Source: Deltaproteobacteria bacterium GWA2_38_16 (lineage in GTDB: Bacteria > Bdellovibrionota > JACOXK01 > 2-02-FULL-40-11). Taken from it: DNA of 64,000 nt. Of this stretch, positions 1 to 64,000 are shown piece by piece. The notes below the pieces were generated by a model that did no database searches, was not told where the DNA came from, and was given only the letters and a program-made list of their open reading frames with translations. The stretch is taken from the NCBI GenBank assembly GCA_001797335.1, contig MGPE01000008.1, forward strand, positions 124,001-188,000. The letters are read 5' to 3'. Every line of letters starts with the position of its first letter. Positions within the stretch are counted from its first letter, which is position 1. The position numbers and the translations under genes were made by a program.

Positions 1-1068
1 CAAGGATTTTCCTCTATTTTTTGACAGATCATGGGCGAGTGCCCCTAAGAACTCTTTTTTATAGGAAGAAGAGTTTTCATCTGGAACGGATTTTAAGAGG
101 GATCGAATGTTGGAATCTGTACTTAAATTAAATCGATAGACCAGAAGTTTTGCAAGCTGAAGAGAAAATAAAAGAAGTTCAGAAGGTTTTAGTGCGAGAC
201 GATGATCTGCATTTGACCCGGTGAGAGAAAAATAGCTTTCCGCTACGTAAAGACGATTCAGGGTATCTTTTGGAGAAGTTATTTTTCGTTTATTGGCCCA
301 CTGCCTGAGAAGAGCATTGCTGTCGAGCCTCCCTCCTAAAATATCGGCATTGATCGAAAGAAGAATATCAGCTTTTTCCAAATGAAATTTTGGAATATTA
401 GGCCTTCCAAAGGCATGTTGGTAAGATTGCCGAGCGGTTTCTTGAGAAATGGGTTCATATTCATACCATTTGGTATTTGGAAATTTTTTGATAAATTTTT
501 CAATAGTAGATCTTAACGTAGGACTTGTTATAGATTCTGTGAGAAGTCGAATCTGTTTATTTCCCCCTTCTTTTAATAATGAAATGATCTCTTTATTCCA
601 TTCATCCCAAGAAACACTTTTATTACCGATAGTCGGCTTACGTTTACGATCCGGGTCATACAGTTCTAAAATGGAAGCCTGTGCAAACGTGCTGGCCGAT
701 CCCAGACTTAAAGGATGATCAGGGTTTCCTTCTATTTTAATGGGGCGTCCTTCAATGGTTTTAACTAAAATTCCATAGGAATGATTGTTTAGCGCAAAGG
801 TGGAAGCATAATATTGAGCCACTCCTGGTTTTAATGTTTCAGGTTGTCTGACATAGGGGAAGATTTTATGAACGGGTCGGCGGCAGGCCGTGGTGGCCAA
901 TGCAACCGATGCCCCCAAAAGTTTTAAGAATTTTCGACGAGAGAGGGTAAAGAAATCAGATCCATCGTCTTCTTCCATAAATTCCCGTTGGGCTAATTCT
1001 AGGTAACGGGGATCTTGGGTGAGTTCCTCAAAACTTTTCCAATATATTTTATCTTGGTCTTTCATCAT
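1..1068 (-). CDS. actB: Alternative complex III iron-sulfur/molybdopterin-like subunit ActB, N-terminal 356 residues (3' end outside window)
   Basis: Membrane-associated subunit of alternative complex III, which oxidises menaquinol and passes electrons to periplasmic carriers. The visible N-terminus has the family's opening (KDQDKIYWKSFEEL), then a twin-arginine motif SRRKFLKLLGAS near residue 45 followed by the typical ACRRPVHKIFPYVRQPE stretch, and later EGNPDHPLSLG. This is the degenerate Tat signal typical of ActB. The reading frame is open to the window edge. The start at 1068 overlaps the actA stop as TAATG; 1065 and 1080 are also possible starts. The C-terminal ferredoxin part lies off the window. 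Identity is recognised from the family's N-terminal pattern. Confidence 0.85.
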   Translation of the reverse strand, partial: MMKDQDKIYWKSFEELTQDPRYLELAQREFMEEDDGSDFFTLSRRKFLKLLGASVALATTACRRPVHKIFPYVRQPETLKPGVAQYYASTFALNNHSYGILVKTIEGRPIKIEGNPDHPLSLGSASTFAQASILELYDPDRKRKPTIGNKSVSWDEWNKEIISLLKEGGNKQIRLLTESITSPTLRSTIEKFIKKFPNTKWYEYEPISQETARQSYQHAFGRPNIPKFHLEKADILLSINADILGGRLDSNALLRQWANKRKITSPKDTLNRLYVAESYFSLTGSNADHRLALKPSELLLFSLQLAKLLVYRFNLSTDSNIRSLLKSVPDENSSSYKKEFLGALAHDLSKNRGKSL

Positions 1069-1754
1069 TAATAATGACATGCAGAACAATCTAGGGAACA
1101 TCCAATTCTTTCATGCTCTTCTACCCAATGGATGCCTTTATATTGTTTCATGTTGTTTTTAAATTTTTCATACAAGTGTTTATCTTGTACGGCTTTTTCA
1201 AAAAAATCTTCTACCCGGGGGCTTTTGGTAAGAGGTGTTTCTTTTCGATGACAATCCAGGCACCACCCCATGCTCAAGGGTTTTTCCTGCCTGACTACTT
1301 CCATTTCATAAATTTTCCCATGGCAATCAAAGCAAGAAATACCCGCTTTGATATGAACATTGTGTTTAAAATGAACGTAATCGGGAAGTTTATGGACTCT
1401 TACCCATTCAATAGGTTTATTTTGGGTGTAGCTATCGATGATTTTTTTAACTTCTGGGTTCTCTCGTTGGACAACCAGGTGGCAGTTCATACAGACCTGT
1501 GTGGGAGGGATGGTAGCCGCGGCTAATTTTTCTGCATTTCCATGACAATAAAAACAAGAAATTTGAAGATCCCCTGCATGGAGTTTATGAGAGTAGGCAA
1601 TGGGCTGTTTGGGTGCATATCCGACATCGGTGACTTCTTTGGGATAAAGAAAAAGATAAAGACCTATACCAGTGGTCAAGAGAAGAATAACAACAACAAT
1701 TCCACCTACTTTTAGAACATAAAAATCAAGTTTTTTACCTAACGTAGACGACAC
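1068..1754 (-). CDS. actA: Alternative complex III pentaheme cytochrome c subunit ActA
   Basis: Periplasmic multiheme electron carrier of alternative complex III, anchored by one N-terminal membrane segment (about residues 15-36). Five CXXCH heme-binding motifs are visible: CFYCH, CMNCH, CFDCH, CLDCH and CSACH, the number usual for ActA. Length of 228 residues fits the family. The start is GTG at 1754 with no strong ribosome site. It is the first gene of the operon and its stop overlaps the actB start. A TTGACA lies at 1791-1786 upstream, but the matching -10 is poor, so the promoter is uncertain. Confidence 0.88.
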   Translation of the reverse strand: MSSTLGKKLDFYVLKVGGIVVVILLLTTGIGLYLFLYPKEVTDVGYAPKQPIAYSHKLHAGDLQISCFYCHGNAEKLAAATIPPTQVCMNCHLVVQRENPEVKKIIDSYTQNKPIEWVRVHKLPDYVHFKHNVHIKAGISCFDCHGKIYEMEVVRQEKPLSMGWCLDCHRKETPLTKSPRVEDFFEKAVQDKHLYEKFKNNMKQYKGIHWVEEHERIGCSLDCSACHY

Positions 1755-1903
1755 AAACTTACTAGCTAATCATTTGAAATGGGGTTGTCAATAAATTTAG
1801 TTAATTATTGTGATTTTAGTTATATTATAACCCTTAGTTTTAGTCTCCACTTTTATATACTTTTTTGGTTAAGTTTTTAATCTTTTATGTCGATAAGTGA
1901 AGC

Positions 1904-3061
1904 ATGGAAACCTCTAAAAAAGACTCTATCGCGTTTATGCTTTCAGGTGGGGGAGCACGGGCGGCTTACCAGCTAGGGGTTTTAAAATATATTTTTACGG
2001 AACTGAAGTGTATTCCAGAGTCACCTATTATTGTTGGAACGTCTGCCGGAGCGATTAATGCATTTTTCTTAGCCTTGAAAGCACATGAGGGACTAGACAA
2101 AGCCATCGTTCAGCTTTGTGATCTGTGGTCTAGTTTAACCATTGATAATATTTATCGAACGGATCCTTGGTCTATTTTAAAAGGTGTTGGAAATTTTTTG
2201 TATAATTTTACCCTGGGACGATTTGTGCGTGAACGTCATATGGAATCGTTTTTAGATACCACCCCTTTATATTTGATGCTTCGACGAGTTTTTGAAGATG
2301 ATGCGCATCATTTCCATCACAATATCGAAGAAGGATTTATTCGAGCCCTGGGATTAACAGCCATGCAATATGGGACGGGAAAAACGATTACTTTTTTTGA
2401 AGCGGGTTCTAAAAGTGGGGTGAAAGAGTGGGATCGCCCTCGTCGTCAAGGGGTGGAAACAAAACTAAGGTTAAAACATGTTCTGGCTTCAGCTTCTATT
2501 CCCATTATTTTTCCCTCTGTTAAATTAGAAAATAGTTATTATGCCGATGGCTCTGTGCGGGCCAATGCCCCACTCTCAGGAGCAATTCAACTGGGGGCTA
2601 CTAAAATATTGGTAATTCACTTGGCCAGAAAATCAAGAGAGCAGTTAAAACCGTTGGCTCATTATCCTTCGGTGTCTCAAATTATTGGGATGCTTTTTAA
2701 TACCATATTTTTGGATACGCTGGATTTTGATTTACGAGTGTTAAATCGGGTGAATTCTCTCATTGAAAAATTACCGGATAATCCTGAAAAATTAAAACTT
2801 GTAGAAGTTTCTGTGATTCGGCCCAATAACGATTTGGGGTATTTGTCCTTGCCCTTTAAAAAAGATCTTCCAAAAACCTTATCCTTTTTATTAAAAGGCT
2901 TGGGGCCGACGGATAAAACGGGTTCTGACTTTTTAAGTTATATTTTGTTTGATGGCCGATATGCCAAAGAGTTGATTGAAGAAGGCATGAAAGATGCTCA
3001 CGCTAACCGCGAAGAACTCCTCCAATTCTTTAGCACCATCCCCCTCAAAAAAGCTGCTTAA
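1904..3061 (+). CDS. Patatin-like phospholipase
   Basis: Predicted lipid acyl hydrolase of the patatin family with a Ser-Asp dyad. Visible are the oxyanion-hole loop SGGGARAAYQLG (residues 14-25), the nucleophile elbow GTSAG with Ser47, and the catalytic Asp215 in ADGS. No signal peptide is seen, so it probably acts from the cytoplasm on the inner membrane or is exported without Sec. At 385 residues it is longer than the bare domain; the C-terminal 150 residues have no motif I recognise. It is divergent from actA and tail-to-tail with the ABC ATPase gene, its stop overlapping that gene's stop by 4 bases. Confidence 0.85.
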   Translation: METSKKDSIAFMLSGGGARAAYQLGVLKYIFTELKCIPESPIIVGTSAGAINAFFLALKAHEGLDKAIVQLCDLWSSLTIDNIYRTDPWSILKGVGNFLYNFTLGRFVRERHMESFLDTTPLYLMLRRVFEDDAHHFHHNIEEGFIRALGLTAMQYGTGKTITFFEAGSKSGVKEWDRPRRQGVETKLRLKHVLASASIPIIFPSVKLENSYYADGSVRANAPLSGAIQLGATKILVIHLARKSREQLKPLAHYPSVSQIIGMLFNTIFLDTLDFDLRVLNRVNSLIEKLPDNPEKLKLVEVSVIRPNNDLGYLSLPFKKDLPKTLSFLLKGLGPTDKTGSDFLSYILFDGRYAKELIEEGMKDAHANREELLQFFSTIPLKKAA

Positions 3062-3789
3062 TGAGATTGAAGAAATTCTTGTGCAAAGGGTGTTTTAGGA
3101 TGGGTGGTGAGGTTTTGAGGGGTATCAATTTGTTCGATTTTTCCTTGGTTCATGAGTACAACTACATCTGAAAGAGTTAGAGCTTCGTCTTGGTCGTGAG
3201 TAACATAGATGGTAGTGATGTTAAGCCTTTTTTGAAGTTCTTTAATTTCGGTTCGCATGGATTTTCGAAGCTTGGCATCCAAATTACACAAGGGTTCATC
3301 TAAGAGAAGTACCTCAGGTTCTCGAATAAGAGCCCGAGCCAGAGCTACTCGCTGTTGTTGTCCTCCGGAAAGTTCATGGGGGTATCGTTTTTCAAGCCCG
3401 CTTAAATTAACGAGCTTTAAATAGGTATGAACCTGTAACTCAATATCACTTTTAGATTTTTTTTGAATTTTAAGAGGATAAGCAATGTTATGAAAAACGG
3501 TCATGTGGGGCCATAAAGCATAGGATTGAAACACCATGCCAATATTTCTTTTCTCAGGAGGGGTGGCAATATGCTTTTCATGGCTAAAGACAAGCTGATT
3601 TCCTAATAAAATTTCTCCTTCGGTGGGTTCTAAAAGTCCTGCAATCATTCGAAGGGTTGTGGTTTTGCCACATCCAGATGGGCCTAGGAAAGAAATAAAG
3701 GTGCCAGATTTAATTTCAAGATCGGTTTTATGAACGGCCACGGTTTCTCCAAATCTTTTTTCAATATTTTTTAGCGTAACGTTAGACAC
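3058..3789 (-). CDS. ABC importer ATPase (iron(III)/polyamine-type family)
   Basis: ATP-hydrolysing subunit of a binding-protein-dependent importer; it works with the permease and lipoprotein encoded just upstream. It shows Walker A GPSGCGKTT, Q-loop, signature LSGGQQQR and Walker B VLLLDEP followed by the H-loop TIYVTHDQDEA. I choose the GTG at 3789 because GAGGAG sits 6 bases upstream and it overlaps the permease stop by 8 bases. The frame continues upstream inside the permease gene but without family similarity. That gives 243 residues, which is short: the C-terminal regulatory TOBE domain of FbpC/PotA relatives is missing. Confidence 0.88.
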   Translation of the reverse strand: MSNVTLKNIEKRFGETVAVHKTDLEIKSGTFISFLGPSGCGKTTTLRMIAGLLEPTEGEILLGNQLVFSHEKHIATPPEKRNIGMVFQSYALWPHMTVFHNIAYPLKIQKKSKSDIELQVHTYLKLVNLSGLEKRYPHELSGGQQQRVALARALIREPEVLLLDEPLCNLDAKLRKSMRTEIKELQKRLNITTIYVTHDQDEALTLSDVVVLMNQGKIEQIDTPQNLTTHPKTPFAQEFLQSH

Positions 3790-5500
3790 CGTAGGCTCCT
3801 CGAGTAATTTTTTTAACCATAAAATTTGCTGTGAGAATAACACAGATGATGAGAGTGGCAAGTACCGCTGCAGACTGGGGATCGTCATAGCTTTGTAAAT
3901 TAAATAAAAGCGTTCCAACCGTTTCTGTTTTGGGGCCGACTAATAAAATAGACATCGTAAGCTCGCAAAAGGTAGGCATAAAAATTAAAAAGAAACTAGC
4001 AATAAGCGTAGGTTTTAAAATGGGGACAAGAATGGTTGCAAATACTTTTAGCCAGCTGGCTCCACACATTCGTCCAGATTCTTCAAGGGTACTGTCGATT
4101 TGTTCCAAAGCAGCAGCTGTATTTTGAATGGCAAAGGAAATATATTTAACAGAGTAGGCCACGATTAAAATCCAAAAAGTGTTGTATAAATTTAAGCCGT
4201 GAGACCCGCTAAAAGCAATAATGAGTCCAATGGCCACCACCGTTCCAGGAGTGGCATAAGGAAGGGTGGCGAGAAAGGTAATCCAGTGGCGACTTTTAAT
4301 GTGAGTTTTAACTTTAACATAGGCTACCAAAGCCCCCAAGATGACAGAAATAAGAGAGGCTAGGGTGGCAAATAAAAAACTATTTAAAAAAGATTTTTGA
4401 GTGGTAGCTAATTCAAAAAGAACATATCGATACTTTTGAAAACTAAAATTAGAAAAAGAAAGGGGCTCTCCATAAATTTTTAAAAATGAGGAAATAACAA
4501 TGGTTATAAGAGGTAAAAAAACCATGATTCCCCATACGCCTATTAAGAAAATGATACAGGGCCACTTCCATTTTTGAAGAGAGAGGGGTTCTCCCCGGGC
4601 ATATTTCCCGCTGAGGGTCGTAAAGCGTTTATTTTTTAAAAATAGTGAGCTTGCCCAAAGACCGGTTAATCCAAAAATCATAAGAATCACAGATAAGGAA
4701 GAGGCTTTTAAAATTCCTCCAGAATAATTTAAAACATCGGTATAAATTCGAGTGGTGAGTACAAATAAACGTTGAGGCATCATCAGAAGAGCTGGGACGC
4801 CAAATGCCGTGGCAGTGGCAATAAAAACCAGAATAATACCACTCATTAAGGCCGGAAGAATGAGAGGCAGGGTAATGTCTTTAAAGGCTTGCCAGCGATT
4901 GGATCCACACATGAGGGCGGCTTCTTCCAGCGAGGGGTCCATTTTTTGAAGTGCGTTATAACAAGCTAAGAAAATAAAACTATAGAAAAAAAATCCTAAC
5001 ACCATGGCAGCTCCTCCCAGAGAATAAATTTGAAACGGAGCACTATTGAGATGAAGATATTTCATGAAAAAAAGATTTAAAGAACCAGAAGTGGGATTTA
5101 AGAGTTTTAGCCATGCGATCGCACCCACATAGGGAGGAATGATGTAGGGAATTGAGAATAAAGATTTCCAAAGATTTTTTTGAGGGATATCGGTTTTATA
5201 TAAAAGCCAGGCCAAAGGAAGTCCGATAATAATGGTTAAAGCAGTTGTGGTGATGCACAAAGAAAGCGTGTTTAAGAGAGAAATCCAGTTGGATTTTTTT
5301 GAAACAATTAAAGCATAATTTTGAATATGTTCAGGAGATATACTTTTAAAAATAAGAAGTAAGAGTGGAAATGCTGCGAAATATAATAATAATAAGGCCG
5401 AACCCCCTAAAATCCAGTGCTCAGTTTTGAGCCTATTCAAACATGATCTTAGCAAACGTATCCTTAATGGTTTGATGGTCTTTAAAAACCGTTTGAGCAA
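3782..5500 (-). CDS. Fused double-domain ABC importer permease (FbpB-like)
   Basis: Inner-membrane channel of the importer. It is a tandem duplication of the binding-protein-dependent permease domain, with about twelve hydrophobic segments and two EAA loops (EEAALMCGSNRWQAFKDITL and, about 300 residues later, EESGRMCGASWLKVFATIL). Such fused permeases are typical of the iron(III)/2-aminoethylphosphonate/thiamine group. The start is uncertain: TTG at 5500 lies inside the lipoprotein gene without a ribosome site, and another TTG at 5440 would give an 8-base overlap. Substrate cannot be read from sequence. Confidence 0.83.
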   Translation of the reverse strand: MLKRFLKTIKPLRIRLLRSCLNRLKTEHWILGGSALLLLYFAAFPLLLLIFKSISPEHIQNYALIVSKKSNWISLLNTLSLCITTTALTIIIGLPLAWLLYKTDIPQKNLWKSLFSIPYIIPPYVGAIAWLKLLNPTSGSLNLFFMKYLHLNSAPFQIYSLGGAAMVLGFFFYSFIFLACYNALQKMDPSLEEAALMCGSNRWQAFKDITLPLILPALMSGIILVFIATATAFGVPALLMMPQRLFVLTTRIYTDVLNYSGGILKASSLSVILMIFGLTGLWASSLFLKNKRFTTLSGKYARGEPLSLQKWKWPCIIFLIGVWGIMVFLPLITIVISSFLKIYGEPLSFSNFSFQKYRYVLFELATTQKSFLNSFLFATLASLISVILGALVAYVKVKTHIKSRHWITFLATLPYATPGTVVAIGLIIAFSGSHGLNLYNTFWILIVAYSVKYISFAIQNTAAALEQIDSTLEESGRMCGASWLKVFATILVPILKPTLIASFFLIFMPTFCELTMSILLVGPKTETVGTLLFNLQSYDDPQSAAVLATLIICVILTANFMVKKITRGAYGV

Positions 5501-6434
5501 ACTCGGGGTTCCAGGGGAAAGCTTTTTTCAATACGAAATTAAATGTTTTGGCATTATCCGGGGGAGGAATCATGGGATTTGGAGAATACATGTTGGCTTT
5601 AATCATCCATCGCTGCCCTGTTTCTGAAAATAAGTAATCAATTAACTGTTTGGCTTCTTCAGGGAATCGGGTGCGTTTAAAAATAGCGACCGGGCTGGGA
5701 ACCAAAATAACACCGTCTTCTGGATAAATGGGTTCTAAAGGGCTGCCTTGCGATTGAGCTTGTAGGATATTTTCTAAGAGCATAATGCCCACCGGATATT
5801 CTTTGGATTCTAATTTTTGTCTCACCGCAGAATTTCCTCCCGTAGAGAGAGTTTGATTTTCTCTTAGTTTTTTAAAAAAATCCCACCCATATTTGGTGCT
5901 AAGGGTGGCGACCGCTGTAAAAGCAGTCCCCGATTCTAAAGGAGAGGCCATGACGACCTTTCCTTTCCATTTACCATCGGTTAATTCTTTAAATGTTTTG
6001 GGAGCATCGTCAGGTTTAAGCAGGGTTCGATTATAGGCCATGACAACCACAGGGACTCGTTGTGTAGAAAAATAATTGTCTGCGTCTTTAAGATAAATAG
6101 GAATGTTTTTAGTGTGAGGAGATTCATAGGGGAGAAGAAGCCCTTTATTTTTCAAATCAATATAAAAGAAGGGGTCTGACGTCATCAAAACATCGGCTTG
6201 AAGGTTATTGGCCTCGAGTTCTGCACTAATTTTAGCCGCTACTTTTTCACTGCCAGATTGAAACCATTGAATTTTCATATCGGGAAAGTTTTTTTGGACA
6301 TCTTCCTTCATCATTTCAATCATGTCTTTGTACATGGAGGTATAAATCCACAGCTCTCGTTTATTTTTTTTCGTACAGCTTATCAGTGAGAATGAAAGAA
6401 TGACACACGATAGGATTAAGAACACTTTTTTCAT
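5433..6434 (-). CDS. ABC importer substrate-binding lipoprotein
   Basis: Periplasmic solute-binding lipoprotein, first gene of the importer operon. It has a signal peptide ending in the lipobox LISC with Cys20, then a cluster-1 type binding fold beginning ELWIYTSMYKDMIEMM and containing ADVLMTSDPFF, WKGKVVMASPLESG and SGSPLEPIYPEDG-like segments. This resembles iron(III) or phosphonate binding proteins; substrate is not determined. Transcription probably starts from the promoter at 6443-6471, leaving only about 2 bases before the ATG. Confidence 0.83.
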   Translation of the reverse strand: MKKVFLILSCVILSFSLISCTKKNKRELWIYTSMYKDMIEMMKEDVQKNFPDMKIQWFQSGSEKVAAKISAELEANNLQADVLMTSDPFFYIDLKNKGLLLPYESPHTKNIPIYLKDADNYFSTQRVPVVVMAYNRTLLKPDDAPKTFKELTDGKWKGKVVMASPLESGTAFTAVATLSTKYGWDFFKKLRENQTLSTGGNSAVRQKLESKEYPVGIMLLENILQAQSQGSPLEPIYPEDGVILVPSPVAIFKRTRFPEEAKQLIDYLFSETGQRWMIKANMYSPNPMIPPPDNAKTFNFVLKKAFPWNPEFAQTVFKDHQTIKDTFAKIMFE

Positions 6435-6442
6435 ATATATTC

Positions 6443-6471
6443 TTGATAGAAAAAAGGAACTTTAATGTCAA
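6443..6471 (-). promoter_or_regulatory. Promoter of the ABC importer operon
   Basis: On the minus strand TTGACA (6471-6466), a 17-base spacer, then TATCAA (6448-6443). The expected transcription start is about 6436, 2 bases before the ATG at 6434, and there is no Shine-Dalgarno sequence, so a leaderless message is predicted. Confidence 0.6.
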
Positions 6472-6475
6472 TACA

Positions 6476-7144
6476 TTACTGAAGAGAGTGAAGAAGCTCT
6501 GGGGTGATGTCGCAGAGGCTTTTGACGGTGTGGTCGGCTTGACTCATATCGTGCTTTAGAGTTGGGCCGCACGGGATGGCAATGCACCACCTCATACCAG
6601 CCGCTTTTGCAGCTTGAACGCCATATTGGCTATCTTCTAAAACCAAAATAGAATGTGGATCAACTTCTAGCCTTTTAGCGCACTCTAAAAAAATATCGGG
6701 AGCAGGTTTCCCTTGTTTCACATCATCAGCACACACAACGGCTTTAAAATAAGATCTTAACTTTAAGGTATCTAAATTAAAGTTCATGACATATTTAGAG
6801 GCGGAAGTACCCAAGGCCATAGGGATATTTTCTTTTTTAAAATAATTAAATAAGGTTTCTACACAGGGGAGAGGTTTGGCGTATTGTTTAAAGATGTCTA
6901 TGAAAAGAGAAGTCCGTCTTTTAATGAGATGATCCATCGGTTCTGTAATCTCAGGATAGCGTTGTTTTAAGATCGTAAAGACATAGGCATCAGTTGTGCC
7001 TAAAAATTCTTTGTCATTTTGATGGGTGTAGTCAATGCCGTAATCCAGGCGAAGCATGCGTTGAAACGATAAAAAGTGCTCCGCCTCAGAATTGACAATC
7101 ACTCCGTCCATGTCGGAGATGACGGCGCGGACTACTTTGTCCAT
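6476..7144 (-). CDS. HAD-superfamily phosphatase / beta-phosphoglucomutase-like
   Basis: Cytoplasmic haloacid-dehalogenase fold hydrolase, 222 residues. Motif I is DMDGVIVNSEAEH with nucleophile Asp11 and acid Asp13; motif II is GTSAS; the motif III lysine is in KQGKPAPD; motif IV is VLEDSQYG. The helical cap between motifs I and II and the sequence GKPAPDIFLECAKRLEV place it with the phosphoglycolate phosphatase/beta-phosphoglucomutase group. Substrate is unknown. Its start overlaps the end of the exported protein gene upstream by 13 bases, so the two are probably translationally coupled. Confidence 0.83.
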   Translation of the reverse strand: MDKVVRAVISDMDGVIVNSEAEHFLSFQRMLRLDYGIDYTHQNDKEFLGTTDAYVFTILKQRYPEITEPMDHLIKRRTSLFIDIFKQYAKPLPCVETLFNYFKKENIPMALGTSASKYVMNFNLDTLKLRSYFKAVVCADDVKQGKPAPDIFLECAKRLEVDPHSILVLEDSQYGVQAAKAAGMRWCIAIPCGPTLKHDMSQADHTVKSLCDITPELLHSLQ

Positions 7145-9177
7145 CCACCATCTTTAAGACTTTGGAATTCTTCGCGAGATAATTTGGGTGCTCTTAATTT
7201 TGCAGCCCACAAAGGCATGGTCATTTGATAAAGCTCTGTATCATCTTGAGCACGGCTTGCCAAAGAGCCTGAGGTCCCCATCCATCTGGGTGTGCCAAAG
7301 GGTAAATCATGTCGATTAATTTGAAGTCTTGTATTTTTAAATTCTCTTTTGTTGTAAGAAAATTTAAAATCGGCTTTTTCGTCTTTTTCGTAGTCTACAT
7401 TGCTTAAGCGTTTTAATACCTCTGTCCAGTTTTGAGCTGCGTCAGGATCTTTAACCGATTTTAGATGAAACACAGGTAGATTTTTTGTTTTAAATTTTTC
7501 CAGTGCTTCTTGGGCCAAAGGTCCCACAGTTAAAATTACTTTTACGTCATTTTGAGATAAAAGTTCTGAAAGAATTTTATTTCTGACTTTTTGAACTTGA
7601 TCATGACCTGAAACTCTTCGAACTTCTCGCTCTGAAAGGTCTAAGGTGTCTACCGGCAGGGTTCGAATAATGACATAGCTTCTGGTAATGCCTGCTTTTA
7701 AGAGAAGATGTTGAAGTTTTTGCCCACCGTCACCGGACAATGCACGTGTGGTAAACATATCATCCTGAGATTCTTGATCGGCTAAGATAACAAAACGGGC
7801 TTCGCTCGGACGTCCTCTAAAAATGGGGCCTGTTCCAAAGGATTTATCAAATGTAACACCCAATTCATTAAAGTCGGGCCATTCAAACCCTTTTTCTTGT
7901 CCCATGAGGAGTCTGGCCCACGCTTCGCCAGGACCTTGATCGTACGCATTGGGATTATTTCTGGGAGGTTCATAAGGAAGATCGCCTTCTTCGTCAATAT
8001 ATCCAGAATCTTTAAAGCTCGATCCATCAGGTGTATGCCATCTGACTTTTTCGTTATAGTGTCCTTTGGCTGAAAAGATTTTAATAGAACGTTGATCGGT
8101 GGTTCTATTCGAAACAGTTCCTCCGGATCCTAATCTAGCGTTGGTTCCAAACGCAAAATCTCGATGGGGAATAGGAGAGCTGTGATATTTATAAGATTTT
8201 TCAAACGTAGCATAGGTTTCTCCATCTTCTGCTTGTCTTTCCACAACCGGAGATCTCCATGCTTCTTCATCAAGAGGGAGCCACTCGGAGTTTTGAGAAA
8301 GTTTTGTGGCGACTCTGTTAGAAGCTTTTTGAAAACTTCCTCTTAACATATCTAAGATTTGTTTACGTTCTGCGTCATTTTTAGCCTGTCCAGACATTCC
8401 GGGGTGAGCCACACCCATCACCACCAAATCTTCTTTTAAAACAGAACTATCGCAGCTTTCTACTACTCCAGCTTGTCGGCAAACGCCCCCTTTGGATTTA
8501 ATCCACGTTTGAAGGGTGTCTTTGGCACCTCCGCCCACCGCTACGATCACTTTTAAACTTTCCTGATTTCTTTTTAAAATTTCATTCAGAAGTCTGTGCC
8601 GGGTTTGAACAATCGGGCTTTGAAGATCTTGAGCCATCCATAAATCTCCCTCTATGGCACCGGGAAGTTTTTTGTCTTGGTATTGGCCTCGAATGGAATA
8701 AATAAAGGTATTCACAAACAAATACGATCGATTTACACCCAAGAAATTTAAGAGCGCTTGCATATGGGTGCCTGTTCCACCCGTAAATGTGTGTCTGGCT
8801 AAGGCTTCATCTTGAGCTCCTTCTTGACCGATCACTAAAATTTTAACTTCGTTTTCTCCCAGTCTTCCTCTGTAAAATACGGGTCCCCAATGCCAACGAT
8901 AACGCTCTTCTCCAATCACAGATCGTCCGATGGCTCTATAGTTAGGAAGAGAGGTAAATATTTTTAAAAAATCAGAATTTTTTTCTGGGCCTTTGTCATA
9001 TTCCCACAAATTTCCTCGGAGAGATCTTCCTTGGATATCAAGAGATGTGTCTTCGATATCTTCAAACTGTGATTCATCTTCTAGATCGTTTGCTTCTTTT
9101 GCTTCCTCGGCTTTAAGCGGTGCGGCCATGAGCAATACAAAAGCCAATAAAATAAAGAAGTTAAGGTTTTTTTTCAT
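7132..9177 (-). CDS. Exported protein with two uracil-DNA-glycosylase-like modules
   Basis: A Sec signal peptide (about residues 1-23, ending LKAEE) is followed by a tandem duplication. Module 1 (about 98-280) has a UDG-like first motif region, VIGQEGAQDE then FTGGTGTHMQALLNFLGVNRSY, a central VAVGGGA strand and a late VAHPGMSG resembling the HPS loop. Module 2 (about 448-590) repeats ILADQESQDD, SGDGGQKLQHLLLKAGITRSY and LTVGPLA but lacks the late His. Each module is followed by a similar tail with FGT and S-R (about 340-358 and 624-642). Similarity to UDG family 4/5 is my reading of spacing and motifs. The Pro of the usual GEAPG is absent, so activity is doubtful. It lies between an exported amidohydrolase (ATGA overlap) and a HAD gene. 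Confidence 0.6.
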   Translation of the reverse strand: MKKNLNFFILLAFVLLMAAPLKAEEAKEANDLEDESQFEDIEDTSLDIQGRSLRGNLWEYDKGPEKNSDFLKIFTSLPNYRAIGRSVIGEERYRWHWGPVFYRGRLGENEVKILVIGQEGAQDEALARHTFTGGTGTHMQALLNFLGVNRSYLFVNTFIYSIRGQYQDKKLPGAIEGDLWMAQDLQSPIVQTRHRLLNEILKRNQESLKVIVAVGGGAKDTLQTWIKSKGGVCRQAGVVESCDSSVLKEDLVVMGVAHPGMSGQAKNDAERKQILDMLRGSFQKASNRVATKLSQNSEWLPLDEEAWRSPVVERQAEDGETYATFEKSYKYHSSPIPHRDFAFGTNARLGSGGTVSNRTTDQRSIKIFSAKGHYNEKVRWHTPDGSSFKDSGYIDEEGDLPYEPPRNNPNAYDQGPGEAWARLLMGQEKGFEWPDFNELGVTFDKSFGTGPIFRGRPSEARFVILADQESQDDMFTTRALSGDGGQKLQHLLLKAGITRSYVIIRTLPVDTLDLSEREVRRVSGHDQVQKVRNKILSELLSQNDVKVILTVGPLAQEALEKFKTKNLPVFHLKSVKDPDAAQNWTEVLKRLSNVDYEKDEKADFKFSYNKREFKNTRLQINRHDLPFGTPRWMGTSGSLASRAQDDTELYQMTMPLWAAKLRAPKLSREEFQSLKDGGWTK

Positions 9178-10742
9178 TGTTTTTCCTCCTCTTGAGTTTG
9201 TTTTTGTAATCTGGGAACTAAGAAATTTGTAAAAATCATTTGTTGCAACTCAAACATGCGGTTTTGATATCGTCTGTCGGTAGATGTGAGAAAATTGTTT
9301 CTATAGACACCCAAGGTTTTAAGATGGGCTTCCATTTTAGAAATGATGTCATTGAGGTTGATATTGAGAGCGGGATCAATGTACACTACTTTATTTCTAA
9401 CCGCTTCTCCTTCGATAGAAGGAAGTTTTTGGACATTGGACTCTAACGGAAGAACACGATCTTCATAGCCATAAACCGCTCTTCCTCGAATCATCACAAG
9501 CGTAATATACTTAACATCGGTCTTAAAGAGAGATTCCATCGGGGTGTAATCGGGATTGGGATCTTCTAAAATAAAAAGATCTGCTAAATTTCCTTCTTTA
9601 ATTTCGCCTAAATTAGGATGGCCAATAAGTTTTGCTGCTTGGGTGGTCATCATTTGAAAAAGTTCTGTGTCAGACACATGGGCGCCAATGGTGTCTAAAT
9701 AAAAACGAGCCATCCGGGCTTCATCTAGAACATGCTTAGATCCGCTGGGACTCCAATCGGATCCTAACGCAATGGGAATGTCTTTTCGAAGAAGAGTTTC
9801 AATATCGAGTGTGTCTCCATAGAGAAGAAGATTAGAAACCGGTGACCACACAATTCCCATATTCCAGGTTTTTAAAAATTCAATGTGTTTGTCATTTTGA
9901 GGATCAATGCCGCTAGAATGAATCAAAGCAACGGGAACTTTAGGAGTATTTTCAACATCCGAAAAATAAGGATGATTCATCATGGCTTCAAATTCAGCTC
10001 TACAAAGAGGATCGGCAGTGTGATCAGGTCTTAAAAATCCAGTTCTTCCTTCGGCCAAATGGGTGATAAAGGCTTGAAGTTTTCCTTCACCCCTTCTTTT
10101 AGCAAAACTGTCTAGCGCATCTTTAGAAATAATGGTGCCATTGGCTTTGGGTTCAAAAATTTCAAAAGAAGAAGCTACTTTTTTCCCATTGTTAAGTTCC
10201 AAATCTTCTTCAAAATCGGTACCTCGAACGACCAGACCTTTTGTGACAGTTCTAGATTCATTATCCAAAATTCCAGATTCTTGAATGAGGGTGGTGGCAC
10301 CGGCTAAGGCCTGGATTTCATCATATAAAAGAAGGCCTGTTTTAAATTCGGGGATATTTAAAGCTTTATAGGTATTTCTAAAACCATTTTTATAATTTTC
10401 GTCTTTTCTCCATTCAAATCGGTTAGAAAATTGGGATTGGGCACCTTCCCAAACAGGCATAATGTTATAGGTAATGTGAGAGTGAAGGTCGATTAAGCCA
10501 GGATAAATATATCCCACTTCATACACAAATTTTGTGCCACGCAAAAGTTTTGGTTTTTTCTTTTGAACATATTTAATGGCGCCATCTTCTATATAGACAT
10601 ATTGTTTTTTAAACGTTCCATCTTTTTGAACGACTTTTCCATAAAGAAGAATGCGATTGTGTTCTTGGGCAAAAGAAAAGGAAACTGTAAGAAGAGTGAT
10701 GACTCCTAGAATTAAAGAACTGCTTAAACTTCGTGTTTTCAT
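9174..10742 (-). CDS. Exported metal-dependent amidohydrolase (imidazolonepropionase-like)
   Basis: Signal peptide of about 25 residues (ending SFAQ), then a composite-domain amidohydrolase. The metal site shows HSH (His87, His89), His228 in THLAEG, His275 in IHSSG and Asp329 in GSDWSPSG. The C-terminal part restores the beta-sandwich with GNLADLFIL. Periplasmic members of this family hydrolyse cyclic amides or act as prolidase-like enzymes; the substrate here cannot be told. Its stop overlaps the start of the UDG-like gene as ATGA. A TTGACA (10799-10794) with a 17-base spacer to TAAAAG (10776-10771) is a plausible promoter. Confidence 0.8.
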   Translation of the reverse strand: MKTRSLSSSLILGVITLLTVSFSFAQEHNRILLYGKVVQKDGTFKKQYVYIEDGAIKYVQKKKPKLLRGTKFVYEVGYIYPGLIDLHSHITYNIMPVWEGAQSQFSNRFEWRKDENYKNGFRNTYKALNIPEFKTGLLLYDEIQALAGATTLIQESGILDNESRTVTKGLVVRGTDFEEDLELNNGKKVASSFEIFEPKANGTIISKDALDSFAKRRGEGKLQAFITHLAEGRTGFLRPDHTADPLCRAEFEAMMNHPYFSDVENTPKVPVALIHSSGIDPQNDKHIEFLKTWNMGIVWSPVSNLLLYGDTLDIETLLRKDIPIALGSDWSPSGSKHVLDEARMARFYLDTIGAHVSDTELFQMMTTQAAKLIGHPNLGEIKEGNLADLFILEDPNPDYTPMESLFKTDVKYITLVMIRGRAVYGYEDRVLPLESNVQKLPSIEGEAVRNKVVYIDPALNINLNDIISKMEAHLKTLGVYRNNFLTSTDRRYQNRMFELQQMIFTNFLVPRLQKQTQEEEKQ

Positions 10743-10820
10743 GATTTTTTACTGCTTTAAAATTGTGCACCTTTTACCTTTTAATCTTGAGTTTGTCAAC
10801 TTATTCTGGTTAAAAGAGAC

Positions 10821-11546
10821 ATGATCACAATCCAAGAAACTAATGTCAGCGGTCTTTATGTGAGAGAATATGTACCTCAAACTCCTATTTTTTCTAGGAA
10901 TGGAATCTTATTTTTGCACGGCTATCCTGGAAGTCAGAAAAACTATGATATTGCTGAACATTTAGCTTTAAAAGGATTTCACTGTTATGTCATGCACTAT
11001 CGAGGAGCATGGCAAAGTGAAGGGCAATATTCACTGGTGTCAAATTATAAAGATGTGGAGCTTATGCTTCGGTATTTAAATGATAAGGGATATTCAGAAG
11101 AAAAATTATCTCTGGTGGGGGCATCGTGGGGAGGTTTTGTTGCCTTAGAAACTTTTTCAAAACATTCCCGTTTTTATAAAGTAATCTTATTGGCTCCTTT
11201 TATGATGTTAGATCAAAGTGAAAAAGCGTTGCAAGAAGGTGCCCAATTTTTATATTCCATTACCAAGCCCTCCATTAAAAATTATGAAAAATATCAAATT
11301 GTAGAAGATCTAAAAACGATTCAAGAAAATTATAATCCTGCGAATCGATTACACATATTGGATGGGAGCAAAGTCCTTATTATTCATGGAGTGAATGATA
11401 CGATTTGTCCTGTCGAAGCTTCCGTAAAATTAAAATCGTTATTTGAAACACCGGCCAGACTTTATCAGCTGGAAGCGCAGGATCATTTTTTACATACACG
11501 AGAACTGTTGTATGATTTTTGTTATTCATTTTTAAAGGAGGAGTAA
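10821..11546 (+). CDS. Alpha/beta hydrolase (S33/dienelactone-type)
   Basis: Soluble serine hydrolase with no signal peptide. The oxyanion region is LHGYPGS, the nucleophile elbow GASWGG with Ser102, the acid Asp193 in HGVNDTICP and the base His222 in QDHFL, so the full triad is present. Substrate is unknown: esterase or aminopeptidase-like. Four bases separate it from the glycerophosphodiesterase gene, whose ribosome site AAGGAGGAG overlaps this gene's last codons, so they form an operon. Confidence 0.82.
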   Translation: MITIQETNVSGLYVREYVPQTPIFSRNGILFLHGYPGSQKNYDIAEHLALKGFHCYVMHYRGAWQSEGQYSLVSNYKDVELMLRYLNDKGYSEEKLSLVGASWGGFVALETFSKHSRFYKVILLAPFMMLDQSEKALQEGAQFLYSITKPSIKNYEKYQIVEDLKTIQENYNPANRLHILDGSKVLIIHGVNDTICPVEASVKLKSLFETPARLYQLEAQDHFLHTRELLYDFCYSFLKEE

Positions 11547-11550
11547 AATT

Positions 11551-12357
11551 ATGGTTCGAAAGTGTTTTGTATTTCTTCTCATATGTATGTTAGGATCTTT
11601 AAATCTTATGGCCGCACATACGACTAAAAAAATTATTGCCCATCGAGGGCTCAGTGGCAGTTATCCAGAAAATACCCTCATTGCTTTTAAAGAGGCTTTA
11701 CGTACCCAAGCCCTATTTTTAGAATTAGATATTCATTTGTCTAAAGATCAAAAAGTGGTGGTCATGCATGATGAGGATCTTTCTCGTACAACCAATGGAA
11801 GAGGCCTTATTCGAGATTATACTCTGGCCGAACTTAAAAAATTTTCAGCCGGATACTCAAAACAATTTGGAGATCAATTTTCTTCAGAAAAAATTCCTAC
11901 CCTCTTAGAGGTTTTGGAACTTTTAGAGCCATCGGATAAAAGTTTATTGATTGAAATTAAAAGTCATGATGATGATCCTGATTACAATAATCGTATAGTG
12001 GGTCCTATTGTCTATCAAACGGTGATGAAGCCCTATTCTCATTTAAAAAATCGCCTAGCCTTTATTTCCTTTAATGTCTCTATTTTAGAATCGATCCGAG
12101 AGTTAGATAGTGAGGTGAGGCTGGGGCCTATTTTTAATGCCATGCCTAAAACAGGAAGTTTGGCCGATCAAGCGCTACGTTTAAAGTCAGATATCGTTAT
12201 TTTTTCAAAAAAATTGTTGCTCTTGCCCAAGGTATTTCAAAAAACCAATCAAGTAAAACATTTTGTCTATACGGTAGATCCTAAAGAATTTAATTATGTA
12301 GAGACCATTGAGGATCTTTACGGATACGCCACCAACTACGCCGATCAGTTAGAATAG
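11551..12357 (+). CDS. Exported glycerophosphodiester phosphodiesterase
   Basis: Hydrolyses glycerophosphodiesters from phospholipid head groups to glycerol-3-phosphate and an alcohol. The signal peptide (residues 1-22) ends LMAA. The GDPD motifs are intact: IAHRG (His31, Arg32), PENT (Glu40), the Glu58/Asp60 pair in ELDIHLS and the second His73 in VMHDEDLSRTTNG. At 268 residues it is UgpQ-sized but exported like GlpQ. A strong Shine-Dalgarno AAGGAGG precedes the ATG. The neighbouring hydrolase suggests lipid turnover. Confidence 0.88.
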   Translation: MVRKCFVFLLICMLGSLNLMAAHTTKKIIAHRGLSGSYPENTLIAFKEALRTQALFLELDIHLSKDQKVVVMHDEDLSRTTNGRGLIRDYTLAELKKFSAGYSKQFGDQFSSEKIPTLLEVLELLEPSDKSLLIEIKSHDDDPDYNNRIVGPIVYQTVMKPYSHLKNRLAFISFNVSILESIRELDSEVRLGPIFNAMPKTGSLADQALRLKSDIVIFSKKLLLLPKVFQKTNQVKHFVYTVDPKEFNYVETIEDLYGYATNYADQLE

Positions 12358-12365
12358 GTTAGACT

Positions 12366-15300
12366 TTAAGCAGCATAGGCATAGGAAGGCTCATAGGTAT
12401 GATGAGTGTGGATATAATGACGTGGTGGCCAATATTTTTTGTGGAGCCAAGAGTGAGGCTGAGGCATTCTGCGTTTAATCTCCTCAAGTTCTAATACTTT
12501 GTGTTGGCGAATACTCTCGGGTAATTGAGGGGGATCAAAGAGAGTGTCGCCCATTTCTCTTCGCCGGGCATTTTGGTATTGTTCACGGAGATAGAGCATA
12601 TATTCTTCTTGTTGTCTCCGGGGTAAAGAAGTAAATACGTTCTCTACTTCGCGTAGCTGTGGAACGTCATAGGGAGGAAGTAAGCCTTTTCCTTGTCTTA
12701 GATCATAAACAATATGTTCAACCTCAGCCAAATCATGAATGATGGGCCCTCTAATTTGAAATTCACCGGTAACTCCTGACTTAAAAACAATATTCATTTG
12801 TGCGGTCGTATAGCCAGAGGGTCTTACCGCTTCTACTCCTGAGACGACTTCTACTTCGATCCCTTTTTGATGCATGGCCCGTTGAATGCGTTCAATGCTT
12901 GCGTCATCTAAATAAGGAATTCCATTGGGCCCTCTATAATTTTCAATTTTAGTTACTTTGATTTCTCCTCTTTCAATTCCTTGAATGATTTGATCGGTTA
13001 CTTGATTCATGCGGGCGGGAGTGGGTTCTCTTACGATGAGTCGTCCCCCAATACCATCGCTGACATTAGCCGCCGCTTCTCTTAGATTAGTAATGGTTTT
13101 TCCACCCATGGCTTTTCGATATAGTTTTGCGGCAGCACTGGCAGATGATTTATTGCGGAGGCTCACCGTTCCAAAGGTTTCTTCGGGAAATAAATTTTGT
13201 ATTTGTTGTCTGGCAGCCGGTAAATTTTCTCGATACTGAGTGGCCAGTTGGTCTGCAAAGGCGCCCATTCTTACTTTGACTCTTCCTTCAACAAGATTAA
13301 ATACAGCGCCTACTTTCATTCCTCCGGAAGAGCCAAATTTGAAATTTTGAATGCCCATTTGAGCGCCGATTTCATCTAGAATAAGAAGCTTAGAAGGTAA
13401 ATTGTGCAAAGCATTCACCCGGTTTGAAAATGCAGCTTTTCTGGTAGCTTGTTTTAAAAGTTCTAGCCCCTCTGGACTTAGATAATATTGAATAACTTCC
13501 CGATTTAATCCTGATTTAAAAAGGTCCTCTCCAGTTCTTTCGAAGTGAACATCTCGCAATGTTTGATAAACAGTGTTGGAAGCAAGTACGGCAGGGCGTT
13601 CTCTTCCAGCCGCAATAACGGAAGGGTTTAAATGTTGTTGAGCTATGGCTCGTGCACGGGTTCTAGCAGAGGCAATATGTTGAGGGTGAAAAGGATCTTC
13701 GATTCCAATACTTCCAGAGCCAATGCTCATGGTTTGGGTGGTATCTCGTTGAATTCGGGTGGCTCCTTCTCCAACAATTACTTCAGTACTCCCACCGCCC
13801 ACTTCTATAACGATAGCACCTCTTTCTCCAGGGGCTTGATTGTGCATGACGGCTCGATAGACCAACTCAGATTCTTGATGGCCATCAATGACTTCTAAGG
13901 GAAAACCAGCCTCTTTTAACCGCTCAAGAACGGCTGCTTTATTTTTGGCATCCCGAATGCCCGCTGTGGCTAAAGTTCTAACATGGGAAGCAGGGACTCC
14001 ATTGTCTAGGAGATCTTTTTCAATCTTTTTTAAGGCCGTGACTAAAGATTGAAAAGCTTCCTCACTAATTTCTCCACTTTGTCCTAAACTTTTTCCTAAT
14101 CCAATATTGTAATGACGTTCAAAAATCGTTCCGTCCGGTTTAACAACATAAATTTTTGCAGTAGAACTTCCAACATCTACTATGGCTACGGGTTTATTTA
14201 AGACAGCGGGGAGAGCGATAGGAGAACGTTTTGGGGCAGGAGGTCTGGGTGGGGCAAGCGTTGCCACCGAACCCGTTGTTTCAGGGACCGGTGGAGGTTT
14301 GGGAGCAGCCAAAGGAGGTCCCGTGGGAACGTGGGTAGAAGGAACTCGGGTTGGAGTTCTGACAGGGCTAAGTTCATCTGCCAAGATTTCGGCCATCTCT
14401 TCAGGAGAAACATCGACTCCTCTAAATGAAAACTGCAGGGCATCTCGGCCACCTTCTTTAGAGACAGCGGCTGTTTCTTCTGCCACGGCTTTTTGAAGGG
14501 CGGCTTCTAATTCTGCTCCGGATAGGCCTTGTGCCGATAAAGTTTGTCTGGTTTTAGCAGTAAAATTTCTTAAATGTGCGGCTCGAATTTTTTCTCCAAT
14601 CGGTTTTAAAGAAGAAACGGACATGGCTCTTCCTTGCGGATTGGCTAAAATAAAAGAGGTTCTTCCATCGGGGAGAGTACGGATATTGAGCTGCAAAGGA
14701 AGTTCGTGTTCTCTGGCAGGGGCTGACCAAGCAGAAAAGGTTCCAAATTCTGAACTAGATATTTTCCCACCATCAAACACATATACGTGGCCTTTCAGTC
14801 GGGTTACAATGCGCTCGGCTTCTTCGGCAGTTTTTCCTTGTCTCATGAGATTGGTTTTAATATCAGCCACCATGGCTTCATGAGCTGCATTAACAGCTTT
14901 GGATGCCTGAGTTTGCATGCCGGTAAAGGCTCTGGCTCCTTGGGCTCTGCTTTCTGAATTTTTTAAAACATCATCAATCAGGGCTTGTGCTTCTCGCATG
15001 AGTTCTTGTTGTTTTTGAGGTGGAAGCATATGGAAGCGATCTCCTCCAGAAACGCCATATTTTTCAAGAAGAGTGTCGTAGCCATTCAAAATGGCATCTT
15101 GAAGTTCCTTGGCTTCTTTCATGGCTTGAGTCGCTTGTTGTTCAAACCGCGTTCCTCCAAAAAGTGCAAAATCTTCATAAAATGTAGCCAGTCGGATTTT
15201 ATCTCGGAGGGCAGGATTTGCAGCGACCTCATCTAAATGCTGAGAAATCCACACAGCCCAACCGCCATCTCCCAAATTATCTGTTGAAACGCGTCTAAAA

Positions 15301-18300
15301 ATTCGTTTTAAATCTGCCATTTTTTGGGCAGGAGTACCGGGGCCAGACAAACATTCTTCAATAAAATCTAAAACCTGCATTGTGGTATTTCTTTCGGGTC
15401 GTGTAGGATCAAAAAAAGGCCCATGGTGATCAAACACAATTCCTTGAGAACGAGAGGGAGATACTCCTAGATCTGCAGGGGTATCCATAAAGACAAGTCC
15501 TTGGCGTCCCAATTTTCGTTGATATCGTTCTGCAAACACTCTTTGAACTTCTTCAACCGTTAAGGGAGGTAAATTTCTCTGAGCTCGGGAGCGATTAATG
15601 GATTGTGTTACACGTTCAAATCTTTTAGATGCTTCTTCAGCAGCCTCTGTAGCTTTCGGAAGGGCTTCTTGCAGGGGGACAAATTCTCCCGCAGTTCCTC
15701 GAGCCGCTCTTCTCATGGCCAGTTCTTGAGGAGACATTTTGGGAGGACGAAATTTATTTTTAATGGCAGTAGCCAAAGCCGCTGAATTTTCTCTCAGCTG
15801 TTGTCCAAAATACGCTCCCCAGGAACCTGCTTGGGCTCGGCCAGCTCTAAGCACTTCTAAAGGAGATTCTCCCAGGCGGCTAATCATAAATGCTTTTTCT
15901 ACGGAGCCAGCACGGGCAATAAGCGCTTGATTTTTTGGATTTTTTGCAAAGAGTGCTAAAAGTTTTTGCCCGTGAGGCGTTTTTAGCTCTTGGGTTAAGC
16001 GCGCAAGTTGGCGGGTTCTATTGATGCTTCTTCCCACCATTCCAATTCCTAAGCCTATATCTAGGGCAGTAAAACCAGCAGAGATATAAAAATTTCTAGC
16101 GGCATCATCGACAGATGCGTGGGCACGAATGAGTTGATCCATGGCTCCGGGAGCTTTCAGCTCTGAAGATTCCGTCCCATGAGCGTACATAACATCTTGG
16201 GCTTCTTCTAATGCGGCCGATGCTTCATTCCATTTGTCCCAGGCATCAACGGTATAAGCAGCACCGACGGCTCCCCCTACAATAACACCTCCAATCCCTC
16301 CAGCCGGAAGTGTGGCAATGGTAGCAGCGATGGTGGCTCCCATCCCTACGACCATGTCGCTAATACCCACAACGGTTCTAAAAGCTTTAAAAGGGTAACT
16401 TAAATTTTTAATATCGGATTGTATGTCGCAATCGATTTCAGCATATTCAGGATGTTCATCTAAAAATGCTTTTCTTAAATTGGGATTATTCATGAGAAGA
16501 AGCACAGCGGCGGTACGATCGCGATTGGCCTCGGGCGATTCATCGGCAAAACAACTGCGAGCAACATCGGCAGAAGTTTGTGCAAGCCAAGGAATTCCTG
16601 TAATTTTTAGTAGTGGAGAAGATTCTTTCGTCGCCCTAACAAATTCATCATATCCACTGGGGCTATATTTTCCATCTAATGCCTGGCAGGCCATTTGTAC
16701 ACAATACCGAGACATTTCATGAAGCGCGGAATTAAATTGCCGATTAAATTGGGTCTGAAGTTGATTTTTAAGGCCGTTATAGTCAGAAAAATTAACACTG
16801 AAATCTAAATTCCCTCTGCTATGGGTAGGTTCAGTAAAGCTAAAGCGTGGATTGGGAGAAACTTCTTGAATTTTTAATTTTCCATCTAATGCCTGTTGGT
16901 GAAAGCCAATGAGTTGTCCATAGAAATTGGTTTCAAGATCGGATCTATCGGAGCCTCCTCTTAAACTCATATCCAATAAAAATCCATAAGGACCCGATGA
17001 AATAGTTTCTCGAATGGCTTGATCTTCGGCCCAATTTTGTTGGCGGTGAGCTCGTACTTTATCTGAAAGAGTTCGTGAGTAATAATATTGTTTATTATAA
17101 GGTTCAGAAGGATCATCAGGATCAATTTGAGATTGTCTGGAAGCATATTGTCTAAATTGATTTATAATTTCCGATGGTTGAACATGGCCTTGGGCATTTA
17201 CATTCATGAGAGTTCTTAAGAAATGATCTAATTTTTGAGAAGTAAAGTCTGTATACTGAGAAGGAGGTTGAGATTTTTTTGCTGTCAGTTGATCGACAGC
17301 GGCTTGAGACGACATGTCGCATGCTTGCAGGCTTTTTAATGCCGCAATACCTGAATCTAGCTGATCTTGGCTTACGTAATGAGAGGCCATGAGCAGGCTT
17401 TGGGTGAGGCCATCGACCATTTTTTTACGCAATGCTTTTAAATAATCGGATCGAATTTGATCTTTGGATTTTCCTTTGGCTTTTTCAAATTTGACGAGGG
17501 AGTGAACATTTTGATTCAGTTCATCGATAGGGGTAGTGCCAAACGTAGAAGGGCAGACTGCTTCTGTATCTCCAACTGTTTCTTCTCCTCCGGGCAGAAC
17601 GCAGTCGGGAACTTTGACAGCGCGTTTGTGAGGAATCAACACATCGACAAAGGTATCGTCTATATTTTTTTCTAAGGCTTGAGCGGTTTGCTCGGCTCTT
17701 GCACATTTTATATCTGAATGTTGATAAGCGTTTTTAAATCCTTTTAGGGCTTTTCCCATGGTTCGGGCAACATCGGTATTATTGGATTTAAATTGTCCTT
17801 CAGCCCCATCGCTATCGAGAAGAGAACTTAATTGTGAAGAGGCGGTGTGTGAAAAAGAAGGGGTATTTGAAGAACATAGTTCTTTAATTTCCGCTGCATA
17901 ATCTTTTTCCTCTAAAGAATTTAAAAAATGAGAAAGTTTTTTGACCTGATCTTCTTTAGAAAAAGCTTCTGGAATTTCTAAAAGAGCTCTCTGTTTGACA
18001 GATGGATGGAGATTTTTAAGTCCCAGTTCCAGTATTTCTTGATATCTGGGATCATGCTTATCGATAAAAGAAGCGTTTAAGCGCTCCAAAGCTTTTATTG
18101 AATTTTGGGCATTTATGGATTGACCATGGTCTGATAAAATTTGAGAAATAATAGAAAGTTGTTGTTCGTGGGCCAACATGGCACTCTGGTGAGTAGCCTC
18201 AAAAGGATCTGCCATGTCTCGATACACGCGCTCAACGTTGGTTTGAGCTTGATCTACCAGGTCAGCCAATTGTTCTATATTTTGTGCTCCATCAATATTT

Positions 18301-19580
18301 GGGAGGAGGGCTTCATATGCAGTTTTATGTTGAACACTGGATTGATCAATTATTTTTTGAAATGTTTCTTTAATATATTTTTTATATTCTGAGAGCTTAG
18401 CTTCGCTGACAGGTGTTGTTCCCTCTTCTCGGGTGATGTTTTCAAACAGATCTTGAAACAGAGAACCTGAAGTTTCTTCTAAGAAATGATTTAACGTTCT
18501 CCCAAAGGTATATTCAAGATAGCCAGGATCACGTAAAAAATCTGTGGGGGCCGGAGGAGTTTGAAGAAGTGCTTGGGCAGAATCATTTTTAAGATGTCGA
18601 ACCCGTTCAGTAGCAGAATTGAGTGATTGAGCCTCCTCTTGAGTAAGAGTAGTAGGAGTGAATCGAACATATTCATTTAAAGACACCATGGATTGAGTAG
18701 GATAAAATCGGGCATAGGGATCAAAAGGTTTTTCTAACACAAAGCGTGATGGATTGATTTGTTGAATATTTGTTTCAAGTAAAGCTTGGGCCTGTGGCGT
18801 TAAAATTCCTTCTTCATCAAAGTATTCTGGTTTTATAGGGATACGTTGCCGAATGGCATATCCAACTTGTGCAGAGCGGTCAAAAATAGTATTAATCAAA
18901 GTCTGTTTTTGATCATCAGAAAGACGAGCATAATTGGGGAGATCTCCTTCGCGTGAAGCACGTTCTAATTCTTGTTGAATGTCCTCTCGTTCTTTTTTGA
19001 TGAATGCGGCTGTTCTTTGATCATCATCTCCTCCTCCTACAGCGATGACTCGAGTTCGGCTATTTCCCGTTTCACTTCTTGCTAAGAAAGGGGAATTGAT
19101 AACGGTATGCAATGATTTTCCTAGGTCTAGTGTATAGTTTCCTAAATGCCTTAATTCTGCTTCACTTAAATTAGGGATCCCTTGGAGAGATTGTCCTGCT
19201 TCAAGCTGGGCTTGTTGCTCTGCGTTTAAAGGGAGCGTTTGAATATGGTTATAGACTGGTTGAGGAAGGGATGAAACCGTATCTAAAGTAAGTAGTGTAC
19301 TCAGAGTACTTTGAATATGGATTTTATCATCTGTGCTCAATTGATCTGGGGATTGGAGCAATGTAGAGAGCATTTGAATTCCCTGGGCACGAGATGAAAA
19401 GTCATCGCTCGCCAATTTATCAAAGGCTGCTTGAGCTGTGGGATTTTGGATTTCAAAAACATCCTGATTATTAGGGGATGGCTCGGGAGCTTCTAGATAG
19501 GAGTAATGAGAAGACGTCACCACAAAAATAAGCGTAAACGCACTTATGAAAATGGTTTTATTAAAATTTAATGAGAACAT
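12366..19580 (-). CDS. Giant exported multidomain protein: DHH-like, Ppx/GppA and RelA/SpoT-like modules
   Basis: 2404 residues beginning with a signal-peptide-like hydrophobic segment (about 8-22). Residues 30-1050 are helical and featureless to my eye. Two glycine-rich hydrophobic stretches follow (about 1068-1112 and 1165-1185). About 1360-1480 resembles a DHH phosphoesterase: Asp1366, DHHG at 1384-1387, TDN at 1433-1435. A proline-rich linker (1740-1790) leads to a Ppx/GppA-type ASKHA fold (about 1796-2110): VDVGSST, ATAGIRDAKN, IDGHQESE and EVGGGSTE. About 2140-2300 reads as a RelA/SpoT synthetase-like fold: RNK...KLYRK, SDGIGGRLIV (Asp2175, Arg2180), RPSGY (2253-2257), GEFQIRG (Glu2273), EVEHIVYDL. 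The C-terminus is His/Tyr-rich. The reading frame and size are certain; domain calls are by motif. Confidence 0.7.
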   Translation of the reverse strand: MFSLNFNKTIFISAFTLIFVVTSSHYSYLEAPEPSPNNQDVFEIQNPTAQAAFDKLASDDFSSRAQGIQMLSTLLQSPDQLSTDDKIHIQSTLSTLLTLDTVSSLPQPVYNHIQTLPLNAEQQAQLEAGQSLQGIPNLSEAELRHLGNYTLDLGKSLHTVINSPFLARSETGNSRTRVIAVGGGDDDQRTAAFIKKEREDIQQELERASREGDLPNYARLSDDQKQTLINTIFDRSAQVGYAIRQRIPIKPEYFDEEGILTPQAQALLETNIQQINPSRFVLEKPFDPYARFYPTQSMVSLNEYVRFTPTTLTQEEAQSLNSATERVRHLKNDSAQALLQTPPAPTDFLRDPGYLEYTFGRTLNHFLEETSGSLFQDLFENITREEGTTPVSEAKLSEYKKYIKETFQKIIDQSSVQHKTAYEALLPNIDGAQNIEQLADLVDQAQTNVERVYRDMADPFEATHQSAMLAHEQQLSIISQILSDHGQSINAQNSIKALERLNASFIDKHDPRYQEILELGLKNLHPSVKQRALLEIPEAFSKEDQVKKLSHFLNSLEEKDYAAEIKELCSSNTPSFSHTASSQLSSLLDSDGAEGQFKSNNTDVARTMGKALKGFKNAYQHSDIKCARAEQTAQALEKNIDDTFVDVLIPHKRAVKVPDCVLPGGEETVGDTEAVCPSTFGTTPIDELNQNVHSLVKFEKAKGKSKDQIRSDYLKALRKKMVDGLTQSLLMASHYVSQDQLDSGIAALKSLQACDMSSQAAVDQLTAKKSQPPSQYTDFTSQKLDHFLRTLMNVNAQGHVQPSEIINQFRQYASRQSQIDPDDPSEPYNKQYYYSRTLSDKVRAHRQQNWAEDQAIRETISSGPYGFLLDMSLRGGSDRSDLETNFYGQLIGFHQQALDGKLKIQEVSPNPRFSFTEPTHSRGNLDFSVNFSDYNGLKNQLQTQFNRQFNSALHEMSRYCVQMACQALDGKYSPSGYDEFVRATKESSPLLKITGIPWLAQTSADVARSCFADESPEANRDRTAAVLLLMNNPNLRKAFLDEHPEYAEIDCDIQSDIKNLSYPFKAFRTVVGISDMVVGMGATIAATIATLPAGGIGGVIVGGAVGAAYTVDAWDKWNEASAALEEAQDVMYAHGTESSELKAPGAMDQLIRAHASVDDAARNFYISAGFTALDIGLGIGMVGRSINRTRQLARLTQELKTPHGQKLLALFAKNPKNQALIARAGSVEKAFMISRLGESPLEVLRAGRAQAGSWGAYFGQQLRENSAALATAIKNKFRPPKMSPQELAMRRAARGTAGEFVPLQEALPKATEAAEEASKRFERVTQSINRSRAQRNLPPLTVEEVQRVFAERYQRKLGRQGLVFMDTPADLGVSPSRSQGIVFDHHGPFFDPTRPERNTTMQVLDFIEECLSGPGTPAQKMADLKRIFRRVSTDNLGDGGWAVWISQHLDEVAANPALRDKIRLATFYEDFALFGGTRFEQQATQAMKEAKELQDAILNGYDTLLEKYGVSGGDRFHMLPPQKQQELMREAQALIDDVLKNSESRAQGARAFTGMQTQASKAVNAAHEAMVADIKTNLMRQGKTAEEAERIVTRLKGHVYVFDGGKISSSEFGTFSAWSAPAREHELPLQLNIRTLPDGRTSFILANPQGRAMSVSSLKPIGEKIRAAHLRNFTAKTRQTLSAQGLSGAELEAALQKAVAEETAAVSKEGGRDALQFSFRGVDVSPEEMAEILADELSPVRTPTRVPSTHVPTGPPLAAPKPPPVPETTGSVATLAPPRPPAPKRSPIALPAVLNKPVAIVDVGSSTAKIYVVKPDGTIFERHYNIGLGKSLGQSGEISEEAFQSLVTALKKIEKDLLDNGVPASHVRTLATAGIRDAKNKAAVLERLKEAGFPLEVIDGHQESELVYRAVMHNQAPGERGAIVIEVGGGSTEVIVGEGATRIQRDTTQTMSIGSGSIGIEDPFHPQHIASARTRARAIAQQHLNPSVIAAGRERPAVLASNTVYQTLRDVHFERTGEDLFKSGLNREVIQYYLSPEGLELLKQATRKAAFSNRVNALHNLPSKLLILDEIGAQMGIQNFKFGSSGGMKVGAVFNLVEGRVKVRMGAFADQLATQYRENLPAARQQIQNLFPEETFGTVSLRNKSSASAAAKLYRKAMGGKTITNLREAAANVSDGIGGRLIVREPTPARMNQVTDQIIQGIERGEIKVTKIENYRGPNGIPYLDDASIERIQRAMHQKGIEVEVVSGVEAVRPSGYTTAQMNIVFKSGVTGEFQIRGPIIHDLAEVEHIVYDLRQGKGLLPPYDVPQLREVENVFTSLPRRQQEEYMLYLREQYQNARRREMGDTLFDPPQLPESIRQHKVLELEEIKRRMPQPHSWLHKKYWPPRHYIHTHHTYEPSYAYAA

Positions 19581-19657
19581 CGATACTATCTATCCCCCAA
19601 CGTTCAACTCCTAAAAGTATACCGCACATTATTATTTAAATCTACTCCAGTTTTCCG

Positions 19658-19663
19658 TATACT
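19658..19663 (+). promoter_or_regulatory. -10 element of the GHMP kinase gene
   Basis: TATACT ends only 7 bases before the ATG at 19671, with a weak -35 (TTTAAA, 19635-19640) at a 17-base spacing. No Shine-Dalgarno sequence is present. A leaderless start is predicted if this hexamer is used. Confidence 0.45.
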
Positions 19664-19670
19664 AAATGCC

Positions 19671-20744
19671 ATGAAAAAGCCTCTTTATACTGTATCGGCA
19701 CCGGGCAGAATTTGTTTATTTGGAGAACACTCGGATTATTTGGGCTTGCCAGTCATTACGATGGCCATGAATTTAAGGCTTACTATTTCTGCGTTTCCCA
19801 GGAAAGACAAAAAGTTTAAAATTATCATGCCCGATATTCATGAAGAAGAAATATTTACCCCAAGTCAGGCCCTTCCCTACACAAAAGAACGAGATTATTT
19901 ACGAAGTGGGGTGAATGTTTTAAAACGTAAAGGATGTTCCTTTTCAAAAGGATATGACTTTTTTGTAAAAAGTAAAATTCCCATTAATTCTGGGGCGTCG
20001 AGTTCATCGGCATTGGTCGTAGCATGGGTGAAAATGCTTTTAGCCCTTCAACATCACGAAAATGAATTTAATCCCATTGAAATTGCCAAACTAGCCTATG
20101 AGGCAGAAGTCTTAGAATTTAAAGAAGCCGGAGGACGTATGGATCATTTTGCGATTTCAATTGGAGAATTGATTTATCATGAAAATCACAAAACCATTGA
20201 TATTCGGTTTTTAGACGAAGCCATTCAAGGCATTGTCTTGGGAGACTCTTTAGAAAAAAAAGAAACCATTGAAACATTGAAAAAAAATAGTCGAGAGGTG
20301 AAAGAAGGATTTCGGCAGATTAAAAAAGTGATTTCAAATTTTAATGTCGAAATAACTCCCGTTCAAGAAGTGTTAAAGAAAATATCTGAAACATCAGATC
20401 CTCTCCAAAAAGCGATGGCAACACTGAAAAATAGAGATATTACGCACCAGGCATTACAAGAATTAGTTTTAAAGCCATTTCAAAATCCTAAAAAAATAGG
20501 AAAGCTCATGAATGAGCATCACTTGATGCTTAAAAAATATTTAAAAATCTCAACTCCTAAAATTGAACGTATGATTAAAGCTTCCCTCAAAGCCGGAGCG
20601 TATGGGGCAAAAATTCATGGTTCTGGCCTGGGAGGTACGATGATTGCCTACGCCCCCGGTCGAGAAAAACAAGTGGCCAAAGCCATTGAGCGTGTCGGCG
20701 GTAAAGCCACTCTTGTCCACCAAGACCGTGGGGTGATTACATAA
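19671..20744 (+). CDS. GHMP-family sugar/mevalonate-type kinase
   Basis: ATP-dependent small-molecule kinase, cytoplasmic, 357 residues. The N-terminus APGRICLFGEHSDYLG matches galactokinase-type substrate loops. The GHMP ATP-binding motif is NSGASSSSAL (106-115), and the C-terminal glycine motif KIHGSGLGGTMIAYAPG is intact. The GEH-SDY element argues for a sugar substrate (galactokinase or galacturonokinase relatives) rather than homoserine, but the substrate is not decided. No pathway partner lies next to it. It is tail-to-tail with the LysE gene, overlapping by 8 bases. Confidence 0.8.
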   Translation: MKKPLYTVSAPGRICLFGEHSDYLGLPVITMAMNLRLTISAFPRKDKKFKIIMPDIHEEEIFTPSQALPYTKERDYLRSGVNVLKRKGCSFSKGYDFFVKSKIPINSGASSSSALVVAWVKMLLALQHHENEFNPIEIAKLAYEAEVLEFKEAGGRMDHFAISIGELIYHENHKTIDIRFLDEAIQGIVLGDSLEKKETIETLKKNSREVKEGFRQIKKVISNFNVEITPVQEVLKKISETSDPLQKAMATLKNRDITHQALQELVLKPFQNPKKIGKLMNEHHLMLKKYLKISTPKIERMIKASLKAGAYGAKIHGSGLGGTMIAYAPGREKQVAKAIERVGGKATLVHQDRGVIT

Positions 20745-21354
20745 GCCCCAGGGTTTTAAATCCTTCGTAAAAAAATTTAAGACTAAATCCAATAAGAATA
20801 ATACCAATGAAGCGAACGCAGATAATCAGTGCTTTTCCTTGAAGAATTTTTTTTGATTTTTTAGCCAGTAATGCTTTTGTGAGTTTAATACCCAAAAACG
20901 TAATATAAAATCCAGGTATAAAGAGAAGACCTGAAAAGAAATTTACTTTAATTCCTTGTAACATGGTGGGTGCGCCGACTGTAAACCAGAAAAAATATGA
21001 AATAGGATTCAAGATGCTTGTGAGGATGCCTTTTTTGAGAGAACGAGGGGCGATGGTGAAGGTGTCATTTACTTCAATTTTTTTGATTTGAAATTGATCC
21101 CATCCTAAATAGATTAAAAATAATCCTCCAGAAAACCACACCAGGGGATAAAAGGAAGATTTTATTAAGAGGGAGGATATGGTGAGTGCTATGACAATGA
21201 TGGGGCCATCGGCAATAAGGGGTGCCAAAGCCACTTTTACCCCCTCTTTAAAATTGTGTTTTAACGTTTGGCCAATAATGAGCATGGAGAGTGGCCCGGG
21301 GGTGAATCCCGCCAGTCCCAAGGTAAGTCCCATGATGAAGTAAGAAAAGTCCAT
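20737..21354 (-). CDS. LysE/RhtB-family amino-acid exporter
   Basis: Inner-membrane exporter of 205 residues with about six hydrophobic segments. The N-terminal GLTLGLAGFTPGPLSMLIIGQTL has the family's PGP motif and the following GxxxG-type region. LysE family proteins export amino acids or related small molecules; the substrate is unknown here. Single gene between the GHMP kinase and the AbiE operon. Confidence 0.82.
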   Translation of the reverse strand: MDFSYFIMGLTLGLAGFTPGPLSMLIIGQTLKHNFKEGVKVALAPLIADGPIIVIALTISSLLIKSSFYPLVWFSGGLFLIYLGWDQFQIKKIEVNDTFTIAPRSLKKGILTSILNPISYFFWFTVGAPTMLQGIKVNFFSGLLFIPGFYITFLGIKLTKALLAKKSKKILQGKALIICVRFIGIILIGFSLKFFYEGFKTLGLM

Positions 21355-21400
21355 GTGCGGGCTTCTACCACCAATTAAATAAATATAAAAGTCTCATTTT

Positions 21401-22006
21401 CTATGGCAAAAGCTTTTTAAGTTTTCTTGAAACAAGTGTGCGCAATTTAAGAGAAGGGATTTTTTTGACAATTTTCCATGCTTCTTTTGTTTTAAAATTT
21501 TGGGGGATTTCAATTTCTGGGAGTGTTTTAAATAAAAAAGAATGAGTTGGGGAAAGATAAAAAATATCAATGAGCGCTTTTTCGGGAGTGGCCATTTTCA
21601 CTCCATGCTTTCCAAAAGATTCAAAACCAAAAAGTAAATTTGGTGTCATATGGTGGATTGAAAAAGTTCCTAAAGAAGTGGCGTAGGTACGTGTTCGAGC
21701 GATAGAAACAGAGTAGATAATGGCTGGAATTTGTGAAATCATTCCATGATAATAAAGGGCTGTTTGTAATGAAATATAGCTTGGAAAAGGAGCTGTAAGA
21801 TATTCTGGGATAAGAAGGGGATCTATCTTTTCTGATACTGCCCAACGACCTCGGGCCAATTTTATAAATTGTCCCCCTTCACAAAGGCGTTTTAAAATTT
21901 TACTGGCATGCATAATGGAAATTTGTAAGCATGCGGCTGCATCCGTAGTGCATATAACGGGTTGTTGAAGAGATAAAAGATCGCGATATGCATTTAAGAG
22001 CTTCAT
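21401..22006 (-). CDS. AbiEi-type antitoxin / transcriptional regulator
   Basis: Second gene of a type IV toxin-antitoxin pair. The N-terminal winged-helix part (about 15-60: TTDAAACLQISIMHASKILKR then LARGRWAV) binds DNA in this family. The C-terminal AbiEi part shows SYISLQTALYYHG and the ATPEKALIDIFY signature. The start overlaps the toxin stop as ATGA. AbiEi proteins repress their own operon by binding inverted repeats upstream, which fits the 36-bp palindrome at 22767-22802. The gene order, toxin first, is the reverse of the usual abiEi-abiEii. Confidence 0.8.
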   Translation of the reverse strand: MKLLNAYRDLLSLQQPVICTTDAAACLQISIMHASKILKRLCEGGQFIKLARGRWAVSEKIDPLLIPEYLTAPFPSYISLQTALYYHGMISQIPAIIYSVSIARTRTYATSLGTFSIHHMTPNLLFGFESFGKHGVKMATPEKALIDIFYLSPTHSFLFKTLPEIEIPQNFKTKEAWKIVKKIPSLKLRTLVSRKLKKLLP

Positions 22007-22755
22007 TTTTTCAGAGTTTGTAAAGTTGTGATAACTTGAGTTTGTATTTCATTCCACCGTTTGGGGATAGAGTAATACTCTTGGTATTCTGTCATGAGAT
22101 AAGCGACAACCTGGCTTTTAAATTCTGGAAATCCAACACCTTTTATCTGCTCTATTGCAAAATCTATTTTTATGGAGGCAGGCAATGATTTAATTTTTAT
22201 GTTTAAATCCAAGAGCCATTTAAGATCAAAAATATCACGTGCCTGGGTTTCTGTTCTAGAAATAAGAGCATAAATTTTTTGGTAAAAAGCGGTTTCTGCT
22301 GAGTAGTGATTGGTGAGGATGGGATAAAGTTGATATGTTTGGATGATGTCTACATCAACGGATTCAAATATAGTCTTTTCAGTCATGGTTCTACGTGAAA
22401 ATTCAATTTTGGTTGGTAGTGGAAGAGAAGCATTGGGTGTTTGAAGATTTAATTTCCATCGTTGTGTGGTATCGGTTTGTTTTGATTCATTTATTTTAAT
22501 GATTTCTATTCCTTTGCTATAGAGGGTTTGTTTAAAGGGCTGTGAATTTAACAGTTTTGTAATTTTTGGACGAAGGGTATCCTTGGCAATAATTTTTACA
22601 TCAAAATCAATGTCTTCAGAATACCGAATACTTTTAAAGAAAAACCGAAGATTGGCTCCTCCCTTAAGAGCGTAAAGATTTTTTTCTAGTTTCCCTTCTA
22701 AATGACGAAGAAAAAGCAAATGAAAAATTTCTACATATTGTTGCGGAGCATACAT
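22003..22755 (-). CDS. AbiEii-type nucleotidyltransferase toxin
   Basis: Cytoplasmic nucleotidyltransferase toxin of 250 residues. The family core LKGGANLRFFF (about 30-40) and SEDIDFDV (46-53) supplies the Gly and metal-binding Asp residues, and a later RDIFDLKWLL matches the conserved helix. Relatives transfer nucleotides to tRNA or similar targets and stop growth, often during phage infection. It is translationally coupled to the antitoxin. The message is predicted to begin about 2 bases before this ATG. Confidence 0.82.
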   Translation of the reverse strand: MYAPQQYVEIFHLLFLRHLEGKLEKNLYALKGGANLRFFFKSIRYSEDIDFDVKIIAKDTLRPKITKLLNSQPFKQTLYSKGIEIIKINESKQTDTTQRWKLNLQTPNASLPLPTKIEFSRRTMTEKTIFESVDVDIIQTYQLYPILTNHYSAETAFYQKIYALISRTETQARDIFDLKWLLDLNIKIKSLPASIKIDFAIEQIKGVGFPEFKSQVVAYLMTEYQEYYSIPKRWNEIQTQVITTLQTLKK

Positions 22756-22763
22756 CTTAATTT

Positions 22764-22802
22764 ATGATACTAGTAGTTGACATTAGTGTCAACTACTAGT
22801 AT
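22764..22802 (-). promoter_or_regulatory. AbiE promoter inside a perfect palindromic operator
   Basis: 16-base arms at 22767-22782 and 22787-22802 are perfectly inverted around TTAG. On the minus strand they contain TTGACA (22792-22787), and TATCAT (22769-22764) follows after exactly 17 bases. Repressor bound to the palindrome would cover both promoter elements. The ATG at 22755 leaves almost no leader. Confidence 0.75.
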
Positions 22803-22965
22803 TGAAAATTGGATGCTTCTTTCCCATACACTAACCGCATTGTATGACAATAAGCGGCATGTGTGTAAATATTCTACATGTTTTTGAATCTAAGCCCTGG
22901 ATAACAGTGAAGAAAAAGATGGTATGCGCTTTGCATAGTTTGTGATAGGCACATGAGAGGAAAAG

Positions 22966-23781
22966 ATGTTTAAGATTAAATTTTCGACCCTTATTTTAGT
23001 GAGTTTATTATTTTTCCTATGGGGATGTCGGTTGACCATTGGAAATTATGGAAAAGAAAAAGTGGCTCATGGATTTAAATCCACCGTTCGCTTAGATTTG
23101 GAACCCTCAGACTATAAGGGTTTGGATAAGATTTTGGTTCTCCTATATCCCCTGACTTTGTGGGACAATATCCAGGTGTCCATAGTTCCCTCAACTCAAT
23201 TTTCTTTTTCAGCAGATATTTATTCGGATTCTGATGTGACCATTCAATCTCTCTTATATCAAGCCAAACATCATTTTATTCTTCAACATCAAAAATTGGT
23301 GATTCCTTTAAATCAAGGCATAGAGGGCGGATGTTTTATGCAGTACCATAACTCTGTTGTAGAAGAAGTCCAAGGGACTTGTATTAAAAATTTGACTCTC
23401 GAATTGCCCGCTACTTCCACTTTTACCGTGGTTTTAAAAAAATCATTTCAAGACCAACAGCATTTTCATATTCAAGAGGGCAAGGTAATTCAAAAAGCCT
23501 GTGTGGGAGAGGATATAGAAGAACTGCTTTCAGAACTTAAAAAAGAAAAATTATGCTTTTATCAACTGGAGATGTTGAAATTTTATATTAATACTCGTGA
23601 GGGGAAAATTTTTTATGTAAAAGATGTGGCACAGCTCTTAGACACAATACAGCATGTATCTCTTGATGTATCAAAAATGGTTTCTGGAAAAATGATCGAT
23701 CCTGAAAATTATCAAGAACTTAAAAAACACTTCCTGTATCCTACAGATTGGGAAAATAGCGTTCCTTATCTTAGTCGATAG
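22966..23781 (+). CDS. Lipoprotein of unknown function
   Basis: 271 residues with a lipoprotein signal peptide: hydrophobic segment 7-20 then LWGC with Cys21. Ribosome site GAGAGGAAAAG precedes the ATG. The body looks beta-rich (VTIQSLLYQAKHHFILQHQKLVIPL) and carries several cysteines, resembling auto-adhesin/head-domain-like beta-solenoids only vaguely. I do not recognise it. Next to the heme operon but separated by 52 bases. Confidence 0.65.
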   Translation: MFKIKFSTLILVSLLFFLWGCRLTIGNYGKEKVAHGFKSTVRLDLEPSDYKGLDKILVLLYPLTLWDNIQVSIVPSTQFSFSADIYSDSDVTIQSLLYQAKHHFILQHQKLVIPLNQGIEGGCFMQYHNSVVEEVQGTCIKNLTLELPATSTFTVVLKKSFQDQQHFHIQEGKVIQKACVGEDIEELLSELKKEKLCFYQLEMLKFYINTREGKIFYVKDVAQLLDTIQHVSLDVSKMVSGKMIDPENYQELKKHFLYPTDWENSVPYLSR

Positions 23782-23833
23782 AAGAATTTATCGATTGAGG
23801 TTTGAAGGCATTTGTGATTAAAAAAGGGGCGCT

Positions 23834-24865
23834 ATGTCTTCTAAACTCTTATTAAATGTGGCCCAGGGAAAAATGTGTGAGCAAACGCCTATTTGGCTCA
23901 TGCGTCAGGCTGGGCGATATCTTAAAGAATATCAAGAGCTTAAAGAAAAATATACCTTTTTAGAATTGTGTAAAACACCCTCATTGGCAGCTCAAATTTC
24001 CCTTCAGCCCTATCATCGGTTTCAGATGGATGGCGTTATTCTTTTTTCAGATATTATGATTCCTGTAGAAGCGATGGGAATGGAGCTCGATTTTAATCCT
24101 GGCCCAGTGCTTCAACATCCTATTAAAAATGTAGAAGATATTCAAAAATTAAAGAATATTGATCCTCGTGAAGATACGCCTTTTGTATTAGAAACGCTTA
24201 AAATATTAAAACAAGAACTCTCCACTACTTCGGCTACACTGATTGGTTTTTGTGGTGCTCCCTTTACGACGGCGAGTTACATGGTTTCAGACTTTAAACA
24301 GATGATAAAGTGTGAGCCCAAGACCCTGCATTTACTTTTGGATACATTAACTGAAACTCTGATCGCCTATTTAAGAGCACAAATTGACGCGGGAGCAGAG
24401 GTAGTTCAAATTTTTGATACGAATGCTGCTTTACTCACCTCAGAAGAATATATGGAATTTGCGTATCCCTATGAGAAACGAATGCTTGAGGATTTAAAAG
24501 AGGATGCTCCCATTATTTTATTCGTTAAAGGAAGCCAGAGATTTTTAGAGAGAATAAAACTTTTGGAATCTTCCATTGTGAGCATTGACCATGGAATGAG
24601 TTTAAGAAATGCGAGAGAAATTTTAGGAGAAGGAGTGGTGTTACAAGGAAATTTATCTCCAGAAATTTTACAATCTGGGACAAAAGAAGATATTCGCCAA
24701 CACACAGAAAGTATTTTACAAGACATGCAGGGACAAAAACATATTTTTAATTTAGGCCATGGGGTGTTAAAAGATACTCCGGCGGACAATGTAAAGTATT
24801 TGGTAGATATCGTGAGAGAGGGCGGGTGGCATCGAAGGAGAGGCTCCATTGCCCGGAGCTCTTGA
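23834..24865 (+). CDS. hemE: Uroporphyrinogen III decarboxylase
   Basis: Converts uroporphyrinogen III to coproporphyrinogen III in the cytoplasm. The N-terminal signature TPIWLMRQAGRYL (about 17-29) with its substrate-binding Arg residues is intact, as are the FSDIM Asp and the C-terminal FNLGHGVLKDTP. The last about 12 residues (HRRRGSIARSS) are not family sequence: they are encoded by the left arm of an inverted repeat at 24830-24895. First gene of hemE-hemN-hemH-hemY. Ribosome site AAGGGGC. Confidence 0.93.
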   Translation: MSSKLLLNVAQGKMCEQTPIWLMRQAGRYLKEYQELKEKYTFLELCKTPSLAAQISLQPYHRFQMDGVILFSDIMIPVEAMGMELDFNPGPVLQHPIKNVEDIQKLKNIDPREDTPFVLETLKILKQELSTTSATLIGFCGAPFTTASYMVSDFKQMIKCEPKTLHLLLDTLTETLIAYLRAQIDAGAEVVQIFDTNAALLTSEEYMEFAYPYEKRMLEDLKEDAPIILFVKGSQRFLERIKLLESSIVSIDHGMSLRNAREILGEGVVLQGNLSPEILQSGTKEDIRQHTESILQDMQGQKHIFNLGHGVLKDTPADNVKYLVDIVREGGWHRRRGSIARSS

Positions 24866-24895
24866 GCGAGGACAATGGAGAGAGGTCCTTCGATG
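24830..24895. repeat. Imperfect inverted repeat spanning the hemE stop codon
   Basis: CATCGAAGGA (24830-24839) pairs with TCCTTCGATG (24886-24895), and CTCCATTG (24844-24851) pairs with CAATGGAG (24873-24880). The element encodes the hemE tail and lies ahead of the hemN start. It resembles other small dispersed palindromes in this window and could act as an intercistronic mRNA hairpin. Confidence 0.7.
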
Positions 24896-24916
24896 ACAGG
24901 ACCCGGAAATTATGTT

Positions 24917-26269
24917 ATGAGCACAGAACTACTAAAACTTATTCAAAAGTATGATGTACAGGGGCCCCGGTATACGAGCTATCCAACCGTTCCTCACTGG
25001 AGCTCTACCTTTGGACAATCAGAATTTAAGACAACCTTAGAATCTTTTGATAGGAATACGATTCGACCTCTGTCTCTTTATACTCACATCCCTTTTTGTG
25101 AAGAAAAATGTTATTACTGTGCCTGTAATGTCATTATTACCCGTCACAAAGAACAAGCCGATCTTTACTTAGGCTATCTAAAAAAAGAATTAGATTTAGT
25201 CTCACCCTCAGTGCCAAAGACCTATTCTGTCACCCAAATTCATTGGGGAGGAGGAACGCCCACCTACTTAAGTGCTAAGCAAATTGAAATGTTATTTCAA
25301 GAATATGAAAAACGATTTTCAATTTCGGCTACGGCCGAAATTTCAATTGAAGTAGACCCTCGAGTGACAACGTTTGAGCAGTTAAAAACACTTCGAACTC
25401 TTGGGTTTAATCGAATCAGTATGGGGGTTCAGGATTTTGATCCTAAAGTGCAGCTTTCTATCAATCGAAATCAAACCGAGGAACAAACCATTCAGGTCCA
25501 TACGTGGTGTCAGGAACTGGGATTTACGTCTATTAATATGGATTTTGTGTATGGACTTCCATTTCAAACCCGGGAAGGATTTGAAAAAAATCTAAAAATG
25601 ATTGTAGCGCTAGAGCCAGATCGAATTGCATTTTACAATTATGCCCATGTTCCCTGGCAAGTGCCGTATCAAAAATTTATTCCTGAACATTCTCTTCCCA
25701 CCGCAGAGCTTAAGTTAGAACTTTTTCAATTGGCCCTCGAAATTTTTAAAGACCGGGGCTATTTACCCATTGGGCTAGATCATTTTGCAAAAATGGATGA
25801 TGGGTTGGTCAAAGCCTTTGAACATAAAACGTTAAGGCGAAATTTTATGGGATATACGACACAAAAAAATACGTTACTTTTAGCCTTTGGCGTGTCTTCA
25901 ATTAGTGATGTGGAGACGATCTATGCTCAAAATTTTAGAAAATTGTCAGATTATTATAAAGCTTTAGATGAAAAACGATGGCCTGTGATGAGGGGATGTG
26001 TGTTGTCTTTGGATGATCAACTTCGTCGAGAGATTATTATGAATCTCATGTGTTATTTGGAAGCATCCATCCCGGAAATGGAGAAAAAATTTTCTACAGA
26101 GTTAAAGCAGTTAGAACCCATGGTTTCAGAGGGATTTTTAACGAGGTCTCCCGATAGACTTCAAGTGACTGAACTGGGACGTATGTTTGTGAGAAATATT
26201 TGTATGGTATTTGATGCCTATTTTCAAAGACAACAAGAACCCTCTAAACGGTATTCGAGAACTGTGTAA
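24917..26269 (+). CDS. hemN: Oxygen-independent coproporphyrinogen III oxidase (radical SAM)
   Basis: Radical-SAM enzyme that decarboxylates coproporphyrinogen III to protoporphyrinogen IX without oxygen. I choose ATG 24917 because the protein then opens like known HemN: about ten residues, then KYDVQGPRYTSYPT. ATGs at 24875 and 24893 would add residues encoded by the inverted repeat. The [4Fe-4S] motif is CEEKCYYCAC (CX3CX2C), and WGGGTPT and the C-terminal HemN domain follow. Presence of HemN suggests growth at low oxygen. Confidence 0.92.
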   Translation: MSTELLKLIQKYDVQGPRYTSYPTVPHWSSTFGQSEFKTTLESFDRNTIRPLSLYTHIPFCEEKCYYCACNVIITRHKEQADLYLGYLKKELDLVSPSVPKTYSVTQIHWGGGTPTYLSAKQIEMLFQEYEKRFSISATAEISIEVDPRVTTFEQLKTLRTLGFNRISMGVQDFDPKVQLSINRNQTEEQTIQVHTWCQELGFTSINMDFVYGLPFQTREGFEKNLKMIVALEPDRIAFYNYAHVPWQVPYQKFIPEHSLPTAELKLELFQLALEIFKDRGYLPIGLDHFAKMDDGLVKAFEHKTLRRNFMGYTTQKNTLLLAFGVSSISDVETIYAQNFRKLSDYYKALDEKRWPVMRGCVLSLDDQLRREIIMNLMCYLEASIPEMEKKFSTELKQLEPMVSEGFLTRSPDRLQVTELGRMFVRNICMVFDAYFQRQQEPSKRYSRTV

Positions 26270-26278
26270 GAGATCATC

Positions 26279-27319
26279 ATGATGAAACTAGCCGTATTAT
26301 TTTTAAATCTAGGGGGGCCAGCCTCTTTAAAAGAAGTAAGGCCTTTTTTGGTAAATCTTTTTTCGGATCCGGATGTGTTACCCTTGCCTTTTTTTCAAAA
26401 ACCTCTAGCACAGTTGATCGCATTCCAAAGAAAAAGACGTTCGCAAAGCTATTATCGAGCCATTGGGGGGGGGTCTCCTCTTCAGCGTATTACACAAGAT
26501 CAAGCCAAAATATTAGAGGAAAAATTGAAAGAGCGTTTTTCTGAAGTGAAAGTCTATGTAGCCATGCGTTATTCAAAACCAACCACCGAAGAAGCCTGGG
26601 AGCAAATAATTCAAGACCAAATGACTCACCTTCTCATTTTGCCATTGTATCCTCAATGTTCCATGACAACAACTGTATCGAGTATTAAAGAATTAAGAGC
26701 AGTGATGGCAAAAAAACCATATTCACTTGAACAGAAATGGTTGATCCATTCTTGGTTTGATCATCCTTTATATATAGATGTGTGGGCTAAGAAGATTAGC
26801 TTAACCCTGCAGCGTTTACCTTCGGAATATCATCAAGGAAAGGTGGATGTGGTATTTAGTGCACACAGTATTCCAGTGAAATATGTTGAAAAAGGGGATG
26901 TGTATCAAGATCAAATTAAAGACACGGTTCGAAAGATTATTAAAAAACTCAGTCATCCTGAAAAGGCCAGTCATCCTGAGCGACTTGTCCGCCGAAGCTT
27001 TAGCGAAGGTGGAAGCGAAGGATCTATTCAGTGGTATTTGTCCTATCAAAGTAAACTGGGGCCTATTGCTTGGCTCGAGCCTTCAACGTTGGGACTTTTA
27101 AAAACCCTTTCGAAACAAAATCCAAAAAGAGCCATTGTCATGGTACCGATTTCTTTTGTGTCGGATCATGTGGAGACACTGTATGAAATTGATATTCTTT
27201 ATAAAAAAGAAGCTCAAAAACTGGGGATTCCTTATTTTACTCGCGTGGAATCTCTGAACACAGCTCCTGAGTTTATTACTGTGTTAGAGGATTTGGTCGT
27301 AAAAAGGGTGAGTGTATGA
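26279..27319 (+). CDS. hemH: Ferrochelatase with an in-frame palindromic insertion
   Basis: Inserts Fe2+ into protoporphyrin IX. LFLNLGGP opens the protein, with the IGGGSPL region, MRYSKP, FSAHSIP carrying the catalytic His, and YLSYQSKLGP. About residues 225-250 (SHPEKASHPERLVRRSFSEGG and following) have no place in the family. They are encoded by a repeat at 26951-27025 that recurs in other form elsewhere in the window. The insertion keeps the frame and lies before WYLSYQS, in a loop region. Its stop overlaps the hemY start as ATGA. Confidence 0.9.
   Translation: MMKLAVLFLNLGGPASLKEVRPFLVNLFSDPDVLPLPFFQKPLAQLIAFQRKRRSQSYYRAIGGGSPLQRITQDQAKILEEKLKERFSEVKVYVAMRYSKPTTEEAWEQIIQDQMTHLLILPLYPQCSMTTTVSSIKELRAVMAKKPYSLEQKWLIHSWFDHPLYIDVWAKKISLTLQRLPSEYHQGKVDVVFSAHSIPVKYVEKGDVYQDQIKDTVRKIIKKLSHPEKASHPERLVRRSFSEGGSEGSIQWYLSYQSKLGPIAWLEPSTLGLLKTLSKQNPKRAIVMVPISFVSDHVETLYEIDILYKKEAQKLGIPYFTRVESLNTAPEFITVLEDLVVKRVSV
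26951..27025. repeat. Dispersed palindromic repeat inserted in hemH
   Basis: A short partial copy (TCATCCTGAAAAGG) is followed by a fuller copy starting GTCATCCTGAGCGACTTG at 26970 and ending GCGAAGGATCT at 27025. The ends TCATCCT and AGGAT(C) are inverted relative to each other, as in the shorter relatives at 31836-31863 and 58311-58342. Confidence 0.75.
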
Positions 27320-28629
27320 AAGATATTGTCATTATAGGCGGCGGAATTTCTGGGTTATCGGCAGCCTTTTTCCTAAAAAAGAAAGGACGAGATGTCCTTC
27401 TCTTAGAAAAATCAGATCATTTGGGTGGAGTCATGTGGTCTTTTGAAAAAGACGGGTATCTTTTAGAATCCGGTCCCAATACATTTATGGGATTAACCCC
27501 TGCTTTAAAAGAAATGATTGAAGCTGTTGGGTTAACCCAAGATCTTATTTCTCCTCCTCCCTCTTCTAAGAAAAGATATGTTTATAAGGCTCAAAAATTG
27601 CATCTTTTGCCCTTAAATCCCCTTCATTTTTTTCTGAAATCTTCTCTTTTATCTCTTCCTGGAAAACTTAGACTTTTAAAAGAACCTTTTATTCTCCCCT
27701 CACAGAATTCTGAAACCATTGAAGCATTTTTTTTAAGGCGCCTGGGGAAAGAAGTAACCTATACATTGGTGGATCCTTTTGTCAGTGGAATTTATGCAGG
27801 AGATATTTCTAAACTAAGCGTTGAAGCGTGTTTTCCAGAATTATATTCATTAGAAAAAATCTATGGAAGCATTATAAAAGGATTTTTAAAACGTCCTAAA
27901 ACAACGCCTAAAAAAGATCACACCCTGTATTCTTTTAAAAAGGGGTTAGGGCAACTTCCAAAAGCACTTGAAAAGTGGTTTGGAAAATCAGTGTGGGAAA
28001 ATTCACAGGTGACTTATCTTCAAAAAAAAGAAGAGGGAGGATTTAAACTAGAGGTTGTATCTAAAGAGGGAACAAAAACGCTTGAAACGAGGTCTTTGAT
28101 TTTGGCTACTCCCGCCTATGAATCTGCACAACTTCTTCAAAAAATTGATCCGCAATTGGCTACAGAACTTTTACACGTTCCTTATAATGCATTAACGGTA
28201 TTTCATGTGGGATTTTTAAAAAAAGGTATTCGACATTCGTTAGATGGATTTGGTTTTTTAATTCCAAGATCAGAACAAAAGAAAACATTAGGAGTTCTGT
28301 GGAGTTCATCGCTGTTTCAAAATCGTGCTCCCAAAGATCATGTACTTTTAACGGTCATGGCAAAAGGGGGGACTTCTTCTGACGAGATGATGCTAGAAGT
28401 AAAGTCAATGTTAGATATTGAAAATAACCCTTTATTTTTTCATGAAAAAAAATATCAACACGCTATTCCTCAATATGAACTAGGCCATCTTAAACGGGAA
28501 CATCGTATCCATGAACTCATCAAAAACCACGTAGGACTACAGGTGACGGGAAATTTTCTGGGTGGAGTATCTACGGTTCAATGTGTGGAACAAGGTCTAA
28601 AACTTGGACACTGTCTAGAAGTTAGGTAG
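27316..28629 (+). CDS. hemY: FAD-dependent protoporphyrinogen oxidase
   Basis: Oxidises protoporphyrinogen IX to protoporphyrin IX; HemY/HemG-type flavoprotein of 437 residues. The FAD-binding GGGISGLSAAFFL (about 8-20) is followed by Glu of the second strand, then GPNTFMG and, near the C-terminus, the family GNFLGGVS. ATGA overlap with hemH. An oxygen-linked enzyme in the same operon as oxygen-independent HemN points to a facultative lifestyle. Confidence 0.88.
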   Translation: MKDIVIIGGGISGLSAAFFLKKKGRDVLLLEKSDHLGGVMWSFEKDGYLLESGPNTFMGLTPALKEMIEAVGLTQDLISPPPSSKKRYVYKAQKLHLLPLNPLHFFLKSSLLSLPGKLRLLKEPFILPSQNSETIEAFFLRRLGKEVTYTLVDPFVSGIYAGDISKLSVEACFPELYSLEKIYGSIIKGFLKRPKTTPKKDHTLYSFKKGLGQLPKALEKWFGKSVWENSQVTYLQKKEEGGFKLEVVSKEGTKTLETRSLILATPAYESAQLLQKIDPQLATELLHVPYNALTVFHVGFLKKGIRHSLDGFGFLIPRSEQKKTLGVLWSSSLFQNRAPKDHVLLTVMAKGGTSSDEMMLEVKSMLDIENNPLFFHEKKYQHAIPQYELGHLKREHRIHELIKNHVGLQVTGNFLGGVSTVQCVEQGLKLGHCLEVR

Positions 28630-28694
28630 GATTTGTTCTGCTTTTTAAGCTTAAAACAGTGCGGTATGGGGATTGCATAAGGAACGTCCTACTC

Positions 28695-29885
28695 ATGAAA
28701 TTATTTAAAATCTTTGGATTTTTTGGGCTATTTTTAGCCTTCACAGCCTGTGGCTCTGGTTCTGGGCCTTCTTCCCTGGTTAGACAGCCTACTTTAGAGT
28801 GGATCGAGCCTACTGCCCTTATGGAATTTGCCAGCAGAGATGTTCAGGCTTCTTCTTCTTTAAATTCTTTAGAATTTATTTGGAACACCGGGCGTATGGA
28901 TACGCGCCCCATTCAACGATTTTCAACTATGAGTGAAAACGAAATTATTGAAACCATTCGGGGAGATCATGAGCTTAAAGTATTAATTATCCCAGGCCCT
29001 AAGGACCGTTTACATAATGATTCGCTAACGATTTCAAATCTGAAAAGAGATGAAGTGTTGGCCCGATATTACGCTGAGGATCCTGATGATCAGATTGTGG
29101 TGTCTTCAGAAAAAGGAAAGGAAAAAGCTTTAGCACAGTATTTGCCAATGTATTCTCATCGCCATGGGACCAATCATGAAATTTTAAGTCGTCCTGGGCA
29201 AAATTATCCGATGATTATTTTGACGAACAATTCTACCAAACTAGAAATTATTCATGAATATATGCATCATTATTTAACGTGTAGGGAAGGGGAACAAGCT
29301 TTTTCTGTGGATGGGATAGATCACAGTTTAGGATGTAAGGTAATTTTAAATAGGATAGCTCTTAATAAGGAACGAGATCAGGTAAGAGAGCAACTTATTA
29401 AAAAAGAAAAAGAATTAGAAAATTTTGGCTTAGTAACCACATTTGCTCAACTTAAAAAATATGCTGACCTTGAAAAGGAGATGCTAAAATTGGCTAAGCA
29501 ATCTTGGTCCTTAACAGGAAAACTTGTTTTAAATGAGGTTGAAATAGTGATGCAATTTCCAGCGGAAGAATTGGATATTCATCGCTATACTTACCAACAT
29601 TCGGATGATCTTCACTTAGATCCCTCGGAACAAAAATGGGACCTCTATGCCATGGCAGATTATTTTAATGAAATATTCGATGATCTTTACAAAGATCAAC
29701 AGGGCAATTTTACCTATAGCTTTATGAATGCTGTGAGCCTTTTTAAAGGAACAGGACTTTATACGGACGATAATAAAGAACTGCGTAGCCTCTATGATCA
29801 AATTTCTGTGGCTTTACGCGAAGTAGATCAAAAAATGCTTAAAACATTTTTATGGTTAGAGCCTCGAAAACCACCTCAGTCTTAA
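28695..29885 (+). CDS. Lipoprotein with a HExxH zinc-peptidase motif
   Basis: Starting at ATG 28695 the protein begins with a lipoprotein signal (hydrophobic 4-17, Cys19 in FTACG); the frame extends 12 codons upstream without purpose. Residues 187-191 are HEYMH, preceded by TKLEII, which is a candidate zinc-metallopeptidase helix; a downstream third ligand is not clear. A coiled-coil-like region rich in Lys/Glu follows (about 225-265). I do not recognise the family. It follows the heme operon by 65 bases. Confidence 0.6.
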   Translation: MKLFKIFGFFGLFLAFTACGSGSGPSSLVRQPTLEWIEPTALMEFASRDVQASSSLNSLEFIWNTGRMDTRPIQRFSTMSENEIIETIRGDHELKVLIIPGPKDRLHNDSLTISNLKRDEVLARYYAEDPDDQIVVSSEKGKEKALAQYLPMYSHRHGTNHEILSRPGQNYPMIILTNNSTKLEIIHEYMHHYLTCREGEQAFSVDGIDHSLGCKVILNRIALNKERDQVREQLIKKEKELENFGLVTTFAQLKKYADLEKEMLKLAKQSWSLTGKLVLNEVEIVMQFPAEELDIHRYTYQHSDDLHLDPSEQKWDLYAMADYFNEIFDDLYKDQQGNFTYSFMNAVSLFKGTGLYTDDNKELRSLYDQISVALREVDQKMLKTFLWLEPRKPPQS

Positions 29886-29887
29886 AA

Positions 29888-31831
29888 TTATTCTTCGTCT
29901 TGACTAGACAGTGTTTGAACGACAGAAATATCTTCGAGCGTGGTGGTGTCTCCCGTCACTTTTCCTTCAGAAGCAATTTGGCGCAGAAGTCGTCTCATAA
30001 TTTTCCCACTTCTGGTTTTAGGAAGTTGTTTGGCAAAGCGAATGTGTTCAGGACGTGCCAAAGCCCCAATTTGAGTGACCACATGTTGTTTGAGCTCGTT
30101 TTCAAGCTCTTTAGAACTCAAAATATTTCCTTTTAAAGTCACAAAGGCCACAATGCCTTGTCCTTTAATTTCGTGAGGGATGGCTACGACAGCTGCTTCG
30201 GCCACAGAAGGGTGACTTACGAGGGCTGATTCAATTTCAGAAGAACCTAAGCGATGGCCAGAAACTTTAATGACATCGTCGGATCGACCCATAATCCAAA
30301 AATAACCATCTTCATCTTTTCTTGCTTCATCGCCGGTCCAATAAATGCCTTTAAAATTGCTCCAATATTGTTTTTTGTATCGTTCATGATCGCCATAAAT
30401 CGTGCGAAGCATAGCCGGCCATGGATATTTAATAACTAAAAACCCTCCTTTATTAGGAGGCAAGGGATTTCCATATTGATCCACGACATCGGCTAAAATT
30501 CCTGGGAAGGGAAGGGTAGCAGAACCGGGTTTTGTGGGAATAGCTCCGGGAATCGGAGAAATCAAAATGGTCCCCGTTTCTGTTTGCCACCAGGTATCGA
30601 CAATCGGACATTTTTCTTTGCCAATGAGGGTATGATACCACATCCACGCCTGTGGGTTAATGGGTTCTCCGACGGTACCTAAAAGTCTTAGACTCGAGAG
30701 GCGATATTTTTTAGGAATGTCATCCCCCCATTGAATAAACGCCCGAATGGCCGTGGGAGAAGTATAAAAAATCGTAATTTTATATCGATCAATAATATCC
30801 CAAAAACGTCCTTTGTGAGGAAAATCAGGAGCGCCTTCATACATAAAGGTTGTAGCACCATTGGATAAAATGCCATAGACAACATACGTGTGGCCTGTGA
30901 CCCATCCAATGTCAGCCGTGCACCAGTAAATATCTTCTTCCTTAAGATCAAAAATATATTTAGCGGTGGTGTGAGCCCCAACTATATATCCGCCTGTTGT
31001 GTGAACAACACCTTTGGGTTTTCCAGTTGTTCCGCTTGTATATAAAATAAAAAGTGGATCTTCAGAATCTAAAGGTATGGCATCAACTCCTTTTTTAGCT
31101 TTGGACATGAGTTCATGCCACCACAAATCTTTGAGAGGATTCCACTTAATGGGAGCTTTGGTGCGTTGATACACAATGACTTTTTCAACAAACGGTGTTT
31201 TTTGAATGGCTTGATCGACATTGTCTTTGAGAGGGACAATTTTACCTCGTCGATACCCACCATCGGCAGTGATAATGAGGCGTGCTTTTGAATCCTGGAG
31301 CCGATCTTCAATGGCAGAACTACTGAAACCTCCAAAGATGACGGAATGGACTAAGCCAATGCGAGCGCACGACAACATTGCAATGGCAAGTTCTGGAATC
31401 ATGGGCATATAAATAATAACGCGATCCCCTTTTTTAAAGCCCAGATTTTTTAAGACTTCAGAAAAACGGCTGACTTCTTCATGCAATTCTTTAAAAGAAA
31501 ATGTTTTGGTATCGCCTGGTTCTCCCTCCCACAGGATGGCTGGCTTTTGAGCTTTGGTTTTTAAGTGGCGATCCAAACAATTGTATGAAATATTTGTTTT
31601 TCCGCCGATAAACCATTGAGCATCGGGAGGATCCCATGTGAGTACTTTTTTCCAAGGTTTAAACCAGTGGAGGTCTTTGGCTTCTTTTTCCCAAAAGTTT
31701 TGTGGATTTTGTTGGGCAGATTGATAGAGTTTTTTATAATCTTCAAATGTTTGAAGTCGGGCAGAGCGTGAAAATTCAGATGAAGGTTTAAAAACGCGAT
31801 CTTCTTTTAAAAGCGAATCTAATTCTTCCAT
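29888..31831 (-). CDS. acs: Acetyl-CoA synthetase
   Basis: Activates acetate to acetyl-CoA through acetyl-AMP. At 647 residues it has full family length. The AMP-binding motif [11 protein letters not shown], the WWQTETG region, [13 protein letters not shown], and [11 protein letters not shown] are present. The acetylation-regulated Lys lies in TRSGKIMRR near the C-terminus. Downstream of the PFOR genes on the same strand, separated by a 34-base spacer that holds a small palindrome. It can assimilate acetate or run with PFOR around acetyl-CoA. Confidence 0.94.
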
Positions 31832-31835
31832 ATGA

Positions 31836-31863
31836 GATCCTTCGCACTTTGTGCTCAGGATGA
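31836..31863. repeat. Small dispersed palindrome between porB and acs
   Basis: GATCCTTCGCAC, loop TTT, GTGCTCAGGATGAC: a hairpin with the same termini (TCATCCT / AGGATC) as the repeat inside hemH and at 58311-58342. Confidence 0.65.
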
Positions 31864-31865
31864 CG

Positions 31866-33422
31866 TTATATTAATCCAGCTAATTCTTGAAGTAAATGCC
31901 AATTTGAAAGTCTGTCTTCTTGAGATTTTTGAAGGGTTTGAGAAGGTTTTCCTTCTTTATCAAATTGTTTTGAAAAACGTCCTTCTGTTTTGGCAAATGA
32001 TATAAAATCAACGGTTTCTCCCGTAGATGGATTTTTATACCAATCCTCTTTGACGGCAGGATTTCCTCGAAGAGAGAGCCGCTCTTTCATTTTTGTTCCA
32101 GCCCTAGGGTCATAGACCAAGAGAGGAAAAGCTCTAGAATAAACAGCGAGTTTACCTTGGCTTGCTGAGGCATCATCAGCAATTCCGTGTTCAGGTTGGC
32201 AAGACGTATAGACATTGATAACCGCAGGGCCTGGGTATTCGTTAGCGGCCATGATGGCGTTATAAAAATGATTTGAAAGAGAAGAAACCGTTTGGGCCAC
32301 AAAGACATCTGGATGCATCATGGCTATGTTGGCAATTTCTTTTCTTCGTTCTGTTTTTCCCTGAATAGCTTTTCCGATGGTAGACATCTTGGCATCTTGT
32401 CCTAAAAACGATCCCGTAGAAGCTTGTCCACCGGTGTTGGAATACGCTTGTGTATCTAAAATGAGAACTTTAATATCCATTCCAGAAGTTAAGAGGCGAG
32501 AGAGGGATTGAAAACCAATATCGAGCATGGCGCCATCACCCCCGATGGCCCAGAGTTTTTTGTCTTTAAACCCTATTTGATTCCATCGCATGCGAATGCC
32601 CATGGCATCGGCGCTGTTATTTTCAAAAAGAGAATTGGTCCAAGGAACTAAAAAGGGATTATAGGGGTACGTCGAAGCATAGACGGTATTGCACCCTGTG
32701 GATGCAACAATGGCGCAACTATTTTTTCCATACACAAAGCCTGTAGCAGCCAGCATCATTCGAATAGCGGTGGCTTCCCCACATCCCATGCAGCTTCCTG
32801 CGCCGCCGGTGAAAAGAAGGCTTCTTTCGGCCAGCATCATGTCTGAAAGCAGGCGTTCATTAATAAATTCTTTAGGAGTTTCTGGGAGTTTTTTATAGAA
32901 TTGAATATTATTTCGGGCTTCTTTTAAAATAGTTTCATCTTTTTTAACCATGATCAAGGCTTCTTTATCTCCGCATACTTCCACGCACTCTCCACAGCCT
33001 TTGCATTTGGTAGGATCAATCGTAATATTAAAAAGTCCTGGGGTGGTCCCCTTTTTTTCGTAAGTCTCATAATATTTTTTGGTTTTAATATAATATTTTT
33101 GAAGTCTTTCTTTTTCGGACGGATCTTTGAGAGTAGAAAGAGACTGAGTGAGTGTTTCTGGGGTTACGACTTTTCCTAAAATAGCTGTATCGGGGCATTC
33201 CACCACGCAATCCATACAGCCCACACATTTTTCGTATACCAGTACTGGAATGTCAGGAGCGATATAACTAAAATCTCGAAGAGTAGAAGTGCCAGGAGGA
33301 ATAATGGATCGTGCAACGTTGATATCGGCAGGAAGGCATTTATCTCCCCGGTAGGCATTATATTCACCGACAATTTTTTCATTAAATTCTGAAATATCTA
33401 GTGTGAAAGAATGTTTAGTCAT
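31866..33422 (-). CDS. porB: Pyruvate:ferredoxin oxidoreductase, delta-beta fusion subunit
   Basis: Decarboxylates pyruvate with CoA and passes electrons to ferredoxin. From ATG 33422 it has 518 residues. Two [4Fe-4S] ferredoxin motifs come first (Cys66/69/72/76 and Cys140/143/146/150), then the thiamine-diphosphate beta domain with [10 protein letters not shown] and [17 protein letters not shown] 33422 overlaps the alpha-subunit stop by 8 bases and has GAGG about 9 bases upstream. A longer open frame to 33449 lies inside the upstream gene. Confidence 0.88.
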
Positions 33423-35316
33423 TATAAGTAACCTCAAACACTTCTTCATAGCCGCGTTTTACGCATTTTAAATTGTCGGCAATGACGTTTTCCCCTCGTT
33501 TTCCAAAATATTTTCGAAGAGACTCTTCGACACCTTTAAAAAGATCTCCTTCAGACATTTTCTTATGTTTAGCAAAAGGCGTGGATTTTAAAAAGATGCC
33601 TAGGAGTACAATCCCTTGCATTCGCTGAATTAGATCTTGGCGGCTAGAAATTTCTTTTGCGATGTGTACCGTGTCTAAAGCAAGAATTCGAATTCCTTTT
33701 TCTTTAATTGTTTTTTGAGCCCAATCAGGAATGCTTTTCCATACTTCTTTGGGATCTTTTTTGTTGGTTTGAATAAATACCATTCCATCTTTGGATAATC
33801 CGGACAGAGGATTTCCCAAATTAAAAGCATTAATATCATTTAAAGCGACAAATTCTACGTGTTCTAATTCGCAATGGGTGCGAACTTTTTGAGGAGAAAT
33901 GGTTAAAAAATAATTGGTAGGAAGTCCTTTCTTTTCAGATCCATATTTTGGGAAAGCTTGAACGTAGAGCCCAAAAAGATCAGAAACAAGTGTTGCCATG
34001 ACTTTATTGGTGGTGACAGATCCAAACCCACCCACCGAATGGCCTCTCATGGAAAAAGTGTTTTCAGGGCGAATGTCGACTTCTTTTTCTCTGGGTAAGG
34101 TGTCTTTATAAGGAATGCCCAGGGAGAAAAATTTTTGTTTTCTTTTTCCCTCTTTCATCATGTGAAAGGTGGCCATAAAATCAGAAGGTCTTACATCTCG
34201 TCCTCCTAAACCATAGACGCCAGAATAAATGGTTGGAATTTTTAAACCCGAGTCACTAAAGGCGGCTTTTACTTCTACCGTTAGAGGATTTGATTGCATG
34301 AGAGGAACATCACATTTTTCAATGACAGACAGTGCTTTTACATTTTTTAAAGCAGATACAATTTCTTGAGAAGGAAAGGGTCTAAAAGAAGTAATATTTA
34401 AAGCGCCTACTTTGAGTTTGGTTGTTTTTCTTAAAAAATCAACAGTTGCCATCACGGTTTCCATGGCGGTTCCCATTCCAACAATGGCAAAGTCGGCATC
34501 GTCTAAACAATAGGGTTCTACAAGGTCATATTTTCTACCCGTGAGAGATTCAAATTCTTCCATAGCTTGTTTTAAAGCACCGGGAACTTTGTCATAAAAA
34601 AATCGTTGGGCTACTTTTCCTTTCATATAGCTATCTTGATTTTGAACCACGCCAGTCATAAGAGGGTTATCTGGATTCATGAAATTAAAAAGTTTTTTCT
34701 TTGGATCCTCCATAAATTCTTTCATCAGTTCTGGTTCTGGAAGGAGTAAGCTTTCAATGGTGTGGGTTGTTAAAAAGCCATCTTGGACATTCATGAAAGG
34801 AGTACAGGTATCTTCTGCAGTTCGTCGACAAATGAGAGCCAGATCTGCGGCTTCTTGAACATTTTTGGCAAATAGGATTCCCCATCCTACATCGGCGACG
34901 GCCATGACATCATCATGTCCCCCATGAATGTTTAAGGATTGAGAAGTTAATGCTCGGGCCCCAATATGAAACACAACAGGCAGACGTTTTCCAGAAATGG
35001 TAAATAACACTTCTTTCATAAGTACAAGGCCTTGCCCACAGGTGAAGTTCGATACTCTTCCTCCAGCCAAGGCAAATCCCTCACAACTAGAGGCAGAGCT
35101 GTGTTCAGATTCTAGCTCTAAAAAGGTGAGAGGTTCTCCCCAGAGGTTGGTTTTTCCATTAGAAACGGCTGCTTCATAGCCTTGGCCCATGTTGGTCGAG
35201 GGAGTAATGGGATAGGCACAGGCGCCTTGAGTGATATGGGTTTCTACCCACACAACCGCTCCTGATCCATCAGCGGTCGTAGCAATGCCCGGATATTTTA
35301 TGGATTTTACTTTCAT
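33415..35316 (-). CDS. porA: Pyruvate:ferredoxin oxidoreductase, alpha-gamma fusion subunit
   Basis: 633 residues. The N-terminal alpha domain shows GACAYPITPSTNMGQ and ESEHSSASSCEGFALAGGR. The middle carries the transketolase C-like part, and the C-terminal gamma domain has RGHSVGGFGSVTTNKVMA. Fusing alpha with gamma, and delta with beta, splits a one-chain PFOR into two genes. Oxygen-sensitive enzyme, consistent with anaerobic or microaerobic metabolism. First gene of porA-porB-acs. Confidence 0.88.
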   Translation of the reverse strand: MKVKSIKYPGIATTADGSGAVVWVETHITQGACAYPITPSTNMGQGYEAAVSNGKTNLWGEPLTFLELESEHSSASSCEGFALAGGRVSNFTCGQGLVLMKEVLFTISGKRLPVVFHIGARALTSQSLNIHGGHDDVMAVADVGWGILFAKNVQEAADLALICRRTAEDTCTPFMNVQDGFLTTHTIESLLLPEPELMKEFMEDPKKKLFNFMNPDNPLMTGVVQNQDSYMKGKVAQRFFYDKVPGALKQAMEEFESLTGRKYDLVEPYCLDDADFAIVGMGTAMETVMATVDFLRKTTKLKVGALNITSFRPFPSQEIVSALKNVKALSVIEKCDVPLMQSNPLTVEVKAAFSDSGLKIPTIYSGVYGLGGRDVRPSDFMATFHMMKEGKRKQKFFSLGIPYKDTLPREKEVDIRPENTFSMRGHSVGGFGSVTTNKVMATLVSDLFGLYVQAFPKYGSEKKGLPTNYFLTISPQKVRTHCELEHVEFVALNDINAFNLGNPLSGLSKDGMVFIQTNKKDPKEVWKSIPDWAQKTIKEKGIRILALDTVHIAKEISSRQDLIQRMQGIVLLGIFLKSTPFAKHKKMSEGDLFKGVEESLRKYFGKRGENVIADNLKCVKRGYEEVFEVTYND

Positions 35317-35365
35317 GCCCTACCCAAAGAATTTTCTAACTCTCGGGGCTGGGAAATAATATGAT

Positions 35366-35617
35366 TTAGGACAGTTTTATATAGATTTCTTTGGCGATGT
35401 CTTTATCAACAGTAAATTGAGAATTCCCAATTTGAAATACAAAAGAAGGGAATTTACTAATGACCGTAATCATTCGACCCGGTAAAATTCCCATGGCCAA
35501 AAGCTTATCTTGAATGTCATTTTTTTGGGAGCCCAGGGCATGAATGGTGGCACAAGCGCCTCGGGGAAGATGGACCAATGTTTTTTCGTTTATTTGAGTT
35601 CGAGGAATTCTTTCCAT
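35366..35617 (-). CDS. feoA: FeoA-domain protein
   Basis: 83-residue SH3-like cytoplasmic partner of ferrous iron permease FeoB. It shows LVHLPRGACATIHAL, LLAMGILPGRMITVI and a final beta strand, all typical. Last gene of the fur-feo operon, overlapping the zinc-ribbon gene by 28 bases. Confidence 0.87.
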   Translation of the reverse strand: MERIPRTQINEKTLVHLPRGACATIHALGSQKNDIQDKLLAMGILPGRMITVISKFPSFVFQIGNSQFTVDKDIAKEIYIKLS

Positions 35618-35781
35618 TTTTTTAGTCCTTTAAAAGGGTTATTGAAAGAGGGTGTTTTTGGAGATTCATACCCACAATAAGGGCACTTTACTTTTTGGCA
35701 TCCCCCAAAGAAAGCACATTTATTACAGGTTTTTTCTCCCTGAGACATATTAAATGTTTTCGTACAAAAAACGCAGGTCAT
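35590..35781 (-). CDS. Small cysteine-rich zinc-ribbon protein of the feo operon
   Basis: From ATG 35781 (ATGA overlap with feoB) it is 63 residues. Eight cysteines form CVFC...CNKC, then C and CPYC, so one or two metal-binding knuckles. It takes the place where FeoC is found in enterics but is not similar to the winged-helix FeoC. Role unknown; the tight overlaps on both sides argue that it is made with FeoA/FeoB. Confidence 0.65.
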   Translation of the reverse strand: MTCVFCTKTFNMSQGEKTCNKCAFFGGCQKVKCPYCGYESPKTPSFNNPFKGLKKWKEFLELK

Positions 35782-37238
35782 AGATGTATCCTTAAAAGTT
35801 CCAAGACTTGATTTAAGAGGTATCCGGTTCCAAAAGCAGCACCGAAAATAAAAGCCGTCATCCAAAGCGTCGTTTTAAGTCCTCGTTCTTTTTTCATAAT
35901 GAGAAATTGCGCAATGCAGGGTAAAAAAAGCGTGAGCGTAATAGAAGCAATAGCCAATTGATTAGGAGTTAATAGATTTTTTGTTTGAAGATCATAGAGG
36001 CCGGCAGCTCCATAATCTCGTCTAAAAAATCCAAAGAGAACAGCAATGGCTGCTTCAGCAGGTAACCCAATGGCCAATACGACAGGTTTTAAGGCGTTAA
36101 TAAGCCATTGAAAAAGTCCTGTGATTTGCCCCACCCAAATTAAAAGACTTGCCACAATAAAGAGAGGCAGTACCTCCATAAAATACCATTGAATCCGAGA
36201 ATAGGTTTTAGTCATGACATTTGAAAGCATAGGAAGTCTCAAAGGGGGAAGTTCCATAAAAAATTGAGGTTGGGTGCCTGGAAGAATTTTTGCAGCCAAA
36301 TATCCAATCAAGAAAAATTCTCCCATAACAACGCCTCCCCACATCAGCAAAGCATGCGGAGATTTTGCAAGAAGTGCTAAAATGAGTCCCAATTGTGCTG
36401 AGCAAGGGATAGCCAATGCTAATAAAAGTGTAGCAATAACCTTTTCTCGTTTTGTTTCTAGGATTCGTGTCACCATAGTTGCCATGGTATCACATCCCAG
36501 GCCCAAAACCATGGGGATGACTGCACGGCCGTTTAAGCCGATGTATTTAAAAGATCGATCTAAAAGAAGAGCGAGTCTGGGTAAGTAGCCTGTGTCTTCA
36601 ATAATAGAAAAGGCAATAAAAAAAGTTCCTACGACCGGTAACACAATGGCTACGGCATATCGAATGCCCAATGTAAAAATACCATACTCACCGACGAATA
36701 GTTCTTGAATAACAGCCCAAGGGATCAGTGCCTGAAAGAAAGAAGTAACCCATGGATTAATATAGGTTTCAAAAAGAGTTCCTTCGATAAATTCTACAAT
36801 GGTACCAGAGCCAAAAACACCCACAAATTGATAGAGACCATAATAAAGTACCAAGGCTAAAATGGGATATCCGGTTAAAGGATGAATCATTAAACGGTTT
36901 AAAAAATTAGAAATCATGAATGAAGAGCTTTTGGGGACAGTGACACTTTGAGAAACCAGAACATCCACTGTTTTTTGCCGATTCATGGAAATGACGTAGC
37001 GGAGAGGTTCAGAGTATTGTTTGCTTAAATTGGAAACCACTTCTTGAATATGGGTATAATTTTTTTCCTCTTTTTCTTTAACCAGAGCTTGGGTGTAGGG
37101 ATCTTCTTGGAGGAGTAAGAGGGCAAGGGTGTTCTTTGAAATTTTATACGACGCTTTTAAAAGCTCTGTAATTTTTAGAACCGCTTCGCAAATCGGTGTG
37201 TCTAAATAGTTAAGCGTGGTGGTGTGTGGTGAGCTCAT
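35778..37238 (-). CDS. feoB: FeoB membrane (permease) half
   Basis: 486 residues: a short N-terminal soluble part, then the Gate-type permease of FeoB with about nine hydrophobic segments. GLGCDTMATM and FLPCIAQF carry the conserved cysteines. It lacks the GTPase domain, which is encoded by the preceding gene in another frame; the two overlap by 29 bases. Together the halves give the length of a normal single-chain FeoB. Imports Fe2+ across the inner membrane. Confidence 0.85.
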   Translation of the reverse strand: MSSPHTTTLNYLDTPICEAVLKITELLKASYKISKNTLALLLLQEDPYTQALVKEKEEKNYTHIQEVVSNLSKQYSEPLRYVISMNRQKTVDVLVSQSVTVPKSSSFMISNFLNRLMIHPLTGYPILALVLYYGLYQFVGVFGSGTIVEFIEGTLFETYINPWVTSFFQALIPWAVIQELFVGEYGIFTLGIRYAVAIVLPVVGTFFIAFSIIEDTGYLPRLALLLDRSFKYIGLNGRAVIPMVLGLGCDTMATMVTRILETKREKVIATLLLALAIPCSAQLGLILALLAKSPHALLMWGGVVMGEFFLIGYLAAKILPGTQPQFFMELPPLRLPMLSNVMTKTYSRIQWYFMEVLPLFIVASLLIWVGQITGLFQWLINALKPVVLAIGLPAEAAIAVLFGFFRRDYGAAGLYDLQTKNLLTPNQLAIASITLTLFLPCIAQFLIMKKERGLKTTLWMTAFIFGAAFGTGYLLNQVLELLRIHL

Positions 37239-37710
37239 AGAGTTTATCTTTGAGAGTCAATACTCCTATTCCTTTTGTGGATACCGTTTGGATGACAGGG
37301 ATGTGAAGCTCTTTTTCAAGAAGATCGGTATTAATGATCATGCCTATTTTTTCGGCTTCATCGATAATATTTAAATTTAAAATGACGTTGAGCTTTGTTT
37401 CCATGAGTTGAAGTGTTAAGGGGAGCATGCGTTCTAAATTTTTAGCATCTATCACATGTACAATAATATCGGGAGATTCTTCAAAAATAATTTTTCGAGA
37501 TACTTTTTCTTCATCGGTGACAGGTAGGAAGCTATACATGCCAGGCGTGTCCATAATTTCAAAAATTTTATCTTTGATGGTAATTTTCCCTCGGGTAATG
37601 GAAACTGTTGTGCCAGGGTAGTTAGAAACCGATACATACAATTTAGTGAGTTGATTAAAAAGGGAACTTTTCCCTACATTGGGGCTCCCCACTAACGCTA
37701 CTTTAGTCAT
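37210..37710 (-). CDS. feoB: FeoB GTPase half (separate G domain)
   Basis: From ATG 37710, which overlaps the fur stop as ATGA. G1 is GSPNVGKSS, switch I is NYPGTTVS, G3 is DTPG, G4 is NIID. The chain stops after the G domain (166 residues), where an intact FeoB would continue through the GDI helices into the membrane. Either a natural two-gene FeoB or the result of one frameshift; see findings. Confidence 0.83.
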   Translation of the reverse strand: MTKVALVGSPNVGKSSLFNQLTKLYVSVSNYPGTTVSITRGKITIKDKIFEIMDTPGMYSFLPVTDEEKVSRKIIFEESPDIIVHVIDAKNLERMLPLTLQLMETKLNVILNLNIIDEAEKIGMIINTDLLEKELHIPVIQTVSTKGIGVLTLKDKLYELTTHHHA

Positions 37711-38135
37711 TTTTTCTGGCACTCCCTGCAATATCCATACAGTTCATGTTTATGGCTCGTGAGTTTAAATTTATATTTTTTAGCAACCTGTTCTTGAAGT
37801 TTTTCAATATGGGTATTTTCAAATTCAATAATTTTTTTACATCGAATACAAATAAGATGATCATGATGTTGGTCTGGAGTGTGAGGTTCATACACAGCAT
37901 GGCGAGTGCCAAAATGCCGTTCATGAGCAATGCCGGAGTTTTTTAAAAGTTTCATAGTGCGATATACGGTTGCAAACCCAATGGCAGGATTTTTGGTTTT
38001 TACTTTTTGGTAGAGAGTTTCAATATCAATATGATTTTCGGTTTCTAAAAATGTTTGAACAATGGTATCCCGCTGAGCGGTAGATTTCAGCCCTTGAGAG
38101 GATAAGTATTCTTTAAGTTGATCTATTTGAACCAT
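37707..38135 (-). CDS. fur: Ferric uptake regulator Fur
   Basis: Iron-responsive dimeric repressor of 142 residues. The N-terminal winged helix includes GLKSTAQRDTIV and IGFATVYRTMKLL; the metal-sensing HHDHLICIRCKK and the C-terminal CRECQKK zinc site are present. It heads the feo operon and has a perfect 15-base Fur box directly before its ATG, so it should repress itself and iron uptake together. Confidence 0.92.
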   Translation of the reverse strand: MVQIDQLKEYLSSQGLKSTAQRDTIVQTFLETENHIDIETLYQKVKTKNPAIGFATVYRTMKLLKNSGIAHERHFGTRHAVYEPHTPDQHHDHLICIRCKKIIEFENTHIEKLQEQVAKKYKFKLTSHKHELYGYCRECQKK

Positions 38136-38141
38136 CTTTAT

Positions 38142-38156
38142 TGAGAATGATTCTCA
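38142..38156. promoter_or_regulatory. Fur box
   Basis: TGAGAATGATTCTCA, a perfect 7-1-7 inverted repeat matching the Fur consensus pattern, 7 bases upstream of the fur ATG. Flanking bases extend the palindrome to ATTGAGAA-TGA-TTCTCAAT. Confidence 0.88.
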
Positions 38157-38165
38157 ATATCGATA

Positions 38166-38194
38166 CTTGTAACGCATGTGGCTCATGATGTCAA
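38166..38194 (-). promoter_or_regulatory. Promoter of the fur-feo operon
   Basis: TTGACA (38194-38189), 17-base spacer, TACAAG (38171-38166). The predicted start near 38159 places the Fur box immediately downstream, so bound Fur would block initiation. Confidence 0.6.
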
Positions 38195-38200
38195 GGGGGG

Positions 38201-38800
38201 TTAAGAAAACATAAATTTGATTAACAGATGATAGTCTGTTTTTTGACGAGTGCAGACAAGAGCAGTAATATAGGCTTGTCTCCTTGCTTTTGGATCACTT
38301 TTTAAAGATACTCCCCACGTAGGTATTTGCATGGAATTTTTTTCACAAAAAAATTCTATTAGAATTCTACCAAATCGACCATTCCCATTAGTAAACGGAT
38401 GTATTGTTTCTATCCTTTCATGGAAGCGCGCTGCAATTTCATTATGTGAGAATGATTTTTCTTTTAGCCAATAATTGATATCATTTTCAAGTTGTTTAAG
38501 GGATGGCCAAATTTGATGAGGTAAATAAAAAACTGGATTATTGAGTTCATGTTGTCTTACCACTCCAGCCCACTTCCAAACATTTCCAAAAAGTTTTTTA
38601 TGAAGTTTTAGCCAAAAATCGTATGAAGAACATTCACCTGTATAGTTTTTTAACCAGGACAATCCCTCAACAATATTCTGTTCTTCATATTCATCCAATT
38701 CTCCGATGGTTTGAATATGTACAGGTTTTAAACCTTTCTGTAGTTCAGGTGGCAGTGGGGTTTGTCCATCTCTGTCCTTGAAAAGAAAATTTTTCACCAC
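38201..38800 (-). CDS. Mobile mystery protein B (Fic-domain protein)
   Basis: 199 residues. Intact Fic core HPFTNGNGRFGR, matching HPFxxGNGRxxR, so AMP-transfer chemistry is possible. N-terminal DGQTPLPPELQKGLK and the overall length match the 'mobile mystery protein B' family, always found next to protein A. Its start overlaps the protein A stop by 7 bases. Likely a toxin-antitoxin-like mobile pair; the biological target is not known. Confidence 0.85.
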   Translation of the reverse strand: MVKNFLFKDRDGQTPLPPELQKGLKPVHIQTIGELDEYEEQNIVEGLSWLKNYTGECSSYDFWLKLHKKLFGNVWKWAGVVRQHELNNPVFYLPHQIWPSLKQLENDINYWLKEKSFSHNEIAARFHERIETIHPFTNGNGRFGRILIEFFCEKNSMQIPTWGVSLKSDPKARRQAYITALVCTRQKTDYHLLIKFMFS

Positions 38801-39240
38801 ACATCCCCTGTATCGAGCAGTTTTTTGACAAGCCTTTCAAGACGATCCTGAACGCTCTGTTCCACACGTTGATTTTCTAAAGTCATATGGGTATCTGCTG
38901 TAGATAAAATTCGTTTTGCTTTTTCCAAAGCCTGTTTCTTCAAAAGCTCATCAATATCCTTCTTAGGGATGAAAGCATAAACAAGCTCACATTCCATAGC
39001 TCGTGCCATTGCTTTCAGTGTTCCAATTGTTACCTTTTCAGCAGCTTCTCCTCTTTCTGCCTGAGCTACTGTCGCAATAGAAACTCCAACCCGCTCAGCT
39101 AGTTTTTTAAGAGTCATATTCAATATATGCCTCATATAATGAATCCAGCCGGGACGAACCTTTTCTCCTTTGAAGGCTTGTCGAATAGTTTTGATCCGGC
39201 GATTTGCTTGAGAAATAGCTAAATGATCTAATGTTTTCAT
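38794..39240 (-). CDS. Mobile mystery protein A (HTH regulator)
   Basis: From ATG 39240 with GAGGGAAA upstream; 148 residues. A helix-turn-helix of the XRE kind (MTLKKLAERVGVSIATVAQAERGE) follows the family N-terminus with ARRI-like ANRRIKTIRQAF and WIHYMRHIL. It probably represses the pair through the repeated sites at 39261-39342 and neutralises the Fic partner. Confidence 0.85.
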   Translation of the reverse strand: MKTLDHLAISQANRRIKTIRQAFKGEKVRPGWIHYMRHILNMTLKKLAERVGVSIATVAQAERGEAAEKVTIGTLKAMARAMECELVYAFIPKKDIDELLKKQALEKAKRILSTADTHMTLENQRVEQSVQDRLERLVKKLLDTGDVW

Positions 39241-39259
39241 AGTCTTTTCCCTCAATATA

Positions 39260-39342
39260 ATTATGTATAATTACATTATTAATGTCAATTATATTATGTA
39301 TATATACATAATATATGCCTATATATTTATGTATAATTACAT
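39260..39342. promoter_or_regulatory. Operator/promoter region of the mobile mystery pair
   Basis: TTATGTATAATTACAT occurs twice (39261-39276, 39327-39342), and a perfect 20-base palindrome ATTATGTATATATACATAAT lies between (39293-39312). On the minus strand TTGACA (39288-39283), 17 bases, CATAAT (39265-39260) would be the promoter. Confidence 0.65.
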
Positions 39343-39408
39343 ATATTAATATATGTAACTTATTGATAATAAATAAGAATTAAAAACAGATTTAAAATCT
39401 GAAGTTGG

Positions 39409-39611
39409 TAGGCGATATAGGGCTCGGCTTCCGGTCAAAAATCACACAGTGATTTTTGCCTTCAGCCACGCCTCATGAGCCACCAGCATAGCTGGTACCG
39501 GCTCATTCCGGCATTCTCGTCCTAATCTTTGATTGAAAATAGCCGGACTTGGCTATTTTCTCATGAGATAGCCTATATTTTATTCTCGCTTTGCTTAAAT
39601 AAAATATAGGC
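39409..39611. repeat. Four-hairpin cluster flanked by copies of the tRNA-Val 3' end
   Basis: TAGGCGATATAGGGCTCGG at 39409-39427 nearly repeats the tRNA-Val 3' end (39607-39625, two differences). Between them lie hairpins with arms 39436-39445/39449-39458, 39475-39481 plus 39483-39487/39491-39495 plus 39500-39506, 39535-39544/39551-39560, and 39571-39584/39598-39611. The stretch 39241-39606 otherwise has no gene. Confidence 0.7.
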
Positions 39612-39679
39612 GATATAGGACTCGAACCTACGACCTTTCCCATGTGAAGGGAACGCTCTACCAACTGAGCTAATCGCCT
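39607..39679 (-). tRNA. tRNA-Val (anticodon CAC)
   Basis: 73-base cloverleaf: acceptor AGGCGAT/ATCGCCT, D arm GCTC/GAGC, anticodon stem TTCCC/GGGAA with loop TTCACAT (anticodon CAC), T arm GTAGG-TTCGAGT-CCTAT. No CCA encoded. Confidence 0.93.
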
Positions 39680-39728
39680 AAATATTATTTTCTTCTAGCA
39701 GAATTTAAAATCACGAGCAATGAGATCC

Positions 39729-40406
39729 TTATGACTGAATTTGAGGAGTAAAGTGAATAACCTGCGCTGTGTGCTGTGTGGATATATCTTGTTTTTCTAA
39801 GGTTGAGTACACAAGATCGGCTACAGAATCTAAATCATTTTTTCGGGTAACGACATTTAAATTTTCAGTATCTACAATGAGAACGGGGCCTATTTTATAA
39901 TTAGAAACCCATTCTTCATACCGTTGATTCAAACGCTCTAAATATTCTCTGGGAATATTTTTTTCACAGTTTCTTCCTCGACTTTTAATCCGGTGTTCTA
40001 AGGTATCTACCGAGGCTCTTAAATAGATTAAAAGATCTGGAACTTTTAAGTAGCTTGTCATGCAGTGAAAAAGAGAGACGTAGTTTCTATAATCTCTTTC
40101 TTCAAATTTTCCTTCGTAATAAAGATTTTTGGAGAAGACTTCTGCATCTTCATAAATAGAGCGATCTTGAATAACGGTTTCAGGTTCTTGAAACATTTTT
40201 TTGTGATGTTCAAAGCGTTTTGATAAAAAGAAAACTTGAAGATGAAACGCCCACGCGCGCATATCTTTATAAAAATCAGAAAGATAGGGATTGGTATCAA
40301 CAACTTCATAATAAGGCTTCCATCCAAAACGACTACTTAACAGCCCTGTTAAGGTTGATTTTCCAACACCGATGTTTCCTGCGATCGCGATGAATTTTTT
40401 ATTCAC
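39729..40406 (-). CDS. Deoxynucleoside kinase (first of a pair)
   Basis: Phosphorylates salvaged deoxynucleosides. From GTG 40406 it has 225 residues, with GGAGGA 8 bases upstream; the frame runs further into the neighbouring gene without meaning. P-loop GNIGVGKST, the YEVVDTNPYL region, the DRSIYED motif with the substrate-positioning Arg, and the LID-region arginines (KSRGRNCE) are intact. Overlaps the second kinase by 8 bases; paired kinases of this family can form heterodimers with different specificities. Confidence 0.83.
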   Translation of the reverse strand: MNKKFIAIAGNIGVGKSTLTGLLSSRFGWKPYYEVVDTNPYLSDFYKDMRAWAFHLQVFFLSKRFEHHKKMFQEPETVIQDRSIYEDAEVFSKNLYYEGKFEERDYRNYVSLFHCMTSYLKVPDLLIYLRASVDTLEHRIKSRGRNCEKNIPREYLERLNQRYEEWVSNYKIGPVLIVDTENLNVVTRKNDLDSVADLVYSTLEKQDISTQHTAQVIHFTPQIQS

Positions 40407-41049
40407 GAATACGTTCCTCCTCCTGTTTATACTTTCGTTTTGTTTTCTTCTCGATAATGGACTTAATATTGGCGTAACTATTTCGATTAAAAACAAAATC
40501 CATTTCCGAAGCATCCACCGTTAACAGTTCTGTTTCATCATAGGCTGAAAAAAAATCTTCATAGCGTTTAGCTAATTGAGCAATGTAGTGAGGATCCATT
40601 TTGCGCTCAAAAGAACGATCCCTTAATTGAATGCGCTTCATCAAGCTTTCGACATCGGCTTTTAAATAAATAACCAAATCTGGGATGGCGACTTTTTTAT
40701 TGAGAGGTCGAAAAACGGAATCAAAAATTTCAAATTCTTCTGTATTGAGTGTTACACTCGAAAAAATTTTATTTTTAGAAAATAAATAATCTGAAATAAT
40801 GAGTTGGGTGGAGTGAAGCAGATCATCCATGAGCTGCCTTTGTTGGCGAAATCTGGAAAGAAGAAAGAAAATTTCTGTGTTAAAAGCATGGGTAGAAATA
40901 TCGTCGTAAAATCCCTTTACAAGAAAGGGGTTTTCTTCGACAATTTCTAAATATTGTTTGGCTTTAAAATCTTGGGCGAGCAAGTCCACAAGAGTGGTTT
41001 TCCCAACTCCAATGACTCCTTCAACAACTATGTAGCGGTAAGAACTCAC
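40399..41049 (-). CDS. Deoxynucleoside kinase (second of a pair)
   Basis: P-loop GVIGVGKTT, YLEIVEENPFL, then SDYLFSK in place of the DRS motif of its neighbour, and QLRDRSFERKM in the LID. I favour GTG 41049, which opens the protein just before the first strand and has AAAGG upstream; TTG 41094 is possible. The altered DRS motif suggests a different nucleoside preference or a supporting subunit role. Confidence 0.75.
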   Translation of the reverse strand: MSSYRYIVVEGVIGVGKTTLVDLLAQDFKAKQYLEIVEENPFLVKGFYDDISTHAFNTEIFFLLSRFRQQRQLMDDLLHSTQLIISDYLFSKNKIFSSVTLNTEEFEIFDSVFRPLNKKVAIPDLVIYLKADVESLMKRIQLRDRSFERKMDPHYIAQLAKRYEDFFSAYDETELLTVDASEMDFVFNRNSYANIKSIIEKKTKRKYKQEEERIRE

Positions 41050-41112
41050 GATACCTTTCGGGATTCTAAAAAAAATAGCAGATGAATTCAACAAAATTCT
41101 CTCTTTTTTTTC

Positions 41113-41132
41113 ATTAAAGTTTTCTTAAAGTT
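41113..41132 (+). promoter_or_regulatory. 11-bp-period direct repeat upstream of the response regulators
   Basis: TTAAAGTTT at 41113-41121 and again at 41124-41132, exactly 11 bases apart. OmpR/PhoB-type regulators bind direct half-sites with this period, so autoregulation is possible. Confidence 0.45.
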
Positions 41133-41167
41133 TGCCGATAGGTTCATTAGAGTATAAGGAGGCGCCC

Positions 41168-41863
41168 ATGGCTAAAATTTTAATTGTAGATGACAAAGAA
41201 GAAGATATTCAGTTAATCGGTGATCACTTAAAACCCAAAGGGTATCAAGTAGTTCGCGCTAAAAATGGCTATGAAGCCATGTATCTTTTTGATAAGGAAT
41301 CCCCCGATATCGTGATTTTAGATTGGAATATGCCGGGGCTATCGGGCATTGATGTCTGTAAAAGTTTTAAAGAAAAGAAAAAACATATTCCTATTTTGAT
41401 GCTTACAGTGCAAGGCAACATTCAGCATAAAAGAGAGGGGTTTCAATCCGGGTGTGATGATTATTTAACTAAACCCTGTGATCTTGCGGAATTAGAAGCC
41501 CGAATTCAAAATTTACTGCGAAAGTCAGAAAAAAAATCCGCAGGGAAATTATCTTATGGCGACTTGGTGCTCGATCCAGAGGCGCATCGGGTGACTAAAA
41601 GTGGTAAGGTCGTCGAGCTGTCTTTAACAGAATATACTCTTTTAGAATATCTCATGCAAAATGTAGATAAGGTGCTTACTCGAAAAATGATTTTAGAGCA
41701 CGTTTGGGGAACCGATAATCCGGAAACATTTACCAATATTGTAGATGTGTACATGAATTATTTACGAAAAAAAGTAGATACACCCGATCGAAAATCGATC
41801 ATTAAGACAGTCAGAGGCATGGGCTACATGCTTGAAGATCAAGCGCTTCGAAAAGCAGCGTAA
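41168..41863 (+). CDS. OmpR-family response regulator 1
   Basis: 231 residues from ATG 41168, chosen for AAGGAGG 5 bases upstream. Receiver domain: acidic pair IVDDKEED, phosphoacceptor Asp52 in LDWNMPG, Thr80, Lys102 in LTKPCDL. C-terminal winged helix of the OmpR/PhoB type with LSLTEYTLLEYLM and the DVYMNYLRKK recognition helix. No histidine kinase gene lies nearby. Fifteen bases before the second regulator. Confidence 0.9.
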   Translation: MAKILIVDDKEEDIQLIGDHLKPKGYQVVRAKNGYEAMYLFDKESPDIVILDWNMPGLSGIDVCKSFKEKKKHIPILMLTVQGNIQHKREGFQSGCDDYLTKPCDLAELEARIQNLLRKSEKKSAGKLSYGDLVLDPEAHRVTKSGKVVELSLTEYTLLEYLMQNVDKVLTRKMILEHVWGTDNPETFTNIVDVYMNYLRKKVDTPDRKSIIKTVRGMGYMLEDQALRKAA

Positions 41864-41878
41864 AGGGGAGGAAAAGAT

Positions 41879-42604
41879 ATGGAAAATTCGAATGTAAAAG
41901 TATTGGTGGTCAAGGTTCTTCTAGTCGATGATAATCATGAAGATGTAAATCTTGTCAAAAATTTCTTAGTCCCCAAAGGCTACACAGTTTTAGAAGCTCG
42001 CTCCGGGGAAGAGGCACTACAAAAAGTAAAAGAGTTTCAACCCAGTATCGTGGTATTAGATTGGCTTCTCCCAGGCATTTCTGGAGTGGAGGTCTGTAAA
42101 GAACTTAAAAACCACATGCCTTCTGTTCCGGTCCTGATGCTCTCTGTGCATCGAAGTACAGAGCATAAAGTACAAGCTTTTCAAGCCGGGTGTGATGATT
42201 ATTTAAGTAAGCCCTGTGAACTGGAAGAATTAGAGATTCGTCTCCAAAATCTTGTAAAAAAAACGCATACAAAACCACAAGAAAAAGTCATACGATTAGG
42301 GGATATTGCCATGGATGTTTCTGCTCATCGGGTAACCAAAGGGGGGAAGATTGTAGATCTGACCATTAAAGAATATACGTTATTAGAGTATTTAATGAGT
42401 AACTGTGGAAAAGTGATGACCCGAAATATGATTTTAGAGCAAGTGTGGGGAGAAAACACAGAAACGTTTACCAATATTGTCGATGTATATGTCAATTATC
42501 TTCGTAAAAAATTAGATACGCCCATGACAGAATCTTATATTAAAACCATTCGTGGGGTGGGGTATCTGATGGAAGATGTAATGGCAAAGAAAATAGCAGC
42601 CTAA
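41879..42604 (+). CDS. OmpR-family response regulator 2
   Basis: 241 residues, preceded by GGGGAGGAAAAG. Receiver with VDDNHED, Asp61 in LDWLLPG, Ser instead of Thr at the switch position (LMLSV) and Lys in LSKPCEL; winged helix with the same DVYVNYLRKK helix as its neighbour. The pair clearly arose by tandem duplication; the near-identical recognition helices suggest overlapping DNA targets. Confidence 0.9.
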   Translation: MENSNVKVLVVKVLLVDDNHEDVNLVKNFLVPKGYTVLEARSGEEALQKVKEFQPSIVVLDWLLPGISGVEVCKELKNHMPSVPVLMLSVHRSTEHKVQAFQAGCDDYLSKPCELEELEIRLQNLVKKTHTKPQEKVIRLGDIAMDVSAHRVTKGGKIVDLTIKEYTLLEYLMSNCGKVMTRNMILEQVWGENTETFTNIVDVYVNYLRKKLDTPMTESYIKTIRGVGYLMEDVMAKKIAA

Positions 42605-43914
42605 TTCAAGTTTAATGCGAGCATTCGCATTTCTGTCATTTCTTGGATTGCATACTTTAATCCTTCACGACCAAATCCAGAATCTTTTACTCCTCCGTAG
42701 GGCATATGATCGACCCGAAAAGTTGGGATATCATTATGAATCAGTCCCCCGACTTCAATATTTTCATAGGCTTGAAAGAGTGTGGGAAGGTGATTTGTAA
42801 AAATGCCTGCTTGAAGACCATAAGGGAGACGTTTTAAATCTGCATAGACTTCTTTCATGTCTTTAAAAGAGATGAGATTAACAACAGGGCCAAACACCTC
42901 TTCAGAGCATACTTTCATGGAAAGAGTGACATTGATTAAAACGGAAGGATCTATAAACCGTCCTTTTCTGGTTCCTCCACAGAGAATAGTGGCTCCCTGG
43001 GCCTTGGCTTCTTTGATCCACGATTCTACGCGCTTGGCTGCGTTTTCGTCGATCAAAGGGCCTACATCGGTTTTTGGATCCATGGGATCTGCCACCTTTA
43101 ACGCAAGAGTGGCTTTTACAAACAGATCTTTAAAGGTTTCAAAGTGTGTTTCATGAACATAAATCGTTTGAACAGAAATACAAATTTGTCCTGCGCTGGA
43201 AAAAGCACCATAGACACAGCGCTCAATGGCTTTTTGAGGGGCATAATCTTGTGCGATAATGGTTGCTGCAATGCCTCCTAATTCTAAGATGACTTTCTTT
43301 TTTACAGCTTTGGCTTTTAACGCCCAGCCGGTCGCAGCGCTGCCTGTGAAGGTCAACATTTTAAACCTGGAATCTTGAACCATTGCTTGGGTCTCTTCAT
43401 TAGAACAAGAAACCACAGCAAAGGCTCCCTCAGGTAATCCACTTTTTTGAATGATGCTAGCTAACTTTTGAGCAGTCTCTTTAGCGTGAGGAGCAGGCTT
43501 TAAAACCAAACTATTTCCGCTGGCCAAAGCTGGGGCAACTTTATGAGCTACAAGATTAAGAGGATAGTTGAAGGGAGAAATAGCTAAAATGGGTCCAATG
43601 GGAAATCGGCTGACCAAAGCCATTCGTTTTGGAGTTGTGGATAAATGATCTAAAGAAATGATTTCTCCATTGATTCTTTTTGCTTCTTCAGCGGCACCTA
43701 AAAAGGTATTGATGCTGCGAGAGGTTTCTCGCTCTGATTCTCGAATGGTTTTGCCTATTTCATGGGTAATGGTTTGAGAGAAATCGTTAGAGTTTTTTTC
43801 AATACCTTGGGCAATTTTTTTTAAAATTTCTGATCGTTCAAAAGAAGATAAATTTTTGGTGAACTCAAAGGCACTGACGGCTTTTTGAATAACGTGTTCA
43901 ATATCCGACGACAT
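42601..43914 (-). CDS. NAD(P)-dependent aldehyde dehydrogenase
   Basis: Oxidises an aldehyde to the acid (or acyl product). The Rossmann segment FTGSAATG, the catalytic Glu in LELGG and the catalytic Cys in SAGQICISVQ are present, as is the PFNYPLNL region. The usual N-terminal arm is short (about 437 residues instead of about 480). The non-phosphorylating GAPDH/lactaldehyde dehydrogenase branch is likely from FNYPLNLVAHK; substrate not proved. ATGs at 43914, 43923 and 43932 are all possible. Tail-to-tail with response regulator 2. Confidence 0.85.
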   Translation of the reverse strand: MSSDIEHVIQKAVSAFEFTKNLSSFERSEILKKIAQGIEKNSNDFSQTITHEIGKTIRESERETSRSINTFLGAAEEAKRINGEIISLDHLSTTPKRMALVSRFPIGPILAISPFNYPLNLVAHKVAPALASGNSLVLKPAPHAKETAQKLASIIQKSGLPEGAFAVVSCSNEETQAMVQDSRFKMLTFTGSAATGWALKAKAVKKKVILELGGIAATIIAQDYAPQKAIERCVYGAFSSAGQICISVQTIYVHETHFETFKDLFVKATLALKVADPMDPKTDVGPLIDENAAKRVESWIKEAKAQGATILCGGTRKGRFIDPSVLINVTLSMKVCSEEVFGPVVNLISFKDMKEVYADLKRLPYGLQAGIFTNHLPTLFQAYENIEVGGLIHNDIPTFRVDHMPYGGVKDSGFGREGLKYAIQEMTEMRMLALNLN

Positions 43915-43938
43915 TATTGACATCTTTATCATTCAGAT

Positions 43939-43966
43939 TTGACAAAGTGAAGAGAATTTTTATAGT
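43939..43966 (+). promoter_or_regulatory. dprA promoter
   Basis: TTGACA (43939-43944), 16-base spacer, TATAGT (43961-43966). Expected start near 43973, 7 bases before the ATG, with no Shine-Dalgarno sequence. Confidence 0.6.
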
Positions 43967-43979
43967 ATGCCACGCACTC

Positions 43980-45104
43980 ATGGCTAAGAAAAATTTATTT
44001 TATGCTCTTTTTTTAAATTCTCTCTCTCGGATGACTTTCCAGCAGTTTAATTCGCTGATGTTGGTTTCAGATGGAAATCTGGAAAATATTTTTCATTTTT
44101 CTAAAAAAGATCTTTTAGCGATCTCACACATGAATCCCTATCTTTTAGAAAATATTTTAAAAGCTAAAAAAGAGCCTCAATCATTAGAGTGGATTGAAAA
44201 AGAAATGGAGATAATTCAAAAAGAAAAAATTAATCTCATTTCTTATTGGGAGGATGCCTATCCCAGACTTTTAAAAGAAATTTCAGATCCTCCGCCTCTT
44301 TTGTATGTGAAAGGGCAACTTCCCAAAACAAAATTATGTGTTGGGGTTGTCGGAGCCAGAAAGGCTTCGGCCTATGGACTAGAGGTAACAGAAATTTTAT
44401 GCCAAGAGTTGGCTTCTTATGATGTCACTATTGTCAGTGGTCTTGCTTTGGGGGTTGATGGCAAAGCCCATGAAGCAACGTTGAAAGCAAAAGGAAGTAC
44501 GGTCGCTATTTTAGGAAATGGAATTTCTCATATTTATCCCAAAGAACATGCATCTTTATATCAGCGTATTGCAGAAGAGGGGGCATTGATTTCTGAATTT
44601 CCGATGACAATGAAAGCTTTTCCCCAGCATTTTCCAAGACGAAATCGTATTTTAAGTGGGCTCTGTCAGGGAGTCATTGTTATCGAAGCATCTATAAAAA
44701 GTGGTTCTTTGATTACTGCGCGATGTGCCTTAGATCAGGGTAGAGATGTATTTGCTGTTCCTGGGAATATTCATTCAAGGTCATCCGAAGGGACCCATTT
44801 TCTTATTCAGCAAGGGGCAAAGCTTGTGGCAAAAGCCAGCGATGTTTTAGAAGAGCTCGACCCTCAATTTATACCCAAAAGCTTGACACCGGAGCCTCAA
44901 TCCTGTCACTCTATCAGTCAAGATGAGGAAAAATTATTGTACTGTTTAAAGGATGATTCCACCTCATTTGAAGAACTTTTATTCAAAAGTTCAGTCAGTA
45001 GCGAAAAACTTTCAGAGCTATTATTGGCCTGTGAATTAAAGGGATTTATTCAGAAAACGAATCATCATACGTATAAAAAAGGGGCATTATGTCCAAATCT
45101 TTAG
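43980..45104 (+). CDS. dprA: DNA processing protein DprA
   Basis: Loads RecA on incoming single-stranded DNA in natural transformation. From ATG 43980 it has 374 residues. The Rossmann-like DprA domain shows GVVGARKASAYG, VSGLALGVDGKAHEA, the FPRRNRI motif and SGSLITARCALDQGRDVFAVPG. A C-terminal winged-helix-like part follows. The gene runs 16 bases into topA. Ubiquitous in bacteria, so competence is not proved. Confidence 0.92.
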   Translation: MAKKNLFYALFLNSLSRMTFQQFNSLMLVSDGNLENIFHFSKKDLLAISHMNPYLLENILKAKKEPQSLEWIEKEMEIIQKEKINLISYWEDAYPRLLKEISDPPPLLYVKGQLPKTKLCVGVVGARKASAYGLEVTEILCQELASYDVTIVSGLALGVDGKAHEATLKAKGSTVAILGNGISHIYPKEHASLYQRIAEEGALISEFPMTMKAFPQHFPRRNRILSGLCQGVIVIEASIKSGSLITARCALDQGRDVFAVPGNIHSRSSEGTHFLIQQGAKLVAKASDVLEELDPQFIPKSLTPEPQSCHSISQDEEKLLYCLKDDSTSFEELLFKSSVSSEKLSELLLACELKGFIQKTNHHTYKKGALCPNL

Positions 45105-47356
45105 TCATCGTTGAGTCTCCCGCCAAGGCCAATACCATTAAAAAATACCTAGGAAAAGATTTTCAAGTCAAAGCCTCTGTGGGGCATGTGAAAGATTTAC
45201 CTCCCAAAAAATTAGGGGTGGATTTGAAACATAATTTTAAACCTGAATACCAGGTGATTACGGGAAAGAAAAAAGTCTTAGATGAAATTAAAAAACTTTC
45301 ATCTGGTGTGGATGCTGTTTACTTAGCCCCTGACCCGGATCGCGAGGGAGAAGCCATTGCCTGGCATATTTACGAAGATATTAAATCTAAAAATAAAAAA
45401 ATTTATAGAGTTCTTTTTAATGAAATTACTAAAAAAGCAATTCTTGAAGGCATTAAACACGCAGGGTCGTTAAATATCGACAAATATCAGGCTCAACAGG
45501 CCAGACGCATTTTGGATCGTCTGGTGGGGTATCAAATTAGCCCCATTCTGTGGGATAAGGTCCAGCGTGGATTAAGTGCAGGACGGGTGCAATCGGTTGC
45601 GCTTCGAGTGGTGGTAGATCGAGAAGGGGAAATTAAAGAATTTAAATCAGAAGAGTATTGGTCTATTCTTGCTCGTCTTTCTTTTGAAGGGAAAGAATTT
45701 GAGGCAAAGCTTGCTCAAATAGATGGGAAAAAAGCCGAAATTAGCACCTCAATCCAAGCCAAAACCATTGTGGCGGACTGTGCGCATGAAAATTTTGTTG
45801 TTTCTTCTATATTGCAAAAAGAACGTCGAAAAAATCCACTGCCTCCGTTTATTACCTCTCGTCTTCAACAAGATGCGGCTAGAAAATTGGGATTTACCGC
45901 TAAAAAAACCATGACTCTAGCACAAATGCTTTATGAAGGGATAGAGATTGGGGGAGAGGGAGCTCACGGGCTAATTACCTATATGAGGACAGACTCCACT
46001 CGATTGTCCCAAGAAGCGGTGCAGGCGGTGCGGGGATATATTGCCCAAAAATATGGAAAAGAATATGTGCCGCCTCACGAGAATGTGTATAAGAGTCAAA
46101 AAGCGGCACAAGAAGCCCACGAGGCTATTCGTCCCACATCTATTGATTTTCCACCCGAAATCGTAAAACCGTATTTAGAACGAGATCTCTTTAGACTTTA
46201 TGAACTTATTTGGAATCGGTTTGTGGCATGTCAAATGATGCAAGCCCTACTTGATCAAACCACCCTTATTATGGATGTAAAAAAATATCAGTATCGAGCC
46301 TATGGGCAGGTGATTAAGTTTCCCGGATTTTTAGCGGTCTACCAAGAAGAAAAAGAAGAAATTCAAAAGAAAAAAGAAGATCAAGAGGCTGAAGAAGATA
46401 CAGAAAAAACACTGCCTTTGGTAAAAGAAAAAGATATTTTAAAGCTTTTAGGATTAACTCCGAATCAACATTTTACAGAGCCTCCACCACGCTTTTCAGA
46501 AGCATCGCTCGTCAAAGCTTTAGAAGAAAATGGTATTGGACGACCTTCTACCTATGCCTCTATTTTGTCGGCCATTCAAGATAGACAATATGCCGAAAAG
46601 AAGGAAAATCGTTTTTATCCGACAGAACTTGGAACCTTGGTTTCCAATCTTTTGGTGAAGAGTTTTCCTAATATTATGGATGTGGAATTTACGGCTCAAA
46701 TGGAAGAAAAATTAGATCAAGTCGAAGAAGGAAAAGTAGATTGGGTAAAAATGCTTAAAGAATTTTATAAGCCCTTTCATGAAACTTTGGAAAAAGCCAA
46801 AGCCCATATGAAGAATATAAAAAAAGAAGAAATTAAAACAGAACATGTGTGTGATAAATGTAAAAGTCCCATGGTTATTAAGTGGGGAAGAAGAGGGAAA
46901 TTTTTAGCCTGTTCTTCCTATCCAGAATGTAAAAATACAAAAGAATTTGTGATGACAGAAAGTGGCGAAGTGCAAATTCAAAAACAAGAAACTGTGGATG
47001 AAACGTGTGAAAAATGTAATAGCCCCCTCATCGTGAAACATGGACGTTTTGGGCGTTTTTTAGCTTGTTCTAAATATCCAGAGTGTAAATTTACCAAAGC
47101 ATTTACGTTAGGCATTACGTGTCCTCAAAAAGACTGTGGTGGCCAAATTGCAGAGAAAAAATCCAGAGGGGGAAAAATCTTCTATAGTTGTTCTAATTAT
47201 CCTAAATGTACGTTTGCGACGTGGTATAAACCAGTTAACAAACCCTGTCCTCAGTGTAAGGCTCCCTTTTTGGTTCTTAAAATCACCAAAGCCGAAGGAG
47301 AAAAATATGTGTGTGCAAGTAAAGAGTGCGGCTATTCAGAGAATGTAGCGGCTTAG
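45089..47356 (+). CDS. topA: DNA topoisomerase I
   Basis: Relaxes negative supercoils. The TOPRIM domain opens [19 protein letters not shown] with the [12 protein letters not shown] acidic motif; the active-site Tyr is in [11 protein letters not shown] (about residue 295). The C-terminus carries four cysteine zinc-ribbon repeats (from [29 protein letters not shown]). 755 residues, full length. Downstream of dprA as in many bacteria. The 3' end overlaps hslU, which runs the opposite way, by 21 bases. Confidence 0.95.
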
Positions 47357-48697
47357 ATTTTCATCTTCGATAATATCGCTTAATTTTTTATGAATGTAAT
47401 CGCGATTAATTTCTATTCTTTCGCCTTTCAGTTCTGGAGCATCGAAAGAAATATCATCCATGAGTTTTTCTAAAATGGTATGAAGACGTCTGGCCCCTAT
47501 ATTTTCTGTGCGTTCGTTGACAATAGAAGCCAATTCGCTGATTTCATCAATGGCATCTGAGGTAAATAGGATTTCGATATTTTCCGTTTTTAAAAGAGCA
47601 CAATATTGTTTAATGAGGGCATTTTGAGGTTCTACTAAAATGCGTTTAAAATCTTCTTTGGTTAAATTATCTAATTTGACTCGAATGGGAAATCGCCCTT
47701 GAAGTTCTGGGATAAGATCAGAGGGCTTTGAAATATGAAATGCCCCAGAGGCAATAAAAAGAATATGATCAGTCTTCACCATGCCATATTTGGTTTGAAC
47801 ATTCGATCCTTCGACAATGGGGAGAAGATCTCGTTGAACGCCTTCTCTGGAAATATCCGGGCCATGAGTCGAACCTCGAGAAGCTACTTTATCAATTTCA
47901 TCTAAGAAAATAATGCCAGATTCCTGAACTCTTTTTAAAGCCAGTTCAATGACTTTATCCATATCAATCAATCGCTGGGCTTCTTGTTGAGTCAAAATTT
48001 CAATAGCTTCTGGAACTTTTACTTTTTTCGTTTTTGTTTTGGGAGACATCATGTTGCCCATCATTTCTTTAAGATTGGTTCCCATTTCTTCCATGCTCAT
48101 ATGAGGAGGTTGGTTGGTAAATACCTCGACCATGAGTGGAAGACCTCCTCTTTTTTCTTCTAGTTTTAAAATTACTTCTCTGTCATTTAAAAGTCCTTGC
48201 TTAAACATCTCTCTAAATTTTTCACGGGTTTTGGTGTTAGTTTCCTCTATTCTGGACTGTTCAATCAAAGGGGCAGGACGTCGCTCTATAGGAGGAAGAA
48301 GCAAATCCAATACTTTTTCTTCTGCTCGTTCTTTGGCTTTACTGGATACTTTTTTCTTTTCTTCTTCTTTGGTCATTTTAACCGATAGCTCTGTTAAATC
48401 CCGGATCATCGATTCCACATCTTTTCCGACGTAACCCACTTCCGTAAATTTAGAGGCTTCAATTTTTAAAAAGGGAGAATCGGCTAATTTGGCTAAGCGT
48501 CTGGCAATTTCTGTTTTTCCAACGCCGGTAGGGCCCATCATAATAATATTTTTAGGGGTGATTTCTTCTTTAAGATCAGACTCTACTTGTTGCCTTCTCC
48601 AGCGATTTCGAAGGGCAATGGCTACGGCACGTTTGGCATTTTTTTGTCCAACGATATATTTGTCTAATTCCAAAACAATTTCTTTTGGGGTAAGCAT
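47336..48697 (-). CDS. hslU: HslU ATPase of the HslUV protease
   Basis: Unfoldase ring of the HslUV (ClpYQ) protease. From ATG 48697 (GAGGAA upstream, 2 bases after the hslV stop) it has 453 residues. Walker [10 protein letters not shown], the [14 protein letters not shown] pore-loop region, Walker [10 protein letters not shown] and the sensor region [10 protein letters not shown] are visible. The last residues [14 protein letters not shown] match the HslV-docking tail. Confidence 0.95.
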
Positions 48698-48699
48698 GG

Positions 48700-49251
48700 C
48701 TATACTTCCTCGCAAACAACTTCTTGATTGGTATAAATACAAATATCCCCAGCAATTTTTAAAGCACTCTGGGCAATTTCTTTAGCACTTAAAGAAGAGT
48801 GGGCGACCAATGCTTTTGCAGCGGCGGTGGCATAAGGACCGCCAGAACCAATGGCCGCAATTCCATCATCAGGTTCAATGACATCGCCACTCCCAGAAAT
48901 AATGAGAAGCGTTTTAGTATCTGCAGCAATTAAAAGAGCTTCAAGGCGTCTCAACATTCGATCTGTTCTCCAATCTTTGGCCAGTTCCACAGCAGATCGA
49001 GTGAGATTTCCATGATAGTGTTCCAATTTTCCTTCAAATTTTTCAAAAAGTGTAATGGCATCGGCCGTAGCACCGGCAAATCCAACAACGACTTTATCTT
49101 TAAAAATGCGTCTTACTTTTTTAGCATTTTTTTTCATGATGGTATTGCCCAGCGTTACTTGGCCATCTCCGGCCAGGGCAATTTTACCCTGATGGCGAAT
49201 GCCAATCACCGTTGTGCTTCGAATTTCAGGCCTTAGGGTGTGATTTATCAT
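48700..49251 (-). CDS. hslV: HslV protease subunit
   Basis: Threonine peptidase ring of HslUV. I choose ATG 49251 (GGAGG 3 bases upstream), giving 183 residues. The mature chain should begin at the Thr-Thr of [20 protein letters not shown], so about 12 residues ([11 protein letters not shown]) would have to be removed, longer than the single Met of E. coli. Overlaps the end of xerC by 26 bases. Confidence 0.92.
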
Positions 49252-50140
49252 AAACCTCCATGAGTTTATCAATGCTAACTTGTGTATATTTTTGAGTGGT
49301 CGATAAACTTTGATGTCCCAGGAGCTCTTGTATATCTCTGAGATTTGCTCCGCAAGATAAAAGATGAGTGGCAAAAGAGTGTCTTAAAGTATGAGGACTA
49401 ATTTTTCTCGTACTTCCACAGAGAAGAATATATTTATTAATTAAACGTCCCACACTTCGTGTGGTGAGTCTGCTTCCGAAATTATTTAGGAGCAAAGCCT
49501 TTGGGTCGTTGCTGTCATTCCCGCGAATACGGGAATCTCTTTTCTTATAAAAGAAGGGTCTTTCTTCCATATATATTTTAAGCGCGGTTTTTGCTTTTTC
49601 ACCAAAAGGAACAATGCGTTCTTTTCTGCCTTTTCCTCTGACACGTAGGGTTTGGTTTTCCCAAGTGATATCTTCTAGATTAATGCCCACCAGTTCGCTG
49701 ACACGAATTCCCGTAGCATATAAAAGTTCTAAAAGGGCGCGATCTCTTTTCCCTAAATGAGTAGAAGGATCAGGAGTTTCTAAGAGGTGAAACATTTCGT
49801 CTACATTTAAGACCTCGGGTAATTTTTTTTCTTGTTTGGGCGAAGAGAGAAGATCTGAAAAATCTTTTTCAATAACTTTTTCACGGGTTAAATAATGTAA
49901 AAAATGTTTAATGGTGGAAAGTTTTCGAGCAATAGAAGATTTTGAATTTTGTTTATAAAGATGTCCTAGGTAAGAACGGATAGTCAAAGGGGTAAGATCT
50001 CTCCACGATAAAAGCTTCTTTTCATCTTTAATGAACGTATAGAACTTATTGATATCGCTCATATAATTTCTAAGCGTATGAGGAGAGACGGTGCATTCAA
50101 ATTCTAGATATTCGAAGAATCGATTGAGGCTATTTTCCAT
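49226..50140 (-). CDS. xerC: Tyrosine recombinase XerC with an in-frame palindrome insertion
   Basis: Resolves chromosome dimers at dif with XerD. Catalytic residues Arg146 (TGIRVSEL), Lys170, His250 and Arg253 ([12 protein letters not shown]), His276 (LLGH) and Tyr285 (QKYTQVS) are all present. About residues 199-212 ([14 protein letters not shown]) interrupt the catalytic domain before [12 protein letters not shown] and are encoded by a small palindrome at 49513-49537. Start ATG 50140 lies about 5 bases after the predicted transcription start. Confidence 0.92.
49513..49537. repeat. Small palindrome inserted in xerC
   Basis: ATTCCCG (49517-49523), CGAATA, CGGGAAT (49530-49536). The encoded DSRIRGND-type peptide is the well-known translation of a widespread bacterial intragenic palindrome. 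Confidence 0.7.
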
Positions 50141-50151
50141 GAAGTAGGGGC

Positions 50152-50180
50152 AGTATAAACAGGGATATTTTTGAAGTCAA
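50152..50180 (-). promoter_or_regulatory. xerC-hslVU promoter
   Basis: TTGACT (50180-50175), 17-base spacer, TATACT (50157-50152). Predicted start near 50145 gives a leader of about 5 bases. Confidence 0.6.
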
Positions 50181-50203
50181 CCTCACACGAATACAGTTTT
50201 TTG

Positions 50204-50232
50204 TTTACACCCTGAAATCAAATACTTATAAT
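50204..50232 (+). promoter_or_regulatory. Promoter of the small zinc-ribbon gene
   Basis: TTTACA (50204-50209), 17-base spacer, consensus TATAAT (50227-50232). It diverges from the xerC promoter. Confidence 0.65.
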
Positions 50233-50283
50233 GTGCGATATTGGTTTTATTTTAACTATAACAATACTTTATAAGGAGGACAT

Positions 50284-50433
50284 ATGGCAGAAATCGGATA
50301 CTGTGTAAAATGTAAGGCAAAAAGTGAAATGAAAGACGCAAAACAAGTGAAAATGAAAAACGGCCGTCCCGCTATGAAAGGCAAATGTACGAAATGCGGA
50401 ACGGGGATGTATAAAATCCTACCTAAGAAATAG
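50284..50433 (+). CDS. Small zinc-ribbon protein (DUF5679-like)
   Basis: 49 residues, MAEIGYCVKCKAKSEM to MYKILPKK, with two cysteine knuckles (CVKC and CTKC) flanking a KNGRPAMKG turn. This is the pattern of the DUF5679 family; its function is unknown. A perfect Shine-Dalgarno AAGGAGG and a near-consensus promoter suggest strong expression. The compact, lysine-rich ribbon resembles a ribosome- or nucleic-acid-associated protein, which is inference only. Confidence 0.8.
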   Translation: MAEIGYCVKCKAKSEMKDAKQVKMKNGRPAMKGKCTKCGTGMYKILPKK

Positions 50434-50451
50434 AAGCGTTAGTTTTTCCAA

Positions 50452-51432
50452 TTGAAAGCATTAGTTACTGGGGGCCACGGCTTCATTGGGAGTTTTTTAG
50501 TTGAGAAGCTCCTTAAGGAAAATTTTTCTGTCCGATGCCTGGTCCGAAAAACAAGCGATCTTCGTTGGATCAAAGATCTTCCGGTAGAACTTATTACGGG
50601 AGATATTACAGAATCTCAAACTCTTCCTCATGCTGTAGAAGGGGTAGATTATATCTATCATATTGCTGGGGCTATTAAGGGAACCACGCGAGAAAAATTC
50701 TTTTCTACGAATTGTCAAGGTACTCTTAATTTAGCTGAAGTTTCACAAAAATATAATCCCAACTTAAAACGATTTATTTTTACAAGCTCCATTGCAGCTA
50801 CGGGACCTACGTCTGGAACCCAAAAACCAACAGAAGATACTCCCTGCCATCCCGTGAGCAATTATGGACAAAGTAAATGGGAAGCGGAAAAACTTTTAAA
50901 AGAAAAATTTCCCACTCTACCTTTAACCATTATTCGTCCTCCGATTGTCTATGGGCCAAGAGATGAAAATTTTTTAAAGTTTTTTCAATTTGCAAAAAGA
51001 GGTTTTTTCCCGGTACCGCCACCATATGAACGATATTATTCTATTGTGTATGTAAAAGATTTGGTGGAAGGAATTTATACGGCTTCTCAGGCAGAAGTGG
51101 CTAAAGGGAAAATCTATTTTATTGCAAATCCAGAATTTTATTCTTTTGAGAGCATGGCACGTCATTTGTCGAGGCCGTTTAAAAAAGAGCCTCGTTTTTT
51201 TTATGTTCCTTATTGGGGAGTTCGGTTTTTAGCGTTACTCGGGGATCTTTATGTGTATGTAACAAAAAAAGAAACCATGTTGACGACCAAGAAAGTCCCA
51301 GAAATTATGGCCAGCTCTTGGATTTGTTCTTCTGAAAAAGCCTGGCGAGACTTTCATTTTAAAACTCAAGTGCCCTTGTCTCAGGGCATGGAAGAAACCG
51401 TTCAGTGGCTTAAAGAGCACCGCTATTTATAA
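50452..51432 (+). CDS. NAD-dependent epimerase/dehydratase (extended SDR)
   Basis: 326 residues starting at TTG 50452. The Rossmann motif [11 protein letters not shown] is at the N-terminus, the catalytic pair YGQSK (Tyr-X3-Lys) is intact, and TSSIAATGP supplies the Ser. It may act on nucleotide sugars or on isoprenoid/steroid-like substrates; not decided. Stop overlaps the Nudix start as TAATG, so it is coupled to that gene. Confidence 0.85.
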
Positions 51433-51839
51433 TGATGCAGTATAAACAACCCAAATTGACGTGCGATATTATTATTGAGATGTCCTATCAAGGAAAAACG
51501 GGGATTGTTTTAATTGAACGTAAAAATCCTCCCCTAGGGTGGGCACTTCCTGGAGGCTTTGTGGATTATGGGGAATCTTTAGAGCAAACAGCCATTCGGG
51601 AGGCCAAAGAAGAAACATCGTTGGATGTTACGTTAATTCGTCAATTACACACGTATTCAGAACCTAGTCGCGATCCCAGGCATCATACCGTCACGGCTGT
51701 CTATATCGCCAAGGCCAGTGGAATTCCCAAAGCGATGGATGATGCTAAAAATGTGGGAATTTTTACGAAGGATCAATTGCCTCCTCTTGTATTCGACCAC
51801 ATCCATATTTTGAATGACTATTTTTCTAAAAGATATTAA
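51432..51839 (+). CDS. Nudix hydrolase
   Basis: 135 residues. Nudix box [20 protein letters not shown] is intact up to the EE pair; the following Gly is Ser (EETSL). Hydrolyses a nucleoside diphosphate derivative; substrate unknown. The WALPGGFV lead and overall size resemble ADP-ribose/NADH-type members. Confidence 0.87.
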
Positions 51840-51851
51840 TTTTACTTGACA

Positions 51852-51893
51852 TTGACTTATTATTATATACAATTGACTATAATATATATACAA
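51852..51893 (+). promoter_or_regulatory. Tandem 21-base repeats upstream of the MNT-HEPN pair
   Basis: Two head-to-tail 21-base units, each starting TTGACT and ending TATACAA (51852-51872, 51873-51893), end 2 bases before the ATG. A TTGACA (51846-51851) with 16 bases to TACAAT (51868-51873) is a likely promoter within them. Confidence 0.5.
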
Positions 51894-51895
51894 AT

Positions 51896-52489
51896 ATGGG
51901 GAGCTTATTAAATATATTATTTTCTTCTAAGGCTCGGGTTAAGCTTTTGACTCTATTTGTCATGTCGCCAACTAGAGCCTTTTATCAAAGGGAGCTAGAG
52001 AGGCTTCTCGGTGTGCCTATTCGGTCTATTCAGCAGGAAGTTGAGAAGCTTGTTAATATCGATTTTTTGACCTCTGAAATATCTGGTAATAGGGTCTATT
52101 TTAAAGTTAACAAAAACTTTATGTTATTTAATGAATTAAAAAAGATTGTTCTTAAAACAGAGGCCGTGGGTGATTTTATTCAGAAGGATCTTATGAATCT
52201 GAGCCGGATTCGCTTTTCTTTCATATTTGGTTCTTTTGCGGCTGATAAAGAAACCCCACAAAGCGATATTGATCTTATGATTATTGGATCTGTGGGAGCA
52301 AAGCTTTTGTCATCAACTATACAAAAAATATCGGAAAAAACGGGTCGTGAGATTAATTTTCGCTTGTATTCTGAAGAGGAGTTTTTAGAAAAATTCAAAC
52401 AATCTGATAGCTTTATTAAACAGGTTGCATTGGGCAAGAAAATCTATTTAATTGGCAGGGAAAATGAGTTTAAAGAATTTATTAAATAA
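51896..52489 (+). CDS. MNT-type nucleotidyltransferase with winged helix (antitoxin candidate)
   Basis: 197 residues. An N-terminal winged-helix (about 10-75: FYQRELERLLGVPIRSIQQEVEKL) precedes the nucleotidyltransferase core GSFAADKETPQSDIDL with Gly112-Ser113 and Asp124/Asp126. MNT proteins neutralise HEPN ribonucleases by adding AMP in related systems. The gene overlaps the HEPN-like gene. The winged helix could bind the repeats just upstream. Confidence 0.78.
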   Translation: MGSLLNILFSSKARVKLLTLFVMSPTRAFYQRELERLLGVPIRSIQQEVEKLVNIDFLTSEISGNRVYFKVNKNFMLFNELKKIVLKTEAVGDFIQKDLMNLSRIRFSFIFGSFAADKETPQSDIDLMIIGSVGAKLLSSTIQKISEKTGREINFRLYSEEEFLEKFKQSDSFIKQVALGKKIYLIGRENEFKEFIK

Positions 52490-52910
52490 TGGAATTCTCA
52501 AAAAACATGAGACCAATGAAAAGGAGATATATGATCTATTTAGTATTGTGGATCGCGATCTTGAAGATGCAGCTGTTCCAAATTTGAGTACAGATCGACG
52601 TTTTGCAATCATTTATAATGCCGTACTCCAAGCCGTGACGGCATTGCTACATTGTGAAGGATATCGAATCAGTGGATTTGGACACCATGCCAATACATTT
52701 CTTTTTTTAAAGCATTATAACAAAGAGGAGTTCAAAGATGAGGCTGCGTATTTTGACCAGTGTCGTTCGAAAAGAAACCTAACGGATTATGATTATGCAG
52801 GCTCAATATCAGAGACAGAATGTGAGGAGTTTTTAAAAGAAGCTATGCAATTTATTGAAAATATAAAAAGAATTTTGATTGAGAAATATCCACAATTTTA
52901 TAGTGGATAG
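52464..52910 (+). CDS. HEPN-like toxin candidate
   Basis: 148 residues from ATG 52464 (GGCAGGG just upstream), overlapping the MNT gene by 26 bases. All helical by appearance. Carries R-SKR-N-LTDY (Arg101, Arg104, Asn105, Tyr109), resembling the HEPN active-site motif with Tyr in place of the usual His. Position after an MNT gene supports the call. Confidence 0.65.
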   Translation: MSLKNLLNNGILKKHETNEKEIYDLFSIVDRDLEDAAVPNLSTDRRFAIIYNAVLQAVTALLHCEGYRISGFGHHANTFLFLKHYNKEEFKDEAAYFDQCRSKRNLTDYDYAGSISETECEEFLKEAMQFIENIKRILIEKYPQFYSG

Positions 52911-52940
52911 ATCAGTTGTTCATCATAGAATATTTAAGCA

Positions 52941-53015
52941 CGGGGTGTAGCGCAGCCTGGCTAGCGCGCTTCGTTCGGGACGAAGAGGTCGGCGGTTCAA
53001 ATCCGCCCACCCCGA
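52941..53015 (+). tRNA. tRNA-Pro (anticodon CGG)
   Basis: 75-base cloverleaf: acceptor CGGGGTG/CACCCCG, D arm GCGC/GCGC, anticodon stem CTTCG/CGAAG with loop TTCGGGA (anticodon CGG), T arm GGCGG-TTCAAAT-CCGCC. Its 3' end is part of the 15-base direct repeat bounding the adjacent element. Confidence 0.93.
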
Positions 53016-54688
53016 AATTTTGTCAAGGTATTCGAAACGGAATTTAAATTTTTTTTAAGCTGGTCATCCTGTGGCCAGCTTCTGTCTCTCTGAGGCGAAG
53101 GGGCTTGCCCCGCAGCCGAAGAGTCCCTTTGTAATATGTCCAACTGACGTTCTACAGTGTCTTTTTCTGTGTAGTAATATGCCTCGATTTCTTCTTTTTT
53201 GACAACAATTTTATAAATAACAGATCGTAGAAGTCTTTTTTGAAGCTCACTGGAAGCATCTTCTAGGTGGAGAAGAATTGTTTTTAGGTATTGGAGATAA
53301 ATTTGAGGTTCAATGACATCGATTTGGGTCAGGAGCTCAGTTTCAAGACGATTTAAATCTTCTTCATATTTTTTTTTCTGATTCTCAAGCTCTGAGAGCC
53401 TGGTATAGAGAGTAACGGAGTTTTTATTGGCAGCTTCATTTTCAAGGTGGGATAGGAGAATTTTAATTTTATATTCATGGTGTTCTATGAGTTTCTTTTG
53501 TTCATCAATTTTTTCTTTAATGTAAATAGATTTGTGGTCCTTTTTGGCTTGGTCAATAAAATTTGAAACAACCTGGGGGCGGTTGATTAGTTCTTTTATC
53601 CTATGGATGATTGCTTTTTCTAATGGAATAGCCCTTACACATCCAAGAGGGCAATGACATCCTGGATTTTGGGTGGTTGAGTTTCTTCTAATTTGACTGC
53701 CATGGTCATAATAAAAGTACTTTCCATTTCTTCCGTAGGAACTTTTTCCGACTAAAGCTTCTCCACATATGGAGCAGGTTAGGATCCCAGATAATAGGTA
53801 AGGATGCCTCTTATAACTATTGGGTTTATACTTGTCTTTATTTTCTAAAAGTTTCTTTTTTACTTCCCAGAAAATATTTTCTGAGATGAGAGGAGGCCAT
53901 TGGGCATCGACATAATGAACTTTCCCGTCTTCTTCATAGGTTCTTTTGGCGATATAAACTGGATTGGTAAGGATTCGATGAAGAGTATGGGCTTCAAAGT
54001 GGGGGAGACCTACTCTATATTTTCCACCCCCAACACGAATTTTTTTGGGAGTAAATCCTCTTTGATTTAAGGACTTGGCTGCTTGAGCTAAGGATCCTTC
54101 ATTTAAAAAAGTATGGAAGCATTCTGTAACGGTCTTGACCTCTTCATCTACAATTTTAAGTCTTCCCTTGTGATCTGGATCGAAAGTATAGCCCAGAGGA
54201 GCTGTTCCTCCATTTCTAAGCCCTCTTTTAATACGTGAACGAAAATTGGCCTTTAATCGTTCGGAGGTTTGCTGGCGTTCAAACTGAGCAAAGTTCATCA
54301 TCGTGTGCATCATCATTTCTCCAGCAGCCGTCGTAGTATCAAATTGCTCTCTCAACGATAATATTTGACATTGGTGCTCTTTAAAAAGCTCAAGCATATT
54401 GCAAAAATCAAGACTTGATCTGGAGAGACGAGAAAATTCGGTCACCATAACAAGATCAAAGAGATGGCTTTTAATGCCGATCAACATTTTTTGAAGTTCC
54501 GGGCGATTGGTATCTTTTCCACTTTTTCCTTCTTCAATGAAGACAGCTACAATTTTTCCCCACGGGGTGGACTCACTTCTTCGATTCACATACTCACGAA
54601 GACGCTGTTCTTGGGATTTGAGGGATCCTTCTTTAATCTGAGCTTGTTCTTCCGTTGAAACACGAATGTATAGGGCAATGCGTTTCAT
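52997..54688 (-). CDS. Large serine recombinase
   Basis: 563 residues. The resolvase domain has nucleophile Ser11 in YIRVSTEEQ, then EEGKSGKDTNRP and TEFSRLSRS. A recombinase domain follows (RGLRNGGTAPLGY and HTLHRILTNPVYIAKR), with a zinc ribbon (Cys305, Cys308, Cys344-350) and a long coiled coil (about 370-460). The last about 50 residues are low-similarity sequence encoded by repeat-like DNA, and the stop codon lies inside tRNA-Pro on the other strand. Integrase of the element, next to its tRNA end. Confidence 0.92.
   Translation of the reverse strand: MKRIALYIRVSTEEQAQIKEGSLKSQEQRLREYVNRRSESTPWGKIVAVFIEEGKSGKDTNRPELQKMLIGIKSHLFDLVMVTEFSRLSRSSLDFCNMLELFKEHQCQILSLREQFDTTTAAGEMMMHTMMNFAQFERQQTSERLKANFRSRIKRGLRNGGTAPLGYTFDPDHKGRLKIVDEEVKTVTECFHTFLNEGSLAQAAKSLNQRGFTPKKIRVGGGKYRVGLPHFEAHTLHRILTNPVYIAKRTYEEDGKVHYVDAQWPPLISENIFWEVKKKLLENKDKYKPNSYKRHPYLLSGILTCSICGEALVGKSSYGRNGKYFYYDHGSQIRRNSTTQNPGCHCPLGCVRAIPLEKAIIHRIKELINRPQVVSNFIDQAKKDHKSIYIKEKIDEQKKLIEHHEYKIKILLSHLENEAANKNSVTLYTRLSELENQKKKYEEDLNRLETELLTQIDVIEPQIYLQYLKTILLHLEDASSELQKRLLRSVIYKIVVKKEEIEAYYYTEKDTVERQLDILQRDSSAAGQAPSPQRDRSWPQDDQLKKNLNSVSNTLTKFRGGRI
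53008..53022. repeat. Candidate att site, tRNA side
   Basis: CACCCCGAAATTTTG, the last 8 bases of tRNA-Pro plus 7 bases; exactly repeated at 59569-59583. Confidence 0.75.
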
Positions 54689-54858
54689 AAAGGGGTCTCC
54701 TTTTTTAAATTGTTACTATTTAAATTATTTTGGACGGATTCTTTTAATCGGTATTGGTAATATAATTCATAGAGGATTTGAGAAGTCTCGTCCACTCTTT
54801 TTTGATGATCGGAAACTTCAACAGGAATAAAAGTAATTTTGATTTCTTTTTTGTCCAT
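54685..54858 (-). CDS. Small 57-residue protein coupled to the recombinase
   Basis: ORF starting MDKKEIKITFIPVEVSD with AGGGGAAA before its ATG, and stop overlapping the recombinase start as ATGA. Charged, with no membrane segment; the tail is Asn/Lys-rich. Function unknown; could be a recombination directionality factor or simply a coupling ORF. Confidence 0.5.
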   Translation of the reverse strand: MDKKEIKITFIPVEVSDHQKRVDETSQILYELYYQYRLKESVQNNLNSNNLKKETPL

Positions 54859-54946
54859 AAACTTTTCCCCTAAATATTCTATGAAAAGATCCCCTAAATG
54901 GGATTTAAACGTCTAAAAACAAGTCCTATAAAAAACTCAATTGATA

Positions 54947-55807
54947 TTAAGTAGTTGTGTTTTTCTCTTTATCGTCTTTGTTTCCGTAAAGAGGGGGTAT
55001 AAGGGGGGTATGTGCCACTGCATCATTAAACCTTTTAAAAAGCTCCCTAAAAGTGAATGATTTTCCTTTTCCAGTATAGATGGGACAGTCAAAGGGTTGA
55101 TTGACGAGTAAATCTAATTCAACAAACAAAATATTTTCTAGAAGGAGCTGCTGTTTATTCTTAATAAGCTGCTTTATGAAGAAGTTTCTGTAATTTATAT
55201 TTTCAAAGACGTAGAGGTATTTGTCGTAGACCGTTTTTAAGTCCTTGGTCATCAGATAAAATCGCTCTTCGTATCGCTTTGGAGATTGAATATTGAGTTC
55301 TAGCTCGATGGCTAAATTGAGTTTTAGGGGCTCTTTAACCATCATCAGAGCATCTGGGATTAAATATTTGTCATAGGGATGGGATCTCTCTAATTCAGCA
55401 CGAATTTCATTTTCAGTCTTGTAGGTGATCTTGTCAGACAGGGTAGAAAGAGCACAGAAAATATCAACAAGACCCAGGTCATGAGGAATTTGGTGATTAT
55501 AAACCCTTTGGTTTTGACCTTTATTTTCTAAGGCTTGATCCGTTTTTCCAATAGTGAGTAACCCTTTTAAAGTAATGAGGTAGAAGTTTTGGGCGCCATA
55601 GGTCAACCCATGGCGCCTCAAATATCCTTGGCTCTCAAGCATCCGAACCCGTCTATAACAAGAGATTCTCTTTTGATTTGAAAAAAGGATCTTGTGGATT
55701 TGTCCAATGGTCACAAGTCTAAACCGATGGATCAAATGTAAGATGTCCTTATCTCTTTTTTGGATCCGAAGACGGAATTTTAAATACCGAGCCTTGGCAA
55801 CCTTCAT
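54947..55807 (-). CDS. Replication-relaxation-type winged-helix protein
   Basis: 286 residues. The N-terminal winged helix (about 15-75: RDKDILHLIHRFRLVTIGQI and RRVRMLESQGYLRR) is followed by HDLGLVDIF, then TENEIRAELE, PDALM and LAIELELN-X-K, the pattern of the replication-relaxation family with a possible nuclease-like core. These proteins are common on mobile elements; the exact role is not known. ATGA overlap with the membrane coiled-coil gene upstream. Confidence 0.72.
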   Translation of the reverse strand: MKVAKARYLKFRLRIQKRDKDILHLIHRFRLVTIGQIHKILFSNQKRISCYRRVRMLESQGYLRRHGLTYGAQNFYLITLKGLLTIGKTDQALENKGQNQRVYNHQIPHDLGLVDIFCALSTLSDKITYKTENEIRAELERSHPYDKYLIPDALMMVKEPLKLNLAIELELNIQSPKRYEERFYLMTKDLKTVYDKYLYVFENINYRNFFIKQLIKNKQQLLLENILFVELDLLVNQPFDCPIYTGKGKSFTFRELFKRFNDAVAHTPLIPPLYGNKDDKEKNTTT

Positions 55808-56208
55808 GAAGGATTAGCCTCATCATTTTCTGAGGTTTCCATCCCAAGTTTTTCAAAGATGGTCTCTTGAGTTTCAGGTTTTAGGTTTTTGAAGAATAAA
55901 TGAATATCTCTCAGGCGCTGTTTAAGATCACCCTTATCAGCCTCTGTGCTCTCAATACGTCTATTTAAACGTTCACATTCGGCCTTAAGATCTGCTATTT
56001 CTTTTTCCTTCGCTTTGATTTCTCGATCATGTGCATCAGATACAAGGTTAGCAGCAATAACAGCCGAAAAGATCGCAGCAGTAATTCCTATACCTACTGA
56101 CACAGCCTTCCAGCCCCAATAAATTACAACTACAGCTATGATGAGCAAAATGATAATGACAAAGATCCAAAATCCGACACCAATATCTTCGTTTTTGTTA
56201 TTTTCCAT
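55804..56208 (-). CDS. Membrane protein with coiled coil
   Basis: 134 residues from ATG 56208 (AAGGAGG, 4 bases upstream). Two adjacent hydrophobic segments (about 10-32 and 34-55) and then a charged heptad-like stretch with KEKEIADLKAECERLNRRI. No recognised family; it probably sits in the inner membrane with a cytoplasmic coiled coil. Confidence 0.6.
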   Translation of the reverse strand: MENNKNEDIGVGFWIFVIIILLIIAVVVIYWGWKAVSVGIGITAAIFSAVIAANLVSDAHDREIKAKEKEIADLKAECERLNRRIESTEADKGDLKQRLRDIHLFFKNLKPETQETIFEKLGMETSENDEANPS

Positions 56209-56358
56209 GATTCCTCCTTCAGGGTGTTGATTTATTTCTATAATCAAAAAGTATGCCAGTTGTTGAAAATAAATTGTTATTTTTTTTAAGGTGTTGAAAT
56301 AATTAAGAAATTTTTTATTTGATAAAAAAATCCCAAAAAAAATCAGGTGGTTTTTCGA

Positions 56359-56485
56359 AAAAATTTACGAATTTAAGCCAAATCATTCGCAAAAATTTAC
56401 GAATGTAAAAAATGCTGTAATCCTGAATAGATAGATTTCGTTTCCAATGAAACTAGTGAAGAGGGTATCGTAAAAATTTACGAAT
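56359..56485. repeat. Three 14-base iteron-like direct repeats
   Basis: AAAAATTTACGAAT occurs at 56359-56372, 56391-56404 and 56472-56485, all in the same orientation (spacing 32 and 81 bases). They fill the 446-base gap between divergent genes (56248-56693), in which I see no ORF. Candidate replication-initiation iterons or regulator sites. Confidence 0.6.
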
Positions 56486-56693
56486 TAAAGACTTCAACTT
56501 ATTTTTATATGGCTTTATTCATTCATCGAAATTTCGTGGATATTTTGAAACTTCCGAATTGCATGATATGTAGAAGTTAGGACAGTGTCTGACATTTTTC
56601 GAAGCCCCATTTTGTACCGCGGCTAGATTGACATGTGCTCCAAACATAAATCTTTATTTTGAATCAATTTGAAGTATTATTGATTTTCTATTT

Positions 56694-57317
56694 ATGAAAA
56701 AGAAGATGCAGGACATTGTAAAACAAGGCTATGAAAAGGGTGATTATGAAAAAACCTTTAGGCAAAACAAGCAGCCAAATACTTTTGAAAAAGGGAGGCT
56801 TGATGCTTTCCTGCAAGAACTGCCTAAAAATGCAAAAGTTCTTGACCTGGGTTGTGGCATCGGGATTCCTTTCGATAAGTATTTGGTTGATAGAGGTATC
56901 AAAGTAAAAGGCATTGATATTTCAAAAAAACATGTGGAAATGGCAAGAAAAAATGTTTCTGAAACTGAATTTATTGAAGGTGATTTTTCAGAAATAAACT
57001 TCGATGAGAAAAGTTACGATGGTATTTTAGCTCTGTATTCAATTTTTCACATTCATCGAGATCAACATAAAAACTTGCTTGAAAAGGTTTATAAAACTTT
57101 AAAGGATGGTGGGGTTACAATGATAACATTTGGAACATCAGGCTCAGAATATGGAGAAGAAGATAACTTTTGTGGTTCAAAAATGGCTTGGAGCACATTT
57201 GAGCCAGAAACGTATAAACAATTTTTTCAGGAAATTGGATTTAAAGTGATCGAGGAAAAATACGAAGGCAATCCTGGCGACGAAGAATATCATTACTGGG
57301 CATTGGTTAGAAAATGA
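56694..57317 (+). CDS. SAM-dependent methyltransferase (class I)
   Basis: 207 residues. Motif I VLDLGCGIGIPF, then the acidic end of strand 2 (VKGIDIS), GDFSEINF and YDGILALYSIFHI. Small-molecule or protein methyltransferase, target unknown. Not obviously a DNA methylase (no NPPY/DPPY). Cargo of the element. Confidence 0.82.
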   Translation: MKKKMQDIVKQGYEKGDYEKTFRQNKQPNTFEKGRLDAFLQELPKNAKVLDLGCGIGIPFDKYLVDRGIKVKGIDISKKHVEMARKNVSETEFIEGDFSEINFDEKSYDGILALYSIFHIHRDQHKNLLEKVYKTLKDGGVTMITFGTSGSEYGEEDNFCGSKMAWSTFEPETYKQFFQEIGFKVIEEKYEGNPGDEEYHYWALVRK

Positions 57318-57336
57318 AAGAATTAACAAGTAAAAC

Positions 57337-57401
57337 GTAGCTACATATATAATATATTTAATTATAAAATAGTTGATTTTGTAGCTACAATATAGTACAC
57401 T
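57337..57401 (+). promoter_or_regulatory. BrnT promoter with twin GTAGCTAC operators
   Basis: TTGATT (57373-57378), 17 bases, TACACT (57396-57401). The palindrome GTAGCTAC lies in the spacer (57381-57388) and again at 57337-57344. Confidence 0.5.
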
Positions 57402-57415
57402 ATACGTGTGGAATT

Positions 57416-57712
57416 ATGGTACAGGTTTCTAAGTTTAAATGGCTTGAGTTTGAGTGGGATGAGCATAATACGGAGGAGTTGCAACGACACTCGGTGTTCC
57501 CTACCGAAACAGAAGAATGCTTCTACAATGAGCATGAGGTATTTAGAAATAAAAGGAAGCCCAAACGAAAATATGAAACCTATAAGCTTATTGGAAAAAC
57601 CAATGCAGGAAAAAAGTTACTACTCATATTTTTTGTGAAGGAAAAATCAACAGTTCGATCATCGCAAGGAGCCGTGGCTCTTATAAGAGTCATTACAGGA
57701 TGGGAGGTATAA
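57416..57712 (+). CDS. BrnT-like toxin
   Basis: 98 residues with the RelE-like BrnT layout: FEWDEHNTEELQRHSV opens the domain, then a KYETYKLIGKT strand, LLLIFFV, and the terminal VALIRVITGWEV. BrnT ribonucleases halt translation. The usual KHG is RHS here. Partner gene begins 3 bases after the stop. Confidence 0.7.
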   Translation: MVQVSKFKWLEFEWDEHNTEELQRHSVFPTETEECFYNEHEVFRNKRKPKRKYETYKLIGKTNAGKKLLLIFFVKEKSTVRSSQGAVALIRVITGWEV

Positions 57713-57715
57713 TCT

Positions 57716-57979
57716 ATGAAACAACCATCAAAAAAAGAACTTGAAGAGTTAAAAAAAGAAGCTCTTCAAAAAGAAAATTGGGAAAAAGTGGAAGGCTTCC
57801 AAGCAACACGGCCTACTTCTATTCGTTTGCCAGATAAAATGATTCACGATCTTCAATATTTGGCCCAAATACGAGGTGAAAAGAGTTATCAAAAATTACT
57901 CAAAAATTGGGTTACAGAAAAAGTAAGCTATGAAATGGAATTAGTTTCTCTAGCTAAAAAGAAGAAAACAGGAACATAA
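57716..57979 (+). CDS. CopG-type antitoxin
   Basis: 87 residues. The C-terminal ribbon-helix-helix begins PTSIRLPDKMIHDLQYLA and continues YQKLLKNWV; the N-terminal Lys/Glu-rich part would bind the toxin. Probably represses the operon via GTAGCTAC sites. Confidence 0.75.
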   Translation: MKQPSKKELEELKKEALQKENWEKVEGFQATRPTSIRLPDKMIHDLQYLAQIRGEKSYQKLLKNWVTEKVSYEMELVSLAKKKKTGT

Positions 57980-58141
57980 TTTTTCATATATCACTTTCAA
58001 AAAATATCTTCTCTATCCTTAATGAATAAAAATGCTCTCTTTCATCTTAGATCAGTAATGACGAGGTTTTAAAATTCCATAAAAATATTAAGCAGAAAAC
58101 AGACCACTCAGATGCTGACTTATGGAAGAACGGGGTTTTTC

Positions 58142-58303
58142 ATGATCGGTAGTGATGGCCATGGCTCAAGAGCTTTCTGGGTGGCCATTGTTTGCATCTT
58201 GATAGCCATTTTGTGGATATTAAATCCACATTGGGTTCCAACTGTTAGGAAAATTAATAAAAAGAATAATTCAAACCATAGTTTAAGCATAAGCACCTCC
58301 TAA
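58142..58303 (+). CDS. Possible small membrane protein
   Basis: 53 codons with one clear hydrophobic segment (AFWVAIVCILIAILWIL) and a basic tail. No good ribosome site and no family recognised, so it may not be real. It is the only coding candidate in the gap 57980-58507, which otherwise holds the palindrome at 58311-58342 and the Fic operator. Confidence 0.25.
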   Translation: MIGSDGHGSRAFWVAIVCILIAILWILNPHWVPTVRKINKKNNSNHSLSISTS

Positions 58304-58310
58304 GAGATCC

Positions 58311-58342
58311 TTCGGCCCTTTGGGCCTCAGGATGACCGGGCC
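58311..58342. repeat. Small dispersed palindrome in the element
   Basis: GATCCTTCGGCCC, TTT, GGGCCTCAGGATGAC: same ends as the repeats in hemH and before acs. An unrelated hairpin AAGGGA-ACTTG-TCCCTT follows at 58378-58394. Confidence 0.65.
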
Positions 58343-58460
58343 AAAAGAGCCTCAGGACTTTTTACTTTTATCCGTCCAAGGGAACTTGTCCCTTGCCAAT
58401 ACCGGTGCGTATACCGTACACTCACCCCGATTCTATGGTCCATACCGGACAGATCTTGCA

Positions 58461-58509
58461 ATAATCGGATCATAATGATACGATTATACTATAGAAATGA
58501 TACGATTAT
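58461..58509 (+). promoter_or_regulatory. Operator repeats upstream of the Fic-like gene
   Basis: AATGATACGATTAT at 58474-58487 and 58496-58509 (22 bases apart), with a near-perfect inverted copy ATAATCGGATCAT at 58461-58473. TATACT (58485-58490) may be the -10. The second copy overlaps the ATG at 58508. Confidence 0.6.
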
Positions 58510-59563
58510 GGTGCAAATAAGTCAAAGACAGCAAAAAATACTCCTCCTCATGCTTGATCGTGGAGTCAAGACAACTTCAACGATTCAAGCTGAAATTGTA
58601 CGAGGTGGGGACATCGTATCTCTTGTTACCATTAAGCGCGAGATTAAAAAGATGCTTAAAAAGGGATTGCTGCTTCCCAGGGGATCTGGTCGTTCCAGAA
58701 GTTATGAGGTGAGTACATTGGCCAAGATTTTTATCAATATTCCTGCCCGTACTTATTGTGAGCAGGAGCCGGACAAGCGTTTTGGTTCATCGCACTTTAA
58801 TTTTGATCTATTTACATCTTTTCCAAATAACATTTTTTCAGAACATGAACTTAATATATTAAATAAAGCTACCACCGAGTATTATCGGCGTACGAAAACA
58901 CTGTCATTGACAATAGAAAAAAAAGAACTTGAGCGTCTTGTCATTGAGCTTTCATGGAAATCCTCGCGTATTGAGGGTAACACCTATACACTTCTTGATA
59001 CAGAAAAATTGATCTTAGAACACAAAGAAGCTCTTGGGCATGACAAAAAAGAAGCGCGCATGATCTTGAATCACAAAGATGCATTTAGTTATATTCACGA
59101 AAACAAATCTCAATTTTTAACTCTCTCTAAGAGAAATTTGCAAGATTTACACGCGATTATCACTAAAGATTTGAGTGTTGAAAAGGGTTTCAGAAAACAT
59201 CCCGTTGGGGTGGTTGGTTCAAAATATCAGCCTCTAGATAATGTCCATCAGATTATGGATGCTATAGAAAAACTTTCTTTTTTTATCTCAAGTGCCCAAA
59301 CACCCTATGTGAAAGCTCTTGTGGCGCTTTTGGGTATTAGCTACATTCAACCCTTTGAAGATGGTAACAAGCGCACGTCGCGTCTAATGGCGAACGCCCT
59401 TCTGATGGCTCACAACATGGCACCGCTTTCATATCGCAGTGTAAATGAGCAGGAATATCGCGATGCTATCCTTGTATTTTATGAAGTCAATTCTATCATT
59501 CCATTCAAAAGGATTTTCATCGATCAGTATGATTTTGCTGCAAGAAATTATGCAGTAAAATAG
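58508..59563 (+). CDS. Fic-like protein with winged helix and His-to-Gln active site
   Basis: From ATG 58508, 351 residues. The N-terminal winged helix (about 1-70) is followed by the Fic inhibitory-helix motif SSRIEGN (about 152-158). The core reads QPFEDGNKRTSR, where the catalytic His of HPFxxGN(G/K)R is Gln281 (codon 59348-59350). The rest of the loop is intact, so it may bind nucleotide without transfer or act mainly as a regulator. Operator repeats upstream fit self-repression. Last gene before the far att repeat. Confidence 0.83.
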   Translation: MVQISQRQQKILLLMLDRGVKTTSTIQAEIVRGGDIVSLVTIKREIKKMLKKGLLLPRGSGRSRSYEVSTLAKIFINIPARTYCEQEPDKRFGSSHFNFDLFTSFPNNIFSEHELNILNKATTEYYRRTKTLSLTIEKKELERLVIELSWKSSRIEGNTYTLLDTEKLILEHKEALGHDKKEARMILNHKDAFSYIHENKSQFLTLSKRNLQDLHAIITKDLSVEKGFRKHPVGVVGSKYQPLDNVHQIMDAIEKLSFFISSAQTPYVKALVALLGISYIQPFEDGNKRTSRLMANALLMAHNMAPLSYRSVNEQEYRDAILVFYEVNSIIPFKRIFIDQYDFAARNYAVK

Positions 59564-59568
59564 ATTCT

Positions 59569-59583
59569 CACCCCGAAATTTTG
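59569..59583. repeat. Candidate att site, far side
   Basis: Exact 15-base copy CACCCCGAAATTTTG of 53008-53022; the next bases (GTCAA) match again with a one-base offset. Confidence 0.75.
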
Positions 59584-59606
59584 GTCAAAAAATTAATGGT
59601 TTTCAT

Positions 59607-62600
59607 TTAATGTCCATGTCGTTTTGTGCCGGAGGTTGTATAATGGTCGACAATGGCTGAAATGACAATAAGCTGTCTTTCTTTGTCTACCCAGTAATGA
59701 ATCCGAGTCGTATTTGCTCCTCCTCCATGTGTTACGTGAGACCAGGCAACAATAGTTTCTTCTCGATAACCATCTTCTCTCTCTCTTTCCATGGCCGCAT
59801 TAGACATCGTAAGATCTGTTTCTTTGAGGGCTAAGCCAAATCGAGATCTTTGTCCAAAGGCAGTCTCAAGAGGGCCTTTAAAGCTTTTTTCAAAAAGGAG
59901 AGGGTAAAGGTGATCATTGATATCCATCAACATATCCCAAACAATAGAACAGTCTAATTGTCCATTATGTTCTTTGGCTGTTCTTTTGGCCTTATCTGTA
60001 AAAAATAACCGATTTGGAAAATAGGCTTCGAGTACTCTTACAACATCGGGAAGGTTTTGACAGACTTCTTTGACTATTGGATGTGGTCTTTGCTGAGCTT
60101 GTACAGATTCTTTAATGATAGGTAATCTTCCCGAAGATTGCCCTTTTAATTTTTGGAGTTCTGTCGTTGCTCGAGCAAGCTCTTCGGCAGTTTGATTATA
60201 AGTTTCTCTTAAAATCCTTAATTCTTCAGTAACTTCTTTATTAACAGCTTCTAAAACAGCAATTTCGTCACCCAGTTCTCCTCTCTTTGCCGCTTGAAGT
60301 TCTGTTTCTAAGGCTTGAATTCGTTCATCACGATTTTTTACAGCTTTTTCTAAAAGAGCCATTTTTTGTTCTGACCGTGCGACTTCTTGTTCTAAAAAGA
60401 GTGTCCATTCTTGAGCTTCGCTAGGGACGTTGGACTGGGGAGGGGATATTTCCGCTTGGGATCTTTGTTGGATGGCTTGAAGCTCAAGGCTTTGCTTGAG
60501 ATTAACAATGTCTAAAATATCTTGAATAGGTTTTTCACCCCTAAAAATACCTGTCCAATTTGAAAGATATTTAACATTTAAATATCTTAAAATTGTATAA
60601 TAAATCTTATTGATAAAGGCTTTTTGGTTAAAGGTAGCTGTAGGAGGTAAAAGGGTGGGGTGCTCTTCAGCCTTTTCCCAATCTAAATTTGGAAAAAAGA
60701 TCTTTGCTTTTCCATAAGTAGCGCGCATTTTGGAAGGAAATATATGTTCATGTTCTTCTTGGATTTCTGTTTTATTTCCACTGAACTGCGAATCCCCCTC
60801 AACATAAACAATGGCCATTCCTAAAAGTTTTTGAGCAAGTTCTTTTGGATCGATAGGAAGTTTTCCAGTAGAGAGTCTTGAAACATAAACAATAGGAAGA
60901 CTTCGTTGAGGATCTTCTAACATGGTTTTAAATTGAGTTGCTTCCCCTACATGAAGCTCATGGTACTGATCCGAAACATCTAGTTCTGCAGACTTAGTTT
61001 TCCAATTTTTCCCTTCTGAAGGATGAAGTATTTCTCGAACAATTCTAGGACTAGAGGGCCAGGCTTTGGATTCCCGAAGGCTATCCGTCTCTGGCATAAG
61101 CCATCGGTAAACACCTACTACGCATTGAATAGATTTCTCGCGAACGGTGAGTGCCATATCCACTCTCCATGATCTTCCTGGACTTCCTCGATCTGGATGC
61201 TGAACCCTTACGGCCCAATATTGAGGAATTACTTCTGAGCCTGTGCCAACTAGTTTTTCTGTGACAACTGCGATTTCAGGATTTTCCCATGTGCCTCCTG
61301 CCATAAATTGATCTATGGGAAGAGTAAAATCCCTACTATGGCTTAAAACCCATTGATAGATCTGCTGGACGACAGAAGCCCACGGTAAATCACCTTGAGC
61401 GTTGGTAGAAACAATATCAAAGTGAGTGCGATAGTGGAGCGTTTTTCCAAAACTAGAGGAATGAATTCCACTTTGTTCAAGAGAAATAGTTTTGGAGTAT
61501 TCAAATAAGTCTTTTCGACCCCCTTCGTTATTTTCAGAAGCCCCATAGCCATAGTTTGTATTTTTAGGGCTGTTTTCTCCCGCAGATTGTTCTGTTTGTG
61601 GGGTATTATTAAAAGAAAAAACAGCATATTGTATTGGGTTACTCAGGGCTTTTTGATGGGTTTTGGAACCTTCAGTAGTAATCATTAACCCGATTCTCTT
61701 ATGGGGATTTTGAGGATCAGAAGGATCTTTAATAATAATGATGATTATTTTCTTGGGAGGATGAGAAGGATCGTAAGGAGTTCCCGTAATGATCTCTTGT
61801 CTTTTTCTTCTTGTTTCGTAACTTTTAAAAATTCCATTTAAAAAAGATAAATCTTGATGAACTTCTGGATCTAAAAATAAAATGAAATCTCCTCCTGTAA
61901 CGTTTTGTCCTCCTTTTGTAGGAGGGAGAAGAGCTGTGGGAGCCAATCGAGGTGCGGTTTTTGGTAGAACGGCCGTGTCTAAACCATGGGCTTGCCCCAG
62001 GGAAAACAGATTTTGACTAGAGAGCCATTCAGATGGATTTTCTAAAAATGCTAAGGAAGGATTATTGACATGAGGATCCAGTACCGGTTCTTGATAGGAA
62101 GGAATCCCTCCGCTTTGAATATAAGGATCATTTAGAATAGTATCCTCATAGTGGGCATCCATTGCTTCTAAGGGACTTTTTGGATTCCCACGTGGAATAA
62201 CATAACCATCCTCCGAAATTTGATTTCTATTAGATACAGTTTTAGGTGTTAGAACAGGGAATTTAGAATTTTTAGAAATGAAAAATATTTTTGTAGCTTT
62301 GACGGTGATTCCTAAGGTTAAAAGAGCTGAAAAAATACCTTCAAAATATCTTTGATCTGAAAAGGCATCGATAGTTTGGTAAGTGATTAATCCTCCTCCC
62401 AGAAGATAAGCGGTTCGAGGAAGAACAAATGAAAGTCCATTAAAAAGAGCAGCCATAGGGAGCATGACTATAACGTTGGTTACAAATCTTTGTGTGAAGG
62501 TGGTATTGGGTTCAGGTGTTCCAAAAACAACATGATTCCAATCCGGAGCTTTTGCAAACAGTGCGGCCATTGCTACAACCCCCAATGTTCCAGAAGGGCC

Positions 62601-63653
62601 AAGAATTATGGCAGAATAACCGCTCGTAATTAAAACTGTTCCAATAGCAGAAGCTTGTCCCAATAATAATAAACTTCCTTTGGATAAAGGCATCATCGTA
62701 GGCTGGCTTCCGGTCATCTGACTCCACCAATCTACTTTTTTAAATATATATTGAGGATCGGGATGGCTGTGCCGTTCAATAACATTTACATATATAGATA
62801 AAATTTCAAAAAAATCTCTATGGGAAACAGTGTCAGGATTACTGGGATAAAAAGATTCAAAAGATATTTTTCCATTGAGTAGTTCTCTTATTTTTAAATA
62901 AAAAATCTTTCTTAGTTGGGGATAGTATTCGTTGAGTCTCTCATAGTAGTTTCGATCTTCACCACGATCTTGCAGTGCTCCTTGGGCATAACGATTAAAA
63001 TCTAATTCTCTTGAACCAAATTCTGTTTCTAATTTTTCTCGTTTTCCTATTTCTTCTCGTATGGTTTTCCAGGCAGATATCAGTAAATTTTTAAAAGGAC
63101 TGTCGGGAATGTTTTTTAATTCTCGCTCATATTCAGAGGCATTATTTTGTTCAGCCATTTTAGAAACCCGTAAAAGACGATCAATGTTGGCATCAAATTC
63201 TTGAAATTCAGGTTTGTCCCCGAAAAGTGCGTGGAGCTTTTTGTGTTCTGAATAAATAGCAGAGGCATCTATACCTACTTCCTTGGCAAATGTTTCAATT
63301 AGGTTTAGAGCACTTTCTTTTCTTCCTTGGTTTTCTTCTTCTTGCACCAATCTCAACATAAAATGAAAAGTGATATATGTTTCGATTTGTTTTTGAATCT
63401 CTTCCAGGGGAGCTTTAAAGGTTTCATAAATTTCAGAAGCTTTTTCTTCAAAAATTTGAGCCAGTTTTTGATAGCTTTGTTTTTCTGAAATGGAAGAGGA
63501 GATTTCTGCCTGAAATTGAGCTTGGTGAGCCATGGTTTTTAAAACGACATATTCCTGGGTTTTTTTAGATAAATCAGAAGGAAGCTCAGTAGCGCTTAGG
63601 GGAATGGATATAAAAATGATGCCTAAAATAAAAAATTTAAATACCCATTTCAT
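59607..63653 (-). CDS. Second giant exported protein, coiled coil, unknown function
   Basis: From ATG 63653, 1348 residues. Signal peptide ends IPLSATE. Numbering from an upstream in-frame start (+15): helical region 40-330; hydrophobic glycine-rich stretches 341-385, 405-440 and 455-470; low-complexity Pro/Asn regions; a compact domain about 780-1010 with GGTWENPEIAVVTEKLVG, RSWRVDMAL and LPIVYVSR; a coiled coil about 1097-1187; and a C-terminal domain of about 110 residues ending TRIHYWVDKERQLIVISA. The last part resembles a RelE-like strand pattern, only as a guess. Architecture parallels the 2404-residue protein: exported, long helical front, glycine-rich hydrophobic middle, enzymatic-looking rear. 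Confidence 0.6.
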   Translation of the reverse strand: MKWVFKFFILGIIFISIPLSATELPSDLSKKTQEYVVLKTMAHQAQFQAEISSSISEKQSYQKLAQIFEEKASEIYETFKAPLEEIQKQIETYITFHFMLRLVQEEENQGRKESALNLIETFAKEVGIDASAIYSEHKKLHALFGDKPEFQEFDANIDRLLRVSKMAEQNNASEYERELKNIPDSPFKNLLISAWKTIREEIGKREKLETEFGSRELDFNRYAQGALQDRGEDRNYYERLNEYYPQLRKIFYLKIRELLNGKISFESFYPSNPDTVSHRDFFEILSIYVNVIERHSHPDPQYIFKKVDWWSQMTGSQPTMMPLSKGSLLLLGQASAIGTVLITSGYSAIILGPSGTLGVVAMAALFAKAPDWNHVVFGTPEPNTTFTQRFVTNVIVMLPMAALFNGLSFVLPRTAYLLGGGLITYQTIDAFSDQRYFEGIFSALLTLGITVKATKIFFISKNSKFPVLTPKTVSNRNQISEDGYVIPRGNPKSPLEAMDAHYEDTILNDPYIQSGGIPSYQEPVLDPHVNNPSLAFLENPSEWLSSQNLFSLGQAHGLDTAVLPKTAPRLAPTALLPPTKGGQNVTGGDFILFLDPEVHQDLSFLNGIFKSYETRRKRQEIITGTPYDPSHPPKKIIIIIIKDPSDPQNPHKRIGLMITTEGSKTHQKALSNPIQYAVFSFNNTPQTEQSAGENSPKNTNYGYGASENNEGGRKDLFEYSKTISLEQSGIHSSSFGKTLHYRTHFDIVSTNAQGDLPWASVVQQIYQWVLSHSRDFTLPIDQFMAGGTWENPEIAVVTEKLVGTGSEVIPQYWAVRVQHPDRGSPGRSWRVDMALTVREKSIQCVVGVYRWLMPETDSLRESKAWPSSPRIVREILHPSEGKNWKTKSAELDVSDQYHELHVGEATQFKTMLEDPQRSLPIVYVSRLSTGKLPIDPKELAQKLLGMAIVYVEGDSQFSGNKTEIQEEHEHIFPSKMRATYGKAKIFFPNLDWEKAEEHPTLLPPTATFNQKAFINKIYYTILRYLNVKYLSNWTGIFRGEKPIQDILDIVNLKQSLELQAIQQRSQAEISPPQSNVPSEAQEWTLFLEQEVARSEQKMALLEKAVKNRDERIQALETELQAAKRGELGDEIAVLEAVNKEVTEELRILRETYNQTAEELARATTELQKLKGQSSGRLPIIKESVQAQQRPHPIVKEVCQNLPDVVRVLEAYFPNRLFFTDKAKRTAKEHNGQLDCSIVWDMLMDINDHLYPLLFEKSFKGPLETAFGQRSRFGLALKETDLTMSNAAMEREREDGYREETIVAWSHVTHGGGANTTRIHYWVDKERQLIVISAIVDHYTTSGTKRHGH

Positions 63654-63800
63654 CACAAAACTATCCTTGCCTATTAAACTAAGCAAATGGCATGCCAAAG
63701 AACTCTTTCTGTAAGTAGCTGAGTTTACAAATAAATTTATTTTTTATCCTAAATAAAAGTGTCAAAAAAGATATGATAAGTGACAAATTTCGGCAATGAT

Positions 63801-64000
63801 CTAGGGGATGCAACCGATTTTGGAATAATGGGGGACATTATCCCCTGGGCAAGGGAGGCCATCGTAGGGGGATCGTTTTTTGGATTTTTTAGATGTTTCT
63901 TCTTCTCGTTTTTTTTGTTCTGAAAATTCTTGAGAGTGTTCTAATTTTTTATCTGGAATTTTTGTAGGAGTAAAAGAGTCTGACTTGATTTCTGGCTCTG
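63801..64000 (-). CDS. C-terminal end of an unknown protein (5' part outside window)
   Basis: The open frame enters from the right edge and ends at TAG 63801-63803. The visible 66 residues are charged and low-complexity (Lys/Glu/Ser) and end PYDGLPCPGDNVPHYSKIGC with IP. No family recognised. It is 147 bases upstream of the giant gene on the same strand, so both may be one operon. Confidence 0.6.
   Translation of the reverse strand, partial: EPEIKSDSFTPTKIPDKKLEHSQEFSEQKKREEETSKKSKKRSPYDGLPCPGDNVPHYSKIGCIP

What the first reader, a model, noticed from the sequence alone, without database searches (positions are those of the whole stretch)
12366..19580. Exported 2404-residue protein combining DHH-like, Ppx/GppA-like and RelA/SpoT-like modules
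Seen: one chain with a signal-like N-terminus carries DHHG (1384-1387) with flanking Asp1366 and Asp1434, a GppA-type ASKHA fold (VDVGSST, ATAGIRDAKN, EVGGGSTE; about 1796-2110), then RNK...KLYRK, SDGIGGRLIV, RPSGY, GEFQIRG and EVEHIVYDL (about 2140-2300), the order of RelA/SpoT synthetase motifs. Known: Ppx/GppA proteins hydrolyse polyphosphate or pppGpp; Rel-fold proteins make (p)ppGpp or, as the secreted effector Tas1, (p)ppApp; DHH enzymes cleave nucleotide phosphodiesters. Inference: an envelope or secreted machine acting on alarmones or nucleotides, possibly an effector with its own antagonistic domain. I know of no described protein with this set.
Basis: partly seen in the sequence, partly recalled or inferred. 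Interest (0 to 1): 0.92.

Follow-up and report, generated by a model that had tools for sequence, protein, structure and literature searches.

The report
Exported three-enzyme alarmone and nucleotide protein
A Bdellovibrio-type bacterium encodes one giant protein, apparently exported, that joins an alarmone-making enzyme to a phosphatase-like and a nucleotide-cutting-like domain; exported alarmone makers were first described in 2025, but this three-part fusion seems to be undescribed.

Summary
The 2404-aa ORF is real. The last third holds a RelA/SpoT synthetase (SYNTH) domain: AlphaFold pLDDT 90, closest solved structures the exported synthetase SaEAS (Z 13.4) and RelP (Z 13.2, tied), core catalytic residues kept. 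Before it lies a Ppx/GppA domain (Pfam 2e-23) with catalytic Arg/Glu kept, one metal Asp changed to Glu, and a diverged second half. Residues about 1290-1744 take a DHH-DHHA1 fold; motifs II-IV are conserved in 13 relatives, motif I is missing, and no sequence library detects it. DHH and SYNTH modules recur in the phylum (Bdellovibrionota by named relatives), mostly as separate proteins with Sec-type N-termini. The N-terminal 1,240 residues are shared with a sister genome whose C-terminus differs. No gene follows in the operon. Exported alarmone synthetases (EAS) were described in November 2025 (PMC12691689), also without immunity genes, so this is a new variant of a known kind. Most likely it is a modular exported effector that makes alarmones at the expense of ATP and GTP in or around a neighbouring cell. 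Activity, substrate and target are inferred, not shown.

The parts
12366..19580 (-). whole gene, 2404 aa
   Evidence: open frame is only 2407 codons so the start is nearly fixed
19488..19580 (-). residues 1-31: hydrophobic signal-like N-terminus (Sec signal peptide or anchor, predicted)
   Evidence: hydropathy peak at residues 3-22; heuristic score 2.87
16374..19487 (-). residues 32-1069: N-terminal region of unknown fold, found only in three genomes of the same family
   Evidence: no Pfam or PDB sequence match
16263..16373 (-). residues 1070-1106: Gly-rich hydrophobic stretch, possible membrane hairpin
   Evidence: similar stretches read by eye in P0008, P0012, P0016 and P0018
14349..15863 (-). 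residues 1240-1744: DHH-DHHA1 phosphoesterase-like module
   Evidence: AlphaFold pLDDT 81, pTM 0.76; VIA-align list led by DHH/DHHA1 proteins, model residues 62-520; 13-row alignment
15423..15431 (-). DHH motif III, D1384-H1385-H1386 (motif II Asp = D1366, motif IV Asp = D1434)
   Evidence: hhalign aligns motifs II-III to a phylum NrnA (E 0.04)
14349..14927 (-). residues 1552-1744: DHHA1-like subdomain (model 328-520)
   Evidence: partial matches spanning model 328-518 (PPX1, NrnA, AlaRS C-Ala)
14196..14348 (-). residues 1745-1795: Pro/Ala-rich linker
   Evidence: sequence
13281..14195 (-). residues 1796-2100: Ppx/GppA (ASKHA) domain
   Evidence: PF02541 2.2e-23; TIGR03706 1.8e-32 over 1798-2096; PDB 3mdq 8e-15; conserved columns
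12540..13304 (-). residues 2093-2347: RelA/SpoT-type alarmone synthetase (SYNTH) domain
   Evidence: AlphaFold pLDDT 90.3, pTM 0.84; Foldseek SAS hits E 1e-5 and prob 1.00; SaEAS 8vx3 Z 13.4; alignment
12369..12539 (-). residues 2348-2404: Pro/His/Tyr-rich C-terminal tail
   Evidence: sequence

Best explanation
It is a Sec-exported, modular, multi-enzyme effector of a Bdellovibrionota-phylum bacterium. Its business end is an exported alarmone synthetase (EAS). Proposed working: the N-terminus takes the chain across the inner membrane, which also protects the producer from its own synthetase. The large N-terminal region and the Gly-rich hydrophobic hairpin serve delivery or surface anchoring. 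Outside the producer, in or around a neighbouring or prey cell, the C-terminal SYNTH domain transfers pyrophosphate from ATP to GDP/GTP (or ADP/ATP), draining nucleotides and producing (p)ppGpp or (p)ppApp. The Ppx/GppA domain next to it trims the 5' phosphate of the product or binds it as a regulator, and the DHH-DHHA1 domain cleaves small nucleotides. Shown: the ORF, the three homology or fold assignments, the conserved core residues, the module shuffling, and the lack of a downstream immunity gene. Inferred: export, catalysis, substrate, delivery and target.
For: SYNTH: model and fold match, with SaEAS and RelP at the top and Tas1 at Z 10; core residues invariant in 8 sequences; the relative P0005 passes the PF04607 cut-off and Gastranaerophilales P0016 does too. 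Ppx: with Arg1876, Glu1903 and Glu1933 kept. DHH-DHHA1. Export: 15 of 20 module-bearing proteins pass a signal-like test against 36 of 89 background ORFs (Fisher p 0.005), including a 337-aa signal+SYNTH protein in G365 that looks like SaEAS. Effector-like architecture: modules occur alone or near the C-terminus of different large proteins; the N-terminus is shared with G002 but the C-terminus differs; and Gastranaerophilales carry the SYNTH module at the end of 1,100-1,800-aa proteins, one with a PRTase-CE match just below its cut-off. No gene follows on the same strand: a convergent GDPD gene ends 9 bp away. That matches published EAS loci, which are isolated and lack immunity genes (PMC12691689). 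Housekeeping Rel and Ppx exist elsewhere in the genome, so this copy is not needed for the stringent response.
Against: No delivery route was identified: no T6SS sheath gene in the genome, though secretins and TolC are present. The protein could simply stay in the producer's own envelope. No immunity gene is also what a non-toxic periplasmic enzyme would show. DHH motif I is missing and the Ppx second half has diverged, so one or both may be inactive. Members are rare and patchy (7/368 and 17/368 genomes). 'Polymorphic C-terminus' rests on one sister genome whose contig ends inside the gene.
Confidence: 0.5

Rival explanations
1. A periplasmic or surface-anchored signalling or salvage enzyme that works for the producer itself: it converts extracellular or prey-derived nucleotides into alarmones, or senses them, with the DHH and Ppx domains degrading or trimming products. 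It is not a weapon.
For: SaEAS has Km values suited to low extracellular nucleotides and does not harm its producer or two other Streptomyces species (PMC12691689). There is no immunity gene and no identified delivery system. The genome has other exported nucleotide-related proteins, e.g. a tandem UDG-fold protein at 7132-9177.
Against: A synthetase burns ATP, which the periplasm lacks. The shared N-terminus with a different C-terminus and the spread of the module at the ends of unrelated giant proteins look like effector shuffling.
Confidence: 0.3
2. The DHH and Ppx domains are degenerate binding or regulatory modules and only the SYNTH domain is active: effectively an EAS with large accessory parts.
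For: DHH motif I absent; Ppx N->S1806, D->E1926, G->Q2006 and RAD lost. In PMC3411833 two PPX-GppA family members differ in activity, do not hydrolyse pppGpp, and are inhibited by it.
Against: DHH motifs II-IV and several Asp residues are conserved in 13 divergent proteins, which points to a kept metal site. Ppx keeps the Arg/Glu pair and one of two metal ligands.
Confidence: 0.35
3. The whole protein is catalytically dead or a decaying fusion pseudogene.
For: Unusual length; only one full-length example.
Against: Intact 2404-codon frame in a genome rated 100% complete, codon third-position GC within the range of its neighbours, and catalytic SYNTH residues all retained.
Confidence: 0.07

Closest known systems
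Exported alarmone synthetases (EAS): SaEAS of Streptomyces albidoflavus (PDB 8vx3) and VpEAS, PMC12691689
   Same: SYNTH fold (best VIA-align hit, Z 13.4), N-terminal export signal, isolated locus without immunity gene
   Different: SaEAS is a small single-domain enzyme; here the SYNTH domain ends a 2404-aa chain with DHH-DHHA1 and Ppx/GppA domains. Sequence identity in the structural match is only 15%. The searched text of that paper does not mention Bdellovibrio or Gastranaerophilales.
T6SS effector Tas1/Apk1 (PDB 6ox6) and toxSAS
   Same: SYNTH fold (Z 10.0); C-terminal toxin-like position
   Different: No T6SS sheath gene, no immunity gene, lower structural similarity than SaEAS or RelP
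Small alarmone synthetases RelP/RelQ (6ewz, 6fgk, 5ded)
   Same: SYNTH fold with Z 12-13, tied with SaEAS; best sequence-profile hit YwaC 2.9e-5
   Different: Those are cytoplasmic stand-alone enzymes
Ppx/GppA exopolyphosphatase / pppGpp phosphohydrolase
   Same: PF02541 and TIGR03706 match over the whole domain
   Different: Fused in an apparently exported protein; D->E1926, N->S1806, RAD motif lost
DHH-DHHA1 phosphoesterases (PF0399, PggH, PAP phosphatase, RecJ2, NrnA, DhhP)
   Same: Fold over both domains (Z up to 9.6); D...DHH...D motifs
   Different: Motif I DxD absent; no Pfam DHH hit in P0001 or the eight relatives scanned; apparently exported

Membership tests
Exported alarmone synthetase (EAS) | RelA/SpoT SYNTH fold | tested here: met
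Exported alarmone synthetase (EAS) | canonical active-site residues (RxK, Asp, Tyr, ExQ) | tested here: met
   R2142, K2144, D2175, Y2257, E2273, Q2275 invariant in 8 rows
Exported alarmone synthetase (EAS) | Sec signal peptide or other export domain | tested here: inconclusive
   signal-like N-terminus by hydropathy only; SignalP not available
Exported alarmone synthetase (EAS) | no adjacent immunity gene (Sec-type EAS) | tested here: met
   convergent GDPD downstream, divergent GHMP kinase upstream
Exported alarmone synthetase (EAS) | synthesises (p)ppGpp or (p)ppApp; toxic in cytoplasm | not testable with these tools
   needs assay
Ppx/GppA family | PF02541 above gathering score | tested here: met
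   83.6 bits vs 27
Ppx/GppA family | catalytic Arg/Glu (MTB-PPX1 Arg84/Glu112) | tested here: met
   R1876, E1903
Ppx/GppA family | metal ligands Asp/Glu (Asp135/Glu142) | tested here: inconclusive
   Asp replaced by E1926; E1933 kept
DHH-DHHA1 phosphoesterase superfamily | two-domain DHH-DHHA1 fold | tested here: met
   VIA-align list dominated by DHH/DHHA1 proteins spanning model 62-520; Foldseek alone weak
DHH-DHHA1 phosphoesterase superfamily | motifs II, III (DHH) and IV | tested here: met
   D1366, D1384-H-H, D1434 conserved in 13 rows
DHH-DHHA1 phosphoesterase superfamily | motif I DxD | tested here: not met
   no conserved Asp before D1366; hence claimed only as DHH-DHHA1-like
DHH-DHHA1 phosphoesterase superfamily | Pfam DHH match | tested here: not met
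   no PF01368 hit in P0001 or the eight relatives scanned
Polymorphic toxin | shared N-terminus with variable C-terminal domains | tested here: inconclusive
   one sister genome (G002) with different C-terminus, cut by contig end
Polymorphic toxin | adjacent immunity gene | tested here: not met

The most novel reading that the evidence does not exclude
One exported polypeptide carries a complete alarmone circuit: SYNTH makes pppGpp or pppApp, the GppA-like domain trims it, and the DHH-DHHA1 domain degrades small nucleotides. It would act outside the producing cell as a self-regulated predatory or antagonistic machine.
Probability: 0.15. Interest if true: 0.88.

Novelty: new variant of a known kind. 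Interest (0 to 1): 0.68.

Why it matters
Alarmone synthesis was long held to be cytoplasmic, and the exported class was only described in November 2025. Here an EAS-type domain appears in a phylum that contains bacterial predators, fused with two other phosphate-handling enzyme folds. The same module also ends giant proteins of gut Gastranaerophilales. If active, it would link extracellular alarmones to predation or antagonism, and it offers single-domain versions (for example the 337-aa signal+SYNTH protein in G365) that are easy to assay. It also defines an apparently exported DHH-DHHA1-like family that the sequence libraries searched do not recognise.

Tried and rejected
Single-sequence Pfam, NCBIfam and PADLOC do not see DHH or RelA_SpoT in P0001. 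The DHH profile against PDB sequences found nothing relevant, and Foldseek alone gave only E > 0.3 for the DHH model, although several DHH proteins rank near the top. I suspected that the regions upstream of SYNTH in P0005 and P0015 are degenerate Ppx domains; hhalign gave no support (E 0.17), so this is not claimed. Weak N-terminal-region hits in three further genomes were not reproduced on ORFs, and one is an FKBP protein. Viral contigs, phages and plasmids hold no relatives at the sensitivity used. Foreign origin by composition: the raised GC (0.43 vs 0.385) comes from Ala/Pro/Gly-rich coding; GC3 is normal. No tool gave the name of the window's own genome; the phylum is inferred from named relatives held in the same phylum.

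Full report
OBSERVATION. The ORF at 12366-19580 is real, 2404 codons, on the minus strand. Neighbouring genes run away from it or towards it: a GDPD gene (+) ends at 12357 and a GHMP kinase gene (+) starts at 19671. It is therefore a single-gene unit with no candidate immunity gene downstream.

ORIGIN. The window is part of a 2.0-Mb genome. The genome also has an ordinary RelA/SpoT (721 aa), an ordinary Ppx (313 aa) and ordinary DHH proteins, so this gene is additional to the housekeeping set.

PPX/GPPA DOMAIN (about 1796-2100). PF02541 2.2e-23, TIGR03706 1.8e-32 over 1798-2096, solved exopolyphosphatases down to 8e-15. Against ten Ppx proteins of the phylum, 14 columns are invariant including P0001. 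By the residue roles given in PMC3411833, the hydrolytic Arg and Glu are kept (R1876, E1903). Of the two metal ligands one is kept (E1933) and one is Asp->Glu (E1926). Asn->Ser1806 and loss of the RAD motif in the second half are further changes. The domain is a family member; its activity is uncertain.

SYNTH DOMAIN (about 2093-2347). P0001 alone misses the Pfam RelA_SpoT model, but its homologue P0005 (34% identity, E 2e-34) passes the gathering score at 1.5e-7, and so does a Gastranaerophilales-type homologue at 8.8e-8. The five-row profile finds YwaC at 2.9e-5 in the PDB. AlphaFold gives pLDDT 90.3 and pTM 0.84. Foldseek returns 23 matches with E <= 0.001; those listed are all alarmone synthetases or CapRel. 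VIA-align ranks SaEAS first (Z 13.4, 184 residues, 3.1 A), tied with RelP (13.2), with CapRel at 11.4 and Tas1 at 10.0. RxK, Asp2175, Tyr2257 and E-x-Q 2273-2275 are invariant in eight sequences. The position of the catalytic-site Asn of SaEAS/Apk1 seems to vary as Gln, Asn or His among these proteins (my reading), so base specificity cannot be predicted.

DHH-DHHA1 MODULE (about 1290-1744). Sequence libraries do not see it. The 13-row AlphaFold model has pLDDT 81 and pTM 0.76. Foldseek alone is weak. In VIA-align nearly all of the 50 listed rows are DHH, DHHA1 or DHHA2 proteins: PF0399 Z 9.6, PggH 8.9, PAP phosphatase 8.5, RecJ2 8.2, then RecJ, Cdc45, NrnA, DhhP and yeast PPX1, with the leading rows spanning model residues about 62-520. 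Each Z is middling, but one superfamily filling the list, together with the exact motif II-III-IV order (D1366, DHH 1384-1386, D1434), makes the assignment convincing. hhalign places motifs II-III on NrnA of the same phylum (E 0.04; unrelated controls 0.12-0.45). Motif I is missing in all 13, so catalysis would need another ligand arrangement; D1438 and D1470 are invariant candidates.

MODULES ELSEWHERE. The DHH-like module is found in 17 of 368 phylum genomes, though the weakest few hits fall on unrelated proteins such as DnaK. Clear cases are 540-630-aa proteins with Sec-type starts, or larger proteins (750-1471 aa) carrying it in or near the C-terminal part. The SYNTH module is found in 7 of 368: 337 to 613-aa proteins with Sec-type starts, and a 1243-aa one. 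Outside the phylum it occurs in Candidatus Gastranaerophilales and a goat-caecum genome, at or near the C-terminus of 833- to 1786-aa proteins with Gly-rich hydrophobic stretches, and once alone. The N-terminal 1,240 residues occur only in G000, G001 and G002. G002 aligns over residues 55-1263 and then diverges into a repetitive tail cut by the contig end. Flanking genes show no match between these genomes. Thus P0001 joins units that otherwise travel separately.

EXPORT. 15 of 20 module-bearing Bdellovibrionota proteins pass a simple signal-like test against 36 of 89 other ORFs (p 0.005). This is modest evidence, because SignalP was not available and the background is high; several failures are due to start-site assignment. 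The genome has secretins and TolC-type proteins but no T6SS sheath gene.

PRIOR ART. PMC12691689 (mBio, Nov 2025) defines exported alarmone synthetases: Sec signal, isolated loci, no immunity gene, high turnover, toxic when kept in the cytoplasm, possible roles in antagonism or signalling. A library search for the term finds only that paper, and searches for fusions with GppA or for Bdellovibrio alarmones found nothing matching. The library is open-access only.

CONCLUSION. Best reading: an exported, modular, effector-like EAS with two extra phosphate-handling domains. The fold assignments are well supported; the function is inferred by analogy with SaEAS and Tas1. The EAS precedent lowers the novelty from 'undescribed kind' to 'new variant', but the three-domain fusion and its place in a phylum with predators remain unusual.

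Noticed in passing
window 21401-22755 (-): AbiEi/AbiEii toxin-antitoxin pair: AbiEi PADLOC 9.7e-30, AbiEii Pfam 3.6e-18.
   Followed up: partly
window 7132-9177 (-): Apparently exported protein with two uracil-DNA-glycosylase-fold halves: PF03167 1e-9, halves 25% identical with E 4e-10. A periplasmic UDG-fold protein is odd.
   Followed up: partly
window 59607-63698 (-): Second giant signal-bearing protein (1363 aa) with a central hydrophobic stretch and a different C-terminus, no Pfam match: the same general plan as the finding, 40 kb away.
   Followed up: partly
L079:3573-8711, L086:468-5825, L088, L090: Gastranaerophilales or goat-caecum giant proteins (1167-1786 aa) ending in the same SYNTH module; L079 also has a PRTase-CE match just below its cut-off, and L086 an HExxH peptidase-like stretch by eye.
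   Followed up: partly
L061:761-5173 (G080): 1471-aa protein with the DHH-like module followed by another C-terminal domain of unknown type.
   Followed up: no
L032:3689-7417 (Bacteriovoracaceae SZUA-425): 1243-aa protein with SYNTH followed by about 300 more residues of unknown fold.
   Followed up: no
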